This document shows, piece after piece, positions 1 through 64,000 of a stretch of DNA of 64,000 nt. Below the pieces are notes generated by a model that saw nothing but the letters and a program-made list of their open reading frames with translations, had not been told where the DNA came from and ran no database searches. Within the stretch, counting starts at the first letter, position 1; each line of letters starts with the position of its first letter. Made by a program: the position numbers and the translations under genes. Location: positions 1 to 64,000 of the forward strand of contig NZ_LYBV02000031.1 in NCBI RefSeq assembly GCF_001660705.2. Direction: 5' to 3'. The DNA is from Saccharicrinis aurantiacus (GTDB lineage: Bacteria; Bacteroidota; Bacteroidia; Bacteroidales; Marinilabiliaceae).

Positions 1-167
1 CTTTCTTTTCCGTAAAATCTAATAATTTCAATGAGGTCATTAAAAGTGCCTCTTTCAATGATTCTAATGGTAAGATACGCACTTGAAGCTTCCCAATCTA
101 TTAAGTCAAAATTAGTGTCCCAGAAAGCTCTTTTTGAAATATTGGGCTTGTCTTTTTTATCTTCCAT
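1..167 (-). CDS. DUF6922-like small protein (partial, runs off left edge)
   Basis: The minus strand reads ATG at 167 and stays open to the window edge, so only the first 55 or so residues are visible. The visible stretch 'SKRAFWDTNFDLIDWE' followed by 'IERGTFNDLIEIIRFYG' resembles the short Bacteroidota proteins annotated as DUF6922, which by recollection often sit next to AbiEii-type nucleotidyltransferase genes. It lies 40 bases downstream of a decayed Abi_2 gene on the same strand. The function is unknown, and the family call rests on the W-D-x-x-F-D-x-I-D-W and R-x-Y/F-G spacing only. Confidence 0.55.
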   Translation of the reverse strand, partial: MEDKKDKPNISKRAFWDTNFDLIDWEASSAYLTIRIIERGTFNDLIEIIRFYGKE

Positions 168-540
168 GAGTATAAAAATACATGCGTTTGATGAGACTAT
201 AGTCAACTTAATTTTTCACGTAGTATCTAAAGCCTTTCTTTTTAATCTTTTCTTTCGATTTTTTTATCCACATAGGTTCGTTTTCCCAACCATTAGTAAA
301 ACCTAGAGCATTTTTATCGATAAGAGGATATTTGTTAAATAAGCTATGTAGTTTTTCTTGAAATGTATTATTCGTATTAATTGATTGCAGAAGATACTGG
401 ATCATACAAATTGCAAAGTAGGTTCTATTTTTAATTGACGACGTACTTCCTGTTCTGGTATCAGAAATCTCTAAATTTTCTATCCATGGGTACTTTGTTT
501 TTCTGGGAAATTCTGCTTTAATAGATAACTTTTTATTGGT

Positions 541-1125
541 CTCAATAGTAGTTAAAACTATGCACTTTAGTGCATCTCGCTTTTAGCTTCTAAAAATGTA
601 TCTTTGTTATATGGTACAAAGAACTAATGGTCATACGGTTTCAGAAATGACTGCTCACATAGTTTGGTCAACAAAATATCGCTATAAAATACTTCAAGGT
701 GACATCAAAGTTCGTTGTCGGTCATTGCTAATTCAAATCTGCGAGGCCGAAGATGTTATCATTCAAAAGGGAGTTGTCTCATCTGACCATATTCACATGC
801 ATATCAATTACCGTCCCTCTCAGAATATAAGTGAGTTGGTAAAAAAGTTCAAAGGAAGAACATCTAGAAAGCTACAGCAAGAGTTTCCAGCCTTAGGTAA
901 AAAGTATTGGGGTCGTCACTTTTGGGCCATTGGTTTTGGGTGCTGGAGTTCAGGTAATATTACAGATGAAATGGTAGATGCATATTTGGAACATCACCGA
1001 AAACCAAATGATCAAGATGAATCCAATTTTATATTGGAATAGTTGAGAAACGAGCCAGAGAATGACTTTCAGTCATTCTGTTTAACGCAAACCTATGGAC
1101 TTTCAGTCCATAGTGGTTTAGTCCA
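541..1125 (+). mobile_element. IS200/IS605-type insertion element with subterminal hairpins
   Basis: The element consists of a Y1 HUH transposase gene flanked by short hairpins typical of single-strand transposing IS200 elements. The left-end hairpin is ATGCAC-TTTA-GTGCAT at 560-575. The right end has two hairpins, at 1059-1079 (AATGAC...GTCATT) and 1093-1113 (CTATGGAC...GTCCATAG). No target duplication is expected for this family and none is seen. The boundaries are inferred from where the Abi_2 reading frame stops and resumes, and are uncertain by about 15 bases on each side. Confidence 0.75.
596..1042 (+). CDS. tnpA: IS200-like transposase (Y1 HUH family, TnpA)
   Basis: The 148-residue protein has the length and motifs of IS200/IS605 TnpA, a Y1 single-strand transposase. 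'HIVWSTKYRYKIL' near the start is the usual first strand, 'SSDHIHMHI' carries the metal-binding HUH motif, and 'MVDAYLEHH' near the C-terminus supplies the likely nucleophilic tyrosine. A second in-frame ATG at 611 (before 'VQRTNG') may be the true start. The gene has no frameshift and looks intact. It sits inside the decayed Abi_2 gene in the opposite orientation to it. Confidence 0.85.
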   Translation: MYLCYMVQRTNGHTVSEMTAHIVWSTKYRYKILQGDIKVRCRSLLIQICEAEDVIIQKGVVSSDHIHMHINYRPSQNISELVKKFKGRTSRKLQQEFPALGKKYWGRHFWAIGFGCWSSGNITDEMVDAYLEHHRKPNDQDESNFILE

Positions 1126-1775
1126 TAATCGACTATGATGAGCACATGTATTCCTAAGATACACAAGTGAATGAAGCCAGGATTGAAAAACTTTATCGTT
1201 AAGACCATATGATTTGACAATATTTCGTTTTGTTTGTCCAGGTTTTATTATACTATATACCCAAGATAAGTTACCAAACGAACAAACTTCCAAAGTAATC
1301 CAACTTGGAGGAGATTCTTCAATATAGGTATTTTGGTATTCATCTAAAAATAATTCCTGACTCCTTTTGATTTCGCCAAATATTTTGCTTATGTAGAAGT
1401 ATATTTTGAAAAACTAACGAAATTGTTTTTGTCAGATAACCAGAAGGTTCCCCAATTCAAAGAAGGTTCATAGGATAATGCTGCTCTAATGGATACTTCT
1501 ATTTTCTCAATTTGATTTAGTAATAGCAACCTCAATTCTCTATCAAAGCAATATAATCTAAAAGCCTGATCGAAAGTGGCTCCATCTTTAAAAAGATGTT
1601 CTTTTTTAGGTTCTTTTAGAAGAGTATGCCAATATCCAGATAGTCTATAAATAGCTTAATTGTTGCAATAAGTGTAATGACTTTTCCTCGCATTCAACAA
1701 TAAGATTTCGATCTTTTAATAAATTAAGTTGTTGGCTGTAAGTAAGAGGTTTTTTGTGTAGTTCCTTTTATCCAT

Positions 1776-2106
1776 AAGGAGAATTTAGGGCAAAAAAAAA
1801 CTTACCCTAAGCGCGCTTTTCAATGAAGGAAGCGGGGTAAGTATGTTGATGCAACATATAACGTATTATAGCGCAACTAATATACTTGTGATATATGTTA
1901 TACAACATATATTTATGCGATGATTCAAAAACAAAAAAACTAGTTCTGTCGCATTAATCTGCCTACGGTTTCTTTAAATTCATTCATATTTCAAGTTTGC
2001 TAATCACAAACTAACAAAAATTTGCGATTAGCGAATGAAATTGTCTTAGTAAAAGATACAAATAATATATCTTAACTCATAGTGTAATTGGTATAAAATC
2101 AGTAAT
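1776..2106. other. Gene-free stretch with a terminator-like hairpin and two palindromes
   Basis: No reading frame of interest is seen. A hairpin closed by CTTACCC and GGGTAAG (about 1801-1840) is followed on the minus strand by a run of nine T, as in an intrinsic terminator reading leftwards. Two clean palindromes follow: TATGTTG-ATG-CAACATA at 1842-1858 and ATATATGTT-ATAC-AACATATAT at 1891-1912. They share the core ATGTTG or ATGTT and could be regulator-binding sites left over from a lost gene. Confidence 0.5.
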
Positions 2107-2529
2107 ATGCTTATTATTTCGGATGTAAATGGGATACCAATCGCTTGTAGTGAACCTATCGCAGGTAATCACAATGATGCTTACGAACTTGTAGAAAACT
2201 TTGAAAATATGGCTCAATCGCTAAAGAAATCAAATATCTATATTGACGGTCTTTTCCTAAATGCAGATGCTGGTTTTGATACTAAGGCATTTAGAGAAAG
2301 CCTATGCAAATATGATATTACAGACAATATTGATAAAAACAAACGTAATGGATATGATGACGATCTATTGTTTGATAATATACTATACCTGAGACGATTT
2401 GTTATTGTAAGAACGAATGCTTGGTTAGATGCCTTTAAAGCTATATTAGTCAGGTTTGAAACAAAAAAATCTCATTGGAAATATCTTAATATCATAGTAT
2501 TTTACGTGGTTTTACTTAGACAACTTTAA
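2107..2529 (+). pseudogene. C-terminal remnant of a DDE (IS4/IS5-like) transposase
   Basis: The 140-residue frame resembles the C-terminal half of a DDE transposase of the IS5-like group common in Bacteroidota. It has 'PIACSEPIAGNHNDAYEL', 'FLNADAGFDTKAFR' (a probable catalytic Asp), 'ANIDKNKRN'-like spacing, and 'RRFVIVRTNAWLDAFKAI' followed by 'VRFET', the usual region carrying the catalytic Glu (here 'VIVRTNAW', where a Glu is normally expected before R-x-N). The upstream frame is closed by a stop at 2080-2082, so roughly the first half of the transposase is gone. No terminal inverted repeats were identified. The exact IS family is not certain. Confidence 0.7.
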
Positions 2530-2657
2530 ACAACTTCTACTAAATGATTTCCTTGTATTTCTATCATTGTAGAAAAACTAAACAGTCCTTCTTTACTAAA
2601 ATTATCCACTATTAATTTGCTAGATTCCTCCTTGTATATATTGCAAAATACTTATGG

Positions 2658-3437
2658 TTAGGTGTTGTATACCTCTATAGCATTTCTAGCATGTATTTTA
2701 CCAATTCTTATTAATTCTCTAGCTTTATTAAAATTGAATATACTATAACTACTTCCTGGTAGTTCAATAACTAAATCAGGTTTATACTTCTCAATATTTA
2801 ATTGGATAATCTGTTGTACCATTACTGTTAAAGATTTCATTAATATATTTTGCTTACCTAGAGCAGAATTAATTTCAGAATACTTATTTATAGCACCAGC
2901 TATACAAGCTATAATAATATCACCTTCTGTTCGCTTAACATGATTAATAGGAAGAGGATTTATAATACCTCCATCTATTAATCTTTTAAAATTATATTCA
3001 TAAGGTATAAAAATTAAAGGTAATGAAATTGATGCACGTATTGCATTATGTAAACTCCCCTCCTTAAAAACAAATTCTTTATTATTATTGATATCCGTCG
3101 TCACAATCGAAAGAGGTAAAGGTAAATCTTCAATAGCAACATCAGGAACAATTTTGCTAAAAATACGCATTACTTTGTTTCCTTTAATAATACCCTGTCG
3201 AGAAAAACTGAAATCAACTAGGTCCATAAATCGGTGCTTGTTTAGTACTAACATAAGTTCATTACAAGCTTCTATATTACCATAAGCGTATGCCGCGCCA
3301 ATTAATGCACCCATTGAACTTCCTGCAATTGCACTTATCTTAAATCCTGCATTAACTATCTCCTCTATAGCTCCAATATGACCAAACCCTCTTACTCCTC
3401 CAGTAGAAAGTACTAAAGCAACTTTCTTTTTACTCAT
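2658..3437 (-). CDS. Patatin-like phospholipase (RssA/NTE type)
   Basis: This predicted serine lipid hydrolase has 259 residues when started at the ATG at 3437. A longer frame begins at a TTG at 3473, but that would overlap the preceding gene's end and is less likely. The patatin Ser-Asp dyad is visible: the glycine-rich oxyanion stretch 'STGGVRGFGHIG' (residues 11-22), the nucleophile motif G-S-S-M-G (Ser41) and D-G-G (Asp155). No signal peptide is seen, so it is probably cytoplasmic or peripherally membrane-bound. It is the last gene of the NRPS/RND cluster, about 40 bases after the pump gene. Its role there is unclear; it could trim an acylated product or act on membrane lipids. Confidence 0.85.
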   Translation of the reverse strand: MSKKKVALVLSTGGVRGFGHIGAIEEIVNAGFKISAIAGSSMGALIGAAYAYGNIEACNELMLVLNKHRFMDLVDFSFSRQGIIKGNKVMRIFSKIVPDVAIEDLPLPLSIVTTDINNNKEFVFKEGSLHNAIRASISLPLIFIPYEYNFKRLIDGGIINPLPINHVKRTEGDIIIACIAGAINKYSEINSALGKQNILMKSLTVMVQQIIQLNIEKYKPDLVIELPGSSYSIFNFNKARELIRIGKIHARNAIEVYNT

Positions 3438-3476
3438 AATTAACTTATTTTTATTTAAATCCTGTATAGGCAACCT

Positions 3477-6400
3477 CTATAAATTAGGAGGAAACAACTT
3501 GTACATAATTGGTGTTACTATTCGTGAAAACATTGTTGAGGTAATTAACCCTCCAATAATTACTAATGCCAAGGGAGAATACAAAGGACTAAACTTTATA
3601 ACTAAAGGTATTAACCCTACAATTGCTGTCACAGCTGTAAATAAAATAGGAACAAACCTTACTTCTCCTGCAAGCAATATAGCTTTATCTAAAGCATGAC
3701 CTTCGCTTCTTAACTGATTTGTAAAATCTACCAATAAAATTGAGTTTTTAATTTCAATCCCTATCAACGCAATAAACCCAATTACAGCGACAAATGATAA
3801 AGGTAGATCAGCTATATACAAAAGAAAGATAGCTCCAATAATACCTAGTGGTATTACAGATAAAACAATAATTAAACTTCTAAAATCCCCAAACTCCAAT
3901 ATTAATATACCCAAAAATATAAATCCACATATTATAAGAATGGAACTAAACCCTTCAAATGAATCCTTAGTATTTTCAACCTCGCCGGCCATTTTAAAAT
4001 GATAATTCTCGGGGAGTTCAAGTTTTTTTAAAGACGACTTTATAGTCTTATTTACATCATTTGGCATAAATCCATCATGAATATAAGCTGTAATAGTTGT
4101 AAATCTATTTTTATCTAAATGATTAATTACAGGAAAAGAACGAACTAATTCTATTTCACAAATTGCACTTAGTGGAATGAATTCACCATATCTAGTGCCA
4201 ATATATATATTGGTTAAAGTTGAATATGTGGCTTTCTTTTCTTTTATTGAGCTAAGCCGTATCTTATATTCATACCCATCCTCCGCTGTAATTGTACCAA
4301 GAGTTAACCCAGATACAGCTAGGCGCAATGTTTTATTAATATCATATGTAGAAATACCCAACAGTGAAGCTACTTCCTTATTTACCTTGAATTGAATCTC
4401 AGTTTTTGATTCATTAATAGAGTTAATTACATGAGTAGTGCCCTTTACTTCACCTATAATTTGCTCAAAATTCATAGATATTTTTTTAAGACTATCTAGG
4501 TTATCTCCAAAAATTCGAACAGCAACTGGAGCTTCCAAAACTGAACCCTGCTCAAAATCCTTTACAGTAATATCTGCATTAGGAATACTGTCTAAATCTT
4601 TTTGTAATTGCTTTATAATTTGTGTTTTTCTTTTTGTGGAAACATCTTTGAGAAGCTGTACAAATATTTGGGAATAATTTTCTGCAGTTTCTAATTGCAT
4701 TTCATTATAATATATTCGAGGATTTCCTCGTCCGATATTTGTAGAGTAATATTTAACTTCTTTATTACTCGATAATATATTCTCAACTTGACGTACAATC
4801 TGATCTGTTTCATTTATATTACTAGCTGATCCTGATTTTATATTGATAGAAAATTGTGGTTTCTCTGATTTTGGAAACAATCTAAAACCTATTTTATAAG
4901 CAAGAAATAGGGAACCTATAAAAAGTACACCTGTCAAAAGTAACACTCGGATAGGATGCTTAAGAGACTTCATTAATATTTTACTGTATGTAAAGTGAAT
5001 CCCTTTTTCCATCAACTTGAGAAGCTTGTTAGATTTTGATTCGTCTTTACTTTTGAGAAGTAATGTTGACAGAAAAGGGACAATAGTCAATGAAACTAAT
5101 AAAGAAGCAAAAACGGTGGACATAATTGCTATAGGTAAACTTTTAATAAATTCACCAGACTCACCAGGCATAAAAGTTAAAGGAACAAAACAAACTATCA
5201 AAATAGCAGTACACCCTATTATTGCTTTCGTAATCTGTTTTGTTGCTTTAATAGCCGCAACATCTTTGTTATAACCACCTCTTAACCAACGTTCTATATT
5301 CTCAACGACAATTATATTGTCATCTACAACGAGACCTAATGTCATAACAAAACCAACAATACTTAATTGATTTAAGGTGTAGCCAAAAAAACTTAGAAAT
5401 GCTATACCAATTGAAAGAGAAATAGGGATAGAAAGCATTACTACAAATGATGCTCTAAAACCTAACGGTAACAATGTTATCATAACAAGTGAGATTGCAA
5501 AAATAAAATCAATTCCTAATCTATTCAATCTTTTAGAAACATTTTGTGCTTGATCAAAATTCTGAATAAGTTCTATATCTGGAGGTAACTTTTGTTTATA
5601 GTTAGATATAATATCATTATATTCTTCACTTACATCAATTATATTTTTATTGGCTTTTAAACCTGCTGTTAGAAAAACAGATCTTTCCCCATTATGCCTA
5701 CATATATGCTTAGCTGGAGCATCCTCATATTTTATTGTTGCAACATCTTTTAATCTAATAAAATTTTCTTTTGAACTACTAATTATTACATTCTCTATAT
5801 CCTCCATAGTATGGAGATTGCCAGATGATAAGACACTAAATTGATTCATTCCCATATTTACACTTCCTGCTGGAATGTTGATATTCTCAGATTGAACAAT
5901 TTGAATTATCTGACTTATTTGCAGCTTAAGTTGGGTAATTAGCTTGTAATTAAGAGAGATATTTATTATTTGATTAGGAATACCCCAAACTTTAACATTT
6001 TTCAAACTCTTAATGTTATCTAATTCATTTTTAAGATCATCGGCATAGTTTCTAAGATCTCTAAATGACCTATCTTCTGACAGAAAAGCTAACTGAATTA
6101 CATTAACATCAGAGGGTGCTACTTTCCTAATTTCAATATCATGAATATCTTGAGGAAGATCCTTCTTTAAGGCATCAATTTCGGTTATTAATTCCTGTTT
6201 TTTTTTATCATAATCAGCCTCAAAATTAAACTGAACTCTTATCAGGGCATGTCCATTATATATATTTGATCTAATTTGCTTTATCTCATCTAATTCATTG
6301 ATGCGTTTTTCAATAGGTTCTACCACTAGTTTCTCCATATCAGTTGTAGAAGTGCCTGGATATAATATTACTATTGGGAATATTCTTGCCTGAAATTCAG

Positions 6401-6512
6401 GATCTTCAGATCTTGGCATGGTTAGTAAGGAGTTTATTCCTATAACTATAACCATAACAAGCATTAAAAGAGAAAATTGCCAGTATTTGACAGAAAAGTG
6501 GGTTATATTCAT
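3477..6512 (-). CDS. RND efflux pump inner-membrane permease (AcrB-like)
   Basis: The 1011-residue protein is a full-length resistance-nodulation-division transporter, using the proton gradient to export small molecules through a tripartite envelope complex. The N-terminal membrane segment is followed by 'LLTMPRSEDPEF' and a periplasmic porter domain. The proton-relay aspartates are present in 'LGLVVDDNIIVVENI', and the matching lysine in 'IGIEIKNSILLVDF'. Two repeats of six-helix clusters can be read. It directly follows an adaptor lipoprotein (36-base gap) and an outer-membrane factor, giving a complete pump. Its place at the end of the NRPS operon suggests it exports the product or gives self-resistance. 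The substrate is not readable from sequence. Confidence 0.93.
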   Translation of the reverse strand: MNITHFSVKYWQFSLLMLVMVIVIGINSLLTMPRSEDPEFQARIFPIVILYPGTSTTDMEKLVVEPIEKRINELDEIKQIRSNIYNGHALIRVQFNFEADYDKKKQELITEIDALKKDLPQDIHDIEIRKVAPSDVNVIQLAFLSEDRSFRDLRNYADDLKNELDNIKSLKNVKVWGIPNQIINISLNYKLITQLKLQISQIIQIVQSENINIPAGSVNMGMNQFSVLSSGNLHTMEDIENVIISSSKENFIRLKDVATIKYEDAPAKHICRHNGERSVFLTAGLKANKNIIDVSEEYNDIISNYKQKLPPDIELIQNFDQAQNVSKRLNRLGIDFIFAISLVMITLLPLGFRASFVVMLSIPISLSIGIAFLSFFGYTLNQLSIVGFVMTLGLVVDDNIIVVENIERWLRGGYNKDVAAIKATKQITKAIIGCTAILIVCFVPLTFMPGESGEFIKSLPIAIMSTVFASLLVSLTIVPFLSTLLLKSKDESKSNKLLKLMEKGIHFTYSKILMKSLKHPIRVLLLTGVLFIGSLFLAYKIGFRLFPKSEKPQFSINIKSGSASNINETDQIVRQVENILSSNKEVKYYSTNIGRGNPRIYYNEMQLETAENYSQIFVQLLKDVSTKRKTQIIKQLQKDLDSIPNADITVKDFEQGSVLEAPVAVRIFGDNLDSLKKISMNFEQIIGEVKGTTHVINSINESKTEIQFKVNKEVASLLGISTYDINKTLRLAVSGLTLGTITAEDGYEYKIRLSSIKEKKATYSTLTNIYIGTRYGEFIPLSAICEIELVRSFPVINHLDKNRFTTITAYIHDGFMPNDVNKTIKSSLKKLELPENYHFKMAGEVENTKDSFEGFSSILIICGFIFLGILILEFGDFRSLIIVLSVIPLGIIGAIFLLYIADLPLSFVAVIGFIALIGIEIKNSILLVDFTNQLRSEGHALDKAILLAGEVRFVPILFTAVTAIVGLIPLVIKFSPLYSPLALVIIGGLITSTMFSRIVTPIMYKLFPPNL

Positions 6513-6548
6513 ATGTGTTAATTTTTCCTTATATTACAATTAGTTTTA

Positions 6549-7577
6549 CTAGCGTATTAAGATTCTGGAATTTTTATTTAAAAATGCACCTCCTCTTGCA
6601 ACAATTCTATCATTGTTACATATTCCCTTTGTTATATATAGAGTATCATTTTTTATATAATCAATAGAAACTTTTAATTTTCTAATCTTTTTTGAATTAT
6701 TGGGGTCTAAGGAATATAAGAATCCTGTCTTACCTTCACCCCCCATAAGTGCATCTGCAGAAACAGTATAATATTCTTTCTTTCGATTAGGAAATATTGT
6801 TAATTGTGCTTTAAAGCCATGGATTATCATTTCATTTTCAATTTCATCTAATACAACTTCAACTTTATATAAACCTGTAATTCTATCGGGGTAGGAACCA
6901 ATCATATCAATTTTCCCTATAAAACTCTTATCTTCATATACATCAAATACAACCTTCACTGAATCATCATGCTGAATATTGATTATATCTTTCTCGCTTA
7001 AAAAAGTATGAATACATAATCTATCATCTTCAGATGCAAAAATAATTACAGGGGAAAAAGGAGAAATAACATCACCTTCTTCAACCATTTTCGTCACTAT
7101 TTTCCCGTCATATGGTGCAATAATAAATGATTTTTTCATTTTTTTTTGTGCAATAAGAACATTCTGTTTTGATAAATCATTTAAGGATTTCATAGTTTCT
7201 AGATATTCACTGGTTATTGCAGAATCATTAATTAGAACCAACGCTCTTTCATAGTTATGTTTACTTTTATCATAATCTATCAAAGTCTTGTTTAGTTGAT
7301 ATTTCATCTCTTCTGAATTAATTCTAGCACATATACCACCATGTTTTATTAAGGTTCCTTCTTTATAAATTTCATCAATTTGTCCTCCTATCTGAAAGGA
7401 AAGTTTACTTTCTTTTTGAGCCATTACAGTTCCATATGATACAATTGGAAAAGACCTATTTACTTTTCTAATCTCGGATAGCTCAACCATAACACTGTCC
7501 TTTTCTTGTAAACTTTTATGCTTACATCCTATAACTAAAAAGAATAAGATTAAGATACTACATAACTTCATTACCAT
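6549..7577 (-). CDS. RND periplasmic adaptor (membrane-fusion lipoprotein)
   Basis: This 342-residue membrane-fusion protein bridges the RND permease and the outer-membrane channel. The N-terminus is a lipoprotein signal with lipobox 'LVIGC' (Cys about residue 18), so the protein should be lipid-anchored. It has the expected order: a beta-barrel/lipoyl strand 'KLSFQIGGQI', a short alpha-hairpin rich in K/E and N (about residues 90-145), the second lipoyl half 'KSFIIAPYDGKIV', and a beta-barrel with 'VDFVYEDKSF'-like strands. The stop lies 36 bases before the pump gene, and the start is 3 bases after the outer-membrane factor's stop, so the three are co-translated. Confidence 0.88.
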   Translation of the reverse strand: MVMKLCSILILFFLVIGCKHKSLQEKDSVMVELSEIRKVNRSFPIVSYGTVMAQKESKLSFQIGGQIDEIYKEGTLIKHGGICARINSEEMKYQLNKTLIDYDKSKHNYERALVLINDSAITSEYLETMKSLNDLSKQNVLIAQKKMKKSFIIAPYDGKIVTKMVEEGDVISPFSPVIIFASEDDRLCIHTFLSEKDIINIQHDDSVKVVFDVYEDKSFIGKIDMIGSYPDRITGLYKVEVVLDEIENEMIIHGFKAQLTIFPNRKKEYYTVSADALMGGEGKTGFLYSLDPNNSKKIRKLKVSIDYIKNDTLYITKGICNNDRIVARGGAFLNKNSRILIR

Positions 7578-7580
7578 AAA

Positions 7581-8975
7581 TTATAGCTTTTCTACCTTAC
7601 TTAGGTATTCCGTATATTTAATTAATATTAAAAACTTAGATATTGAAAGACTTGTTTGTGCAGATATATATTTATTTTGCTTATCAATCATTTCAACCCA
7701 AAGCAGCTTACCACTTGAATATTGTGTTAATGCTATTTCGTAAGACTCTTTAGTATTCCTTAATAAGGCAAGAGTACTTTGATACTTCTGCAATAACATA
7801 TGGAGTGACTCTTTGCTACTCATAATATCTAAATCCACTTTGTTTTTAATTGATATTAATTCATTATTGGCTTGTTCCTGCTCATACTTAGTGTATCGTA
7901 TTTTTGAATTCTTTATATTTCCAGAATAGAGATTCCAAACTAAATTTAGTCTTGCAAAATTAAAGAACCTATCTTGATTAAATTGATACCCATACCCCTG
8001 AAATCCGATTCTATTTTCCAAATAAATCTTTGGTAAATAAGCATCTCTTTTATTCATTTCAATAATAATTCCCTTTAAATTAACAACCTCTCTCTGAAGT
8101 ATAATATTTGAATTTTTTGCTGGCAAATATTCTGATTCAAGTTTAACTAAAGAATCAGGTTCAAAATTAAATAACGTACTATCTATTACAATAGGTTCAA
8201 TTAGATCTCTATTAAGTAATTGGTTAAAATAAGCTCTGCACATATTAATATTTTCATCAACATCTGCCATACGATTCTTTATTAATTCAGACTCATAATC
8301 GACATCATTTATCGCTAGTTTTGTTTTGACACCTGCTTGATATTGTTTTAGTGTAATATGAGAAAGTTCCTTTAGTGTTGCCATATTTAGATTGAAGATA
8401 TTTCTAGTTTGGATCAATAAGAGATATCTGTAATATGCAATGAAAATTTCTTGCTTAAGATTACATAAATAAGACTCATACTGAATGCCTTTTATTCTAT
8501 TCTCACTTTCTAATATCTTATGCTTATAATGGATATTTGTATTTAACAAAGCTTGTTCTAGAAATAACTCATTATTTGCAAAATTATTAGGAACAAATTT
8601 TTCAACAACGTTATCAATATGAGGATATTTGTTTGTCCCTGTAATTTGATTCATCGCATCATACACAGGATTTATTAAATCTCCAGCAGGTACCACAATT
8701 TCTCGTCCTCCATATGATAATAAGTAGGAGCTTCTGAAGCTAATTTTAGGAAGATATAACCCCTTAGCCTGGTTAAGTCTCTCAACTGATTTCTTAATAT
8801 CAATTTCTTTATTTTTTAAATCAACATTATTAGCAATAGCTAAACTATAGTAGTCGTTTAAAATATCCGATTTTTGAGCAGTAACATTACTATACAATAA
8901 ATATAGCATTATAATAACTATACTCCTATGTCTAACAATTACTTTTTTAGGTAAAGCATCATTAATGATATCCAT
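7581..8975 (-). CDS. TolC-family outer-membrane efflux protein
   Basis: The 464-residue protein is an outer-membrane factor, the exit duct of the tripartite pump. A hydrophobic N-terminal segment ('IVIIMLYLLYSNVTAQ') is a likely signal peptide ending around residue 33. Two long helical repeats typical of TolC follow, with the characteristic 'RLNQAKGLYLPKISF' after the first helix and 'QYSSGKLLWVEMIDKQNKY' in the second half. Its start overlaps the end of the LuxE-like gene by 14 bases, which ties the pump to the biosynthetic genes. Confidence 0.88.
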   Translation of the reverse strand: MDIINDALPKKVIVRHRSIVIIMLYLLYSNVTAQKSDILNDYYSLAIANNVDLKNKEIDIKKSVERLNQAKGLYLPKISFRSSYLLSYGGREIVVPAGDLINPVYDAMNQITGTNKYPHIDNVVEKFVPNNFANNELFLEQALLNTNIHYKHKILESENRIKGIQYESYLCNLKQEIFIAYYRYLLLIQTRNIFNLNMATLKELSHITLKQYQAGVKTKLAINDVDYESELIKNRMADVDENINMCRAYFNQLLNRDLIEPIVIDSTLFNFEPDSLVKLESEYLPAKNSNIILQREVVNLKGIIIEMNKRDAYLPKIYLENRIGFQGYGYQFNQDRFFNFARLNLVWNLYSGNIKNSKIRYTKYEQEQANNELISIKNKVDLDIMSSKESLHMLLQKYQSTLALLRNTKESYEIALTQYSSGKLLWVEMIDKQNKYISAQTSLSISKFLILIKYTEYLSKVEKL

Positions 8976-10149
8976 AATTTAGTTTTTTTGTAGTACCGGA
9001 TATATATTGATCCAAAGTGATCGCACAGTTCATTTGATAATTTTTATCTTTTTTCCCCAACACATCAATCACGGCTCCTGACCTTCCACATTTACAATTA
9101 ACACTATTACTTACAAGACCAATATCTTTCGTCTCTAAAAAACATGGATAGGTTAAGACGGTAGGGTCTAGTACACATATTGTTCCTTCTTTTCCTTCGT
9201 CTTTACATTTTCCTTTGCCATTAGCTGCCATAATATATGTATGTACATGTGATGGAACATGTTTTAAATTCTGATCACATTCAATAGATATTTTATTAGT
9301 TTCAATAAATCCATAAATATCACGGCACTGTTCCTTACCTGCATTCAGTGATCGCATGCATTTCCTTACGAAAGCATCTTTAAGTATAAGTTCTCCATTT
9401 GCTTTATTCCATCCACCTATCGTTACAACACGATCCTGACTTTTAAACATGTGAGTTCTATTATTTGCATTCAAGTATTCCATATAATAGTTTATAATAA
9501 ATGGAGGCCCTACAAAATAAATCGGAAGTTTATCAATCCATTTATTTACAAATTCCTCTGTTTCCTTGAAACGAAAATCATTATTTTTATTCATTACAAA
9601 GAAGCGATCTGCATATATTGCACCAAGTACGCCTAAACCCCTCAGCATACCAAGGTTAGGGGCATCTACAATTGGAGGTGTAAAGTATACAACAATTGGA
9701 GACGCATCAAACCTGTTATCTAACATTTCAATAAAGAGTGAGGAAATACTTGATATTGCTAACTCATTTGTAAATGAATCTCGGTATGCTTTGGTATGTA
9801 CTCCATTCGAACCTGTTACGTGAAATTCTACCTGTTTCGTTGATTTTGGGAGAGTCATTATTTCTTCCATACGTGAGTCAGAAAAATAATCTACAGGAAT
9901 TAATGGAATATTATGAATATCATCATAACTAACAATATCCTCGGGACTAAATTTATTTGCTTCGCATAGACTTTTATAAAACTCATTTTGATGATAATGA
10001 AAATTAAATACCTTCCTTATAGCATCAAACTGAATTGCCTTTTGCTTTTCAACAGGATAATAAAAAGCATAAGTACATGTATTTACAGTCTTAGCTAACT
10101 CTTCAATTTCGTATTTAAATAGTAAATCTCTTAATTCTTTAGTAATCAT
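8962..10149 (-). CDS. LuxE-like acyl-protein synthetase (acyl-adenylating enzyme)
   Basis: The 395-residue protein resembles LuxE acyl-protein synthetases and the wider PaaK-like adenylate-forming group, which activate a carboxylic acid with ATP and hold it as a thioester. The phosphate-binding motif 'VTGSNGVHTKAYRD' lies at about residues 111-124. C-terminally there is a C-K-C-G-R-S-G motif (Cys352, Cys354) and a late cysteine at 375 ('QMNCAITLDQYI'), close to where LuxE carries its acyl-accepting cysteine. Fatty-acid reductase partner genes (LuxC/LuxD) are absent. Because it sits between the NRPS/thioesterase and the pump and overlaps the next gene by 14 bases, I infer that it activates a starter acid and passes it to the free carrier protein. 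This role is not demonstrated by sequence alone. Confidence 0.75.
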   Translation of the reverse strand: MITKELRDLLFKYEIEELAKTVNTCTYAFYYPVEKQKAIQFDAIRKVFNFHYHQNEFYKSLCEANKFSPEDIVSYDDIHNIPLIPVDYFSDSRMEEIMTLPKSTKQVEFHVTGSNGVHTKAYRDSFTNELAISSISSLFIEMLDNRFDASPIVVYFTPPIVDAPNLGMLRGLGVLGAIYADRFFVMNKNNDFRFKETEEFVNKWIDKLPIYFVGPPFIINYYMEYLNANNRTHMFKSQDRVVTIGGWNKANGELILKDAFVRKCMRSLNAGKEQCRDIYGFIETNKISIECDQNLKHVPSHVHTYIMAANGKGKCKDEGKEGTICVLDPTVLTYPCFLETKDIGLVSNSVNCKCGRSGAVIDVLGKKDKNYQMNCAITLDQYISGTTKKLNYGYH

Positions 10150-10334
10150 GTTATTATATTCTTATTAATAGGATTAATTAACATCTTGAACCGCAGATAC
10201 TTTAAATAATGCTTTTTACAAGATCCAAATTAACTAACTCATTAGGTATGTAACCTAATTGGTTCAAATGTTTAAAATTGATATTCTTTATATAATCTTT
10301 CAGAGGTTTAATTCCTCGAGCTTGTTCTCTAGGA
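10150..10334 (-). other. Gap between thioesterase and LuxE-like gene with a start-less reading frame
   Basis: The otherwise tightly packed operon has a 185-base gap here. On the minus strand one frame stays open for about 45 codons from just after the thioesterase stop, reading 'LDPREQARGIKPLKDY' and 'HLNQLGYIPNELVNLDL' before its stop. It contains no ATG and begins directly after a TAA. The composition looks protein-like, so it may be the tail of a deleted gene. I do not recognise the family. Confidence 0.35.
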
Positions 10335-11030
10335 TCAAGTTAATACCACCCTACTCTCAATATGCTCTAATATCTTTTGATACTCTGTGTTTATAAAAAA
10401 ATGTCCTCCTGAAAACTTTACATACTCACAGTCACAATTTGTATAATTACTCCATTTGAAGAACTCATTTTGATCTACACTATTATCGGCATCACCATAG
10501 AGAACACTTATATTACAGTTTGCCTTCCTATAATTAGGAACGTCATAAGTTTCATATATCTCAAAGTCTGCTCGCAATTGAGGTAACAAGTATGCAAGGA
10601 TTTCCTTATTGTTATAAATCTCAGTAGGAATACCTTGATAGCTATATATCTTATCTATAAAATCTTTATCCGACAGATAACTTATACGTTCAAAATTAGA
10701 ATTAGGGGCTTCACGTGCTATAATTACAATACGCTCTGGTTCTTTATAACCATTTGTCATCAGCCTATTATAAATTTCAAATGCAATCAATCCTCCCATA
10801 CTAAAACCTAATAGTACGTATGGTTCTAAACCTATTTGAAGAGATACTATGGAGTACATATCTTCAATTAAAGATGAGAAATTAGGATAAAATGATTCAT
10901 CAACCCTTGTAGTTCTACCTTTGAGTTCTATTGGAATGATTTCAATATTTGAATTAACATTTTTAGTCCATTTAGTAAACATATTAGCAGAGCCACCTGC
11001 ACAAGGGAAACAAAATAGTTTAACTACCAT
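10335..11030 (-). CDS. Type II thioesterase (GrsT-like alpha/beta hydrolase)
   Basis: The 231-residue protein belongs to the external thioesterases that accompany NRPS and PKS systems, either clearing mis-primed carrier domains or releasing product. The opening 'LFCFPCAGGSANMFTKW' is the family signature, the nucleophile is Ser77 in G-F-S-M-G-G, an Asp lies in 'YGDADNSVD', and His210 is in G-G-H-F-F. A GTG at 11033 directly precedes the ATG at 11030; the ATG is preferred. The start falls immediately after the NRPS stop, so translation is coupled. Because the NRPS has no thioesterase domain of its own, this enzyme may do the release. Confidence 0.9.
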   Translation of the reverse strand: MVVKLFCFPCAGGSANMFTKWTKNVNSNIEIIPIELKGRTTRVDESFYPNFSSLIEDMYSIVSLQIGLEPYVLLGFSMGGLIAFEIYNRLMTNGYKEPERIVIIAREAPNSNFERISYLSDKDFIDKIYSYQGIPTEIYNNKEILAYLLPQLRADFEIYETYDVPNYRKANCNISVLYGDADNSVDQNEFFKWSNYTNCDCEYVKFSGGHFFINTEYQKILEHIESRVVLT

Positions 11031-11032
11031 CA

Positions 11033-14000
11033 CTATCGCTTTCTATTATGATTACTACTAATTTCTTCAAATGAAATTGGGTTACTAGTTTTAAGTCCTA
11101 TTTCCATGCTATGTAAGAATTTCTCACCATTCATAAGCTTAAAGTAATCTTTAATTTTATCAAAATCCATTTCTCCAATAGAGCAAATACCGAGACTATT
11201 TTCCTCACAAACTTGAGTAATTGTGCCAATCATTATGCCGGAATCAATTATAGCATAATAATATCCATGTCCTCCATAAATAGGCATACTAACTGTAGGG
11301 TTGAATAAATAGTAAGCAGTAATGGCAGAACTCTTAAATATCTCTTTATTCTTGTAAAGTGATGACTTTTCATCAATCACACACGAATTAACTAACTTTA
11401 AAGAGTGAGTAGGCGGATGATAATAGTATAAACCTTCCTTAAGGTTTTCCACTCTATCTTTTTTTACATTCAGATAAACATCTATCGGATATAAACCACC
11501 AGCACTGGCATAATTATAAGTGTACTTTTCCCCAATATTATTTTGTTTAAATGTTGCAAGTATCTTTGATAACGCATCAAACGATATTAATTGCGATTCA
11601 TCAAAATTTCTATATGATCTACGTTTTGATATACCATTTAAGGATCTCTGCTTTAATGGTATATTTTTATTACCATCTACAACTGTCCTTTCCATTATAT
11701 GTTTCTTGAATACACTATATTTATGAGGATTAATTAATAATTCTTGGTCTAGAGTATCCCTTGAGAATCCTCTTAAAGGTTTGAATAGATCACTCCAATT
11801 TGGTAATTCGTTTATCAGTATACCCACAGATATAAATGTATCTATCAGCTCACTCACCTTGTCTGTATCCTCAGAGTTAAAGTTATTGCATAAGTCATCA
11901 ATACATATACCTTCCTGTGTTAGGAAATAGAACTCTGGAAACAGATTAATTCCCTGAAAATAGGAATTATTAATATATAGTTTATTATTATCTTTTCTCC
12001 ATTGACAAGTAGGGTTCCAGAAGTATATCATATTTACTGGATCTTTTGTTGATGAACAACCTTTTACTCCATGACCAATATTTGTTTTTATATAATTAGT
12101 GATTCCGGATATTGTAGGATTTTTGTAAAAATATTCAACTGGTAATTTTATATTATACACATTTTCAACTCCCACAATAACGCGATAGGCTTGCAGTGAA
12201 TCACCTCCCAAATCAAAAAAGGATTCGTCTGTATCAAAATCACTAGTTTCTAATAACTCACTCCATATCTCAATAAGCTTATTTTCAGTAGATCCGAGAT
12301 TTCGTAAAGTAGCACCTTGTTTTTTTTCTTTTGTGATATTAATTTTTGGCAACCTATTTTTATCAACCTTTTGGTTTTGAGTTAACGGCAATTCTTCTAA
12401 AAAAAGATACGAAAGAGGAATCATATATTGAGGTAGTCTTTTAGAAAGATTAGTGTTAAGATATTCTTGACTGACCTCTATTTTTTCATTCTCATCCTTA
12501 ACGATATAAGCTGCAATAGCTTTATGTCCAGATGTTTGTTCAAAAACAACGGCTATGGCCTCCAACACACCTACTATATTTCTTAATATTGATTCTATTT
12601 CACCCAATTCAATACGATGCCCCTTTATCTTTACTTGACTATCTTTCCTTCCTTTAAATTCAATCCATCCTTTATTATGCATAATCCCATAATCACCTGT
12701 TCTATATAAGTTTCCTAAAGTAGGGTGTTTAATAAATGCATATTCTGTCTTTTCCTTTTCACCTATATAACCCTCAGTAACACCTGTACCTCCAATGAAT
12801 ATCTCAGCCTCACACCCTAAAGGAGCTATATCAAGATTTCTATCTAAAACATACATTTGTTGATTACTTAATGGATAGCCATAAGGTATGCTTTTCCACA
12901 TTGGATCAACACAATCTATAGGATAGTAAATAGACCAAATAGCACCCTCTGTTGCACCTCCAAGGCTATATTGCTTTGAATTCGGGAAATAATTTCTTAA
13001 TTTGCTAGGTAAGCTCGTTGGAATCCAATCTCCACTTAATAATATATTTCTCATAGATTCATATTGTACAAATCTTTTTTCGCTATCAATCAAATGCTGA
13101 ACTAAAAGATTCACAACAGATGGTACTGAGTTCCAGAAGGTTATCTGGTATTTTGATAAGATATTTGTGATATTCTCTACATCAAGAATATTAGAAACCA
13201 TATATAATGTTGCTCCAACACTAAAAGTCCCGAAAATATCATAAATAGATAGATCAAATCCCATAGAAGAAAGACCAATTACTCTATCATTAGAATCAAT
13301 ACTAAATCTTTGATTAATATCTAATATAGTGTTTACAGCAGATTTATGACTAACCATCACGCCTTTGGGATTTCCTGTAGAACCTGATGTGAAAATAATA
13401 TAAGCCAATTTACTTGATTGTGAATAAGCCTCTTTCATAACTCCATGAAATCTGTCAATATTATGCTCTGCATAATATGTTAGATATAAGCATACATCAA
13501 TATTGCACTTATCAAGAATATATTCAATTCGTTCCTCAGGTAATGAAGGCTCAATTGGAACATAAGCTGCCCCTGCTTTTAGAATACCTAACACATTAAT
13601 CATTGTATCACAATGTCGATTAACTTTTACACCGACACAATCTCCTGACTTAACCCCTATGTCAATCAGGTGATTAGCTAGCTTATTGCTTCTGTCTTCA
13701 AGCTCAGCATATGTATATTTAGTTTCAGAACAAACGATACAGATCTTATCAGGAAACTTAACAACTTGCTCTGAAAATAATTGATTCAATGTCTTATCTG
13801 GGAGTTTCAATTTTGTGCTATTGTATTTTTCTATAAAATCAATATCTTTCTTAGGTACCGTTGGTTTAATAATTTCTTTTGTTTCTATAAAATTATATAT
13901 TAAAGATTTATAGTTTTCGAACATATTGGTAATAGTTCTTTCATCAAACAGATTATCAACATAATCCCATATAACTGACATCTTATTTTCAATATTTGAG

Positions 14001-15172
14001 ACCTGATTATCTAATAATACCTGCGGAGTTTGACTTAAACCATAAACAAACTTACCTAGACCTTCATTCTTATTTAATTCGTCAATAGCTTTATCATATA
14101 GCATACTAGTAAAGACAACAGGCGTTAATGCTTTTGTTCCTAGGTTCCGTTTCTTTGATATTTCTCTTAAGAGACTTACCCCATCATAATGTCTATGACT
14201 CAGCAATCTTATTATCTCAGTTTGGTAATGTTTTAATTTTTCTCGTGTAGAACCTTTAAAGTTTTTATCAAATTCCATTAATAAAACAGAAGTAAAATCA
14301 CCCATTATCTTATCGACATTTTCATGAAATGGATATCGATTAAAAACGGTTATATTGATAGTATATCTCAAGTTAGATGACCAAAGATTTAGCACTTCTG
14401 CATAAAGAACACAGAGTACTGTAGTTGGCGTAACATTTAGCAACTTTGATACATCCTTAAATTTACCCCATTCTTCTTCGGTGAAAATATATTGCAATCT
14501 TTTAAAAGTAGGCTTAGATATATCAGAAATGGATTTTTTTAATGGTATATCAGGCCCTAAAGAAAGAGTATCAATCCGTTTTAAATGAAAGGCTTTCGCT
14601 CTTTCATATTTTTTTGATAGCTGTAACTCCTCATAGGTTGATATATATTCTTTAAATGAATAATCTAACTTAGGAAGACTATCATCATCATGATAATATT
14701 TCAAGAGCTCTGACTCGAACAACCGAAGACTAAATCCATCTCCTATTAACATATCATAATTAAAAAATATATAATTTTTAGTTGCTGACAATTTAAGTGC
14801 CTTCAGTTCAAAAAGAGGCCATATTGTTGGATCAAATACCCTGTGAGATAACTTATCTCTTTCTTCCTTTATAAGATATTCTTGATTCTCAGTATCAAAT
14901 GTACTTACATCCACATACTCTATATGATATTTAGGGTAGTCCTCTTTTACAACCTGTTGTTGAGTATCTAATATAAATACAGTGCGGAGGATTGGGTGGC
15001 GAGCTATTATTCTATTTAGAGCACAGTTAAGCTTTGTAATATCTAAAGAGCTTTCAATTTCAGAGTAAAGGTGTGTCCCAACTCCTCCAAGTTCCATATT
15101 TTCATTACGCCCAATGAGATATGCATTCTGAATCTCTGTAACTCCAAATGGGCTAGGTGTATTTTGTGTCAT
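11033..15172 (-). CDS. One-module NRPS: Cy - A(Cys) - PCP - SagB-type oxidase
   Basis: The 1379-residue synthetase is predicted to build a thiazole from cysteine. Domain 1 (residues 1-430) is a heterocyclization domain: the condensation HHxxxDG motif is replaced by D140-xxxx-D145-xx-S148 ('DMLIGDGFS'), and it opens with 'AYLIGR'. Domain 2 (about 455-945) is an adenylation domain with 'FTSGSTGNPKG' and 'YRTGDYG'. Aligned on GrsA by eye, its pocket residues are D640 L641 Y644 N681 L711 S713 L737 I745 W746 K935, the known cysteine code. Domain 3 is a peptidyl carrier with Ser992 in L-G-G-D-S. After a linker, residues 1180-1365 form a SagB-type FMN dehydrogenase ('RRSYRNF', 'SAGGLYP'), which in related systems oxidises thiazoline to thiazole. 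There is no thioesterase or reductase domain. A free carrier gene precedes it by 10 bases. Confidence 0.92.
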   Translation of the reverse strand: MTQNTPSPFGVTEIQNAYLIGRNENMELGGVGTHLYSEIESSLDITKLNCALNRIIARHPILRTVFILDTQQQVVKEDYPKYHIEYVDVSTFDTENQEYLIKEERDKLSHRVFDPTIWPLFELKALKLSATKNYIFFNYDMLIGDGFSLRLFESELLKYYHDDDSLPKLDYSFKEYISTYEELQLSKKYERAKAFHLKRIDTLSLGPDIPLKKSISDISKPTFKRLQYIFTEEEWGKFKDVSKLLNVTPTTVLCVLYAEVLNLWSSNLRYTINITVFNRYPFHENVDKIMGDFTSVLLMEFDKNFKGSTREKLKHYQTEIIRLLSHRHYDGVSLLREISKKRNLGTKALTPVVFTSMLYDKAIDELNKNEGLGKFVYGLSQTPQVLLDNQVSNIENKMSVIWDYVDNLFDERTITNMFENYKSLIYNFIETKEIIKPTVPKKDIDFIEKYNSTKLKLPDKTLNQLFSEQVVKFPDKICIVCSETKYTYAELEDRSNKLANHLIDIGVKSGDCVGVKVNRHCDTMINVLGILKAGAAYVPIEPSLPEERIEYILDKCNIDVCLYLTYYAEHNIDRFHGVMKEAYSQSSKLAYIIFTSGSTGNPKGVMVSHKSAVNTILDINQRFSIDSNDRVIGLSSMGFDLSIYDIFGTFSVGATLYMVSNILDVENITNILSKYQITFWNSVPSVVNLLVQHLIDSEKRFVQYESMRNILLSGDWIPTSLPSKLRNYFPNSKQYSLGGATEGAIWSIYYPIDCVDPMWKSIPYGYPLSNQQMYVLDRNLDIAPLGCEAEIFIGGTGVTEGYIGEKEKTEYAFIKHPTLGNLYRTGDYGIMHNKGWIEFKGRKDSQVKIKGHRIELGEIESILRNIVGVLEAIAVVFEQTSGHKAIAAYIVKDENEKIEVSQEYLNTNLSKRLPQYMIPLSYLFLEELPLTQNQKVDKNRLPKINITKEKKQGATLRNLGSTENKLIEIWSELLETSDFDTDESFFDLGGDSLQAYRVIVGVENVYNIKLPVEYFYKNPTISGITNYIKTNIGHGVKGCSSTKDPVNMIYFWNPTCQWRKDNNKLYINNSYFQGINLFPEFYFLTQEGICIDDLCNNFNSEDTDKVSELIDTFISVGILINELPNWSDLFKPLRGFSRDTLDQELLINPHKYSVFKKHIMERTVVDGNKNIPLKQRSLNGISKRRSYRNFDESQLISFDALSKILATFKQNNIGEKYTYNYASAGGLYPIDVYLNVKKDRVENLKEGLYYYHPPTHSLKLVNSCVIDEKSSLYKNKEIFKSSAITAYYLFNPTVSMPIYGGHGYYYAIIDSGIMIGTITQVCEENSLGICSIGEMDFDKIKDYFKLMNGEKFLHSMEIGLKTSNPISFEEISSNHNRKR

Positions 15173-15182
15173 AAACAGTATA

Positions 15183-15470
15183 TTACTTTAATTTATTTTT
15201 AATTAAAGCTGCTAATAATTCAACCGTATTAGCAGCTGTAACATCTTCTAGTGGAATTTCAATACTATACAGCTCTTCTATTTCTTGACATATTTCCATA
15301 ATACTTAATGAATCTGCTCCAAGTTCCATTAAATCTGTAGTAATATCAATTGTATCTTCTCCCAATATTGTACAACAAATTTCAGAAAACTTAAGTTCTA
15401 GATCTGAATAATGGTCATTGGCTCTTCCTCTAACATTGAGAATTGTTCCATCTAATAAATCTAATTTCAT
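15183..15470 (-). CDS. Free-standing acyl/peptidyl carrier protein
   Basis: The 95-residue protein is a carrier, with the phosphopantetheine-attachment serine at 54 in 'ELGADSLSIMEI' and the usual acidic helix 2 after it. It is the first gene of the NRPS cluster, ending 10 bases before the synthetase. As the synthetase begins with a heterocyclization domain and has no loading module, this protein is the natural donor of the starter acyl group. The LuxE-like enzyme downstream is a candidate for charging it. No phosphopantetheinyl transferase gene is visible in the window, so a housekeeping one would be needed. Confidence 0.88.
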   Translation of the reverse strand: MKLDLLDGTILNVRGRANDHYSDLELKFSEICCTILGEDTIDITTDLMELGADSLSIMEICQEIEELYSIEIPLEDVTAANTVELLAALIKNKLK

Positions 15471-15558
15471 GTCTTTAATATTAATAGTTAAAATTTAAAT
15501 TATTATTACGCTTAACAATCCACTAAATAAGCGAATTATTCACTTAGTATATGCAGAT

Positions 15559-15591
15559 CTTAACAATAGATTCTATTAATCTATTGTTAAG
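15559..15591. promoter_or_regulatory. Perfect 14-bp inverted repeat upstream of the NRPS operon
   Basis: The arms CTTAACAATAGATT and AATCTATTGTTAAG are perfectly complementary and separated by CTATT. The site lies 89 bases upstream of the carrier-protein ATG (minus strand). It has no run of T on either side, so an operator is more likely than a terminator. Confidence 0.5.
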
Positions 15592-15842
15592 TAATGCTGA
15601 TGTAGTAAATCATAGGTAATCAAGTAAAATTACATATTATCATAAATAATGTACTAATCATTAGCAATGGTGATATATTACCCTAATTTTTGAAAAGTTG
15701 CCAAGTTTTAAATACATAATATTAATGCTCAAAGTAACACGTAAAATATGCTAGCCAACAACCTTCTGATAATATGCCTACAGCTATAAAACCACACTAC
15801 ATACTAAAATATAGGATATTGGCGTGTCTTAAAAGCTAATGT

Positions 15843-15914
15843 AATCTTAGTGGTATAGTTAATCTTAGTGGTTTAGTTAATTTTAGAGTTTAAGTTAATT
15901 TTAGAGTTTAAGTT
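15843..15914. repeat. Four tandem 18-bp repeats in the NRPS upstream region
   Basis: Four head-to-tail 18-base units start at 15843, 15861, 15879 and 15897. Units 1 and 2 (AATCTTAGTGGTATAGTT and the same with GGTTTAGTT) differ by one base. Units 3 and 4 are identical (AATTTTAGAGTTTAAGTT). The constant spacing would place the same face of DNA at slightly less than two turns each. They lie 370 bases upstream of the NRPS operon in a 620-base gene-free region. Confidence 0.8.
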
Positions 15915-16097
15915 AAAAGATGTTTCATAAAATTTTTATAAAAAAATGAGAATCCAAATTTAACAATAAAAATATATAAAACAATATAAAATAGATAAAT
16001 ATCATTGTATTTGTAATAAAACACATTTACTCTTAATAAGTATGTTGTTTAACCTAACTATGATTATTCTAACGTAAACTCACACATATGTAGGTCT

Positions 16098-17460
16098 ATG
16101 GGTATCACTCTAACTAGTACTTTCCGTGGTTTGTTACGCTTTGTTTTACCATCAGGGACAAACAGCGATGAAGCGATCATGGGTAATCCATCCACGAAAA
16201 TAATAACAGGTCATGAGACACTTAATAGCGAAGAAAAAGGAGTCTCCAGTTATATAATTGGTGAGAATAGTAGTTTAACCCTCTTACCAGGATTCGAATT
16301 TATTGCTGATTCGAATAAAAGTTTGCATATTACCAAAGGAGCTATAGAGAATACACCAGGTACTTTTGCTAATACATCCGACCCAATAAAACTAATGTAT
16401 TCTTATAAGTACGATGTGCGTAAACGTATAACAGAAAAAAAGAAACCAGGATCAGACCCTGTGTATATTGTGTATGATAACAGAGACCGATTGGTGGCCA
16501 CTCAAGATGGAGAAATGCGCGACCCCAATGGTGATGGAAATACTGACGATGCACAAGGGCTTTTTACCAAGTACGATGCCATTAATAGGCCAGTGATTAC
16601 GGGTATTCTCGATAATGGTATCGCAACTCAAGCAGCAATGCAAACAGTTATTGATGATTTTTATGACGATAGTTCTAATCTGTTTTTTGAACAACGAAAC
16701 ACAAGTAATACTACCTTAAACTATACTAGCAATAGTTTTCCTAATGAGGGGGTTACAGCAGATAACTATTTAACTATTACTTTTTACGACATTTATGGCT
16801 TTGCCAATTTTAAGCCGTTTATAAGTAGTGGTAAAGAAAATATCAGCGGCGAAAATAGCGCTTTTGTAAGTGTAAAAGGCCAAGTAACTGGAACCAAAAC
16901 AAAGGTATTAGATGCTTACGAACATACTGCCGATGCACAATGGATTACGAGCACAAACTATTACGACGACAATTACAGAGTAATACAAGCTATATCTGAT
17001 TTATACAACCATGATAATGTAGGCGATAATTATAGTATTACTTGTTTTAATTACGATTTTGTGGGTAAAGTAAATAAAACCTATCAAAAGCAGGTGTTTG
17101 AAGGAAGCATAAAAACTGTAGAAGAACGTTTTGAATATGACTATGCCGGACGACTACTTGAAAATTGGCATAGTTACGATGGTAACCCTGAAGTATTGAT
17201 TACACATAATAGCTATAACGAAATCGGTGAGTTAATTACCAAGCGAATGGGCGGTAGTACTGATGTAGCATGTAAGCAAGCAATGGATTACAAGTACAAT
17301 ATTAGAGGTTGGTTAACACAAATTAATGATCCTGATGATATTAGTGATTTAAAGCGTCAGTTTGGAATGAGACTTCATTATAACAGTCAGATTACGGAAT
17401 AAATAATTCAAAGCAATTTAATGGGAATATAAGTGCCATTGAGTGGCGGAACCCTGGTAA
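16098..17460 (+). pseudogene. RHS/YD-repeat protein remnant
   Basis: The open frame 16098-17402 (434 residues) has YD-repeat features of secreted RHS-type proteins: 'YSYKYDVRKRITEKKKPG', 'YIVYDNRDRLVATQDG', 'KYDAINRPVITG', 'EYDYAGRLLENW' and 'DYKYNIRGWLTQIND'. It stops at 17402, but in another frame the following bases encode 'QFNGNISAIEWRNPGN', the usual continuation of these proteins. The C-terminal core and toxin tip are therefore lost by frameshift and truncation. The N-terminus also lacks a signal peptide. The fragment is probably inactive and marks rearrangement within the island. Confidence 0.75.
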
Positions 17461-17517
17461 TTTGTGAACATTTAATTCAATATGATGAAATAATAGAAGT
17501 TTATATTAAAGGAATAT

Positions 17518-18219
17518 TTAACCTCCAGTATTAATATTCTCAATCTGTTTAAAAAGCCCTAGAATAATTTCCGTGGCACCTTCTTCTGAAACATAAGGTA
17601 ATGCACTTTCTATACCCTCTGTCAGATTAGGATTCATCAACAAATTAGTACATTCATTCTTCAAATAACTTTGTACAGTTTGACTTGAATTTAGGATATC
17701 AACGATTAGTTCACTGCAATTCTCCAAGATGTAAATAATGTCTTCAAAGTCATGGCTTTGTCGCAAATCATCTCCACCCCTTCCTTTGTGCGCCTCAAAT
17801 TTAGCAGCTAAATAGTATGTAGCGGAAAATATAAAAACTTCAGTCCCATTAGGTAGTGACTGTGCTATTTTATTCTCAATATCCTCGTCGTACCATCTAT
17901 TGGTAAATCCAAGTACGTCAGAATCAGAAGGCATAATATCTACTAGAATATTCTTGTACACCCATCGGCAAATTGGAGCTCCTTTTGAATTATCATTTTT
18001 AAAACCTTTAGCTCTTAAATTATCTTCTAATTTTGCATGTGCGGTTCTTGAACTTAATTCAATTACACAATCAACATCTAGTGTTGGTCTTATTTCTGAT
18101 AATTCAGGATTACTTGCATATAACTCAGCAACGGCAACACCAACAAATACCACTTCATTTTTCAAGTCGTCTAAACCTATGGCTACGTCTTGTAGCATTT
18201 GAATGTTTCTACTAAGCAT
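17518..18219 (-). CDS. Nucleotidyltransferase, AbiEii/toxin-like
   Basis: The 233-residue protein looks like a DNA-polymerase-beta-fold nucleotidyltransferase of the kind found as toxin in AbiE-type systems. A 'FVGVAVAELYA' loop replaces the usual G-G-x-A/S, followed by 'RPTLDVDCVIEL', in which D-V-D is the expected metal-binding pair. A later 'VDIMPSDSDVLGF' may supply the third acid. It begins 8 bases inside the end of the upstream winged-helix reading frame, the compact coupling expected for an antitoxin-toxin pair. The substrate (tRNA, protein or nucleotide) cannot be told. The pairing with the winged-helix protein is inferred from order and overlap. Confidence 0.72.
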   Translation of the reverse strand: MLSRNIQMLQDVAIGLDDLKNEVVFVGVAVAELYASNPELSEIRPTLDVDCVIELSSRTAHAKLEDNLRAKGFKNDNSKGAPICRWVYKNILVDIMPSDSDVLGFTNRWYDEDIENKIAQSLPNGTEVFIFSATYYLAAKFEAHKGRGGDDLRQSHDFEDIIYILENCSELIVDILNSSQTVQSYLKNECTNLLMNPNLTEGIESALPYVSEEGATEIILGLFKQIENINTGG

Positions 18220-18733
18220 GCTTTAATCGTTTTTCAAGTTCTTCTTTGGCAATGTTTACTTCTCTTACTCTTCCTACACGTATAGTATCCACAAGTGCTA
18301 ACAGTTCATAAAATAATTTATCATCCAATACTATCCGAGGTATTGATTTAAATAGAGGTTCTATAGCCTGTCCTCTATGTGTGCCTTTTGCATTAGCCCA
18401 TACATAAATATGATTTCCGCTAGATATGTGTTCGCTAATGGGTGGGGCAGAATGAGCGGTTGGAACTCCTTTAACAATGGCTCCTGGTTGAGTTGGAAAT
18501 ACATACCTTAAACCATAGCAGAGAAACTCAAAGAAAGAATTGATATTAACTTTGCGTTTTTTTGAGTCAATTAACCCTGCTACCTTACATCTATTTAAAA
18601 CTTCGGATATCTCAGAAGGGCTTATCTTGAGAGATTGTGCTAAATCTGAATTGTACCAATCGTCATGTTCTAAAGCAATTATTTTTAATAACACTACGAT
18701 ATCTTGCGGGCGCATCCCATTATGTTTTTTCAT
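18212..18733 (-). CDS. Possible separate winged-helix antitoxin-like protein (internal start)
   Basis: ATG at 18733 gives 173 residues from 'MKKHNGM' to the end of the fused frame. A TATATTTG box on the minus strand (18767-18774) followed by tandem TTCGCGA sits 15-40 bases upstream, suggesting independent transcription and possible autoregulation. The C-terminus overlaps the nucleotidyltransferase start by 8 bases. This is an alternative product of the same locus, not an extra gene. Confidence 0.5.
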   Translation of the reverse strand: MKKHNGMRPQDIVVLLKIIALEHDDWYNSDLAQSLKISPSEISEVLNRCKVAGLIDSKKRKVNINSFFEFLCYGLRYVFPTQPGAIVKGVPTAHSAPPISEHISSGNHIYVWANAKGTHRGQAIEPLFKSIPRIVLDDKLFYELLALVDTIRVGRVREVNIAKEELEKRLKHA

Positions 18734-19441
18734 ATCATGTATTTTTGATTCGCGATTCGCGAATTGCAAATATATGATATTTAAACTGAAAAAAAATTTG
18801 TTATAAATGTCCAGAGCTGAAAGTTTGCCGTAACCCTGCTTTTCCTTGTACATACAATCAGTATCAAGGTTGATTATATTTGTGTTTGATACAATTATTT
18901 TTTCACAATTCTCTACTGTAATAGGGGTATGACCATGGATAATGGTTTTACCCAATAATACAGGGTTATTATATGTGCTTTTTCGACTCCAAAGTAACTG
19001 ATGAGTATCCTCAAAAGGATTGATGATATTATCATTCAGTCCAGCATGAACGAATATAAAATCATCTTCAATATGATAATACTTTAATGATTTTATAAAA
19101 TCAATATAAATAGTATCAAATTCATCTGGTTCATTAACCCCAAAGCTTTGAAGGGTTGTATCTCCACCATTGTAATTCCATGTATCCTTCTGCTTAGAAT
19201 CAGTCAGTGCTTTAAGTAGTTGCTCTTCATGATTTCCAATAAGTGGTACAATATTAAATCCATCAGAAATTAACTGCATAATATAATCGAGTACCTCTTT
19301 ACTTTGTGATCCACGATCTATATAGTCACCAAGTAGCACTAATTTATCATGCTGCGTTAGTTTAAGCCTATCTTCAATTAAGATACAAAGCTCTTTGTAA
19401 CACCCGTGAATGTCTCTTATACTTATTAATCTAATTATCAT
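18212..19441 (-). CDS. PPP-type phosphatase fused in frame to a winged-helix protein
   Basis: This one open frame of 409 residues joins two proteins. Residues 1-210 form a PPP/ApaH-like metallophosphatase: 'IRDIHGCYKEL' (D-x-H kept, first G replaced by R), 'LLGDYIDRGSQSKEV', 'LIGNHEEQLL', 'FVHAGLN' and 'IIHGHTPITV'. Residues 237-409 form a DNA-binding protein beginning 'MKKHNGMRPQDIVVLLKI', with a winged helix ('SDLAQSLKISPSEISEVLNRC') and a conserved C-terminal part, of the type encoded upstream of AbiEii-like toxins. The joining stretch ('YNKFFFSLNIIYLQFANRES') is low in quality as protein and its DNA contains a promoter-like box and repeated TTCGCGA, so it appears to be read-through of a former intergenic region. 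The fused protein, the two parts made separately, or both, are possible. Confidence 0.75.
   Translation of the reverse strand: MIIRLISIRDIHGCYKELCILIEDRLKLTQHDKLVLLGDYIDRGSQSKEVLDYIMQLISDGFNIVPLIGNHEEQLLKALTDSKQKDTWNYNGGDTTLQSFGVNEPDEFDTIYIDFIKSLKYYHIEDDFIFVHAGLNDNIINPFEDTHQLLWSRKSTYNNPVLLGKTIIHGHTPITVENCEKIIVSNTNIINLDTDCMYKEKQGYGKLSALDIYNKFFFSLNIIYLQFANRESKIHDMKKHNGMRPQDIVVLLKIIALEHDDWYNSDLAQSLKISPSEISEVLNRCKVAGLIDSKKRKVNINSFFEFLCYGLRYVFPTQPGAIVKGVPTAHSAPPISEHISSGNHIYVWANAKGTHRGQAIEPLFKSIPRIVLDDKLFYELLALVDTIRVGRVREVNIAKEELEKRLKHA
18749..18774 (-). promoter_or_regulatory. Promoter and operator inside the phosphatase/winged-helix junction
   Basis: The minus strand reads TATATTTG (18774-18767), a match to the Bacteroidota -7 consensus TAnnTTTG. 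Directly after it, at the expected transcription start, lie two tandem TTCGCGA heptamers (18749-18755 and 18756-18762 on the plus strand); the second forms the palindrome TTCGCGAA. The position 16 bases upstream of an ATG is that of an autoregulated antitoxin promoter. Confidence 0.55.
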
Positions 19442-19514
19442 CGCTTAACAAGTCATTTAATGATTTAAGGCTTTTTGATCTTTCTTTTGTTATCATTTCT
19501 TTAATTATTTTCAT
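19431..19514 (-). CDS. 27-residue small ORF between two operon genes
   Basis: ATG at 19514 follows the upstream gene's TAA by two bases, and the frame ends with TAG at 19431, overlapping the phosphatase ATG (19441) by 11 bases. The peptide is basic at its start ('MKIIKEMITKERSKSL') and acidic at its end ('LLSDDN'). It fills exactly the space between its neighbours, as expected for a translated coupling peptide or small protein. No family is recognised. Confidence 0.45.
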   Translation of the reverse strand: MKIIKEMITKERSKSLKSLNDLLSDDN

Positions 19515-19516
19515 AA

Positions 19517-19927
19517 TTACTCAAGGTCATTAGAAAAGGTAGCTATTTGTTTCTCATCAAATCCGGCGAAAGTCATTTCATACATGACATGACAAATAAC
19601 ATCTAACTCTGTAAAGGTTTGTAATACCTTATCTGATATTTTCATGCCAAGTACTTCATTCCACTTACGAATCATTAATGAATAAGTAGATTCAGGATCT
19701 CCACCTAATTTATAGCTATTCACATGTACATATTCGATGTCATATACTTTATCGTAGATCGTCTCTAATTTAAGCACCATATTTGTATCTGAAGGGGGCA
19801 TTGTTTTAACGGTATTAAAAACCTCCTTATATCCATCAATGCTTTTCTTCTGGTCTGCATATAGTTCGATAAATCTTTGTTCAACATTAACCCATTCTAT
19901 TTCTGATAATAATTCTGGTAATTTCAT
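19517..19927 (-). CDS. Uncharacterised 136-residue protein (DUF6557-like?)
   Basis: The protein is small, acidic and apparently soluble, with no signal peptide or membrane segment. It starts 'MKLPELLSEIEWVNVEQRF' and has 'DVICHVMYEMTFAGFDEKQI' near the end, a pattern I associate loosely with Bacteroidota proteins named DUF6557. It ends two bases before the small ORF and begins 19 bases after the broken metallophosphoesterase, so it is part of the same minus-strand operon as the phosphatases and the nucleotidyltransferase. No catalytic motif is evident. Confidence 0.6.
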   Translation of the reverse strand: MKLPELLSEIEWVNVEQRFIELYADQKKSIDGYKEVFNTVKTMPPSDTNMVLKLETIYDKVYDIEYVHVNSYKLGGDPESTYSLMIRKWNEVLGMKISDKVLQTFTELDVICHVMYEMTFAGFDEKQIATFSNDLE

Positions 19928-19945
19928 GACTTCATTTTCTTATGA

Positions 19946-20706
19946 TTAAACATCGATACAGGCATTGTTTCTATAACTATGATTCTCTCCAATATGAACA
20001 TATCCAAGTTGGTTAGTTACTAGCTTTGTTTTACCAATCTGTTTTTCCTCCATATTAAAATGGTTGTGCCCGTATATCCAATAATCGTTACTCCAGTCTT
20101 CGATTAATGAAAACTGTTCAGATACAAATGCCGAACTAATATCTGAATTTTTGTACTGATCAGGATTGCATAGTAAACTTGGTACATGGTGACTAAAATT
20201 ACCTTTTTATTCATTTTTGAAGAAGTAATTGCTGAACTCAGAAATTGTAGGCTGACTTTATGTAAAGCGTTAAATATATTGGTATTTAACTTCTTACTTC
20301 TGTACTTTATTTTATGAAAGTCATTTATATTACTCTCTACTATTAATGATTTAGAAATTGGTATTTCTGACCACAATGTGCTAAAAAATAAACCTACATC
20401 ATCGAGAGTAACCACCTTATTATTTACCAAAAATACATTGTCTCGAATTGGCTCATAAACTTCGTTGTCTAATAGCCTTAGATCTTTTCCTGAATAGAAT
20501 TCATGATTGCCAGGAACATAATAAACTGCTTTAAAGTGTTCCGAAATGTAATCAAAGAAAGAGTACTTGAAGTGTTTCTTACCCCAATAAGTGATATCTC
20601 CAGCCAATACTAATATTTCTCCAATTGGTTTTATGGGATTCTTATCAAGGAAAAGTCTATTTTGAACAAACTCCAAGTGAATATCAGAGCAATATTGAAT
20701 AAGCAT
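19946..20706 (-). pseudogene. Calcineurin-like metallophosphoesterase with a frameshift
   Basis: The first 170 codons encode a metallophosphoesterase: 'YCSDIHLEF', 'LAGDITYWG' and 'VPGNHEFYSG' supply the first three motifs. At about 20190 the frame shifts within the expected T-H-H-x-P motif; the sequence reads GTC ACC ATG where two histidine codons are expected. The other frame then continues 'HVPSLLCNPDQYKNSD', 'WIYGHNHFNMEEKQIG' and 'GYVHIGENHSYRNNACIDV' to a stop at 19946. The missing length would fit a 4-base deletion. Read without correction, the protein ends at 20104 without its last two metal-binding motifs. It leads the minus-strand operon. Confidence 0.8.
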
Positions 20707-20795
20707 AAGGGAAAAACATTTGTTAAGTCTTAAACTTACTCATTATTTGGTAATGATTTATTACTTTTGAGGCTGAAGTATTAGATTAATTTGTT

Positions 20796-20985
20796 GCGTC
20801 ACTGACGCTTCTCCGTAGATAAAATCGCCAATTTTAATTGAGAGAGAAGTCAGAAAGTGAATGCACCCTGATATGGGTGTGTTCCTTTCGCTTATATAAT
20901 TCTCTCAGGTGTTTGGCGATACCTATCTGCGATTATATATAGCAAAGGTTCACGCCCACCTTCATTTTATAGCGGTTCGTGAGCC
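20796..20985 (+). ncRNA. Candidate structured RNA: long rod-like hairpin with flanking stems
   Basis: A small hairpin (GCGTC-ACT-GACGC, 20796-20808) precedes a rod of stacked helices: GTAGATA (20815) with TATCTGC (20924), ATCGCCAA (20824) with TTTGGCGAT (20912), TTGAGAGA (20838) with TCTCTCAG (20901), GAAAG with CTTTC, and AATGCACCC (20860) with GGGTGTGTT (20875) around a TGATAT loop. Several G-U pairs favour an RNA over a DNA palindrome. A third stem pairs GGTTCACG (20947) with CGTGAGCC (20978). It lies just upstream of the plus-strand gene at 21000, so it could be a leader element or an independent RNA. No known family is recognised. Confidence 0.5.
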
Positions 20986-20999
20986 AAACAAACGAGCCT

Positions 21000-22100
21000 A
21001 TGAATAAGTACCCTCTTGTTGAACCACAGATCAATGCTTACTTGAATAATCTTACAAAGAATAGTATTCAAGAAGTTGTTGAGTTATTTCATGGAAAAGG
21101 ACTTAAGATAAATGAGATCATTGAGCAGTTTAACCTTGAGAAGATTGCAGCAAATACTTTTGTGAGAAAATTACCTTCAATTCAGTGTTATGATATTATT
21201 TGTCCCGACTGTCAGGTAGTATCATGGATTGATAATCGATCTCGCCAAGTTAAATCAAAGCCATATTGTCCAATATGTAAAGAGGTATTGATATGTGATT
21301 TTGATCCTATATCACATCAAAGAAAACTGGCGATACAAAAAGAACATGAAATCTTGGAAAGAAAAATGAATCCAGATTATTATGATCATGAAGTTAGTAT
21401 TTCCAGATCTCAGTATGAGAAATTAACTCTTTTTCAGAAAGTATTTTTAGGTAGTATAATACAAGCTATAATTGAAGATGATTTATCTACAGTAAAAGGT
21501 AAATTATTAAAGGAGTTTAAAATATTTCCAATTGATGCAATACTAAACAATAACTTAAGCGACTTAGGGATATCGGAAAGTCTGGATTATACTGATTATA
21601 AATACAACATTGATATTTCTGTTACAAAGGAATTACTGAATTGCAACAATAAACTAGAAGCTAGTTTAAAAGAGCAATTTATTTTATGGAAAGAAATCGC
21701 AATGGCTGAGTCCAAAGAGTATTTAATTGGTGAAATGCAGCATAATAATTTCCGTTACCACCACGACAATAAGTTTAACGAGATTTTTAATAATCTACTT
21801 CAAGAACATTCTGTATCTCAAACTTTTCACCTTATAAATAAATCCGTAACAGATGCATGTAAGCTTTATGCTCAAAAAGGGAATCGATATTTAGCCGAAA
21901 ATTCAATTATTGGAGCATGTTCAAGAATGGCTGACTATTATCCTACAAGAGGATGGCCTATTGTAAAATATGAACGCAGATGGAATTTTCAATCATTGAT
22001 GAGCCAATATTTTTTTAATAAGCTTCTGAAGATTGGGAATGAGGGATTTAATCACCCTCCTTCACTTGAATTACTTATACATAATAAACTAAATAAATAG
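21000..22100 (+). CDS. Uncharacterised protein with a zinc-ribbon-like motif
   Basis: The 366-residue protein has no recognised family. Two cysteine pairs, C-P-D-C and C-P-I-C (about residues 67-93), form a probable zinc ribbon ('IICPDCQVVSW', 'YCPICKEVLICDFD'). An N-terminal helical part ('FHGKGLKINEIIEQFNLEKI') looks like a helix-turn-helix or small DNA-binding fold. The rest is alpha-helical and hydrophilic, with no signal peptide. A GTG at 20979 would add seven residues, but it lies inside a predicted stem, so ATG at 21000 is chosen. A secreted protein gene follows after four bases, so the two are co-transcribed. Confidence 0.65.
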   Translation: MNKYPLVEPQINAYLNNLTKNSIQEVVELFHGKGLKINEIIEQFNLEKIAANTFVRKLPSIQCYDIICPDCQVVSWIDNRSRQVKSKPYCPICKEVLICDFDPISHQRKLAIQKEHEILERKMNPDYYDHEVSISRSQYEKLTLFQKVFLGSIIQAIIEDDLSTVKGKLLKEFKIFPIDAILNNNLSDLGISESLDYTDYKYNIDISVTKELLNCNNKLEASLKEQFILWKEIAMAESKEYLIGEMQHNNFRYHHDNKFNEIFNNLLQEHSVSQTFHLINKSVTDACKLYAQKGNRYLAENSIIGACSRMADYYPTRGWPIVKYERRWNFQSLMSQYFFNKLLKIGNEGFNHPPSLELLIHNKLNK

Positions 22101-22104
22101 AAAA

Positions 22105-23169
22105 ATGACAAAACAAAAACTAACCAAAGTCTTAATTAAGCTATTCTTAATTTTTCCACTTCTATTGAATGCACAGAAGTATACCAAATCTAATGAACCA
22201 TTTACTGCATCTAATGGTAAAGTTTATCATATAGGTGATACTATTGTAATTACATCGCCTTGTGATTTTGGAAATATGTTTCGATACTATTATTTCGACA
22301 AAAAGTTCACTCCGCAAAGAGCTTATTACACAATGGAAAAGGTTAATAAGGGTCAAGAAGTGGATAATCGTTATGCGAAACATATTATTAAACAATTTCG
22401 TGTATATGAAGATGGAAGAACGATAGCTGTTACCAATAAAACATTTGGTTATGGTGTAGATCTGAGCAAAGGGATAGAAATGGGAGAAGTAGCCACCGAT
22501 GAATTAATGCAGTTATATCATAAACCTGATATTCTTAATAATGAAAGTGCCTTCTTAATTACTATGGAAGATGAAATTACTAGTAATAATGTCAAGGAAT
22601 ATCTATATCGTTTTGAGAAAGATATTTATAAGCAAAATTATCAGGATGAATTTTCTTTTAATGAGTTGCTTTCAACAAAGAAAAAAGAGCTTGTTACTAA
22701 GGCTGAGAATTATAAGTTGAATAAAGCTTTCTTCTCATATACTAAGCAAAATTTTGGAAGCTATGATTTTGATACAAATTCTTTTCCAATTATTTGGGAA
22801 GGTAATTCGACTAGAATAATTAGCGATTCGGGTGAAACAAGTGTTGCCAAATATATTAATAATGAGCAGATAGATTTTTCAGTTGTGCGATTATACTTCG
22901 AGAATATTGAAGAATTTTCTAGCTTCCCTTTACCTCAAGAAAGAGCTAAGTTTTTAATAGATCATAGAAAACAACCTAGTGGTAAGGTGAGTAGGGATTT
23001 ATATGTTGGAGTTCAATTTATAGTAAAAGAAATAGCCGGTTCTGAATGGATAAAAAATAAATATTTCTCAGATGGTACCGAAAAATTTTTAATTTGTGAA
23101 ATTACACGAATAGATTTGTTTGAAGATAAGGATTTTGCGGTAAATTATCTTTCAACCGTTAAAAAGTAA
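22105..23169 (+). CDS. Uncharacterised secreted protein
   Basis: The 354-residue protein starts with a basic then hydrophobic signal peptide ('KVLIKLFLIFPLLLNAQ'), probably cleaved after 'NAQ' at about residue 24. It is therefore periplasmic or exported. No lipobox is present. The mature part contains 'ASNGKVYHIGDTIVITSPC' and a C-terminal domain starting 'LNKAFFSYTKQNFGSYDFDTNSFPI'; neither is assigned to a family. It starts four bases after the zinc-ribbon gene's stop and ends in a strong terminator at 23211-23234. Confidence 0.65.
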   Translation: MTKQKLTKVLIKLFLIFPLLLNAQKYTKSNEPFTASNGKVYHIGDTIVITSPCDFGNMFRYYYFDKKFTPQRAYYTMEKVNKGQEVDNRYAKHIIKQFRVYEDGRTIAVTNKTFGYGVDLSKGIEMGEVATDELMQLYHKPDILNNESAFLITMEDEITSNNVKEYLYRFEKDIYKQNYQDEFSFNELLSTKKKELVTKAENYKLNKAFFSYTKQNFGSYDFDTNSFPIIWEGNSTRIISDSGETSVAKYINNEQIDFSVVRLYFENIEEFSSFPLPQERAKFLIDHRKQPSGKVSRDLYVGVQFIVKEIAGSEWIKNKYFSDGTEKFLICEITRIDLFEDKDFAVNYLSTVKK

Positions 23170-23210
23170 CTTGAAAATAGGTAAGGAGATATTCTCTGTT
23201 GAGTTTAACT

Positions 23211-23234
23211 TAAGGGAGGCCTTAGCCTCCCTTA
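23211..23234 (+). terminator. Intrinsic terminator-like hairpin after the secreted-protein gene
   Basis: The arms AAGGGAGGC and GCCTCCCTT pair perfectly around CTTA. The trailing sequence is AATTAAA, not a strong T run, but the stem is very stable and immediately follows the operon. Confidence 0.6.
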
Positions 23235-23249
23235 ATTAAATACATTATA

Positions 23250-23504
23250 ATGAAAAAATATATCGTTCAATTAGAAATTCTAGAGAGTGGAGATGGTTTA
23301 ATAAAACTTTCTGATGAAGTTGTTGCAGCATTTCATTTAAAGGCTGGAGATAAGCTTGAGTTATTAACACAAAAAGACGGAGTTTCTCTTGTTGTACCAA
23401 CAAGAGGAGAATTTCAGCTTAACAAACTTTTGGAAGGAATTAATGAAGATAATCTTCATGGAGAGATTGATCTTGGTGATCCTGTAGGAGATGAGATTAT
23501 TTAA
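23250..23504 (+). CDS. MazE/PemI-like antitoxin without a visible toxin
   Basis: The 84-residue protein has the AbrB-type swapped-hairpin DNA-binding part ('LIKLSDEVVAAFHLKAGDKLELL') and the C-terminal toxin-binding tail of MazE antitoxins ('LNKLLEGINEDNLHGEIDLG' then D-P-V-G-D-E-I-I), where the family has L-L-x-x-I-T-P-E-N-x-H-x-E-x-D-x-G-x-P-V-G-x-E. No MazF/PemK frame follows: the next 260 bases are gene-free. It is either an orphan antitoxin or one that lost its toxin. Upstream is the terminator of the previous operon, so it must have its own promoter. Confidence 0.75.
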   Translation: MKKYIVQLEILESGDGLIKLSDEVVAAFHLKAGDKLELLTQKDGVSLVVPTRGEFQLNKLLEGINEDNLHGEIDLGDPVGDEII

Positions 23505-23767
23505 TTAGAGACCAAGTTTAAAAAATCTAAATGGTTATAATTTAGTCAACTCTCTAATGGGCGTTGAATATAGGCCAAAATTCACTGATCTCTGAATTCC
23601 CCGAAAGGAACAAATGAGATGAATGGAACAGATGGGAAGTATTAAACAAATGGTACGTTAGGAACGAAATGAAACAAAGTATTAATAAGTGTATAATGGC
23701 CATATTATGAAGAATATCTGTCAAAGAATAACTCTGTTCCATTTTGGAACAGAGTTATAGCAGTTTG
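23505..23767. other. Gene-free stretch between MazE-like gene and integrase
   Basis: I see no coding region here. The only structured element is the strong inverted repeat at 23728-23758, listed separately. Confidence 0.5.
23728..23758 (-). terminator. Strong inverted repeat after the integrase gene
   Basis: The arms ATAACTCTGTTCCA and TGGAACAGAGTTAT are perfectly complementary (14 bp) with a TTT loop. It lies 10 bases beyond the integrase stop. There is no strong T run on either side, so it may act as a terminator or as a recombination-associated palindrome. Confidence 0.5.
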
Positions 23768-25006
23768 TTATAATAAACAATTAGCAAGCTCTTTCTTTTT
23801 CTCAGAAGGAATAATACTCTTAATATAATTTTGGGTTGTTATTATGCTTTTATGTCCTAGCATTTCTCTTAATTGCTCTATTGATCCTCCACTAGTAATA
23901 ATAACATAGGCAAAAGTATGACGAGCAACATAAGTTGTAACATCCTTTTTAATTCCTACTTTTCTGCAAACATTCCGCATGTGAGTATTTGTAGTAGCTG
24001 TAAATTGTTTTAATTTCTTTTTTCTTTCATTAGCAGATGATTCATTATTAATGAATGGGAAGATATAATTATCAGGATTCTTATTCTGATTGCCCCAACG
24101 ATCTATCACTTCTCTCATAAAATTATTAATCCGAACGTCAATAATTATAGGATCATCTTTCGTAGTTCGATTAGTCTTTTCTCGTTTAAATGTGAAGTAA
24201 TCATTTTCTAGCTGTTTATATTTTAAACTTAGAATATCCTTAAAATTCATTCCGTTTGCATAATAACTGAATAACCAAAAGTCTCGTGAACGCATTTCAG
24301 TACTATTGTCCAATGCCTTGTAATCATCAATTAATCTTTTTTCTTTTAAGACAAGAAAAATCTTCCCTTTCTTGCCTGTTGGGATTTTATATTCTTTTCT
24401 AGTAAATGGATATTGCTCCTTTAATATTACTTTATCATTAATTGCTTGGTTCATGAGAGCTCTTAATGGTCTAAGGTATATCCCAACTGTAGTAATACTT
24501 TTACCGTTAGAAAGCATCCATTTTTCGTAATTATTAAGGAAATTTTGTGTTACATCTTCAAAATATAACCGTTTCTTAAATTTCATCAGTGAGGATTTAG
24601 AGTCCTTGTAGTTGTCTCTAGTACCAATTCTCTCTTCGCTTGCTAAAAGCTCTATTTGTCGATCATAAGCTTCGTATACATCCATTGAATTGTCTGGTGA
24701 ATTGAAAAATAAATCTTCAAACTGATGAAAAGAAAAAGAAGGAATCGAATTTCCAACTTTCTCAGCTTCTTCAACTATATCTAATAATCTTTTGAGCATT
24801 TTCTTTAGTTTTCCCTTTACGTTTATTGAATGCATGGTTTCGTATTCTTCCTTGCTTAGGTCAATAGAGGTTCCGTAATATTGTCTTTTTCTATTATAAG
24901 TTACTCTTAGTTTAATAGGATATTTACCGTTCTTTTTCTCTCTTTTAGGATCTAGCCAATAGGCAAAAGTTGCTTTTTTTTTCATCAGTAAATTTATTTC
25001 GTACAC
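23768..25006 (-). CDS. Tyrosine recombinase/integrase (Bacteroidota island type)
   Basis: The 412-residue protein is a phage-type integrase with an N-terminal arm-binding domain ('TFAYWLDPKREKKNGKYPI'), a SAM-like core-binding domain (about 105-205) and a catalytic domain. Visible catalytic residues are the second Arg in 'YVARHTFA', His in 'LGHKSI' and the nucleophilic Tyr in 'TTQNYI'. The first Arg position is Asn in 'ANGMNFKDILSLK', as is common in this clade by recollection. The gene lies 135 bases from a 3' tRNA-Met fragment and points away from it, which fits site-specific insertion of the DNA to its left. An alternative start is the ATG eight codons in (before 'KKKATFAYW'). Confidence 0.88.
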   Translation of the reverse strand: MYEINLLMKKKATFAYWLDPKREKKNGKYPIKLRVTYNRKRQYYGTSIDLSKEEYETMHSINVKGKLKKMLKRLLDIVEEAEKVGNSIPSFSFHQFEDLFFNSPDNSMDVYEAYDRQIELLASEERIGTRDNYKDSKSSLMKFKKRLYFEDVTQNFLNNYEKWMLSNGKSITTVGIYLRPLRALMNQAINDKVILKEQYPFTRKEYKIPTGKKGKIFLVLKEKRLIDDYKALDNSTEMRSRDFWLFSYYANGMNFKDILSLKYKQLENDYFTFKREKTNRTTKDDPIIIDVRINNFMREVIDRWGNQNKNPDNYIFPFINNESSANERKKKLKQFTATTNTHMRNVCRKVGIKKDVTTYVARHTFAYVIITSGGSIEQLREMLGHKSIITTQNYIKSIIPSEKKKELANCLL

Positions 25007-25142
25007 AATTCAATACACAAAATATAAAAACTATTATAAAATTTGAAAATATTAAAAGAATTATATTTATTTGTAAAGCACTATATAAGCGTATCATGAA
25101 AGAGATTGCAATGAGTATAAAAATAAATAAAAATCATGTAAG

Positions 25143-25189
25143 CCTGACTCATAATCAGGTGGTCCCTGGTTCGAGCCCAGGTGGGCCCA
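25143..25189 (+). other. 3' fragment of a tRNA-Met(CAT) gene: probable island attachment site
   Basis: The fragment contains an intact anticodon arm (CCTGA-CTCATAA-TCAGG, anticodon CAT), variable loop, T arm (CCTGG-TTCGAGC-CCAGG), the 3' acceptor strand TGGGCCC and discriminator A. The D arm and 5' acceptor strand are missing, replaced by unrelated AT-rich sequence. It is therefore not a working tRNA. With the integrase next to it, this is best read as the far attachment site left when an element inserted into the tRNA gene. A lysidine-modified tRNA-Ile(CAT) cannot be excluded. Confidence 0.75.
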
Positions 25190-25195
25190 CTGGAA

Positions 25196-25233
25196 ATAAA
25201 GCACTTACAATTAATTTTGTAGGTGCTTTTTTA
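25196..25233 (+). terminator. Terminator after the tRNA fragment (copy 1)
   Basis: The hairpin pairs AAAGCACTTACAA with TTGTAGGTGCTTT around a short loop and ends in a T run. It is presumably the original terminator of the tRNA gene. A near-identical copy lies at 26404. Confidence 0.75.
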
Positions 25234-25385
25234 TTTTGTTCATATTTTCTTACACTCCTTTTGTTTACTTCTCATAACAACATGTTGTTCCTCATGGCTT
25301 TAAGTATAACCCAAGTAAATGTCATAAGTTCTAATTTATATTATTGTACTTTTACGGATTATTATAAAAAAGAGAATGAATTGTT

Positions 25386-26351
25386 ATGTCAAAAATTGAA
25401 GCATTAGGCCTGATCGGGAAAACGAATATGGTGCATTTAAAAACACTTGATCCAAAACCAGGTGTGGAGATATATGCAAAATTGGAGTATATGAATCCTA
25501 CGGGCAGTACTAAAGATCGTATTATTGCTTACATGGTTCAAAAAGGGATTGAAGAAGGCAAAATTAATAAGAATACTACGCTTGTTGAGGGGAGTTCTGG
25601 CAATACAGGTGCTTCTGTAGCTATGATTGCATCAAGCATGGGATTGAAATCAATTATTTTTGTTCCGGATAAATGTAGTGAAGAAAAGATTGCAATAATA
25701 AGATCATATGGTGCCGAAGTTATTGTTAAGCCTGAATTGACATACGGAAAATTCCCAGCTCTTAAGGCGGCTGAAAGTCCAGACTACTATCACGTCGATC
25801 AATATAACAACATTAATAACCCAGAGGCCCATTACATGAGCTTAGGAAAGGAAATATGGGATGATATGGATGGGAATATTGATGCTTTCGTAGCTTCTGC
25901 TTCAACGGGTGGAACCATATCAGGAGTTGCAAAACGATTAAAAGAAAACAATCCGAATATAAACGTTGTTTTGGCCGATCCGGAAGGCTCTGTTTACAAA
26001 CCATACTTTGAGGGTAAAGAGGATTACTTGTCGTATATAACTCCATTTCATGTTGAAGGAGCTGGTAAAACTAAAATCTGTGCAACCATGGATTTTAACT
26101 TGGTAGACGAAGCCATTGCTTTTAATGATGAGAAAGCCATTTCTATGGTACAGCGACTTGCTCGTGAAGAAGGCCTGATGGTAGGAGGATCAAGCGGCGG
26201 TAATGTATGGGCGGCTCTAGAAGTTGCCAAAAGAATGGAAGGCCCTGCTAAAATTGTAACTGTACTGCCCGATAGTGGTTTTAAATACCTGAGTAAAATC
26301 TTTAATCCAACGTGGTTGAAGGAAAAAGGTTTTGGACATTTGGTTAATTAA
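25386..26351 (+). CDS. Cysteine synthase / PLP-dependent beta-replacing enzyme
   Basis: The 321-residue enzyme is a fold-type II PLP protein of the CysK/CysM/cystathionine beta-synthase family, which makes cysteine from an activated serine and sulfide or thiosulfate. The PLP lysine is in 'NPTGSTKDRI' (about residue 43), the phosphate and substrate loop in 'EGSSGNTGASVAM' (about 68-80), and the PLP-phosphate loop in 'STGGTISGVAKRL'. Near the end 'VLPDSGFKYLSKIFN' matches the family. The length is typical for a CysK without a regulatory domain. It lies just outside the tRNA fragment, between two almost identical terminators. A supply role for the cysteine-using NRPS is tempting but unsupported. 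Confidence 0.85.
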   Translation: MSKIEALGLIGKTNMVHLKTLDPKPGVEIYAKLEYMNPTGSTKDRIIAYMVQKGIEEGKINKNTTLVEGSSGNTGASVAMIASSMGLKSIIFVPDKCSEEKIAIIRSYGAEVIVKPELTYGKFPALKAAESPDYYHVDQYNNINNPEAHYMSLGKEIWDDMDGNIDAFVASASTGGTISGVAKRLKENNPNINVVLADPEGSVYKPYFEGKEDYLSYITPFHVEGAGKTKICATMDFNLVDEAIAFNDEKAISMVQRLAREEGLMVGGSSGGNVWAALEVAKRMEGPAKIVTVLPDSGFKYLSKIFNPTWLKEKGFGHLVN

Positions 26352-26403
26352 TTTAGCATAACTAAATTTTATACTACCTGATGTATCAATGTAGACTCAC
26401 AGG

Positions 26404-26443
26404 ATAAAAGCACTTACAATTAAGTTTGTAGGTGCTTTTTTTA
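26404..26443 (+). terminator. Terminator after the cysteine synthase gene (copy 2)
   Basis: The hairpin AAAGCACTTACAA with TTGTAGGTGCTTT plus a run of seven T matches the one at 25196 except for a single base in the loop (AATTAAG for AATTAAT). The bases just before it (ACAGGATAA against ACTGGAAATAA) are also similar. Confidence 0.8.
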
Positions 26444-26504
26444 TACCTATAATTTTCTTTCTATTCTAATTTCTTAATCATCATAATTATATAATAATAT
26501 TAGT

Positions 26505-26512
26505 TATTTTTG
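26505..26512 (+). promoter_or_regulatory. Candidate -7 box for the alpha-2-macroglobulin operon
   Basis: TATTTTTG matches TAnnTTTG and lies 36 bases upstream of the ATG at 26548. No clear TTG was found at -33, so the call rests on one box. Confidence 0.4.
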
Positions 26513-26547
26513 TCAAATTATCTCAAACAAATATTCCCATAACAGTT

Positions 26548-29500
26548 ATGATTAAGAATTCATTAAGAAGTTGGAGTTTATTATTATTAATAAGCCTTAT
26601 AGTATCAGCATGTAACCACAAAAAAGGAACAAAAGATAAGCCTGATGTTGCAGTAACATACTCAGAAGAACAAGCCAAAGAAGTAAGCTTTGTAACTAGT
26701 GGAGATATTCATTTTGACGAAAGTATTATGGTTATTTTTAATAATGCAATTGTTGATGATAGCCAGGTTGGTAAGGCAGTAAAGGAAGCCATTAGTTTTT
26801 CCCCTTCAATTCAAGGGCAAGCCATTTGGAAAAGCAACTCTGTTCTTCAGTTTGTTCCAGAGAAACCTTTGGCATTGCTTACCAATTATCTCGGTACATT
26901 GCATTTTAAAAAGTTATCAGAAAAGTATAAAACAAAAGAAGTAGATGACTTAGACTTTGCATTTAATATTTTGGGAAGAGATATTAGTTCTTTCAATGGA
27001 TCTTTAGAATTGAAAAATAATAATAGTCCTAAGGAGTTAGTATATAGAGGGAAAATAGTATTCTCTGAAAAAACGAAACTAGAAGCTATTGAAAAAGCTG
27101 CTAAAATAAAAGGAGGTAAGGCAACAATTGTATGGAGCCAAGTTGATGATTATAACTTTCAGTTTACTACTAGTGAGATTATACGTTCCGATAAAAGTCA
27201 GGATTTTAAATTTGAAATACGCAAAGAAGCGCTAGAGCTAGAGCACGATTATACTGAATCATTTGTAGTTTCTCCCTTAAAAAGTATGGAAGCAAATAGC
27301 TTCAAGGTTGATGAAGACGGTCGCAACCCAAGAGTAAGGGTTGTATTTTCTGATGACTTAAACATGGAGCAAAACATTGAAGGTTTAATTTCAGTTAAGC
27401 CATCACTTGAGTTTAGTGTTAAAAAGCTTGGGAAGACTGCTATTTTAGATGGTAACTTTAAGTTCGGAACAAAGTATACCATTACCATAAATAAAGGAAT
27501 TAGTAGCAGGTGGGGCACTAAAACACAAAATAAAGTAGTAAAAGAAGTAGCTTTTAAAGATATTCCACCTCAACTTGAATTTGCTTCAAACGGTATTATC
27601 CTTCCAAGCTCTAATAATAAGAAAGTACAGTTCTACACTACTAATATTAGCCGCGTTCACCTTCAGGTAAAAAAAGTATTTACTGATAGGGTTTCTGACT
27701 TTGCAAGGTCGCAACAATTACAAAGTTCACGTACTCGTAATAATGGTTTTAAAAATAATTACGAGAGTAATGTAGGGGTAATTGTTAAAAGTAAAACCAT
27801 TGAAATAGGCTCAACGCAAAACGAATGGCTATTAAATGAGTTTGATTTAACAGAGCTGTTTGAGAAGTATGATGACGGATTATTTCTAATCCGAATTAAT
27901 TATACACCCGAAGATATGATGAAAACCCCTGAAGAGGATTTGTTGCATTATGTTTCGCAAAAAGGTCAGATTTATAAACCAGTTTTTTTAAGTGATTTGG
28001 GTATGACAGTTAAACATACCGAAAATGGAGCCAAGGTGTTTGTAACTGATATTATCACAGGTAAACTTTTATCGGGTGTGCGTGTATCACTGCTTAATTG
28101 GAGCGCAAGGGTTGAAACAAGTGCTACCACGAATAGCTCAGGAGTGGCTTCTTTTAGCAATAATAATTACTATTATTATGTAAAAGCTGAATACAAGAAT
28201 CAATTAACCTTTTTGAATAAAAGCGAAATGGCTTGGAGTAACTCTGGCTTTAATATCGGAGGCGTACATTCAAGCAGAAATAATACCAAAGGTTTCATTT
28301 ATATGGAGCGCGGTGTTTACCGACCTGGTGATTCAATTAATATATCTTTTATCGCTAAAAATAACGATTTCACTTTCCCACGTAATCATCCCGTTAGCAT
28401 TACAATTCGAGACCCACAATACAATACCGTTTTTGAACATACCGAAATAAATGGAGTGGATGGTATGTACGTTTTTAATTTTAAAACCGAAGATAATGCA
28501 CCAACAGGGTCGTACAATGTTAGGATTAATGCTGGCGGTTCAAATTTTCATAAAGAACTGAAGATTGAAACTGTAGTTGCTGAGCAGCTAAAGGTTTCAG
28601 TTGAGCCAAGTAAGCGACAGTTTATATGGACTGATAAGCTGATTGATTTTGATATACGAGCCAAATACCTTTTTGGTGCGCCTGCCTCTAATTTAAAAGC
28701 AGAGGCAACAATTGAAGTATTGCCTTACGAAATAAAATTTCCTAAGTATAAAGAGTTTTCGTTTACACGTGAAGATGCAGACTTTAATGCCAGTACACAT
28801 AGCGTATTAAAATCTGAATTAGATGCTGAAGGAAACCTGAATACTTCATGGTTTGTACCACCATTAGGGCAAGTTCCATCAGCTTTAAAGCTAAAAATAT
28901 CAGCAAAAGTATTAGAGAAAGGCGGCCAACCTAACGAAGGGTGGAATTTTGCTAAAATGCATGTATATCCCAATTATGTTGGGATAAAAGATCCTAGCGG
29001 TTACGGTTATTATAAAACCGGAGCAACGGTAAAATTCCCAGTTGTTTTGCTTAATATAAAAGGGGAACCTGTTGAAGGAAAAGCCGTCCAATACAAAGTT
29101 TATCGAAACGATAAGCGTTGGTGGTATCAGTATGATAGCCGTAACAGTTATCGATTAAAATATAAAGAGGATAACCAAACTTACCTTGAAACAGAGGGTG
29201 CAGTTACATCTGAGGATGGAGTGGCTTACATTAATTTTGAGCCTTCAGAAAATGGTGAGTATTTAATTGAGGTGAGCGATGGGGGTAACGGACACTCAGC
29301 GGCCATGTTCTTTAGTGCTTATCGATATGGAAGTTCGGGTAGCAGCGATAGTAACGAAGGTTCCTTAGCTTTAAAAGCTGATAAGGATAAGTACAGCCCC
29401 AACGAAACGGCCAAAATTAAACTGCCTAATCCAAAGCGAGGTAACATATTAGTTACCCTAGAACAGGGCAATAAAATGTTAGATTGGTTTTGGGTTGATC

Positions 29501-32010
29501 CTTCAAAAACGAGCGATGATAATTTGATTATTGATATTCCGCTTAACAAAAATATGCTGCCAAATGTATATGTAACAGTTTCTGTTCTGCAGCCGCATGA
29601 TCAAACCATTAATGATAGACCAATACGTATGTTTGGTATAATCCCCTTGTATGTTGAGGATGAGAATACCAAGTTAAATTATTTGATTAAAACAAAGGAA
29701 AACCTCGTGCCAAATGAGGACTTTACAATTGATATAAGTACCGAAAACGGAAAGCAATCGCAGTTTACAATTGCCGTTGTTGATGAGGGATTATTGAGTT
29801 TAACCCAATTCCGAACGCCGAGTCCTTGGCGTGAGTTTTATAAAAAGATTGGTCTTTTTGTGCAGAGTTACGATATCTTCTCGCAAGTAATCAGTGCTAA
29901 TAAAGCCGATGTATTCCAAACTTTTTCAATTGGTGGTGCCGAAGAATTGGATTACCGCGAGTCGCAGGTTGACCCGATTGATGGTAAAAAACGTTTTGAA
30001 CCAGTTAGTATGTTCAAGGGGCCAATAAAGACTGATAGTAATGGTAAAGCAAGAGTTTCTTTTCATATGCCAAATTATAACGGAGCGGTTCGTGTAATGG
30101 TTGTGGGTTCCCAGAATAGTAGTTTTGGTAGTGCCGATAAAACCATTCCGGTTCGATCTGATATTATTATGCAGCCAAGTATTCCACGAGTTCTTAATCC
30201 GGGCGATGAATTTATTTTGCCGGTGGCCTTATTCAATATGAATAAGAAAATAACTCAAGCTGATTTTACAATTACAACAGAAGGACCGCTAGAAATAATC
30301 GGTAGTAATAAATATACTACTGATTTCTCGCAAGCTTCAGAAGCTGATATTGAGTTTAAAGTACGTGTAAAAAAGGCTGTTGGTCAAGCTAAAATTTTAA
30401 TTAAAGGTCAATCCGGAACAATTCAGGTTGAGAGTGGAACTAATATTAAGGTTGTACCAAGTGCCACTCGCATCTACGATAAGGAAACACATAAAATTAC
30501 CAAGGGCAGTCAGATTGAATTTAACGTACCTAAAGTTGGTATGGAAGGAACCAATAATGCTTCATTAGACTTAAGTGTTTTTCCTAATATGGATTTTAAC
30601 CATCGATTGAAGTGGCTAATTCGTTATCCTTATGGATGTGTAGAACAAACAACTTCTGCCGTATTCCCGCAGCTAATGCTTAAGTCGATGGGATATTTCA
30701 ATGCAGATGAGATGAAAGATATAGACACCAATATAAATGAAGGTATCAATCGTCTTCAAAGCTTTAGTCTTTCTAATGGAGGATTTTCGTATTGGCCAGG
30801 AGGAACTTCGATTTCATTTTGGGGAACTAATTACGTTACTCACTTTTTGGTAGAGGCCAAGAAGATGGGTTATGCAGTACCGAACCATTTATATAATAGT
30901 GGGGTAGAGTGTCTGCAAAAATATGCTAAACGTCATACCGGTAATTTAATGACTCGTGTTAATCGCGTATTCATTCTGGCTTTAGCCGATAAAACGGTGA
31001 TGTCTGAAATGAATCTTCTTATGGAAAATGAGCTCAGCAAAATGACTCGAACTCAAAAGTGGATGTTAGCTACGGCATATCATTTATATGGAAATAAGGA
31101 TATTCCTCAGCAAATTTTAGTTAGTGCAGATGATGTATTAAAAGTTTATAAACCGAACTCATATAGTTATGGCTCAAAGCATCGTGATGACGCCATTATT
31201 TTGTATTGTGCTACACTGATGAAAAAAATGAATGATGCCGAATTGGTAGCTAAAACTATCACAAAAAAGTTATCAACATTAGATTATTTGAGCACGCAAA
31301 GTTCGGGTTACATGTTACTGTCTTTAGGTAAGTATTTTAAGGCTGTAGGTATCGATGCAGGTAATGGGCAGATATTAAAAGGAAGTATTACATTGGCAAA
31401 TGGTGAGAAGATGAGCTTTAGTAAAGCTGGAAGTTACTCTGTAAAAATACCTGATAACTTCGGGAAACCTTTGAAAGTGGAGTTAGCCGATGGTTCCGAA
31501 CTTAATCAGGCTTATGCTTCTTTATCATGGAATGGAGTTCCGTTTGAGGACGAAATAATTGCCAGTGCAAAGAACCTTAAACTTGAGGTGAAATGGTATA
31601 ATGAAAATGGTGCTGAAATCAATCCTCAAAAACTAAAACAAGGAGCTGTGTTTTATGGTCGTTTTAGTGTTCAAAATACCAGTGCTGTTAGTTCGGTAAA
31701 TGAGTTGGCTTTAGTGCAATTAATTCCTTCGGGATGGGCTATCGAAAATACCCGATTGAATGGTACTTTATTACCATCTTGGGTTCGTAATTGGAATATA
31801 AATAAAGAAGACTACTTGGACATAAGAGACGATAGAGTGATGTGGTTTTTCGATTTAAAAGATAAAAAGAAGCTCGATTTTGTGGTTAAGTTAAACTGTA
31901 TTCATGCAGGTGAGTTTGCATTGCCGGCCACATTAACAGAAGCGATGTATAATAATGATTTTAAAGCAACAACTGAAGGTGTTAAAGTGCATGTTGAATC
32001 ATTTAAATAG
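26548..32010 (+). CDS. Bacterial alpha-2-macroglobulin lipoprotein (YfhM/MagD-like)
   Basis: The 1820-residue periplasmic protease trap is thought to protect the cell from host or competitor proteases. The signal peptide ends in a lipobox 'LIVSAC' (Cys about residue 22), so it is membrane-anchored. A series of beta-sandwich macroglobulin domains fills the N-terminal half. 'YMERGVYRPGDSINISF' and 'TDSNGKARVSFHMPNYNGAVRVM' are typical. The thioester motif is intact as C1364-V-E-Q ('YPYGCVEQTT'), followed by an alpha-helical thioester domain rich in 'GGFSYWPGG'-type repeats. It overlaps the PBP1C gene by 20 bases, the pairing conserved in many bacteria and taken to mean that trap and cell-wall repair act together. 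Confidence 0.93.
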   Translation: MIKNSLRSWSLLLLISLIVSACNHKKGTKDKPDVAVTYSEEQAKEVSFVTSGDIHFDESIMVIFNNAIVDDSQVGKAVKEAISFSPSIQGQAIWKSNSVLQFVPEKPLALLTNYLGTLHFKKLSEKYKTKEVDDLDFAFNILGRDISSFNGSLELKNNNSPKELVYRGKIVFSEKTKLEAIEKAAKIKGGKATIVWSQVDDYNFQFTTSEIIRSDKSQDFKFEIRKEALELEHDYTESFVVSPLKSMEANSFKVDEDGRNPRVRVVFSDDLNMEQNIEGLISVKPSLEFSVKKLGKTAILDGNFKFGTKYTITINKGISSRWGTKTQNKVVKEVAFKDIPPQLEFASNGIILPSSNNKKVQFYTTNISRVHLQVKKVFTDRVSDFARSQQLQSSRTRNNGFKNNYESNVGVIVKSKTIEIGSTQNEWLLNEFDLTELFEKYDDGLFLIRINYTPEDMMKTPEEDLLHYVSQKGQIYKPVFLSDLGMTVKHTENGAKVFVTDIITGKLLSGVRVSLLNWSARVETSATTNSSGVASFSNNNYYYYVKAEYKNQLTFLNKSEMAWSNSGFNIGGVHSSRNNTKGFIYMERGVYRPGDSINISFIAKNNDFTFPRNHPVSITIRDPQYNTVFEHTEINGVDGMYVFNFKTEDNAPTGSYNVRINAGGSNFHKELKIETVVAEQLKVSVEPSKRQFIWTDKLIDFDIRAKYLFGAPASNLKAEATIEVLPYEIKFPKYKEFSFTREDADFNASTHSVLKSELDAEGNLNTSWFVPPLGQVPSALKLKISAKVLEKGGQPNEGWNFAKMHVYPNYVGIKDPSGYGYYKTGATVKFPVVLLNIKGEPVEGKAVQYKVYRNDKRWWYQYDSRNSYRLKYKEDNQTYLETEGAVTSEDGVAYINFEPSENGEYLIEVSDGGNGHSAAMFFSAYRYGSSGSSDSNEGSLALKADKDKYSPNETAKIKLPNPKRGNILVTLEQGNKMLDWFWVDPSKTSDDNLIIDIPLNKNMLPNVYVTVSVLQPHDQTINDRPIRMFGIIPLYVEDENTKLNYLIKTKENLVPNEDFTIDISTENGKQSQFTIAVVDEGLLSLTQFRTPSPWREFYKKIGLFVQSYDIFSQVISANKADVFQTFSIGGAEELDYRESQVDPIDGKKRFEPVSMFKGPIKTDSNGKARVSFHMPNYNGAVRVMVVGSQNSSFGSADKTIPVRSDIIMQPSIPRVLNPGDEFILPVALFNMNKKITQADFTITTEGPLEIIGSNKYTTDFSQASEADIEFKVRVKKAVGQAKILIKGQSGTIQVESGTNIKVVPSATRIYDKETHKITKGSQIEFNVPKVGMEGTNNASLDLSVFPNMDFNHRLKWLIRYPYGCVEQTTSAVFPQLMLKSMGYFNADEMKDIDTNINEGINRLQSFSLSNGGFSYWPGGTSISFWGTNYVTHFLVEAKKMGYAVPNHLYNSGVECLQKYAKRHTGNLMTRVNRVFILALADKTVMSEMNLLMENELSKMTRTQKWMLATAYHLYGNKDIPQQILVSADDVLKVYKPNSYSYGSKHRDDAIILYCATLMKKMNDAELVAKTITKKLSTLDYLSTQSSGYMLLSLGKYFKAVGIDAGNGQILKGSITLANGEKMSFSKAGSYSVKIPDNFGKPLKVELADGSELNQAYASLSWNGVPFEDEIIASAKNLKLEVKWYNENGAEINPQKLKQGAVFYGRFSVQNTSAVSSVNELALVQLIPSGWAIENTRLNGTLLPSWVRNWNINKEDYLDIRDDRVMWFFDLKDKKKLDFVVKLNCIHAGEFALPATLTEAMYNNDFKATTEGVKVHVESFK

Positions 32011-34318
32011 ACGATTAATAATAAGGTGGTTGGGTGTTTTATGCCCAACTATCTTTTTTTTATACCTATTGATACCATTCTCTTCATCCATATTTAAAGA
32101 GGAGTATAGTACCGCTGTTAAAGCGGAAGATGGTAGCCTTTTACATGTTTTTATTAATGATAATGAGCAGTGGTATTTTTCGCCGGATACCATGCTTGTT
32201 CCTGAAAAATTAAAAGCAGCTGTTATTGCTTTTGAGGATGAGGATTTCTACACGCATTGGGGAATTAATGTTGGTGCTATTTTACGGGCCACCTGGCAAA
32301 ACATAAAAAGCGGAAGAGTTATTAGTGGAGCTAGTACTATACCAATGCAAATAGCTCGTATGTCGAGGCCAAAGAAGCGGACATACCTTAATAAAGTGTA
32401 TGAAATATTATTTGCCATAAAGCTTAATCTACACTTTTCAAAACAAGAACTTTTAAAGATGTACCTTGATCATGCGCCCTATGGTGGCAATGTTATTGGG
32501 TACCGAACTGCAGCATTTAAGTTTTATGATAAAGATGCTGATATGCTAACATGGGGACAGGCAGCTACATTGGCAGTGCTGCCCAATGCACCCGGTATTA
32601 TTTATCCTTCAAGTACTGATCAATCCTTACGCAATAAGCGCAATCGCCTATTAAAAAAGATGTTTGATAAGGAATACATTACCGAGCAAAACTATAATTT
32701 GGCACTCTTAGAGGAGGTGCCAGATCGTTTTATTCCTTTTCAATCTCACGCTCCTCACCTAGCCCGTCAATTAAAATCCGACCATCCTAATAAATGGATT
32801 TTAAGTACTACTATTGATGCAAAAATTCAAAAGCAATGCAATCAGTTGGCCACAAGGTATAAGCAGATTTATGCTTCTTACGATGTAAATAACCTTTCTA
32901 TTTTAGTTGCCGATACCAAAACTGGTGCAATAAAAGCTTATGTTGGTTCACCTGATTTTTTCGATTACCAACACAATGGTCAGGTAGATGGAGTTATTGC
33001 ACCACGATCTTCAGGATCAATATTAAAGCCTTTTTTGTATGCGCTTAGTATTGATGAGGGTATTATATTACCGCAAAGTTATATACGCGATTTGCCCACT
33101 TATTTCGATGGCTTCTCTCCCAGAAATGCCAATCGCGAATATCAAGGTGTGGTAACAGCGCATGAATCACTTGTAAAGTCCTTAAATATTCCTGCCGTAC
33201 GCTTACTCAATTATTATGGGGTATATCAATTTTATAGTTTCCTTAAGTTGGCGGGTGTAAGTACTTTATTTCGATCTTCTGATGAATATGGCTTGCCTAT
33301 TATTTTAGGAGGGGCTGAAGTTAAAATGTGGGATATGGTTGCTTTATATCGTGGCTTAGCAAATAATGGTGTGTTTACTGAGAATTATATTTTGCAAGGT
33401 CAGCAAGCAGAACAATCCAGTGCACAACTCATTAGTAATGGTAGTTGCAGCTTAACTTTAGATATGCTTAAGGATTTAAAACGACCTGGAAGTGAGTATT
33501 TTTGGGAACGTTTTAATAGTTCTCGACCAATTGCTTGGAAAACAGGGACTAGTTTTGGTCATAAAGATGCTTGGGCAGTTGGTCTTACACCAGATTATAC
33601 TATTGCAGTTTGGTGCGGTAATTTTAATGGCGATGGAAATAAGAATATCGGTGGAGCCCAAACAGCCGGACCTATTCTATTTGATGTTTTACAAGCTTTA
33701 CCATACAAATCGTCAGAAAAATGGTTTGAGAAAAATGAGATGGATTACAAGCCTATGCGTGTTTGTGCCTTATCAGGTTTCCGTGCCACAGAGGCATGCA
33801 CAGAGGTGGATACGCTCTTAGTTCCTGAAGAAATGAAACCTTTGAGAACCTGCGATTATCACCTGCTTAAATATTTTTCAGAGGATAAAAAGTATCAATG
33901 TTGTTCGCATTGCTGGGATAAAGTGGGTAGTTTACGAGTAGCCACAACCAATTACCCGCCAGACATTGCTTATTATCTGCGAAAAAAGGGAAAATATATT
34001 CCGCCTCACGTAAGTCATTATCCAAAATGCTCAGCCTACTCTACAGAACAGTCATTAAAGTTTATTTATCCAAACCTTAATGCGAAGCTATTTTTACCAA
34101 GAGACTTTAATGGTGAAATGCAATCAGTGGTCTGTAAAGCCGCGCATAGTAATCAGAATGTAAAAATATATTGGTATTTGAACGAGCACTATTTAGGCGA
34201 AACCAATGGCGATCATAAAATGGCTGTTTGCTTTAACAAGGGCTGGAATACAATTACCATTATTGACGAGTACGGTTCTAAAGAGAATCAGAAGGTGTTT
34301 ACCACACTAAAAAATTAA
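31991..34318 (+). CDS. pbpC: Penicillin-binding protein 1C
   Basis: This bifunctional peptidoglycan synthase of about 775 residues is anchored by one N-terminal membrane helix ('WLGVLCPTIFFLYLLIPF'). The glycosyltransferase (GT51) domain has 'FEDEDFYTHWGIN' with the catalytic Glu near residue 82, 'GASTIPMQIARM' and 'LDHAPYGGNVIGYRTAA'. The transpeptidase domain has S-x-x-K in 'SSGSILKPFLYA' and K-T-G-T in 'AWKTGTSFGHKDAWAVG'. The final 100 residues match the PBP1C C-terminal domain. The ATG at 31991 ('MLNHLNRRLIIRW') is preferred over the upstream ATG at 31955, because it starts just before the membrane helix and overlaps the previous gene by 20 bases. Confidence 0.93.
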   Translation: MLNHLNRRLIIRWLGVLCPTIFFLYLLIPFSSSIFKEEYSTAVKAEDGSLLHVFINDNEQWYFSPDTMLVPEKLKAAVIAFEDEDFYTHWGINVGAILRATWQNIKSGRVISGASTIPMQIARMSRPKKRTYLNKVYEILFAIKLNLHFSKQELLKMYLDHAPYGGNVIGYRTAAFKFYDKDADMLTWGQAATLAVLPNAPGIIYPSSTDQSLRNKRNRLLKKMFDKEYITEQNYNLALLEEVPDRFIPFQSHAPHLARQLKSDHPNKWILSTTIDAKIQKQCNQLATRYKQIYASYDVNNLSILVADTKTGAIKAYVGSPDFFDYQHNGQVDGVIAPRSSGSILKPFLYALSIDEGIILPQSYIRDLPTYFDGFSPRNANREYQGVVTAHESLVKSLNIPAVRLLNYYGVYQFYSFLKLAGVSTLFRSSDEYGLPIILGGAEVKMWDMVALYRGLANNGVFTENYILQGQQAEQSSAQLISNGSCSLTLDMLKDLKRPGSEYFWERFNSSRPIAWKTGTSFGHKDAWAVGLTPDYTIAVWCGNFNGDGNKNIGGAQTAGPILFDVLQALPYKSSEKWFEKNEMDYKPMRVCALSGFRATEACTEVDTLLVPEEMKPLRTCDYHLLKYFSEDKKYQCCSHCWDKVGSLRVATTNYPPDIAYYLRKKGKYIPPHVSHYPKCSAYSTEQSLKFIYPNLNAKLFLPRDFNGEMQSVVCKAAHSNQNVKIYWYLNEHYLGETNGDHKMAVCFNKGWNTITIIDEYGSKENQKVFTTLKN

Positions 34319-34467
34319 TGTTAAGTGAGATGTTAATATCCGGTTTTTAGGGTCAATTACTTTAAAAATCCTTAAAAAAAACGTTTGTAAATTTAATTAA
34401 CGAACAATTTCTTTAATTGGAGGTTTTATTGTTTTTATCGGGAATTATTGACCTATTATTACTAAGG

Positions 34468-35739
34468 ATGGAGAACACATTTAACTTACCAAAAAATGGT
34501 AAAGAACGTATCATTATTATTGGAGCAGGGTTTGCTGGATTAAAATTAGCCAGAAAATTATCAGCCTCTAAATATCAAGTTGTTGTTATTGATAAACGAA
34601 ATTTTCATCAGTTTCAACCATTGTTTTACCAAGTTGCTACTTCAGGCCTTGAGCCGAGTAACATTTCCTTTCCCGTTCGAAAAGTATTTCAAGACCACTC
34701 TAATCTTCACTTTAGATCAACGGAACTTTTAGAGATTAAGCACGAAGAAAAAGTAATAGTTACAAAATCGGGCGTTTTAAGCTATGATAGATTAGTAATT
34801 GCAACGGGAGTTGATACAAATTATTTTGGCAATAAAAATATTGAGGAGCATAGTATTTCAATGAAAACTACAGCTCAAGCCATTAATCTTAGAAATAGGA
34901 TTCTCGAAAGTTTTGAGGCCGCTATTTTAACGGATGATAAAAAAGAGCAATCGAAATTACTTTCTGTAGTTGTAGTTGGTGGCGGCCCCACTGGCGTAGA
35001 GTTATCAGGTGCCATTGCTGAGATCAAAAATTTTGTTTTACAAAAAGATTATCCTGAATTAGATTTCAGTAGAATGAAAATCCGTTTGTACGAAGCGGCC
35101 CCTCGCCTATTGCATGTAATGAGCGAAAAGGCTTCAGCAGATGCTTTAAGATTCCTTGAAAAGATGGGTGTAGAGGTCCATTTAAATACCATGATAAAAG
35201 ATTATGATGGTGATGATATGACCTTAGCCGATGGGACTACTTTTAAAGTTCAAAATTTAGTGTGGACTGCTGGTGTTGGTGGTAAAAAGTTAGTGGGTTT
35301 GCCTGAAGAAGTTTATGTAAGAGGTACACGACTTAAAGTAGATCGTAATAATCAGATAATTGGTCTCAAGGATGTATACGCCGTTGGCGATATCTGTTCT
35401 ATGGAAACAGAAAAATGGCCTAATGGACACCCTCAGGTCGCACAAGTAGCTATACAGCAGGCTATGTTATTAGCAAAAAATCTTATAAAAGAACAAGATA
35501 CTCCTTTCGAATATAAGGATAAAGGATCAATGGCTACAATTGGACGAAATATGGCTGTTGTTGATTTGCCTGGTTTCAGCTTTTCAGGAACTATAGCTTG
35601 GTTTCTGTGGTTGGTAGTTCACCTTATGGCCATTGTTGGGGTGAAAAACCGTTTGTTTATCTTCATTAACTGGGCACAGGGCTATTTTAGTCGAGATCAG
35701 TCTTTAAGAATATTAATTCGTCCTTTTAAAAAGGGGTAA
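34468..35739 (+). CDS. Type II NADH dehydrogenase (NDH-2)
   Basis: The 423-residue flavoprotein oxidises NADH and passes electrons to quinone without pumping protons. It has two Rossmann folds: the FAD-binding 'IIIIGAGFAGLKLARKL' near the start and the NADH-binding 'VVVVGGGPTGVELSGAIAE' about residue 165. 'VYAVGDICSME' is the FAD-ribityl motif, and 'HPQVAQVAIQQ' is the quinone-site signature. The C-terminal 60 residues ('GTIAWFLWLVVHLMAIVG') are hydrophobic and probably dock on the inner membrane. A TTG at 34417 opens the same frame, but the ATG at 34468 starts 13 residues before the Rossmann motif and is chosen. Confidence 0.9.
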   Translation: MENTFNLPKNGKERIIIIGAGFAGLKLARKLSASKYQVVVIDKRNFHQFQPLFYQVATSGLEPSNISFPVRKVFQDHSNLHFRSTELLEIKHEEKVIVTKSGVLSYDRLVIATGVDTNYFGNKNIEEHSISMKTTAQAINLRNRILESFEAAILTDDKKEQSKLLSVVVVGGGPTGVELSGAIAEIKNFVLQKDYPELDFSRMKIRLYEAAPRLLHVMSEKASADALRFLEKMGVEVHLNTMIKDYDGDDMTLADGTTFKVQNLVWTAGVGGKKLVGLPEEVYVRGTRLKVDRNNQIIGLKDVYAVGDICSMETEKWPNGHPQVAQVAIQQAMLLAKNLIKEQDTPFEYKDKGSMATIGRNMAVVDLPGFSFSGTIAWFLWLVVHLMAIVGVKNRLFIFINWAQGYFSRDQSLRILIRPFKKG

Positions 35740-35752
35740 AAGCTATAAACAA

Positions 35753-35779
35753 AAAAGGGAGCCAATTGAGCTCCCTTTT
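35753..35779. terminator. Bidirectional terminator between ndh and clpX
   Basis: The arms AAAAGGGAGC and GCTCCCTTTT pair perfectly around CAATTGA. A-rich and T-rich flanks on both sides suit convergent transcription from the plus-strand NDH-2 gene and the minus-strand clpX. Confidence 0.85.
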
Positions 35780-35794
35780 ATTATTTAGTATGTT

Positions 35795-37009
35795 TTAGAC
35801 CGCTTTTAAACGAGCTAAACTTTCTTTGTCGATTCTCTCTTTCGCATAATCTAGCGAAATTACAATTTCCTTATTGTCTTTCGATGGCGCTTCAAACATC
35901 ATGTCCATCATAATAGTTTCGCAAATAGAACGTAATCCACGAGCACCTAGCTTAAATTCAACGGCTTTATCAACAATGTAATCTAATGTTTCATCATCAA
36001 AATTTAATGTAATACCATCTATATCAAAAAGCTTCTCGTACTGTTTGATAATTGAGTTTTTAGGCTCTCTTAAAATTCTGCGAAGAATCTCTTTATTAAG
36101 AGGATTCAAATAAGTAAGAACAGGTAAACGACCAATAATTTCAGGTATTAAACCAAAAGATTTTAAATCTTGAGGAGCAATATATTGTAATAAATTAGTC
36201 TGATCTACTTTATCTTTAGCTTTACTTGCACCATAACCAACAACTTGAGTATTTAAGCGATGGCCAATTTTACGTTCAATACCATCAAAAGCACCTCCAC
36301 AAACAAAAAGGATATTCTTAGTGTCAACCGGAATCATTTTCTGATCAGGGTGCTTTCTTCCTCCTTGAGGTGGAACATTAACAATAGACCCTTCTAATAG
36401 CTTTAAAAGACCTTGCTGAACACCTTCTCCTGATACATCACGTGTGATACTTGGATTATCTCCTTTACGAGCAATTTTATCTATCTCATCAATAAATACA
36501 ATTCCTTTTTCAGCAGCTTCAACATTATAATCAGCAGCTTGTAAAAGGCGTGTTAAAATACTTTCAATATCTTCACCAACATAACCCGCTTCAGTTAAAA
36601 CTGTTGCATCAACAATGGTAAACGGAACGTGTAACATACGAGCAATTGTTTTTGCCAATAATGTTTTTCCAGTACCAGTTTCTCCAACTAAAATGATATT
36701 TGATTTTTCAATTTCGATATCATCTTTGGTTGATCTTTGTTGTAATCGTTTATAGTGATTGTATACAGCAACCGAAAGAAACTTTTTAGCTTCATCCTGA
36801 CCAATTATATATTGATCGAGAAACTTTTTAATTTCAATTGGTTTTAATAATGTAATTTCATCAACACTGAACTCTCCTTTTTTCTTGAGTTCTTCATCAA
36901 GTATACCTGTGGCTTGCTCAACGCAACTATCGCAAATATGACCAGAGATACCTGCAATTAATAAATTGGTATCTTTTCTCTCTCTACCACAAAATGAACA
37001 CTTATCCAT
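35795..37009 (-). CDS. clpX: ATP-dependent Clp protease ATP-binding subunit ClpX
   Basis: The 404-residue AAA+ unfoldase feeds substrates to ClpP. The N-terminal zinc-binding domain has four cysteines ('KCSFCGRE' and 'HICDSCVEQ'). Walker A is 'GETGTGKTLLAK', Walker B is 'GIVFIDEIDKIA', the pore loop G-Y-V-G is in 'LTEAGYVGEDIE', and the sensor region 'GARGLRSICE' is near the C-terminus. The ClpP-docking loop is 'RKIGHRLNTQVVGYGA', followed by a lineage-specific sequence. It is downstream of clpP on the same strand, separated by a terminator-like hairpin. Confidence 0.97.
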   Translation of the reverse strand: MDKCSFCGRERKDTNLLIAGISGHICDSCVEQATGILDEELKKKGEFSVDEITLLKPIEIKKFLDQYIIGQDEAKKFLSVAVYNHYKRLQQRSTKDDIEIEKSNIILVGETGTGKTLLAKTIARMLHVPFTIVDATVLTEAGYVGEDIESILTRLLQAADYNVEAAEKGIVFIDEIDKIARKGDNPSITRDVSGEGVQQGLLKLLEGSIVNVPPQGGRKHPDQKMIPVDTKNILFVCGGAFDGIERKIGHRLNTQVVGYGASKAKDKVDQTNLLQYIAPQDLKSFGLIPEIIGRLPVLTYLNPLNKEILRRILREPKNSIIKQYEKLFDIDGITLNFDDETLDYIVDKAVEFKLGARGLRSICETIMMDMMFEAPSKDNKEIVISLDYAKERIDKESLARLKAV

Positions 37010-37026
37010 ATTTCTAATCTTGCTAA

Positions 37027-37064
37027 AAAAGCAGAGTGAGAATAATCACACCCTGCTTTTTGTA
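37027..37064 (-). terminator. Hairpin terminator between clpP and clpX
   Basis: On the minus strand AAAAAGCAG and CTGCTTTTTT pair, with an inner GTGTGA/TCAC stem, ending in six T. It sits between the clpP stop (37082) and the clpX ATG (37009), so clpX is either attenuated or has its own promoter. Confidence 0.75.
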
Positions 37065-37081
37065 TTTTGTAGAAAACTAAA

Positions 37082-37759
37082 TTATTTAGCTCCTCTTGTT
37101 AATACTTCATCAATCATGCCATACTCTTTAGCTTCAGCAGCTGTCATCCAGTAATCACGATCTGAATCTTTTTCAACCTTTTTAAGCGTTGTACCCGAAT
37201 GGCTTGAAATAATAGTATATAATTCTTTCTTCAACTTTTGAATTTCTCGAGCTGTAATTTCAATATCAGAAGCCTGACCTTGTGCTCCACCCATTGGTTG
37301 GTGAATCATTACACGCGAGTGTTTTAAGGCAGATCTTTTCCCCTCAGCACCGGCAGTTAATAAAACTGCAGCCATTGAAGCAGCCATGCCTGTACACATT
37401 GTAGCAACATCTGAAGAGATGTACTGCATAGTATCGTAAATACCTAAACCAGCATAAACACTTCCGCCTGGAGAGTTAAGGTAAATAGAGATATCCTTTG
37501 AAGGATCTGCCGACTCAAGATATAATAACTGCGCTTGAATAATATTAGCTACATAATCATCGATAGGAAGACCTAAAAATATGATTCTATCCATCATTAA
37601 ACGAGAGAATACATCCATTGATGCTACGTTTAATTGACGTTCTTCAATAATAGTTGGTGAAATGTAACTGCTCGAAATAGAAGTATATTTATCAAGTGCT
37701 AAACTGTTTATGCCCATGTGTTTTGTGGCATACTTCTGAAAATCTTTTGGGTCTATCAT
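37082..37759 (-). CDS. clpP: ATP-dependent Clp protease proteolytic subunit ClpP
   Basis: The 225-residue serine protease forms the chamber for ClpX. The catalytic triad is visible: Ser in 'CTGMAASMAAVLL', His in 'SRVMIHQPMGG' and Asp in 'DSDRDYWMTAAEA'. The reading frame is open further upstream to 37861, but the ATG at 37759 ('MIDPKDFQKYATKHMG') gives the normal length and removes an atypical basic extension that would also overlap the tig terminator. It lies between tig and clpX, the classical order. Confidence 0.96.
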   Translation of the reverse strand: MIDPKDFQKYATKHMGINSLALDKYTSISSSYISPTIIEERQLNVASMDVFSRLMMDRIIFLGLPIDDYVANIIQAQLLYLESADPSKDISIYLNSPGGSVYAGLGIYDTMQYISSDVATMCTGMAASMAAVLLTAGAEGKRSALKHSRVMIHQPMGGAQGQASDIEITAREIQKLKKELYTIISSHSGTTLKKVEKDSDRDYWMTAAEAKEYGMIDEVLTRGAK

Positions 37760-37846
37760 AATTTTATATTTTTTCAAATAATGTTCTGAAAAAGCTAAAT
37801 TATAAAATATTACTCTTGAACGACACTTTTCTAAACATTTATTAAT

Positions 37847-37877
37847 AAAAAAGAGCCTCAAATGTTATTTGAGACTC
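37847..37877 (-). terminator. Terminator after tig
   Basis: The minus strand reads GAGTCTCAAAT-AAC-ATTTGAGGCTC followed by six T. The stem has one mismatch. It separates tig from clpP. Confidence 0.85.
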
Positions 37878-37909
37878 TCATTATCAAAAAGGTATATGTA
37901 GAATTTCTA

Positions 37910-39268
37910 CTAGTTTTCGAAGAATTTGTTGAATTCTTCTCTGCTAACTTCTTTGTCTTCTGTTTTAACAGCTTCTTTAATAAAAGCCATTACTTTTTCT
38001 TGAACTGCAGTTTCAGTCATGTTTCTGCGTTGTTCTTCTTGCTTTAACATGTCTTTTGCATAGCTCTCAACGTGCTCATCAGGAATATTAGAAAGACCAT
38101 ATTGCATGAATTGCATTTTAGCTGATTTTTTAGCTACCTCAACAACGTCATCTTCTTCAATTTTGATTTCGTTAACTTTAACGATCTCATTTTTGATTAA
38201 TTGCCATTTTAAATCTTCAAGATATTTTGGCATATCTTCGTCAATTGTTTCGGCTTTAAATTGGTCGTTGTCAGCGTTAATAGTTAAAATCCATCTTTTA
38301 AGGAATGCCTCAGGAAGAGAGATTTCAATTTTATCCATTAACTTATCTTTAGCATCGATAGAGAATTTGTAATCACTCTCGAAGCTTAATGATTTTTGTA
38401 AGTCTTCTTTAATTTTAGCTTTAAACTCCTCTTCGTTAGTAGCTACATCTTTACCTAAAACTTGGTCGAATAACTCTTGGTTTAATTCTGGCTCTTGGTA
38501 ATTTGTAATTTCTTTAACTGTGAATTGGAATTCACCTTTAATTTTCTCAGCTTCTGCTTTTTCTATTTTTAATAAGAAAGCAACATCATCAGCAGAGTTT
38601 AAAGATGTTTTTGGGTTGAATACTAAAACGTCATCAACTTTAGAACCAGTAAAGATTCCTTTCGCTTTTTTAGTTTTCAAGTTATCAACAGAAACGATTG
38701 TATCTTCAGCTTTAACACCTTCTTCAAGAACGTTTCCATCAGCATCTAACTGAATGATATCTCCTTTAACTAATGATTTTTCATCAGCAGCATCAATTTG
38801 CTCACTTGTAGCAAAACGACCTGTTGCATTTTTTACTTGTGCTTCTAAAACTTCATCAGTTACAGCAATAGTGTAATATGGTAACTTTTCTTTTTTAGAT
38901 AGTTTAACTTCAAACTCAGGAGCTAAAGCAACATCAAAAGCAAAAGTGAAAGCTTCTTGAGTAGCAAAATCAATAGTTTCTTGTGCTTCACTTGGAAGTG
39001 GCTCACCTAAAACGTTTAATTTGCTTTCGTATAAATATTTTGAAATCTCTTCTGAAACAATTTTATTTACCTGCTCAGCTAATACATGGTTACCATACAT
39101 CTTTTTAACCATTCCCATAGGTACTTTTCCTGGACGGAAACCTGGAACAGATGCTTTTTTACGGTAATCTTTAAGTACGTCGTTTACACGGTTCTCGTAA
39201 TCTTCTTTCTCAACAGTAAGTTTTACTACTGCATTTAAATCGTCAATGTTTTCTTTTGAGATATTCAT
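37910..39268 (-). CDS. tig: Trigger factor (ribosome-associated chaperone, prolyl isomerase)
   Basis: The 452-residue protein binds nascent chains at the ribosome exit. The N-terminal ribosome-binding domain has the expected 'VPGFRPGKVPMGMVKKMYG' (G-F-R-x-G-x-x-P signature). A divergent FKBP-like middle part (about 150-250) has lost much of the usual isomerase core, as is normal in Bacteroidota. The C-terminal helical arms run from about 260 to 440. It heads the tig-clpP-clpX group. A TACTTTTG box lies 25 bases upstream. Confidence 0.95.
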   Translation of the reverse strand: MNISKENIDDLNAVVKLTVEKEDYENRVNDVLKDYRKKASVPGFRPGKVPMGMVKKMYGNHVLAEQVNKIVSEEISKYLYESKLNVLGEPLPSEAQETIDFATQEAFTFAFDVALAPEFEVKLSKKEKLPYYTIAVTDEVLEAQVKNATGRFATSEQIDAADEKSLVKGDIIQLDADGNVLEEGVKAEDTIVSVDNLKTKKAKGIFTGSKVDDVLVFNPKTSLNSADDVAFLLKIEKAEAEKIKGEFQFTVKEITNYQEPELNQELFDQVLGKDVATNEEEFKAKIKEDLQKSLSFESDYKFSIDAKDKLMDKIEISLPEAFLKRWILTINADNDQFKAETIDEDMPKYLEDLKWQLIKNEIVKVNEIKIEEDDVVEVAKKSAKMQFMQYGLSNIPDEHVESYAKDMLKQEEQRRNMTETAVQEKVMAFIKEAVKTEDKEVSREEFNKFFEN

Positions 39269-39292
39269 GTTTTCAATGATTTTTTAAACTAC

Positions 39293-39300
39293 CAAAAGTA
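39293..39300 (-). promoter_or_regulatory. Candidate -7 box for tig
   Basis: The minus strand reads TACTTTTG, matching TAnnTTTG, with its end 25 bases upstream of the tig ATG at 39268. Confidence 0.45.
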
Positions 39301-39386
39301 ATTAAAAGCCTTAACTATTTGTATGGCTTTGTTTTAAACAATTATATTAAACTAATAGCAACAAATTACAAACTAGTTTAATTTAA

Positions 39387-39431
39387 AAAAACCGTCAAAC
39401 TATCGAACGAATCGTAAGTAAGACGGTTTTT
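39387..39431 (-). terminator. Terminator after tRNA-Leu
   Basis: AAAACCGTC at the left pairs with GACGGTTTT at the right; on the minus strand the hairpin ends in a T run. It lies 16 bases past the tRNA 3' end. Confidence 0.75.
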
Positions 39432-39446
39432 ATATTTTGTTTGTGT

Positions 39447-39527
39447 GCGGATGAAGGGACTCGAACCCCCACGCCTCTCGGCACTAGATCCTAAGTCTAG
39501 CGCGGCTACCAATTACGCCACATCCGC
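39447..39527 (-). tRNA. tRNA-Leu (anticodon TAG)
   Basis: The 81-base gene folds as a class II tRNA. The acceptor strands are GCGGATG and CATCCGC, the anticodon loop is CTTAGGA (anticodon TAG, reading CUN leucine), there is a long variable arm (GTGCCGAGAGGC region) and the T loop is GTTCGAGTC. CCA is not encoded. It is read from the minus strand and followed by a terminator. Confidence 0.95.
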
Positions 39528-39618
39528 GATAATTTTGCGATGCAAAGATAGCTCATTTTATTTTTAATTTCCAAACGTAAAACAAAAAAAATGATATTTT
39601 TTTTTAATGTGCTTTTTA

Positions 39619-40380
39619 TTAACCACTTACATCAAAGGTTCTTCTTTTCAACTCAAAGTCGTCACCTAAATACAGTCTTCTTACTTCCGGATCTTCGGCC
39701 AATTCATACGCTGTTCCAGATCTAAATAAGGCACCTTCAATTTGTAAATAAGCTCTATCTGTAATTGAAAGTGTTTCGTGTACGTTGTGATCAGTTATAA
39801 GTATTCCGATGTTTTTATATTTCAGCTTCGCAACAATTTCTTGTATATCGGCAACAGCAATTGGATCAACCCCAGCAAATGGTTCATCTAAAAGTATAAA
39901 TTTAGGATTAATGGCTAGAGCTCTTGCAATCTCTGTTCTTCTTCTTTCTCCCCCTGATAGTTGTATACCTAATGATTTTCTAATCTTTTGTAAGCCAAAT
40001 TCATTGAGAAGTTCCTCTAAACGCTCCTTTTGGTATTCTTTTTCAAACTTGGTCATTTCAAGAACGGCTTTAATGTTATCCTCAACACTAAGTTGTCGGA
40101 AAACCGAAGCTTCTTGAGCTAAGTAGCCTATACCGCGCTGTGCTCTTTTGTAAACGGGTTCTTTGGTTATATCTATATCATTTAAATATATATTTCCAGA
40201 GTTTGGAGTAACTAAGCCTACAACCATATAAAAACTAGTTGTCTTACCAGCACCATTGGGTCCCAATAAGCCCACAATCTCTCCCTGCTCAACTCTAATT
40301 GTAGTACCTTTAACTACTGTACGGTTTTTATATTTTTTAACCAGTTTATCGGTATGTAGAACTAACTTTTCTTCTGACAT
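39619..40380 (-). CDS. lptB: LPS export ABC transporter ATP-binding protein LptB
   Basis: The 253-residue ATPase drives lipopolysaccharide extraction from the inner membrane with LptFG. Walker A is '[15 protein letters not shown]', the signature is '[17 protein letters not shown]' and Walker B is '[19 protein letters not shown]', the last being the LptB hallmark. The H-loop is in '[10 protein letters not shown]'. LptF/LptG/LptC genes are not adjacent. It is 24 bases downstream of tatC on the same strand and may be co-transcribed with it. Confidence 0.93.
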
Positions 40381-40404
40381 AAGTAACTAATTTGTGCTTA
40401 GTGT

Positions 40405-41229
40405 TTATTTATATACTTCAAGTTCTGCTTTTGCGCGCTTTTTTTCAATACGTTTGGCAATTATTATGCCTGCTTCGTATAAAATGATTAAAGGCACACA
40501 AACTAATATCTGACTTATTACATCAGGAGGTGTTATTATGGCAGCTAAAAGTAAACTAGCAATAATTGAATGTTTACGATATTTCTTTAGTGAGGTAGAG
40601 GTTACTATTCCTACCCTAGCTAAGAAATATATAAGTATAGGTAACTCAAAAATAACTCCTCCTGCTAAAACGATTGAACTGATGGTAGAGATGTACGATC
40701 CTAAGTTTAGAATATTGTCTACCTTATCACTTACTTGATAATTAGATAGGAATTGAATGGATAGCGGACAAATAATATAGTATGCAAATAAAATACCCAC
40801 AGAAAATAAAATAGAAGCAAAAAAGATAGCTCCCCTAGAGTGTTTTTGTTCTTCTTGTAAAAGAGCGGGTTTTATAAAACGCCAAAACTCCCAAAATACA
40901 TATGGAAATGCCGCAACTAATCCTGCAATGAAGGATACTTTAATGTGAGTTGTAAACTGACCTGACATTAAAATATTCTGAAAAGAGATTTTACTCTGAT
41001 TAATACAAAGTGCTGGTAAATTATATAAATCAGCAGCTCTACATAATAATCGATTGGTAAAAAAGTCTGGATTGCTTGGACCAAAAATTATGGTGTCAAA
41101 TAGTATATCTTTGTATAAGAATGCAGCAACACCAACTACTGCAATTGCAATAAATGAACGTACAATATGCCATCTTAACTCTTCTAAATGTTCAAGAAAA
41201 GACATTTCATTAGTTTCTTGTTCTGCCAT
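40405..41229 (-). CDS. tatC: Twin-arginine translocase subunit TatC
   Basis: The 274-residue integral membrane protein is the receptor for folded Tat substrates. The conserved N-terminal 'MSFLEHLEELRWHIVRSF' carries the signal-peptide-binding Glu. 'AAFPYVFWEFWRFIKPAL' is the TatC family signature between helices, and the C-terminal helices include 'ILIYFLARVGIV' and 'AAIITPPDVISQI'. An insert of about 35 residues ('DILFDTIIFGPSNPDFFTNR') after helix 1 is usual in Bacteroidota. Confidence 0.95.
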   Translation of the reverse strand: MAEQETNEMSFLEHLEELRWHIVRSFIAIAVVGVAAFLYKDILFDTIIFGPSNPDFFTNRLLCRAADLYNLPALCINQSKISFQNILMSGQFTTHIKVSFIAGLVAAFPYVFWEFWRFIKPALLQEEQKHSRGAIFFASILFSVGILFAYYIICPLSIQFLSNYQVSDKVDNILNLGSYISTISSIVLAGGVIFELPILIYFLARVGIVTSTSLKKYRKHSIIASLLLAAIITPPDVISQILVCVPLIILYEAGIIIAKRIEKKRAKAELEVYK

Positions 41230-41559
41230 TTTTAAAAATCCTTAACGTAGTTTTTTGTTATTTGTTAATCTTTTTAGCGTATTTTTATTGTAGTGCGAAT
41301 ATAGCACCGATATTTTATAATCCCAATAATAGGATTATTAGCGGTTTGATCGAATCAAATTTCTAAAAAAGTGTTTATTTATTGGAGCTTTATAGTTGAC
41401 AAAAGTCCTTAATTAATCTACAAATACGCTTAATTTACTGATAAATCTTGCTTTGTAGGTAAAAAAAATTATTTTTGTTAGCCTTGATTATTTTGAGGGT
41501 TATTACGTAACGTTTTTCTTGTTATACGTAAAAATAAGAGAAGCCTTATAATTGAAGTT
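41230..41559. other. Divergent intergenic region between tatC and recQ
   Basis: No gene is seen in these 330 bases. A recQ promoter candidate lies at 41448-41477. The remainder is AT-rich without clear repeats. Confidence 0.5.
41448..41477 (+). promoter_or_regulatory. Candidate promoter for recQ
   Basis: A TTG at 41448-41450 and TATTTTTG at 41470-41477 are separated by 19 bases, the spacing of Bacteroidota -33/-7 promoters. The ATG is about 80 bases further on. Confidence 0.45.
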
Positions 41560-43740
41560 ATGGGAAAGAAAATAGATCTTTCGGCTCACCTAAAAAGGTA
41601 TTTTGGATTTGATACTTTTAAGGGGAACCAAGAAGAAGTTATAGAAAATGTGTTGAAGGGTAATGATACTTTTGTATTGATGCCAACTGGTGGAGGTAAA
41701 TCTTTATGTTATCAATTGCCATCGTTAATATTGTCGGGAACAGCTATTATTATATCTCCCCTTATTGCCTTGATGAAGAATCAAGTAGATGCAATTAGAA
41801 ATATTAGTGGTGATGATTCTGTTGCACACTACTTAAACTCGTCATTAACAAAAACGGCAATAACAAAAGTAAAGGAAGACATTGTAGATGGTAAAACAAA
41901 GCTGCTATATGTTGCACCTGAATCTTTAACGAAAGAAGAAAACATTGAGTTTCTAAAGAGTGTTGAGATTTCATTTTATGCTGTTGATGAAGCGCACTGT
42001 ATTTCTGAATGGGGACACGATTTCAGACCAGAATATAGAAGAATAAGACCAATAATTGAAGAAATTGGTACAAAACCTCTAATGGCTTTAACGGCTACAG
42101 CAACGCCTAAAGTACAAAGTGATATTCAAAAGAGTCTTGGGATGGTAAAAAGTATGGTTTTTAAATCATCTTTTAATCGACCGAACTTATATTATGATGT
42201 AAGAGCGAAGAAAGATGCTACCAAGCAAATCATCAAGATATTAAAAGAGAATGTTGGTAAATCAGGTATTATTTACTGTCTGAGTAGGAAGAAGGTTGAG
42301 GAATTGGCCGAGGTTCTGCAGGTAAATGGTATTAAGGCGCGTCCTTACCATGCAGGAATGGATGCAGCTACAAGAGCAGGTAACCAGGATGCTTTTTTAA
42401 TGGAAGATTGTGATGTTATTGTTGCAACAATTGCCTTTGGAATGGGAATTGATAAACCCGATGTTCGTTTGGTGATGCATTATGATATTCCTAAAAGTTT
42501 AGAGGGCTATTATCAAGAAACAGGTCGCGCTGGTAGAGATGGTGGTGAAGGCAGGTGTATAACTTTCTATAGTTATAAGGATATACAAAAGCTTGAAAAG
42601 TTCATGCAAGGGAAGCCTATTGCGGAGCAAGAAATTGGTAAGCAGTTGTTATTAGAAACGGTGTCTTACGCAGAATCTTCAATTTGTAGAAGGAAAATAC
42701 TACTTCATTATTTTGGAGAGAAGCATGATGAAGATTGTTGTGACACGTGTGATAACTGCGTACACCCTAAAGAGCAGCACGAGGGACAAGATAATGTTGC
42801 ATTGATGATAAAAACGATTCTTGAACTGAAAGAGCGTTTTAAAGCCGACTATATTTCTCCATTCTTAGCAGGTAAATCTAACTCTGTTATTAAAACTTAT
42901 AAGCACGATGAGCATGAGCTTTTTGGAGCAGGAAAAGAAAAAGATGAGAAGTATTGGAATGCTGTAATTCGTCAATTACTTGTTCCAGGATTATTGGTTA
43001 AGGAAATAGAGAATTACGGAATTTTAAAAGTAAGTGATTTAGGAAAAGAGTTTTTAGCAAAACCGCGTTCTTTTTTCATTACGCAAGAGCATGATTTTGA
43101 ATCAGTAGATATTGAGGAAAAATCGGGCGGAGGCACTGCATCTGTAGATCCTCAACTTTTAAGCATGTTAAAAGATTTACGTAAAAAAATATCAAAACGT
43201 AAAAATTTACCTCCATTTGTAATCTTTCAGGATCCTTCACTTGAGGCAATGGCAATTCATTATCCAATATCATTGGAGGAGCTTAATAATATACCAGGTG
43301 TAGGTTCAGGTAAAGCCAAACGTTTTGGAAAAGAGTTTGTAGATCTTATTAAGAAACATGTTGATGATAATGAGATTGAACGTCCTGTGGATTTGGTTGT
43401 TAAGTCGGTGGCTAATAAATCCAAGAATAAAATCTCAATTATTCAAAGTATAGATCGTCAAATCAACCTTACAGATATAGCCAGTTCTCAGGGTATTGAT
43501 ATGGAGGAGTTCATCACAGAATTGGAATCTATTGTTTATTCAGGAACCAGAGTTAATATTGATTATTATATCGATCAGGTAATGGATGAAGATACTAAAG
43601 ATGATATTTTTGATTATTTTAAAGAAGATGCAGAATCTGATGATATAGGAAGTGCTCTGGAGGAGCTTGGCGAAGAATACTATTCGGAGGAAAATGTTAG
43701 ATTAGTTAGAATTAAATTCCTATCAGAAGTAGGAAACTAA
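41560..43740 (+). CDS. recQ: ATP-dependent DNA helicase RecQ
   Basis: The 726-residue 3'-5' helicase of superfamily 2 resolves recombination and replication intermediates. It has motif 0/I 'KGNQEEVIENVL' and 'LMPTGGGKSLCYQLP', motif II D-E-A-H in 'YAVDEAHCISEWGHDFRPEY' with the RecQ aromatic loop, motif III 'MALTATATPKV', and motif VI 'YYQETGRAGRDG'. A zinc-binding region ('SSICRRKILLHYFGE', 'CCDTCDNC') and winged-helix domain follow, then an HRDC domain (about 530-610) and a C-terminal acidic extension. The stop overlaps the convergent gene's stop by three or four bases. Confidence 0.95.
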   Translation: MGKKIDLSAHLKRYFGFDTFKGNQEEVIENVLKGNDTFVLMPTGGGKSLCYQLPSLILSGTAIIISPLIALMKNQVDAIRNISGDDSVAHYLNSSLTKTAITKVKEDIVDGKTKLLYVAPESLTKEENIEFLKSVEISFYAVDEAHCISEWGHDFRPEYRRIRPIIEEIGTKPLMALTATATPKVQSDIQKSLGMVKSMVFKSSFNRPNLYYDVRAKKDATKQIIKILKENVGKSGIIYCLSRKKVEELAEVLQVNGIKARPYHAGMDAATRAGNQDAFLMEDCDVIVATIAFGMGIDKPDVRLVMHYDIPKSLEGYYQETGRAGRDGGEGRCITFYSYKDIQKLEKFMQGKPIAEQEIGKQLLLETVSYAESSICRRKILLHYFGEKHDEDCCDTCDNCVHPKEQHEGQDNVALMIKTILELKERFKADYISPFLAGKSNSVIKTYKHDEHELFGAGKEKDEKYWNAVIRQLLVPGLLVKEIENYGILKVSDLGKEFLAKPRSFFITQEHDFESVDIEEKSGGGTASVDPQLLSMLKDLRKKISKRKNLPPFVIFQDPSLEAMAIHYPISLEELNNIPGVGSGKAKRFGKEFVDLIKKHVDDNEIERPVDLVVKSVANKSKNKISIIQSIDRQINLTDIASSQGIDMEEFITELESIVYSGTRVNIDYYIDQVMDEDTKDDIFDYFKEDAESDDIGSALEELGEEYYSEENVRLVRIKFLSEVGN

Positions 43741-45767
43741 AATATATACTGTAATTGAATTTTTAAATTGGTTCTGGAATTGCCTTCAATGGTATTATCT
43801 CCAGAGCCAATTTCATTTTTATGGCTATACCATGTTTTGCTATATTTTAGCCAAATCCTTAATGGAGGGATTACTTTCCATCTTAATTGTGTATAAAAAC
43901 GAGTTCCTTCGTTTTGAAATGCGGGTGTATAGAAGTTATATAATAAGTCGTTTTCGTAGGTATATATTCTTGAGTAATAATCATCCGTATCAAAAACTGT
44001 ATATCTTAGCCACAAACTTATTTTATCTTCAATCCACGAATGTTTATAATCGATATAGGATAAATAGCCTGAGCTAACATCATTATTCTCATAAAATGAG
44101 TTTTCAAATCTAAACTGAATTCTCGATACCTCGGAACTATTGTAAGTAGCATGTAGTCTTATCTTTTTTTGGTTGGTGTTGTGGATAGTGAAAGTTGGAT
44201 TGCCATCTATTCTATTATTTTTAGCTTTCTCTTTTTCTTTATAGCGCACGTATATACTAAATTGCCTAGCAAATTGGTAATTTATATTTACCATATAGTC
44301 ATACCCGTTTGAAGGGGCGCTAGTTTGATATTCAAGCCACTCACTCTTGAAGAAATCAAAATATCCTGATAGTTCAATGTTTTTAAACGGGTAAGTAACC
44401 ATACCTAAATATATACCACTTTCTCCTGCAGGAGTGCTATATTCACCAAACGAATTTGTATAAAGTGAATAATACTTCTTACTTATGTGCCGATGAAGTA
44501 GAGATAATGAGATATTATTTTGAGGTGAAAATATTAAGCCATTCGACAACGCTACATTATATTCAGAGGTACTTGCAACCTCACCAAATAGTAGCAGTTT
44601 ATTCACACTATATTTATAGTTAAGCCAATAATTACTCATTTTAACTTTCGGCGTAGTAAAAAGTTTGTAAGCGTTGTTTTGTATGATTGTATCAGCATCA
44701 AACTCGTTGTAATAGCCGCCTATACCAATATTCAATGCCCTGTAATAATAGTTTACATTTGCTCCGATTGTTTTTTGGAGTAGGTTATTTCTTTTTGATA
44801 GCTCACTATCTGTTCTGTGATAACCAGTTTCAGGCATTGAGTTAATTATTTTATTACTGTCAGGGTCTAACTCGATATTAGCATCTCTATTCTTGTAATT
44901 TGAGAAAATAGTAAGTTCTAAATCGCTAATAGAGAATGTAGCTGCCGCTCCTCTAAAAAAACTATATTCGTTTGCTGAAGTATATTTTGCAATGGTTTTA
45001 CCTCTCTTGTTAATATTTAAAGGTTCAGCACTTTTACCCATTGCAGTGCTTGTCCATAAAGCTAAGCCTTGACCTATATTTGCACTGTAGTCGCCAATAA
45101 TAAAAGTTTTCAGCCATTTCTTGCCTGAGTAAAGTACATGCCCTGAATAAAAGTCAATATAATTAGGGTGTGATTTAAATATTCCCTCTCCAGGGTCCTT
45201 ATCTAAAGTTATACCTGCATACCAATTAGCACCATATTGTAACTGTAGGCGCGAGTATAAATGGTGTTTGTCACCCAAGTATTTACTTGCTATACTATCA
45301 TTTCCGTAAGCTGATGCATTATCTAAATCAAACATATCTCTCATGATGAGTTGTCCCTTAAAGTATTTTTTTGAGGAATATTGACTTCCTTCTTCTTCAA
45401 ACCGAATGAAATTTTGCAGCACTTTTAAGGTTTCTATTGGCATATCCTTAACTCCCTGAAGTTGATATATACTTTTTATAGAGCCTTGATTCTGTGTGAA
45501 ATCAAATAAGTTCTGAACTTGTAAGGGACTTAAAAAGATAAGTTGATCAAGATCTTCTTTGCTAGCACTATTGATTTGAATAGGGTTGTGAATAATATCG
45601 AGCAAATCCTCGAACGCCTGATTGTTAGGTCCAATTAGTTCACTATTTTGTGATGTTGATTCAAGTAAATCTGAAACAATCTGCTCAGGATTTCTCTGAG
45701 ATTGCGAGAAAGAATAACTCACAAATAGTATGTTAATTAATAAGAGGCATAATTTCTGTTTACTCAT
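43737..45767 (-). CDS. Helix-hairpin-helix outer-membrane beta-barrel protein
   Basis: The 676-residue exported protein has a signal peptide ('KLCLLLINILFVSYSFSQ', cleaved about residue 22). The mature N-terminus holds ComEA-like helix-hairpin-helix units ('NPIQINSASKEDLDQLIFL', 'SIYQLQGVKDMPIETL'). The rest alternates hydrophobic and aromatic residues in beta-barrel style, with an aromatic C-terminal residue ('LKIQLQYIF'), so it is probably an outer-membrane barrel. Such proteins are common in Bacteroidota without a proven role; DNA or envelope functions have been suggested. It overlaps the following barrel gene by 8 bases, forming an operon. Confidence 0.75.
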   Translation of the reverse strand: MSKQKLCLLLINILFVSYSFSQSQRNPEQIVSDLLESTSQNSELIGPNNQAFEDLLDIIHNPIQINSASKEDLDQLIFLSPLQVQNLFDFTQNQGSIKSIYQLQGVKDMPIETLKVLQNFIRFEEEGSQYSSKKYFKGQLIMRDMFDLDNASAYGNDSIASKYLGDKHHLYSRLQLQYGANWYAGITLDKDPGEGIFKSHPNYIDFYSGHVLYSGKKWLKTFIIGDYSANIGQGLALWTSTAMGKSAEPLNINKRGKTIAKYTSANEYSFFRGAAATFSISDLELTIFSNYKNRDANIELDPDSNKIINSMPETGYHRTDSELSKRNNLLQKTIGANVNYYYRALNIGIGGYYNEFDADTIIQNNAYKLFTTPKVKMSNYWLNYKYSVNKLLLFGEVASTSEYNVALSNGLIFSPQNNISLSLLHRHISKKYYSLYTNSFGEYSTPAGESGIYLGMVTYPFKNIELSGYFDFFKSEWLEYQTSAPSNGYDYMVNINYQFARQFSIYVRYKEKEKAKNNRIDGNPTFTIHNTNQKKIRLHATYNSSEVSRIQFRFENSFYENNDVSSGYLSYIDYKHSWIEDKISLWLRYTVFDTDDYYSRIYTYENDLLYNFYTPAFQNEGTRFYTQLRWKVIPPLRIWLKYSKTWYSHKNEIGSGDNTIEGNSRTNLKIQLQYIF

Positions 45768-46584
45768 CTTTATGCCAATTAAAAGTTAAGCCAATACTAG
45801 ATGTCATTCCTAAAGCCTCATGAAAACTAGCCGCATAATCAACAATAAATTGTTTTAGTTTAAGCCCTAAGCCAAAACTATATAAAATTGGTTTGCCTGA
45901 TATTCCTCCTTTAAACCACAAAAAGTTTTGATAGTTATATTCTAATCCAAATTTTGATATTACCCCATAATCACTTTGTTTTTCAAACTCATAACTTAAT
46001 GAGAACTGGTCTGAGGCAAGCCAACTTATACCTAAAGCGTAATAAGATGGGATGTGAACTTCTTCAGTATTGATTGTTAGGCTTGCTTGTTCAGGATTTG
46101 TAATTGAGGCTCCTATTTTAAGGTGCTTTATTGGTTGGAATTGTAGGCCAATTGATGAGTAAAGTTGGCCGCCATTCCCTGATTGCGAACTGAAGTAGTT
46201 TGCATAATTCAATTGAAAACCTGCAGCTACTTTCTCGGTTATCGATTTCGAATAGCTTAAGCTTATGTTTTGTTCTTTATATAAACTAAATCCAAACGAT
46301 TGATAAGAGGCTCCAATATTTCCAATTTTAGTAGGTAAAGTACTCGCAATTTTTTGCGAGCTTAATTCTTTAATCCCATAAGGCATAGAATAGGAAATAC
46401 CTGAACTAACTTTGTTAAAGTTTGCATTTCCTGCTGGATTCTGAAATGCGCTCCATACATCAGAGCGTGTTGAATAAATGCCAGCTAGAGCATTTGATAC
46501 AGGAGAATTATGTAAGCTATTTTGGCAAAATGTATTGCACGAGTATAGCAATACTATTATAATAGCAGCTAGGTTTTGGGACAT
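45760..46584 (-). CDS. PorV/PorQ-like outer-membrane beta-barrel protein
   Basis: The 274-residue protein has a short signal peptide ('AAIIIVLLYSCNTFCQ') and a FadL/PorV-like repeat of amphipathic strands. Its start 'SNALAGIYSTRSDVWSAFQNPAGNAN' is characteristic of PorV/PorQ-type proteins, some of which act in type IX secretion. No other type IX genes are in the window, so a direct role is not claimed. It lies just upstream of the helix-hairpin-helix barrel and overlaps it. Confidence 0.7.
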   Translation of the reverse strand: MSQNLAAIIIVLLYSCNTFCQNSLHNSPVSNALAGIYSTRSDVWSAFQNPAGNANFNKVSSGISYSMPYGIKELSSQKIASTLPTKIGNIGASYQSFGFSLYKEQNISLSYSKSITEKVAAGFQLNYANYFSSQSGNGGQLYSSIGLQFQPIKHLKIGASITNPEQASLTINTEEVHIPSYYALGISWLASDQFSLSYEFEKQSDYGVISKFGLEYNYQNFLWFKGGISGKPILYSFGLGLKLKQFIVDYAASFHEALGMTSSIGLTFNWHKDE

Positions 46585-46586
46585 AA

Positions 46587-46632
46587 AAAAGAGGTATTCT
46601 TAAGGTTAATTACACCTTAAAATACCTCTTTT
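46587..46632 (-). terminator. Terminator after purE
   Basis: A strong hairpin pairs AAAGAGGTATT and AATACCTCTTT with an inner TTAAGGT/ACCTTAA stem. On the minus strand it ends in a T run. It lies between the purE stop and the barrel gene's ATG. Confidence 0.85.
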
Positions 46633-46694
46633 AAATCTATTTACAAAATATTCAGAGTAACTCTAAGTATTTTGGAACATCGTAAAATTACCGA

Positions 46695-47201
46695 CTAGTT
46701 TGTTTTGAAGTCGTATTTAACAGTACTTAGCTCTTGGTTAGCTTTCACAATTTTTGTTTTAAGCTCTTCTTTAAAACCAGCTAATCTTTCAGCTAATTCG
46801 CGATCGGCTAATGAAATCATTTGAGCAGCTAAAATACCTGCATTTTGAGCACCATTAATACCTACTGTTGCAACCGGAATTCCTGGAGGCATCTGTACAA
46901 TTGCTAATAAGGCATCTAAACCATCTAAAGAAGCTTTAATTGGTACACCAATAATTGGAAGTTTAGTCATTGAAGCTATAACTCCAGGTAAGTGTGCTGC
47001 CATACCAGCTGCTGCAATAATTACTTTAATACCTCTCTCTTCTGCACCTTTTGCAAATGTTTCAACAGCTTCAGGTGTTCTGTGTGCTGAAAGCGCATTG
47101 ATTTCAAAAGGAATTTTTAAATCATTTAGTACTTGTGCTGCCTTTTCCATAACTGGAAGATCAGAAGTACTTCCCATAATAATACTAACTACTGCTTGCA
47201 T
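46695..47201 (-). CDS. purE: N5-carboxyaminoimidazole ribonucleotide mutase PurE
   Basis: The 168-residue enzyme catalyses the carboxy transfer from N5-CAIR to CAIR in purine synthesis. The substrate-binding motif 'IMGSTSDLPVMEKA' opens the protein, followed by 'NALSAHRTPEAVETFA' with the catalytic His, then 'AAGMAAHLPGVIAS' and 'MPPGIPVATVGINGAQNAG'. The length is right for class I PurE. It is divergent from hpt, another purine gene. Confidence 0.96.
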   Translation of the reverse strand: MQAVVSIIMGSTSDLPVMEKAAQVLNDLKIPFEINALSAHRTPEAVETFAKGAEERGIKVIIAAAGMAAHLPGVIASMTKLPIIGVPIKASLDGLDALLAIVQMPPGIPVATVGINGAQNAGILAAQMISLADRELAERLAGFKEELKTKIVKANQELSTVKYDFKTN

Positions 47202-47236
47202 TCTTATAAAAAATTAAAAATTAGTTTAAACTGACG

Positions 47237-47244
47237 CAAAATTA
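47237..47244 (-). promoter_or_regulatory. Candidate -7 box for purE
   Basis: The minus strand reads TAATTTTG, matching TAnnTTTG, 36 bases upstream of the purE ATG. Confidence 0.45.
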
Positions 47245-47287
47245 ACAAGTTATAGAACTAAATTGTTTTATCAGAGGTATTTTTTTG

Positions 47288-47295
47288 TACTTTTG
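47288..47295 (+). promoter_or_regulatory. Candidate -7 box for hpt
   Basis: TACTTTTG matches TAnnTTTG and lies 26 bases upstream of the hpt ATG at 47322. It is back-to-back with the purE box. Confidence 0.5.
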
Positions 47296-47321
47296 CGCCA
47301 CAATAATAAAATAGCCGTTTG

Positions 47322-47858
47322 ATGGAGACTATTAAGATATTAGATAGGGAGTTTAAAAAGTCGATTCCGTTTGAGACGATTGATAAGGCAATTGATAAGA
47401 TTGCCAAGGGGTTAAATGAAGATGTAGCGGATAAAGATCCATTGCTAATTTGCATATTAAATGGTTCATTTATGTTTGCAGCTGATGTGATGAAAAAGTT
47501 GAGTTTTCCTTGTCAGATTAGTTTTGTTAAAATGGCTTCGTATGAAGGTACTGGTTCTACAGGTAAAATTAAGGAGTTAATTGGTTTAACCGAAAATTTA
47601 GAAGGCCGCACGGTTGTAATACTTGAAGATATTATTGACACAGGTTTTACTATTGAAAAGGTGCAGAAGCAAATGCTTTCTCATGGTGTAGCCGATTTAA
47701 AAATAGCCACATTATTATATAAGCCAGAGGCATGTAAAGTTGATGTAAAAATTGATTATACAGGTCTTGAAATACCAAATGATTTTATCGTAGGTTATGG
47801 TTTAGATTATGATGGATATGGTAGAAACCTTGCTGATATTTATACTGTAGTAGAATAA
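47322..47858 (+). CDS. hpt: Hypoxanthine phosphoribosyltransferase
   Basis: The 178-residue purine-salvage enzyme converts hypoxanthine or guanine plus PRPP to IMP or GMP. The PRPP-binding loop is 'VVILEDIIDTGFTIEKV', the first flexible loop carries 'VKMASYEGTGSTGKI', and the C-terminal purine-binding residues are in 'FIVGYGLDYDGYGRNLADI'. The ATG at 47322 follows a TTG that would add one residue. It is 19 bases upstream of adk. Confidence 0.95.
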   Translation: METIKILDREFKKSIPFETIDKAIDKIAKGLNEDVADKDPLLICILNGSFMFAADVMKKLSFPCQISFVKMASYEGTGSTGKIKELIGLTENLEGRTVVILEDIIDTGFTIEKVQKQMLSHGVADLKIATLLYKPEACKVDVKIDYTGLEIPNDFIVGYGLDYDGYGRNLADIYTVVE

Positions 47859-47877
47859 AAAATAAATACTAACTAAT

Positions 47878-48450
47878 ATGTTGAATGTTGTAATTTTTGG
47901 CCCTCCAGGGTCAGGTAAAGGGACTCAGAGTGAGAATATTATTGAAAAGTTTAATTTAGCACACATCTCTACCGGAGATTTATTAAGAGCTGAAATAAGC
48001 GGTCATACACAACTTGGGACTATTGCAAAAAGTTTTATCGATAAAGGTGAGTTAGTACCTGATGAAACAATTATTGGAATGATTGATAATAAAATTGAAT
48101 CTTTAGTGGGTGCTAAAGGTGTTATTTTCGACGGTTTTCCTCGTACAGTTGCTCAAGCAGAAGCTCTTGAAGAGTTATTAGCAGAGCACAATTCTAAGGT
48201 TTCAGTAATGGTTAACCTTGAGGTACCAAAAGAAGAATTGGTAGAGCGTTTATTAAAGCGTGGAGAAACTTCAGGTCGTTCTGATGATAATTTAGAGACT
48301 ATTGAGAAGCGTATTTCAGTTTATGAATCACAAACTTCTCCGGTTATCGACTTTTATAAAGCTAAAAAAGTTTACAAAGCAATCCAAGGTGTTGGTTCTG
48401 TTGATGGAATATTTGAATCTATCTCAGCTGCAATCGAAGGAGCTAAGTAA
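47878..48450 (+). CDS. adk: Adenylate kinase
   Basis: The 190-residue enzyme interconverts ATP, ADP and AMP. The P-loop is 'FGPPGSGKGTQSENI', the AMP-binding segment is 'HISTGDLLRAEI', and 'GVIFDGFPRTVAQAEAL' is the family signature. The length and 'LLKRGETSGRSDDN' show a short LID without the zinc-binding insert. The order hpt-adk-obgE suggests a housekeeping operon ending with a terminator at 48472. Confidence 0.96.
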   Translation: MLNVVIFGPPGSGKGTQSENIIEKFNLAHISTGDLLRAEISGHTQLGTIAKSFIDKGELVPDETIIGMIDNKIESLVGAKGVIFDGFPRTVAQAEALEELLAEHNSKVSVMVNLEVPKEELVERLLKRGETSGRSDDNLETIEKRISVYESQTSPVIDFYKAKKVYKAIQGVGSVDGIFESISAAIEGAK

Positions 48451-48471
48451 TAAAGATATTTTTGATTTTAA

Positions 48472-48507
48472 GCCACGGGTAGTGTAACTTACCGTGGCTT
48501 TTTGTAT
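48472..48507 (+). terminator. Terminator after adk
   Basis: The arms AGCCACGGGTA and TTACCGTGGCT pair with one mismatch and are followed by five T. Confidence 0.85.
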
Positions 48508-48562
48508 TTAATACTTCATGGTTATTTATATATTCACATAAGTAACCTATAAAATAATAATT

Positions 48563-49576
48563 ATGGCCAGTAGTAATTTTGTTGATTACGTAAAAATCTT
48601 TTGTCGTTCAGGTAAAGGTGGTGCAGGATCTATGCACATGCGTCGCGAGAAGTTTGAACCTAAAGGTGGACCTGATGGTGGTGATGGTGGACGTGGTGGC
48701 CATGTTATTATCCGTGGAAGTAGAAACCATTGGACACTTCTTCACTTAAAATATAAACGTCATGTATTTGCAGGACATGGTATGAGTGGCGGTGGCCAAG
48801 GTAGTTCTGGTTCTCAAGGAGAAGATAGAGTAATTTATGTTCCGTTTGGAACAATTGCCAAAGATGCTGAAACAGGCGAACAAATCTGCGAAATTACCAA
48901 TGATGAGCAAGAATTTATTCTTGTAAAAGGCGGCCTTGGTGGAAGAGGAAATATGCACTTTAAAACCTCAACCAATCAAACACCTAGATATGCGCAACCG
49001 GGTCAGGATTTAACTGAAGTGGCTGTTGTTTTAGAGCTTAAGGTATTGGCCGATGTTGGTTTGGTAGGATTCCCAAATGCGGGAAAATCGACCTTATTAT
49101 CTGTTGTGTCAGCCGCTAAGCCCGAAATTGCAGATTATGCTTTTACCACTCTTGTGCCTAATTTAGGTATTGTTGGCTATCGCGATAATAAATCGTTTGC
49201 TATGGCCGATATCCCAGGTATTATTGAGGGAGCTAGTGAAGGAAAAGGATTAGGTTTAAGATTCTTACGTCATATTGAGCGAAATTCGATATTACTATTT
49301 ATGGTTCCTGCGGATGCAGACGATATTCAAAAGGAATACCAGATTCTATTGAATGAATTAAAGTGCTATAATCCTGAATTGTTGGATAAAGAACGTTTGT
49401 TAGCTATTTCAAAGTGCGATATGCTTGATGATGAGCTGATGGAAGAAATTAAAACTGATTTACCTGACATTCCATATACTTTTATATCTTCGGTCGCCAA
49501 TATTGGTATTACTGAACTAAAAGACATGGTATGGAAAGCACTAGAAGAGTCGAATCAAGATTTGATGAACTCATAG
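48563..49576 (+). CDS. obgE: Obg family GTPase (CgtA/ObgE)
   Basis: The 337-residue GTPase acts in late 50S ribosome assembly and the stress response. The glycine-rich Obg fold is intact ('[18 protein letters not shown]', '[17 protein letters not shown]'). The G domain has G1 '[15 protein letters not shown]', the switch region '[11 protein letters not shown]', G3 '[11 protein letters not shown]', and G4 S-K-C-D ('AISKCDMLD') in place of N-K-x-D. There is no long C-terminal extension. The 3' end overlaps the MutS-related gene by 46 bases. Confidence 0.96.
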
Positions 49577-51360
49577 TCCTATACAAAAGTAAGGCACAAG
49601 AATACACAAATAAGCTGTCAAAAATAAAAACTAGCCTAGGCCAAATTGCATGGCTTAGGTTACTTACCTTCATTTTATTAATTGCAGCTCCTATCCTACT
49701 TTTTCCAATTTCTGCTTGGGCAGGAGGTTTATCAATAGTTATTTGTATTTCGTTATTCGTATTATTGATAAAGAAATTTAATGCCTTAAAAACTCGCAAA
49801 AGTGAGTGCGAAGCCATTAAAGAATTAAACGAGAACGAAATAAAAGCCCAACAATACAACTGGGATTGTTTTAATGATGGAAAACAATTCTTAGATCCAG
49901 AGCACAATTATTCCTATGATATTGATTTGTTTGGGAAGGGATCTTTTTTCCAATATATTAATAGAACCATTACAATTGGCGGAGAAGAGTATTTAGCGAA
50001 ACACATTTCCACTGAAGAATTAGATGCTTCAGAAATAAGCCAAAATCAGAATAACTTTAGCGAATTAGCAAAAAAGTTCGATTTCCGTCAGGCTTTCTAC
50101 GGAAAGGGTAAAATTGTTGATGAGAAAGTAAAGGATGCTTCTGTCATAAAAGATTTAAAAGCTTATAAGAATCTATTTTTAGATAAATCGAGTTTATTTA
50201 AGTCTCTCATCTATGTTCTACCCGCTTTATTATTTGCATCTATAATTGCCTCATTTTATGAGGCGAAGTTTGTATCACTAATAAGCATATTGCTATTGGT
50301 TAATCTATCCATAGTTGGGTTTTACTTTAAAAAAGTGAACTACTTGCATAACAAGTTCTCTGTTTTATGTGTACAGTTAAATAAGTATGGAATTTTAGCT
50401 CAACTAATCCAGAGTGAGAAATTTGAAACGGAGAGTTTGCTTAATATTCAAAATCAACTTTTTAAGGATGGTAAAAATGCAGCTGAAGTAATTCAGATTT
50501 TCACGAAAGATTTATCACAGTTTGATCAACGATCTGGTATGATTGGTGGCTTCATTTTAAATGGATTGCTTTTATGGGATTTAAAATACGTACTTAAAAT
50601 TGAGAAATGGATACAGCAATATCATTTGTCCTTAGATGAATGGTTAGATGTAATATATAAAATTGATGCCTACAATTCTATGGCTGGTTTTGTGTATAAT
50701 CATCCTGGCTTCATATTTCCTGAAATGAGTTCGAGTAAAGTCTTTGAGGTTGAAGAATTAGGTCATCCGCTTATCGATAGAAAAGAGCGAGTAGATAATA
50801 ATTATGCATTTAACAACTCTATTTTTGCACTTATCACAGGAGCAAATATGTCGGGAAAAAGTACTTTTTTAAGAACGGTGGCTTTAAATAGGGTAATTGC
50901 TCAATCGGGTATGACAGTTTGTGCTAAGAAAATGGTTTTTAAACCAATGCTCCTCATCACAAACATGCGAACTTCAGATAACCTCATGAAGCACGAATCG
51001 TACTTCTTTGCCGAGTTAAAACGTCTCAAGTTTATTATAGATGCCTTATACGCAGGCAATGAAATTTTTGTAATTCTAGATGAGATTTTGAAGGGAACCA
51101 ACTCGAAGGATAAAACCTATGGATCGATGGAATTAATAAGACACTTATTGAAATTAAATGTGCATGGTATGATTGCCACTCATGATTTGGAATTAGGTAT
51201 TTTAGAAGAGGAAAGCAAAGGAAAGGTTAACAATATTTGTTTTGAAGTTGAGAATACTAATAATGAATTAAAGTTCGATTATAAACTATACAAAGGGGTA
51301 ACCCAAAATCATAATGCTACCTTTTTAATGAAACAAATGAAGATTATCGTAAATGACTGA
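49531..51360 (+). CDS. Membrane-anchored MutS-related ATPase
   Basis: The 609-residue protein has the MutS-type ATPase domain at its C-terminus: Walker A '[19 protein letters not shown]' (about residue 437), '[20 protein letters not shown]', Walker B '[16 protein letters not shown]' and '[11 protein letters not shown]'. The MutS mismatch-recognition and connector domains are absent. In their place are two pairs of hydrophobic helices ('[19 protein letters not shown]', '[17 protein letters not shown]') that suggest membrane association, and a core helical domain. Such proteins are widespread in Bacteroidota with no settled function; they are not the classical mismatch repair enzyme. It starts inside the obgE gene. 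Confidence 0.85.
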
Positions 51361-51535
51361 TAATTTGTAAAATAATAGACCCAAGAATTTGTTTTAATAA
51401 TAATTTTCCTTTTTTTTGAGGATAGATAATTCTACATGCCCTACTATCAGTGGGTATTAGAACTATTTTACCGTTATTTATGTATTCACGGTTCACAAAA
51501 TTTGCAGAAAGCGGATTCATTTCATGAGTTCGCTT
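51361..51535. other. Convergent gap between MutS-related and glycosyltransferase genes
   Basis: No gene or clear terminator is seen in these 175 AT-rich bases. Confidence 0.4.
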
Positions 51536-52653
51536 TTATTTTACACTCCTCCCTCGCCAATTTGTATGGCCAAAAGCTGCCCAAATAACTGTTGCCCCAA
51601 TATATACCGGATAAATGAGAAATGTTAAGAGGAAATACATACTCTTATTTTTCAGCTTAAAGAAACGCAGCCCTTTTGATATTATATTTGCATCTACCAA
51701 TACTTTCAAGCCCCAAGCAAACAGAATGCACTTAGAATAGGCAGGATAAACACTGATTAGTAGTACTGAGCTTATTACTGCTAGGTTAGAAAGGAATACA
51801 ATCCACGCGGTTATTAGGGTAAAATAATCGGTGTATCCTTTACTTTTTGATGCCCAACGTACTCTTTGGTTTAAAAACGATAGTGTGTTATTTTCAGGCT
51901 CAGTTTGTACCACTGCCTTATCATCTTTTAGGAAAGTTACTTTCCCTCCTTCACTCTTTATTGCATGTAGTAGAAATACATCATCACCAGATAAAAACTC
52001 TTCTTTTAGTTTATCCTTTACTTTAAGATATGCCTCCTTTTTGTATGCTAAATTGGCTCCGTTACACATGATTGGCCGGTTTATTCCAATTGCACCAGCA
52101 GTACTTGTTATTAGGCTAATAAAATCTACACTTTGAAAGTAAGAGAGGAATGAACTTTGGTCTTTGATAAAGACCGGGGCGACAATCATATCTGGTTTCT
52201 TTGTATGAAAGCATGACCCTATACTTAATAACCAGTCTTCATGAGGTGTACAGTCGGCGTCACTGAGTACAATGTTCTCATATTTAGCCAAAGAAATACC
52301 TTTAGCAATGGCAGCTTTCTTGCCTCTTCCCTCATTCGAAGTGAGGATAATTTGTAATTGAAATCCTTTTTTAAATTTTGGAGTTCCTTATATGTGTTAT
52401 CCGTAGAGTGATCATCTATGAAAATGAATTCGATTTTATTTTTCGGGTAATCTAATTGGTTCAGTTTTTTGAACAATTTATTTACATTGTCTTCCTCGTT
52501 TCTTAAGGCTATAATACACGTTAAATAAGGTAAGTCTTGCCTATCACAAACAGGCGTTGCTGTGCACTTATTCCAGCCTCTTGTAAATGCAAGTATAAGT
52601 GAGCAATAGGATATAATTACTATTAAGCCTATTATAGCGAGTATAAATTCCAT
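51536..52653 (-). CDS. Family 2 membrane glycosyltransferase, split by a -1 shift at a slippery site
   Basis: The frame starting at 52653 gives an N-terminal membrane helix and the start of a GT2 fold ('LPYLTCIIALRNEEDNVNKL', 'IEFIFIDDHSTDNTYKEL'). It then meets A-AAA-AAG at 52372-52366 in the dnaX register. In the -1 frame after this point the protein continues correctly: 'GFQLQIILTSNEGRGKKAAI', 'YENIVLSDADCTPHEDWL' (D-x-D), 'EEFLSGDDVFLLHAI' and 'LNQRVRWASKSKGY' (Q-x-x-R-W), then four membrane helices. Without the shift the first frame ends at 52225 after 142 residues. The joined protein has about 370 residues. The donor and acceptor sugars are unknown. A one-base deletion or sequencing error in the A6 run is an alternative explanation. 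Confidence 0.78.
52366..52372 (-). promoter_or_regulatory. A-AAA-AAG slippery heptamer in the glycosyltransferase gene
   Basis: On the minus strand the codons are TTA AAA AAG in the upstream frame. A one-base backward slip places the ribosome exactly in the frame of the downstream catalytic half. This is the classical bacterial -1 frameshift heptamer. I did not establish a stimulatory stem or an internal Shine-Dalgarno sequence. Confidence 0.5.
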
Positions 52654-52674
52654 TAAAAATGCGTTAACATAAAA

Positions 52675-52700
52675 AATCCCAAACTAATTAGCTTGGGATT
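52675..52700 (-). terminator. Terminator after the SPOR-domain gene
   Basis: The arms AATCCCAA(G/A)C and G(C/T)TTGGGATT pair around TAATTA, with six T following on the minus strand. Confidence 0.85.
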
Positions 52701-52722
52701 GGAAATATTATTTTAGTAATTT

Positions 52723-53829
52723 TTATTTCATTTTAAAAATCCAGCAACTCATTTGTTCCTTATCCATAACAGCTTGTTGCGTTTTTTCCATCGCTCCGTA
52801 TTTCTTACTGTTGTCGATACTTACAAAATATTTGCCCTTGTAATCAAAATATTGTGCCTTATCATAGCCCTTGTTATGCAGAGATATTACCATATTTTCA
52901 GCATTTTTTTCAACTTTAAAACTACCAACAATCAGGTGGTATTTATTTGAAATTGAAAGCTTCTCTTCTTCAGCTCGTCTAAGGGAATCAGCAACAAAAG
53001 CTTCCCGCTCCTTTTGCAATCGTAAAGCCTCTTGTTGTTTAATTTTTGCCGAATCTACTTTCTGTACCATTGGTTTTTTAGTAGGTTCTATGGTTTGTTT
53101 TGGTTTTGATTGAAATAAGAAAAAGGCAATAACTGCTAATGCCACTACTCCTGCTATTATTAAAAAGGTCTTTCTTTCCTTACGCTTCTTTTCTTTCATC
53201 GCTAATATAACCGATGAACTAGCGTTGCTTTCCTTTTTGGGACTAGCCTTTTGTGTTGCCTTAACAGGTGGTGTTGTAACAACTTTGCTTTCTTTCTTAA
53301 CAGGAGGTTTTTCTTCTTTTATTTCTTCTTCTGAATCATCAATAGTGAGAACCGGCTCTTTAACCACCACTTCTTCTTTTACTTCTTCCTCTATTTTGCT
53401 AGAAACTTCTGTATTCTCGTTTTCAACAGGTTCATTGTCCTTTTGAATATCTAACAAGTTCGTATTATTGTTATCAACAGAAGTTTCTTCCTTAATTTCA
53501 TTATTTAGCGAAGCATTTGTTTCTTGTTGAAAACGCAATATTCCAGAATCATCCTTTTTAAAGGTACCCAACTTATCAAAAGTAAATACCCCTTTATCGT
53601 CAAGTTCTTTTTTTACTTTATTTACGTAATCATAAACCTGATCAGTGGCTGTAATAGTATCAATTCCCTTTTTTTCAGCAATAAAATTAACAAGGAGTCC
53701 ATCGTTGAAGCTTAGGAAATTGTTGAACAAAATATTAACACCATTATCTCTGGATATAATAAAAGCACCAAAATTAGGAATGATAACTCTGTTGTTGTCT
53801 TCGATTAAATCTAAAATGTAATTTTCCAT
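52723..53829 (-). CDS. HU-CCDC81-like and SPOR-domain membrane protein
   Basis: The 368-residue protein has three parts. Residues 1-100 resemble the HU-related CCDC81 domain of Bacteroidota ('VIIPNFGAFIISRDNGV', 'VFTFDKLGTFKKDDSG'). Residues 130-215 are a charged K/E/V-rich linker, and a single membrane helix ('TFLIIAGVVALAVIAFFLF') lies near residue 235. The C-terminal 75 residues are a SPOR domain ('YHLIVGSFKVEKNAENMV', 'KGKYFVSIDNSKKYG'), which binds septal peptidoglycan stripped of stem peptides. The topology places the HU-like part in the cytoplasm and SPOR in the periplasm, so a link between cell division and the nucleoid is plausible but inferred. Confidence 0.85.
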   Translation of the reverse strand: MENYILDLIEDNNRVIIPNFGAFIISRDNGVNILFNNFLSFNDGLLVNFIAEKKGIDTITATDQVYDYVNKVKKELDDKGVFTFDKLGTFKKDDSGILRFQQETNASLNNEIKEETSVDNNNTNLLDIQKDNEPVENENTEVSSKIEEEVKEEVVVKEPVLTIDDSEEEIKEEKPPVKKESKVVTTPPVKATQKASPKKESNASSSVILAMKEKKRKERKTFLIIAGVVALAVIAFFLFQSKPKQTIEPTKKPMVQKVDSAKIKQQEALRLQKEREAFVADSLRRAEEEKLSISNKYHLIVGSFKVEKNAENMVISLHNKGYDKAQYFDYKGKYFVSIDNSKKYGAMEKTQQAVMDKEQMSCWIFKMK

Positions 53830-53913
53830 TTTATATGAAAAGGATTTGAGAATATTAAAAGTGGCAATAAATATAAGTAGTTTTCTATTAACATTTTAAT
53901 TCTGTTCAGAATA

Positions 53914-54843
53914 TTACATTGATTGGGTTCTTTTGTGGATGTTTATATAATATCTTCTTACTAGTGTGGCAGTTCCTATTAGTGTTGGTAGTGCCTGATT
54001 TATAATCCATACTAGAAACACAGCCATTAAAATATCAGGATTGAAAATATTATTGCTAAATACAAATATTGCCACTGAACCTCTAATGCCCATATCAACC
54101 AATAAGTGCGATGGGAATAATGTTATTAGTAGATAGTAGATGAATATTTGGCTAAAGTCAATATCAGTGCATCCGAATAAATACAAACACATGTAAAGCT
54201 GAAAACAAAATGTAAAATACCTGAGGCATCCATACCCAAAGGCCTTTAAAGTATTTGATACCGATAGCTTTGTAATGCTTTGTTTTATTTGAAATAAAAA
54301 GTCTTTAAACCTACTATTTTTGAGGAGTGCTTTGGTGAGAATGTAAATCACCAATAAGGTAATCGGTATTATTGAGTATATCCATTTATTCTGGATGCCT
54401 AGATTTAGGAGTTTAGAGTGCGAAAGTAATCCTATAATGCCACATAAAAGAATGGTAATGTTCTGCAGCAAACTACCAAAATAGCTCATTATAATTGCAT
54501 CCTTGCGATAAGGTTTATCAAGGAAGGCAATTTTACCAAACGGCTCGCCTGCCTTAAAGGGAGTTACTATACCTGAGGTAAATCCTGCAAAAACCATTTT
54601 TAAGGCATCACGATGTTTTACAAGTGTGATGGGTTTTAGAAGCGTTTGCCATTTCTTTGCTTCAAAAAATAGGTTAAGGATTAATAGCAGCAGAAGAATG
54701 CTGATATTTAAGATTAACTGACTTGAATTTATTGTAACTGAATGCCAATTATCAAACACATAAAGTTTGTAGGCTATGTACGAATAAGAGCTTATTAATA
54801 ATAAAAGGAGTGCTAATCTTTTGAGCCAATTAGGCACTTGCAT
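53914..54843 (-). CDS. Flippase-like membrane protein (LPG synthase TM / UPF0104 family)
   Basis: The 309-residue protein has about eight hydrophobic helices and family signatures 'FEAKKWQTLLKPI', 'GFTSGIVTPFKAGEPFGKI' and 'LPTLIGTATLVRRYY'. This family contains the membrane half of lysylphosphatidylglycerol synthases and related lipid-handling proteins. There is no aminoacyl-transferase domain. It overlaps the preceding paralogue-like gene by 14 bases, and the two are likely co-translated. Confidence 0.75.
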   Translation of the reverse strand: MQVPNWLKRLALLLLLISSYSYIAYKLYVFDNWHSVTINSSQLILNISILLLLLILNLFFEAKKWQTLLKPITLVKHRDALKMVFAGFTSGIVTPFKAGEPFGKIAFLDKPYRKDAIIMSYFGSLLQNITILLCGIIGLLSHSKLLNLGIQNKWIYSIIPITLLVIYILTKALLKNSRFKDFLFQIKQSITKLSVSNTLKAFGYGCLRYFTFCFQLYMCLYLFGCTDIDFSQIFIYYLLITLFPSHLLVDMGIRGSVAIFVFSNNIFNPDILMAVFLVWIINQALPTLIGTATLVRRYYINIHKRTQSM

Positions 54844-55825
54844 TTTCTCTTTTACGATTAATTATCGGAAGTACAATTAACGAAACAATACCAAGTATCA
54901 CAATCATAGCATTAAGCGAGCTCCAAACAATTAGTGCAAAAGCTCCGCCTTCAACCTTGGCAACGCCATACATTTGCAGACTAGCAATTACCATAAAATG
55001 CCACGGACCCATACCACCCTGAACAGGTGCTACCATGCCCAAGCTTCCCAAAACAAAAACGGATAATCCAGCAAGTGGTGTTAAATGTGAAGTGAAATCG
55101 AAGGCATAAAAGTTTAAGTAAATCATAAAGAAATACATAACCCATATAAAAACAGAGTGGGCAATAAAACGACCTTTATTCTTAATGTTTTTAATAGCCA
55201 TGAAACCTTCTGCAAATTTACTCCAAAGGCCTTTTAATTTCTGATAAGGACTTGTTTGTGCAAACCATTTTCTGAATACTCTAAATAAAAGAACAATGGT
55301 TAAAAGGATAACATAGGTCCATATTGAAGCAAATATATTTGCAAAGCCAGATAAATCGGTATTTCTCGATAGAAAGTCAGTAACAATATTAAACTGAAGT
55401 GCTAACACCAATACCAAACAAACCAAAAGTGATATTACATCAATCAGTCGCTCTACCACAACAGTACCAACTAATTTACTCATCGATATTTTCTCGTAAC
55501 GGGCTAATACCCCACATCGAGATATCTCTCCCATTCTTGGTATCAGTAAGTTGGCAAAGTAGCCAATCATTACAGCAATAAATGTATTGGTAGTATCTGT
55601 ACGTTTGGCAATGGGTTCAATAATCATTTGCCAACGTATTGTGCGACTAATGTGACTAAGTAAACCAGCAAAAAGAGCTATTACCAACCACCACACTTTT
55701 ATGCCGCCACTTAATGCATCTTTAATCTCTTGCATATCGTAACTGCGATATACAAACCACATTAAAAAACCACCAATGGCAAAATAAATGGCAAACTTTA
55801 AAATATTTATAAGAGTCTTCTTCAA
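54830..55825 (-). CDS. Flippase-like membrane protein (LPG synthase TM / UPF0104 family)
   Basis: The 331-residue multi-pass protein has the family pattern 'HISRTIRWQMIIEPIAKR', 'GYFANLLIPRMGEISRCGVLARYE' and 'GMVAPVQGGMGPWHF', the last being the conserved P-x-x-G-G-x-G near helix 7. It is related to YbhN/AglD-type proteins associated with lipid or glycolipid transfer. It is divergent from rsmA. The downstream overlapping gene is of the same broad family but clearly diverged in sequence. Confidence 0.8.
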   Translation of the reverse strand: MKKTLINILKFAIYFAIGGFLMWFVYRSYDMQEIKDALSGGIKVWWLVIALFAGLLSHISRTIRWQMIIEPIAKRTDTTNTFIAVMIGYFANLLIPRMGEISRCGVLARYEKISMSKLVGTVVVERLIDVISLLVCLVLVLALQFNIVTDFLSRNTDLSGFANIFASIWTYVILLTIVLLFRVFRKWFAQTSPYQKLKGLWSKFAEGFMAIKNIKNKGRFIAHSVFIWVMYFFMIYLNFYAFDFTSHLTPLAGLSVFVLGSLGMVAPVQGGMGPWHFMVIASLQMYGVAKVEGGAFALIVWSSLNAMIVILGIVSLIVLPIINRKRENASA

Positions 55826-55889
55826 TTTTCTATTATCTTAAAAAGGTCAACTTCGCATCTAGTATAAAGGTAAATGTGAATTTAATATT

Positions 55890-55897
55890 TACCTTTG
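55890..55897 (+). promoter_or_regulatory. Candidate -7 box for rsmA
   Basis: TACCTTTG matches TAnnTTTG, 83 bases upstream of the rsmA ATG. Confidence 0.4.
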
Positions 55898-55980
55898 CGC
55901 TGAATTTGCGGGTGCAATGTTACAAAGATATTAGCGTTTGTGCAAAATCAATTGAAGTTGTATAGGTTAAAGCGGGTTAA

Positions 55981-56760
55981 ATGAAGAATGTAAAGGCAAA
56001 AAAGCATCTTGGACAGCACTTTTTGAATGATGAAAAAATTGCACTCAACATTGTTGAAGGATTAAATTCATCTGTTAAAAAGGTGGTAGAGATTGGCCCA
56101 GGCATGGGGGTTTTAACCAAGTATCTTATTCAAAACAAGGATATTGATCTTAGTGTTATTGAAATTGACACCGAATCGGTAGCCTACTTAAACGAAAATT
56201 ACCCTCAATTAGCCGGGAAAATTATTTCAGGAGATTTTCTTAAAATGGACTTCTCAGAGTTTAATGGAGAAGCATTCAATATCATTGGTAATTTCCCCTA
56301 TAATATATCTAGCCAAATCTTTTTTAAGGTACTCGAACACCGCGATCAGGTTCCACAAATAGTCGGAATGTTACAAAAAGAGGTGGCTGAGCGTTTGGCA
56401 TCTCCTCCGGGAAGTAAAGTGTACGGAATTTTAAGCGTATTTTTGCAAGCCTATTACGATGTAGAATACCTTTTCACAGTTAACGAGGATGTATTTACTC
56501 CTCCCCCTAAAGTAAAATCTGGTGTAATCCGTGTAACTCGCAATAATGTTGACAAGCTTAATTGCGATGAAAAATTGTTTTTTAAAGTGGTAAAGGCTTC
56601 CTTTAACCAACGCCGAAAAACAATTAGCAACTCTCTTAAAGCTATTCCTTTTAATCGCGATCATATTAAAGAATTAGATTTGTTTACAAAAAGGCCTGAA
56701 CAATTGTCGGTAGAACAATTTGTTGAGTTAACTAATTTTGTAGAGAAATATAGAGTATAA
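55981..56760 (+). CDS. rsmA: 16S rRNA (adenine1518-N6/1519-N6)-dimethyltransferase RsmA
   Basis: The 259-residue KsgA-type methyltransferase modifies two adjacent adenines near the 3' end of 16S rRNA. The start '[17 protein letters not shown]' is the family signature, SAM-binding motif I is '[15 protein letters not shown]', and the catalytic motif is N-F-P-Y in '[16 protein letters not shown]'. The C-terminal helical domain has '[16 protein letters not shown]'. mgtE follows 42 bases later on the same strand. Confidence 0.96.
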
Positions 56761-56802
56761 AACCATCAGAAACCATTGGGTTTCGCTCCAAAAGAGTAAA
56801 AC

Positions 56803-58167
56803 ATGGCTAAGTTTGAATTAACCAGAGAGTATGTTACTAACATACGTAAGCTTATTGAAAATAAAGACGAGAAAGAAACCTTTGAGTTAATTCAAGATCT
56901 TTACCCCGTTGATATAGCAGAACTATTTGATGAGCTAAGCATTGAAGAAGCAAAGTTTATCTATCTCTTGGTTGATGATGAAACAGCAGCCGATGTTCTT
57001 ACCGAACTTGAAGAAGACGACCGTCGTCGCTTTTTAGCAGCTTTGCCCAGTGAGGTTATTGCCAAGCGATTCATTGAAAAAATGGACTCCGATGATGCAG
57101 CCGATGTCATTGGTGAAATGGACGACGACCGCCAGCAAGAAGTACTATCGCACATTGCCGATGTAAAATCAGCCGGTGATATTGTTGACCTACTGAACTA
57201 CGACGAAGATAGTGCCGGTGGTTTAATGGCCAAGGAGTACATTAAGGTAAAAGAAAGCTGGAGCCTTTCAACATGCCTGCGTAGTATGCGCCGCCAAGGC
57301 GAAGAAATTGATGAAGTATATTATGTATACGTTGTTGATAACGATGGCGTATTAAAAGGAACACTCTCCTTAAAACGACTTTTATTAAGTCCTGTTGATA
57401 AACTCGTAAAAGACATTTATAATCACGATGCCATATCTGTGAAAACAGAAGTACCTGCCGAAGAGGTGAGTCAGATTATGGAAAAGTATGATTTGGTGGC
57501 CCTACCTGTGGTTGATAGTATCGATCGGCTTGTGGGTCGCATCACCATCGATGATGTTGTAGACCGTATTAGAGACGAGGCCGAAAAAGATTACCAATTA
57601 GCATCCGGTATTACCGACGATGTTGAATCATCCGATAGCGTTTGGATGCATACCCGCGCACGTATGCCGTGGTTATTAATTGGTATGTTTGGTGGTATAT
57701 TAGGTTCGCGCGTTGTAGGTGGCTTCGTGGGCATTCTCGACGAACATCCACAGTTATCCTTCTTTATGGGATTAATTGCCGCAATGGGCGGAAACATAGG
57801 TATGCAATCATCAGCAATTATTGTACAATCCTTGGCAAGTGGTAACATGGGACTTGAAACTACCTGGGGCAAACTACTTAAAGAATTGGCCATTGCCTTT
57901 TTAAATGCCTCGGTATTAGCAGCCCTAATATTCACATATAATTATCTCATAGGAGCAAACATAGCACTTACTTACACTGTTTCAATTGCCATGTTCTCAG
58001 TAGTTATATTTGCCTCCTTATTCGGAACCTTTATTCCATTGGCCATGAACCGCATGAAAATTGATCCGGCCGTTGCCACAGGACCCTTTGTAACAACACT
58101 CAACGATATTATTGGCATGTTCCTATACCTTACCATAGGTACCCTATGTTTTTCAATATTTGGTTAA
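56803..58167 (+). CDS. mgtE: Magnesium transporter MgtE
   Basis: The 454-residue magnesium channel has three parts. The acidic N domain spans about residues 1-130 ('LDDRRRFLAALP'-like repeats; 'DDAADVIGEMDDDRQQEVL'). Two CBS domains (about 135-255) sense magnesium ('YVVDNDGVLKGTLSLKRLL', 'LVALPVVDSIDRLVGRITIDDV'). Five membrane helices follow, with 'GGNIGMQSSAIIVQSLASG' and 'ATGPFVTTLNDIIGMFLYL' forming the pore. The GC content and codon use of the 3' half look slightly higher than those of its neighbours. It is the last core gene before the repeat-rich right arm. Confidence 0.95.
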   Translation: MAKFELTREYVTNIRKLIENKDEKETFELIQDLYPVDIAELFDELSIEEAKFIYLLVDDETAADVLTELEEDDRRRFLAALPSEVIAKRFIEKMDSDDAADVIGEMDDDRQQEVLSHIADVKSAGDIVDLLNYDEDSAGGLMAKEYIKVKESWSLSTCLRSMRRQGEEIDEVYYVYVVDNDGVLKGTLSLKRLLLSPVDKLVKDIYNHDAISVKTEVPAEEVSQIMEKYDLVALPVVDSIDRLVGRITIDDVVDRIRDEAEKDYQLASGITDDVESSDSVWMHTRARMPWLLIGMFGGILGSRVVGGFVGILDEHPQLSFFMGLIAAMGGNIGMQSSAIIVQSLASGNMGLETTWGKLLKELAIAFLNASVLAALIFTYNYLIGANIALTYTVSIAMFSVVIFASLFGTFIPLAMNRMKIDPAVATGPFVTTLNDIIGMFLYLTIGTLCFSIFG

Positions 58168-58177
58168 TCTAATAATT

Positions 58178-58285
58178 TGGGCGTGCCCCTGTCGGGTCGG
58201 GCTTTACACTCATACTCCTCGCGCTAAAAAAGCGCTGTGGGGTAACCGTTTCAATCCCTCACGCTCCGCCCTTGAAGCTTACGGC
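58178..58285. repeat. GC-rich dispersed repeat element after mgtE
   Basis: This block of about 110 bases is far more GC-rich than the surroundings and begins 'GGGCGTGCCCCTGTCGGGTC'. It contains a small hairpin CGCGCT-aaaa-AGCGC and 'AATCCCTCACGCTCCGCCC'. It resembles the dispersed non-coding elements of Bacteroidota genomes that carry similar phrases; that statement comes from memory and needs a genome comparison. It joins directly to the 37-bp repeat. Confidence 0.5.
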
Positions 58286-58322
58286 GGGGTGTTCATAGTA
58301 CTTGGTATGTTGGTTCTGTAAA
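58286..58322 (+). repeat. 37-bp direct repeat, copy 1
   Basis: The unit starts GGGGTGTTCATAGTACTTGG and ends TGTTGGTTCTGTAAA. It matches the copy at 58897-58933 at 36 of 37 positions and lies just upstream of the HNH gene's promoter. Confidence 0.85.
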
Positions 58323-58348
58323 CTTTTCTAAATGCATCACAATAGTTT

Positions 58349-58356
58349 TATATTTG
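58349..58356 (+). promoter_or_regulatory. Candidate -7 box for the HNH gene
   Basis: TATATTTG matches TAnnTTTG. It covers the TTG at 58354 that opens the longer reading frame and lies 39 bases before the ATG at 58396, which favours the ATG as the start. Confidence 0.45.
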
Positions 58357-58395
58357 GAGTATAGAAGTGTTGACAACATAAAAACAACTAAAAAT

Positions 58396-58746
58396 ATGGC
58401 TAATAGGTGGGGAATACCAAAAGAAGTAGAAGAGTATGTTGTAAAAAGGGATTTGATATGTGTTTATTGTGGCGTTGATTTTTCTAAAAATCACGACTCA
58501 AGAAAGACAAAACCATCATGGGAACATATCGTTAATGATATTCGTATTTCAACCATAGATAATATTGCATTGTGTTGTATTTCATGTAATGCTAGTAAGG
58601 GTGCAAAGTTGCTTGTAGATTGGCTCGACGGAAAATATTGTAAAACAAAAGGTATAAATAAAGAGACGGTAGCGCAAGTGGTAAAAGATGCACTTAAGAA
58701 GCCGCCTACCCATGCTAGCCCCTCCCTCAGCGCAGCACCAAAGTAA
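58396..58746 (+). CDS. Small HNH endonuclease
   Basis: The 116-residue protein has an HNH nuclease fold: 'VKRDLICVYCGVDF' with the first Cys pair, 'KPSWEHIVND' carrying the catalytic His, 'TIDNIALCCISCNASKGAK' with Asn and the second Cys pair. It resembles phage- and island-borne HNH proteins rather than a restriction enzyme. The last dozen residues ('PTHASPSLSAAPK') are encoded by a dispersed repeat (CATGCTAGCCCC...), so the natural C-terminus was probably replaced by repeat sequence. The ATG at 58396 is chosen over a TTG at 58354 because of the promoter box. It lies between two copies of a 37-bp repeat. Confidence 0.8.
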   Translation: MANRWGIPKEVEEYVVKRDLICVYCGVDFSKNHDSRKTKPSWEHIVNDIRISTIDNIALCCISCNASKGAKLLVDWLDGKYCKTKGINKETVAQVVKDALKKPPTHASPSLSAAPK

Positions 58747-58896
58747 AAATTTGCACGTTCGGCATAGCGTCTCGCTATGTCGTATGCCATAAGGCTTCTA
58801 GCCTTTGTTTTGTACAAAACTTATATTTTTGCATTTTTATTTAGTTGGCCAGAGGCCTGAGAAGAACAACGAAGCGAGACGCTTCGCTGAGCGGGG
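58747..58896. repeat. Repeat-like block with paired inverted motifs
   Basis: No gene is seen in this block. It contains the hairpin CATAGCG-TCT-CGCTATG (about 58762-58778) and a second hairpin with GAAGCGAGACGCTTCG (about 58871-58886). The cores GCGTCTCGCT and AGCGAGACGC are exact reverse complements about 110 bases apart, so the block can also fold as one large stem-loop. It ends in eight G that lead into the second 37-bp repeat. Confidence 0.55.
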
Positions 58897-58933
58897 GGGG
58901 TGTTCATAGTATTTGGTATGTTGGTTCTGTAAA
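58897..58933 (+). repeat. 37-bp direct repeat, copy 2
   Basis: The unit is identical to 58286-58322 except for T in place of C at one position. It is positioned just upstream of the L,D-transpeptidase promoter and contributes its TTG. Confidence 0.85.
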
Positions 58934-58950
58934 TATTGTTTTTATATTTG
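58921..58950 (+). promoter_or_regulatory. Candidate promoter for the L,D-transpeptidase-like gene
   Basis: The TTG at 58921 lies inside the 37-bp repeat and TATATTTG at 58943-58950; the spacing of 19 bases fits the Bacteroidota -33/-7 pattern. The ATG is 50 bases downstream. Confidence 0.5.
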
Positions 58951-59000
58951 GTTTAGAGTCGTATGCGCTATATATGATATAATAAGTTAGAAACCATTTT

Positions 59001-59744
59001 ATGAATAAGTTAGTACTAATCTTAACAGCCTTACTTTTCTTGTCTTTGATGCCAGGAAAGTTTAAAGAAAATCAAAAGCGATATTCTAGGGTAAGAACTG
59101 CTTATGCAGAAAAGGAGGCTGGAGTAATTAAGCTTCTTACAGAAAAGTCAGTTGAAATAGAAAAGCTAGAGATTTATTTGCGAGCGTTTAAGTATGAGAA
59201 GGAGATAGAGTTATGGGCAAGAAATAAGGGAGAAAAGAAGTTTAAACTAATTAAGATCTATGATGTATGTAGAACTTCCGGGAGGCTTGGCCCTAAGCGT
59301 AAGGAAGGGGATTTTCAAATTCCAGAGGGTTTCTACCATATAGACGCATTTAATCCAGCCAGTTCATATTATCTTTCAATGCGAATTAATTATCCAAACA
59401 AATCAGATCGTATACTTGGTTATAAACAGAAATTAGGAGGTAATATTTGTATTCATGGAAATTGTGTAACTATAGGATGTTTGCCAATAACTGATAATGA
59501 AATAAAGGAATTGTATTTGTTTTGTATAGAAGCGAAAGATTGTGGCCAGAGTAACATTCCAGTTACAGTGTATCCAGCTAGACTGACAAATAATAATTAT
59601 AAAAATTTAGTTGAGAAGTATAATTCTGAGAAAGATAAAGTAAATCTATGGACAGATCTAAAAGCGGCATATGACAAGTTTAGCGAATCAAAAAGTTTAC
59701 CAACTGTGACTTTTTTACAGAGTGGGAGACATGAAATAAAATAA
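59001..59744 (+). CDS. L,D-transpeptidase-like (YkuD/YafK family) exported protein
   Basis: The 247-residue protein has a signal peptide ('KLVLILTALLFLSLMPG'), so it works in the periplasm. The catalytic motif is visible: His152 and Cys160 in 'ICIHGNCVTIGCLPITDNEI', the YafK-type arrangement H-G-x-x-x-x-x-G-C. Substrate-side residues 'EGFYHIDAFNPASSYYLSM' precede it. Such enzymes cross-link peptidoglycan or, in the YafK group, cleave the protein-peptidoglycan link. No operon partners are seen. Confidence 0.85.
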   Translation: MNKLVLILTALLFLSLMPGKFKENQKRYSRVRTAYAEKEAGVIKLLTEKSVEIEKLEIYLRAFKYEKEIELWARNKGEKKFKLIKIYDVCRTSGRLGPKRKEGDFQIPEGFYHIDAFNPASSYYLSMRINYPNKSDRILGYKQKLGGNICIHGNCVTIGCLPITDNEIKELYLFCIEAKDCGQSNIPVTVYPARLTNNNYKNLVEKYNSEKDKVNLWTDLKAAYDKFSESKSLPTVTFLQSGRHEIK

Positions 59745-60068
59745 GAATGGTTTGTAAGCAATTGGAATAATCAACCATGCTAGCCCCGCTACCGCACGTG
59801 TCCCCACGTGTGGTAAATTATAGATAAGTAAACAATAAATGAGTCGTAATTATAAGTTCCATAATCCAGTAGGAGTATAATTTGTAAGCTTTACAGTAGT
59901 AGAGTGGTTAGACGTATTTACACGTAATGAGTATACTGCAAGGTTGATCGCAGTCAGGGAAGCGTAAACGTAAAAATCTAGTTTGTTTTCCCTTTGCATT
60001 ACCATAAACCACATGAATAAGTTTCATTATACGCTTTAATGTCCATACATAGCCATATAAAAACGAAA
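59745..60068. other. Gene-free stretch with a dispersed hairpin repeat
   Basis: It contains the CATGCTAGCCCC motif (59776) and the 35-bp repeat at 59789-59823. The other 245 bases show no gene or clear structure. Confidence 0.45.
59789..59823. repeat. 35-bp hairpin repeat, copy 1 (flanks ABC locus)
   Basis: The unit begins CTACCGCACGTGTCCCCACG and ends TGTGGTAAATTATAG. ACCGCACGTG and CACGTGTGGT form a hairpin. A diverged copy lies at 63088-63122, on the other side of the ABC permease and ATPase. Confidence 0.7.
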
Positions 60069-62438
60069 TCAATTATAATTAAATACTCGAGATAGGTTAC
60101 TGTTAGCGGCTTTTAATACCTGGCCAAGAATAGTTGTCAGAACAATAAATGTGATACCTATTACAACCCAAACAAATAAGATATAAGGTATCAAAATATG
60201 ATAAGAGTACTCTTGTAGCCATCTATTCATGCTAAGATAGGCTAAAGGAATAGCCAATATGCTAGCTTTGCCAATCTGTATAATATAAGCCTTGAAGAAT
60301 ATATATATAATATCTTTTATATCTGCCCCTACTGCCTTACGTATTGCAATTTCTTTACGACGATATTCTGTTGTTGTAATAGCTATCGCATACACACCAC
60401 ATAAAGTAATTAGTAACAATACTATAGTTAATAATACAAATATTATTAAGCCAGTTTGCTCTGAATAATTAAGTTGTTCATATAATGTTCTAACAGAAAT
60501 TAGTTTTACTTGGGATAATGAATTATTATATTTGCTAAGGATAGTGTTCACTTGTTTTAATACATTATCCCTTTGGCCTGCAATAGTTCGGATATAGTAA
60601 TTGTTTGATGGGTAGTTCGATGTTATAAATATGGTGGGATAAATACGCTTGCGAAGCGAAAGTGTATGAAAATCCTTTACAACACCAACTATTCTATATT
60701 CTTCCTTATTTCTTAAGGTCATCGATATTGTAGAGCCTACAGGTTCTTTAATTCCCATTAATTTTACGGCCTCTTCGTTAAGTACTATCGCATGCTGACT
60801 TGATTCATTTAACCATTTCCCCTGAAGCATATTCACTCTAAATGTTTCAGAGAATTGACTATCAACGGTGATAAAATTAAATGAATATTTTTCTGTTGGA
60901 GATTTTCCTTTCCATTCAACATCATCAATTAGGCTAAATGGATTAATATTATGCTGAGGGGTGAAATTTGCATCTGTGATATTCTTAATCTGCGGAATTG
61001 ATCTTAACTCATTAAGAAGAGCTGTTCTTTCACTATTATTAATAAAGGGATCTAGGTTAGATAAATATAATATATCATCCTGATTAAATCCTAGATCTTT
61101 ATTGTTGATAAAATGCATTTGCATCGAAACAACTAGTGTTGATACAATAAATACAATACTAATAGATAGTTGAATGTTAACAACCATATGTTGCATTTTT
61201 GATTGTCTAACTTTATTGATCTCGACTCCTTGTTTCACAGCCAACCTACTTAGCCGATAAGCTAAGAGGAATCCAATTATTACCATAAATAATAGCATGG
61301 TTATAATGCAAATGGAAAAGATCATAATTAATTTAGATAAATCAATAACAATACTTAGATGAGTTGAAAATATTGAGGAAGTTATAATTAAAAAGAAACA
61401 GCAAAACAGTACTGCTAACAGAACAGGTATAGTAAATTCTAGTATAATATGGTATATTATTTGTCTTTTTGATGCTCCGTGAATGTGGCGTAATCGAAAA
61501 GAATGAATACGCTGATAGTAAAAATGGAAGTACAAGTTTGTGAAATTAAAAATAGCACTAAGAACCAAAAGTGCCCCAGCTATTAGGATTAGGTAGATGA
61601 ATTGTATTGTGAATGGTGCATCTTGAGTTAAATTGTGACGTATATCACAGATCGGCATCATTAATATATTAATGTTTTCATTTGCGTAGGATTGTGAGGG
61701 GAAGTTATATAGCTGTTCCTCCATGTCATGAATATCTGTGTTTGAGTGAAGCTTTACAAACATCTGTAAAAATGCATAGTCCCATATTTCATTGCCAGAT
61801 TTCTCAACAAAAGATTTCTGAAGTGCTATTTGTTCATGCGATAAAATTGCCTCAAATGATATATTGGTATTTAAAGGAGGATTTTTTATTACAGCTGTGA
61901 CTGTATAAGGAGAATCGTTTTCTAAAAGATGTGTTCCTTTTATTTGTTTTCCAATTGCATTTTCTACACTTCCAAATAGACGAATAGCTATTGCTTTAGT
62001 AATTACAATATTGTTATTTATTTGTAAAGGATTTTTAGTATCCCCACTAATAATAGTATTGGGAAATACGCTAAAGAAGGTACTATCTGTGATAAGTGTA
62101 TTTAATTTCACATGTGGTATTTCTTTAGTACTAAAGCTATTTTGGTCCGTATAGAAAACAGTTGCATTCTCTATTGAAGCAAACCGTTCAGGTAACTTTT
62201 TAGCTAAAATTCCAGATGTTAGGTTGTTTATTTTACCACTTTGTTTATCTAGTGAATAGATCTGGTAAATATTCTCTGAATAGGGGTAAAAATCATCATA
62301 AGAAGTTTCATATTTAAGCCAATAAAGTGTTGGTATAAAACATGCAAGTGCCAATGCTAAACCCAAAATACTTATGAATGAGTGGGTTTTGTATTTCCAT
62401 ATATTTGATAGGCTATGTTTCAGTATAGAAGATGTCAT
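60069..62438 (-). CDS. FtsX/MacB-type ABC transporter permease
   Basis: The 789-residue permease has the Bacteroidota layout of two FtsX units: an N-terminal helix ('HSFISILGLALALACFIPTL'), a periplasmic MacB_PCD domain ('YDDFYPYSENIYQIYSLDK'), three helices, a second periplasmic domain (about 430-640, 'VGVVKDFHTLSLRKRIYPT') and four final helices ('EYRRKEIAIRKAVGADIKDI' is the coupling helix). Members export peptides, lipoproteins or antimicrobials. The cognate ATPase upstream is broken, so this permease needs another ATPase or is inactive. The gene itself is intact. Confidence 0.88.
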   Translation of the reverse strand: MTSSILKHSLSNIWKYKTHSFISILGLALALACFIPTLYWLKYETSYDDFYPYSENIYQIYSLDKQSGKINNLTSGILAKKLPERFASIENATVFYTDQNSFSTKEIPHVKLNTLITDSTFFSVFPNTIISGDTKNPLQINNNIVITKAIAIRLFGSVENAIGKQIKGTHLLENDSPYTVTAVIKNPPLNTNISFEAILSHEQIALQKSFVEKSGNEIWDYAFLQMFVKLHSNTDIHDMEEQLYNFPSQSYANENINILMMPICDIRHNLTQDAPFTIQFIYLILIAGALLVLSAIFNFTNLYFHFYYQRIHSFRLRHIHGASKRQIIYHIILEFTIPVLLAVLFCCFFLIITSSIFSTHLSIVIDLSKLIMIFSICIITMLLFMVIIGFLLAYRLSRLAVKQGVEINKVRQSKMQHMVVNIQLSISIVFIVSTLVVSMQMHFINNKDLGFNQDDILYLSNLDPFINNSERTALLNELRSIPQIKNITDANFTPQHNINPFSLIDDVEWKGKSPTEKYSFNFITVDSQFSETFRVNMLQGKWLNESSQHAIVLNEEAVKLMGIKEPVGSTISMTLRNKEEYRIVGVVKDFHTLSLRKRIYPTIFITSNYPSNNYYIRTIAGQRDNVLKQVNTILSKYNNSLSQVKLISVRTLYEQLNYSEQTGLIIFVLLTIVLLLITLCGVYAIAITTTEYRRKEIAIRKAVGADIKDIIYIFFKAYIIQIGKASILAIPLAYLSMNRWLQEYSYHILIPYILFVWVVIGITFIVLTTILGQVLKAANSNLSRVFNYN

Positions 62439-62490
62439 AAAAGTACGTTTTATTAGTATATGATAAACGGATAATGGATTAAAGAAAAGT

Positions 62491-62709
62491 TTAATAACTC
62501 GCTACCTCTTTTCCATTAAAGTAGTATTTACCTTTTGAAAGATTATTTAGTAAACCAATAATGTTTAATAGTGTAGGTTTACCGCACCCCGTTGGACCCA
62601 TAATGGCTGAGAATTCGCTTTCTTTAAGATATAAAGATGCGTTATTTAAAGCGGTTGTTTCAACATCTTCGGTATAGAATACTTTTGACAATTGTTCTGT
62701 TTTAATCAT
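62491..62709 (-). pseudogene. Truncated MacB-type ABC ATPase with altered Walker A
   Basis: The 72-residue frame has the opening of a LolD/MacB-type ATPase ('MIKTEQLSKVFYTEDVETTA', 'LYLKESEFSAIMGP') and a Walker A written G-P-T-G-C-G-K-P-T, with Pro where the family has Ser. It then ends after 'YYFNGKEVASY', before the Q-loop, signature and Walker B. About two-thirds of the protein is missing and no continuation is found downstream; the permease gene starts 50 bases later. It cannot be functional. Confidence 0.85.
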
Positions 62710-62857
62710 GGTAGATTATTTTTTAGAGTTTGCTCTTCTTCTAACAGGTATCATGCTTAAAATGTACCAAGATTGTAATATGCTGATAATGTACATGTAA
62801 GCGTTTTTTTATGTATTTTAATGTGTCTATTTATTTAACACATGGTGTAAAAATATT

Positions 62858-62936
62858 TGACATGACCAGATGTCAGGAACATTTTAACTGCAATTAGAAA
62901 AAATGAAATAGAAATATTTGACATTGACAATGTTCA
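62858..62936. promoter_or_regulatory. Paired dyad sites upstream of the broken ABC locus
   Basis: TGACAT-GACCAG-ATGTCA (62858-62875) is a perfect 6-bp inverted repeat. Sixty-one bases on, TGACATTG-A-CAATGTTCA (62919-62936) is a nearly perfect one. Both are preceded by the same AAATATT. The shared TTTGACAT suggests two binding sites for one regulator. Confidence 0.5.
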
Positions 62937-63087
62937 CTTTAATATAAATAGGCTCTGATTTTATATTGTATTACTAATGCCGCAGTTGATTGAATATTTA
63001 CTTTTAATAATCAAATATAAATCACACTATATATTATAAAACACATCATATTGCTACTGAAATATAAAGAGCCCTATTAACCCCCCC

Positions 63088-63122
63088 CTACCGCATAAGT
63101 CCTCTCGTGTGGTAAATTATAG
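63088..63122. repeat. 35-bp hairpin repeat, copy 2 (diverged)
   Basis: The unit begins CTACCGCATAAGTCCTCTCG and ends TGTGGTAAATTATAG. It is the same length as copy 1, but its left arm is changed, weakening the hairpin. It is followed by CCCATGCTAGCG, related to the motif preceding copy 1. Confidence 0.65.
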
Positions 63123-63562
63123 TAACCCATGCTAGCGCCCATTTAAAACCGTGCAATAAGCAAGCAGTAAAGTTTAGCCTTGCATAAGATGGTTTGTAAC
63201 CCGGCTATTTAAAAGTTAAAACAATAGAGTATTGGCACCTTTCCATAAAGTATCCACAATACAAATCCTATTACTCTTATTGCATCATGGCAACAATGTA
63301 AAATTTCCCTTTAAACAACTTCAATAATAAACACCTATCAACAAGTGTATTAAACAAAAATTATTATATTAGATGTAGTAAAACTTTAACAAATCCCTTA
63401 TGAAACGTATCCAAGGCCCAATGTCCAAACTAAGCCCTCAAAACCCAAAATCCATTGTTATATTCTGTAGCAATACCATCATCAAACAAAAAACATAGTT
63501 GTATAAACTATCCTGCACATTTTACTTATCACCATAGTACTTTATACGAATCGGATTATTGA

Positions 63563-63815
63563 ATTTTAGGCTTATCCCATATGGGCGAAAGTCCAATGTA
63601 TTGCCTGAAGCCATAATCTAAATAGATTATTGGCCAAATTCTCGCCGGAAGTGCTTTGCGTATATAGATTATAGGCAAAATTCTTTCCTGAAGTGCTTTG
63701 CGTATATACGATAATGCTAAAAGTTGTGCCGGAAGGCAATATCCCATATGGGCGAAGGCTATTTGCTTCGCCGGTAGCCATAATCTATATGGGATATGCC
63801 CAAAATAGTAGAAGG
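63563..63815. repeat. 42-bp minisatellite array of about six units
   Basis: Units begin at 63605, 63646, 63688, 63730 and 63772, each 41-42 bases apart, with a diverged unit from about 63563. A shared phrase is C-(C/T)-G-G-A-A-G at each unit start; two units have GAAGTGCTTTGCGTATATA. Other units carry ATCCCATATGGGCGAA. The 42-base period equals 14 codons, so the minus strand shows short peptide repeats ('YTQSTSGKNFAYNL', 'YTQSTSGENLANNL'). Confidence 0.8.
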
Positions 63816-63976
63816 TTAAAATGTATTTAGGAGTTGGTTCATTATCAGTAATTTACGATATGAGGTTGTTTTTTATAAAATCATAGTTCTGTAACAAAGA
63901 GCCATTTTACCGATGCTATTACCCATTGAATGATAGAAATAATAATCCTCTTAATAAATAATCTAAATTAAAATTT

Positions 63977-64000
63977 ATGGAAAAAATTCAGAAGATAAGA
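63977..64000 (+). CDS. Possible start of a gene running off the right edge
   Basis: An ATG at 63977 opens 'MEKIQKIR' and the window ends. It follows an AT-rich leader. There is too little sequence to assign anything. Confidence 0.3.

Follow-up and report, generated by a model that had tools for sequence, protein, structure and literature searches.

The bacillamide pathway, BmdA/BmdB/BmdC (PMC8795117; PDB 7ly4, 7ly7), combines a Cy-A(Cys)-PCP module with the BmdC oxidase, which has an RRE-like N-terminal part. That work reports that BmdC oxidizes the thiazoline while it is still attached to the nonribosomal peptide synthetase (NRPS). A second compact plan occurs on Lactobacillus plasmids (pKB290-3, pBQSH01), where an oxidase, a carrier-Cy-A-PCP protein, a thioesterase and a starter-type enzyme lie in a row; these genes are named nrsB, nrsC, nrsA and nrsF (PMC3609814), and no product is given in the sections of that paper at hand. 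LuxE-family acyl-protein synthetases are found in LuxE–LuxC blocks of the fatty acid reduction or glycan kind, where LuxE has an invariant C-terminal cysteine and a carrier gene is often included; PMC7575072 places the same kind of LuxE block in Dickeya flagellar clusters. Open-licence PubMed Central literature pairing LuxE with 'nonribosomal' led, in the passages retrieved, to flagellar glycan clusters and luminescence or reporter uses, and no tie between LuxE and an NRPS was found in those passages.

The locus described here lies in a window comprising the first 64 kb of a 317,548-base contig from a 5.88-Mb genome, which by its gene content probably belongs to the Bacteroidota. Its four biosynthetic genes, 6.5 kb in all (15470–8962, minus strand), encode a 95-aa free carrier protein (15183..15470; Pfam PP-binding, 3.1e-14), a 1379-aa NRPS (11033..15172; Pfam Condensation, AMP-binding, PP-binding, Nitroreductase and AMP-binding_C), a 232-aa stand-alone thioesterase (10335..11033; PF00975, 2.3e-35) and a 395-aa LuxE-family acyl-protein synthetase (8962..10149; PF04443, 1.4e-36; PDB 7xc6_E). 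Reading frames and Pfam agreed with the first-pass annotation on these genes, their strand and their coordinates. The extent it had drawn, 8962..15470, covers the biosynthetic genes and omits the neighbours that continue on the minus strand down to 2658. These are a TolC-type outer membrane efflux protein (7581..8975; PF02321), an RND periplasmic adaptor (6549..7577; TIGR01730, 127.6 bits, cut-off 94.9), an RND permease of the AcrB family (3477..6512; PF00873, 8.6e-195) and a patatin-like protein (2658..3473; PF01734, 2.4e-25) in which a motif check found both GSSMG and DGG. All eight frames are open. From carrier to patatin the intergenic gaps are 10, -1, 185, -14, 3, 36 and 3 bases, the LuxE and TolC frames sharing 14 bases, and given these sizes the eight genes, spanning 12.8 kb, may be transcribed as a single unit. 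The sole wide gap, 185 bases between thioesterase and LuxE, contains a 45-codon stretch without a usual start; a hidden gene there was rejected, the stretch matching no Pfam family even at an E-value threshold of 1. Scans for regulatory signals gave nothing beyond chance: there were 77 sigma-70-like sites where shuffled sequence averaged 93.2, and 4 terminator-like sites where it averaged 4.1. The motif TAnnTTTG, at 115 against 99.0 across the whole window, offered nothing usable as a promoter signal.

The NRPS comprises Cy (residues ~1–440), A (~445–945) and PCP (~960–1030, with GGDS at 989) domains followed by an RRE-like part and FMN oxidase (~1048–1363). This Cy-A-PCP-oxidase order, proposed earlier, was borne out both by Pfam and by PDB chain sequences, where residues 5–1024 found the bacillamide synthetase BmdB as best match (835 bits, E 8.8e-250) and residues 1048–1363 matched the BmdC oxidase (210 bits, E 5.3e-61). 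Loss of catalytic residues from the Cy or oxidase domain had been raised at the outset as a reason to abandon a thiazole-forming line; the key residues proved to be retained. DxxxxD (140–145), Thr355 and Asp388 of the Cy domain are common to the window NRPS and BmdB, and an Asp–Thr dyad is the putative catalytic pair of Cy domains (PMC9547227). The oxidase, numbered by transfer through a Laceyella homologue, retains the BmdC residues that bind FMN or face it, namely RRSxR, the Asn, the MPxY tyrosine and the glycine of the CxxG stretch; among the five oxidases aligned the exception was the Lactobacillus row, with one R-to-K and other changes. Motif reading of nine positions, without a structure, gave the A-domain code DLYNLSLIW, which we take to be a cysteine code. 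The same residues were seen by eye in the BmdB A domain, and code and homology together uphold the original choice of cysteine as the amino acid. Because of the BmdB and BmdC matches, the shared residues, the code and the on-NRPS oxidation described for BmdC, cysteine-derived thiazole chemistry by this module is well supported by homology and would be very probable.

The product is predicted to differ from bacillamide. Pfam found no Ala loading module (A1-PCP1), terminal C domain or Trp decarboxylase among the eight operon proteins, and a bacillamide producer was ruled out on these grounds. The window oxidase is moreover fused behind the PCP, and a free carrier, LuxE and thioesterase stand in place of the bacillamide parts. 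In an NRPS tree the window protein fell into a six-row set with Halothermothrix (locus L022), Laceyella, Priestia endophytica, Lactiplantibacillus and a Clostridiaceae protein (100/99), although which of these lies nearest to it is uncertain (85/87, long branches).

The layout has a counterpart in Lactiplantibacillus plantarum (L027) and in Levilactobacillus brevis KB290 (L052), on plasmids where genes for a phosphopantetheinyl transferase (PPTase), a SagB/BmdC-type oxidase, an NRPS, a thioesterase and an AMP-binding ligase follow one another. The L027 NRPS is carrier-Cy-A-PCP, its N-terminal carrier being one of two PP-binding stretches. The Lactobacillus carrier is thus fused and the oxidase separate, whereas in the window the carrier is free and the oxidase fused; identity to the window is 36% for the NRPS and 32% for the oxidase. 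Behind the thioesterase the plasmids have the AMP ligase, and the window has LuxE in that place. A Clostridiaceae plasmid (L026) encodes a thioesterase, a PPTase, a Cy-A-PCP protein and a longer NRPS. The suggestion that the window holds an undescribed system must accordingly be narrowed: the compact thiazole plan is already present on Lactobacillus plasmids, and it is the identical gene set that was not found in the genomes sampled. The new part is LuxE as the probable, and unusual, starter enzyme.

Since Pfam showed the NRPS to have neither a TE nor a reductase nor a terminal C domain, release would probably fall to a separate enzyme. The stand-alone thioesterase, with GFSMG at 76 and GGHFF at 209, is the candidate for freeing a 2-substituted thiazole-4-carboxylic acid. 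The free carrier, with its phosphopantetheine serine at Ser54 (GADS), was scored against ten other carriers in local alignments, with 200 shuffles for each. It was closest to the carrier ahead of the Cy domain in Halothermothrix L022 (z 16.2), followed by the PCP of its own NRPS (11.9), the first Lactobacillus carrier (9.9) and the Priestia carrier (9.3); the Laceyella BmdB carrier scored 5.2, and five carriers of LuxE–LuxC loci scored 1.6 to 4.3. This likeness to carriers ahead of Cy domains fits a putative detached NRPS donor carrier and supports the role of Cy-domain donor first assigned to it. The genome has two PPTase matches.

The LuxE-family protein matched LuxE of PDB 7xc6 with 108.7 bits (E 3.2e-30). 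Its ATP-type motif reads TGSNG (at 112), against TGTSG in Priestia, SGTSG in the relative G040 and SGTT- or SSST-like motifs in others of the nine proteins aligned. Cys375 aligns with the LuxE C-terminal cysteine, which we take to be the acyl acceptor, and is invariant in 9/9 aligned rows. Eight further LuxE loci were examined (L025, L044, L045, L046, L047, L048, L049 and L051). LuxC (PF05893) lay near LuxE in all seven outside Priestia (L044–L049 and L051), as two adjacent frames in L045, at ~4.7 kb in L046, and at ~2.3 kb on the opposite strand in L051. By tblastn the window has no LuxC match. The single PF05893 match of the genome (24.6 bits, above the 21-bit cut-off) proves to be an ordinary aldehyde dehydrogenase, with 445 bits to Aldedh. 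A LuxCE aldehyde system was ruled out for lack of this partner, and the dehydrogenase identity of the weak match, with the confirmed LuxC labels elsewhere, slightly favours a loading role for LuxE.

Carriers also occur beside LuxE in a different setting. In L044, L045, L047 and L051 a carrier, a short-chain dehydrogenase, an AMP-binding gene, LuxE and LuxC stand in a row or nearly so, and a carrier beside LuxE is therefore no proof of loading by itself. The window differs from these blocks in having no LuxC and a carrier unlike theirs. A carrier–LuxE pair is also present on the Priestia plasmid L025, where the carrier gene overlaps the LuxE start and LuxC is absent from the 22 annotated features in 19 kb and from tblastn matches. 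LuxE identity there is 28%, and instead of an NRPS the neighbourhood has genes for FAD oxidoreductase, an IscU-like protein and cysteine desulfurase. Within the plasmid set the Priestia LuxE was also nearest to that of the window by tblastn, scoring up to 187 bits where the runner-up record reached 93, and phages gave no LuxE match.

We therefore favour, if only slightly, a one-module thiazole assembly line that is loaded by LuxE, released by the thioesterase and exported by the pump. LuxE would adenylate a carboxylic acid with ATP and hold the acyl group on Cys375 before transferring it to the free carrier's phosphopantetheine. The A domain, judged by code and homology, would place cysteine on the PCP; the Cy domain would then condense Cys-PCP with the acyl group on the carrier and cyclodehydrate the product, giving a thiazoline. 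Judged by homology to the reconstituted BmdB/BmdC and by its retained residues, the fused BmdC-type FMN oxidase would convert this to a thiazole on the PCP. The thioesterase would release the 2-substituted thiazole-4-carboxylic acid and the RND–TolC pump would carry it out; speculatively, the patatin might provide free fatty acid. LuxE had been proposed as the starter activator, and this still appears likely: Cys375 is invariant, a carrier is there, LuxC is not near, and a ligase occupies this place in Lactobacillus. The specific step from LuxE to the carrier, which we infer, is reasonably probable. The presence of a carrier without LuxC, the Lactobacillus ligase in the place of LuxE and the Priestia carrier–LuxE pair speak for it. 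Against it stand the altered TGSNG motif, itself a cause for doubt about loading, the 185-base gap, and the carriers in LuxE–LuxC blocks that have an AMP-binding gene. The set was seen in no second genome sampled, so conservation provides no argument.

For the acid itself we lean mildly towards a fatty starter over an aryl or short one. The same line could run on a benzoate- or salicylate-like starter and yield a 2-aryl thiazole or siderophore-like product, which we consider unlikely overall. Aryl-Cys heterocycles are common, TolC-type export would suit a siderophore, and the starter pockets are not readable from these sequence data. The LuxE model NF052244 is, however, named for fatty acids, though at 126 bits the window protein lies far under its 550-bit cut-off, and no salicylate-type gene was found by Pfam among the eight operon proteins.

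Less probable again is that LuxE acts after assembly: the thioesterase would free the thiazole acid and LuxE would re-activate it for another acceptor, the carrier being charged by acyl-ACP from fatty acid synthesis or by a ligase encoded elsewhere. LuxD and then LuxE act in that order in bioluminescence. The thioesterase here likewise adjoins LuxE, whose sequence is altered, and the genome holds further AMP-binding matches that could supply such a ligase. No LuxC or other acceptor gene stands alongside, however; the thioesterase belongs to PF00975, and the Lactobacillus order has a starter-type ligase, itself of putative role, where LuxE stands here. A decaying or silent acquired cluster making no product, to which its rarity in the lineage, the altered ATP motif and the start-less 45-codon stretch without a Pfam match would lend some colour, is improbable given eight open frames, the presence of the motifs checked and tight spacing at all gaps save one.

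The first-pass annotation had placed the cluster on a tRNA-linked island, and this was ruled out. The only tRNA of the window, a tRNA-Leu (39445-39527), belongs to the conserved core of the genus: in 4/4 same-genus regions it sits between the ABC gene and tig, within the conserved order tatC, ABC, tRNA-Leu, tig, clpP, clpX, and recQ is present in three of the four, the fourth stretch stopping near there. Its ends are not repeated within the window. A tyrosine recombinase (integrase; 23768-25006) lies 14 kb away, with clpX, clpP, tig and others in between, and mobile origin by a route other than the tRNA is possible because of it. Window proteins left of clpX had no match in the 9–11 kb beyond clpX in the four same-genus regions, so lineage-specific DNA starts somewhere left of clpX. 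GC content is 28–32% in the eight cluster genes and 30–40% in ten other window genes measured, at most weak support for foreign origin.

Both the Cy domain and LuxE were rare among the related genomes searched. The Cy-domain query found one of 395 genomes in the phylum at E up to 1e-25, its own, and two of 393 in the order at 1e-20, its own and one weak match (24% identity). At 1e-3 the LuxE query found 12/100 relatives, own included; apart from its own, G017 and G040 alone matched strongly, and 0/8 same-genus genomes matched. At 1e-15 it found 3/395 genomes of the phylum, counting its own, and 2/299 of the phylum to which Priestia endophytica belongs. Around the Halothermothrix genome, that genome included, the Cy query at 1e-70 found 4/378. 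Of these four, G902 has a Cy-A protein with the oxidase inside the A domain, beside acyltransferase and acyl-CoA dehydrogenase genes; the two Cy places of G1155 belong to other NRPSs without an oxidase match. G904 has both Cy and LuxE, on separate contigs. A contig scan with two peptide patterns only gave three relatives and says little about the whole collection. No other genome sampled has the window's gene set, the sample being a small share of existing genomes.

The locus thus places a thiazole line in a bacterial group where Cy domains are nearly absent among the genomes sampled. We tentatively propose that LuxE, through its own cysteine thioester, serves as the starter gate of an NRPS leading to exported 2-alkylthiazole-4-carboxylates. 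The compact 6.5-kb, four-gene set lends itself to easy in vitro rebuilding and a mass-spectrometry product hunt. If the proposal is true, the loading logic would be unlike that of A domains and AMP ligases, and the covalent acyl-enzyme family of aldehyde formation would also supply natural-product assembly lines.

The integrase gene (a tyrosine recombinase, 23768-25006) lies next to a gene for a PLP enzyme (25386-26351) that is placed between the two copies of an 80-base direct repeat (25198-25277 and 26407-26486; 71% identity). The first part of the repeat is terminator-like. Same-genus matches to the PLP-enzyme gene were found in one of eight genomes and were distant only. The integrase region is also adjoined by a minus-strand candidate defence pair of neighbouring proteins (17518-19441), which matched the PADLOC candidate defence models PDC-M21B (first protein, 182.8 bits) and PDC-M21A (second protein, 171.1 bits). 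The second protein additionally carries a calcineurin-like phosphoesterase domain. An IS200-type transposase is encoded on the plus strand close to the contig end (596-1042).

Within the cluster, the gap between the thioesterase and LuxE genes contains a minus-strand open stretch of 45 codons (10205-10340) that lacks a usual start codon; a Pfam search with it returned no match.

Long NRPS frames with Cy-like and oxidase-like stretches were seen on a Klebsiella grimontii plasmid (locus L053, 9001-22113), where the record has no annotated gene over them. Polyketide genes adjoin these frames. The operon at locus L046 (606-9351) combines LuxE and LuxC with a carrier and radical-SAM-like genes; judged by eye, its other genes resemble a citramalate or isopropylmalate-type chain-extension set. 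A Priestia plasmid operon (locus L025, 5688-11616) encodes a split AMP-binding gene, an FAD oxidoreductase, a carrier, LuxE, an IscU-like scaffold and a cysteine desulfurase, and perhaps transfers sulfur onto an acid held by the carrier.
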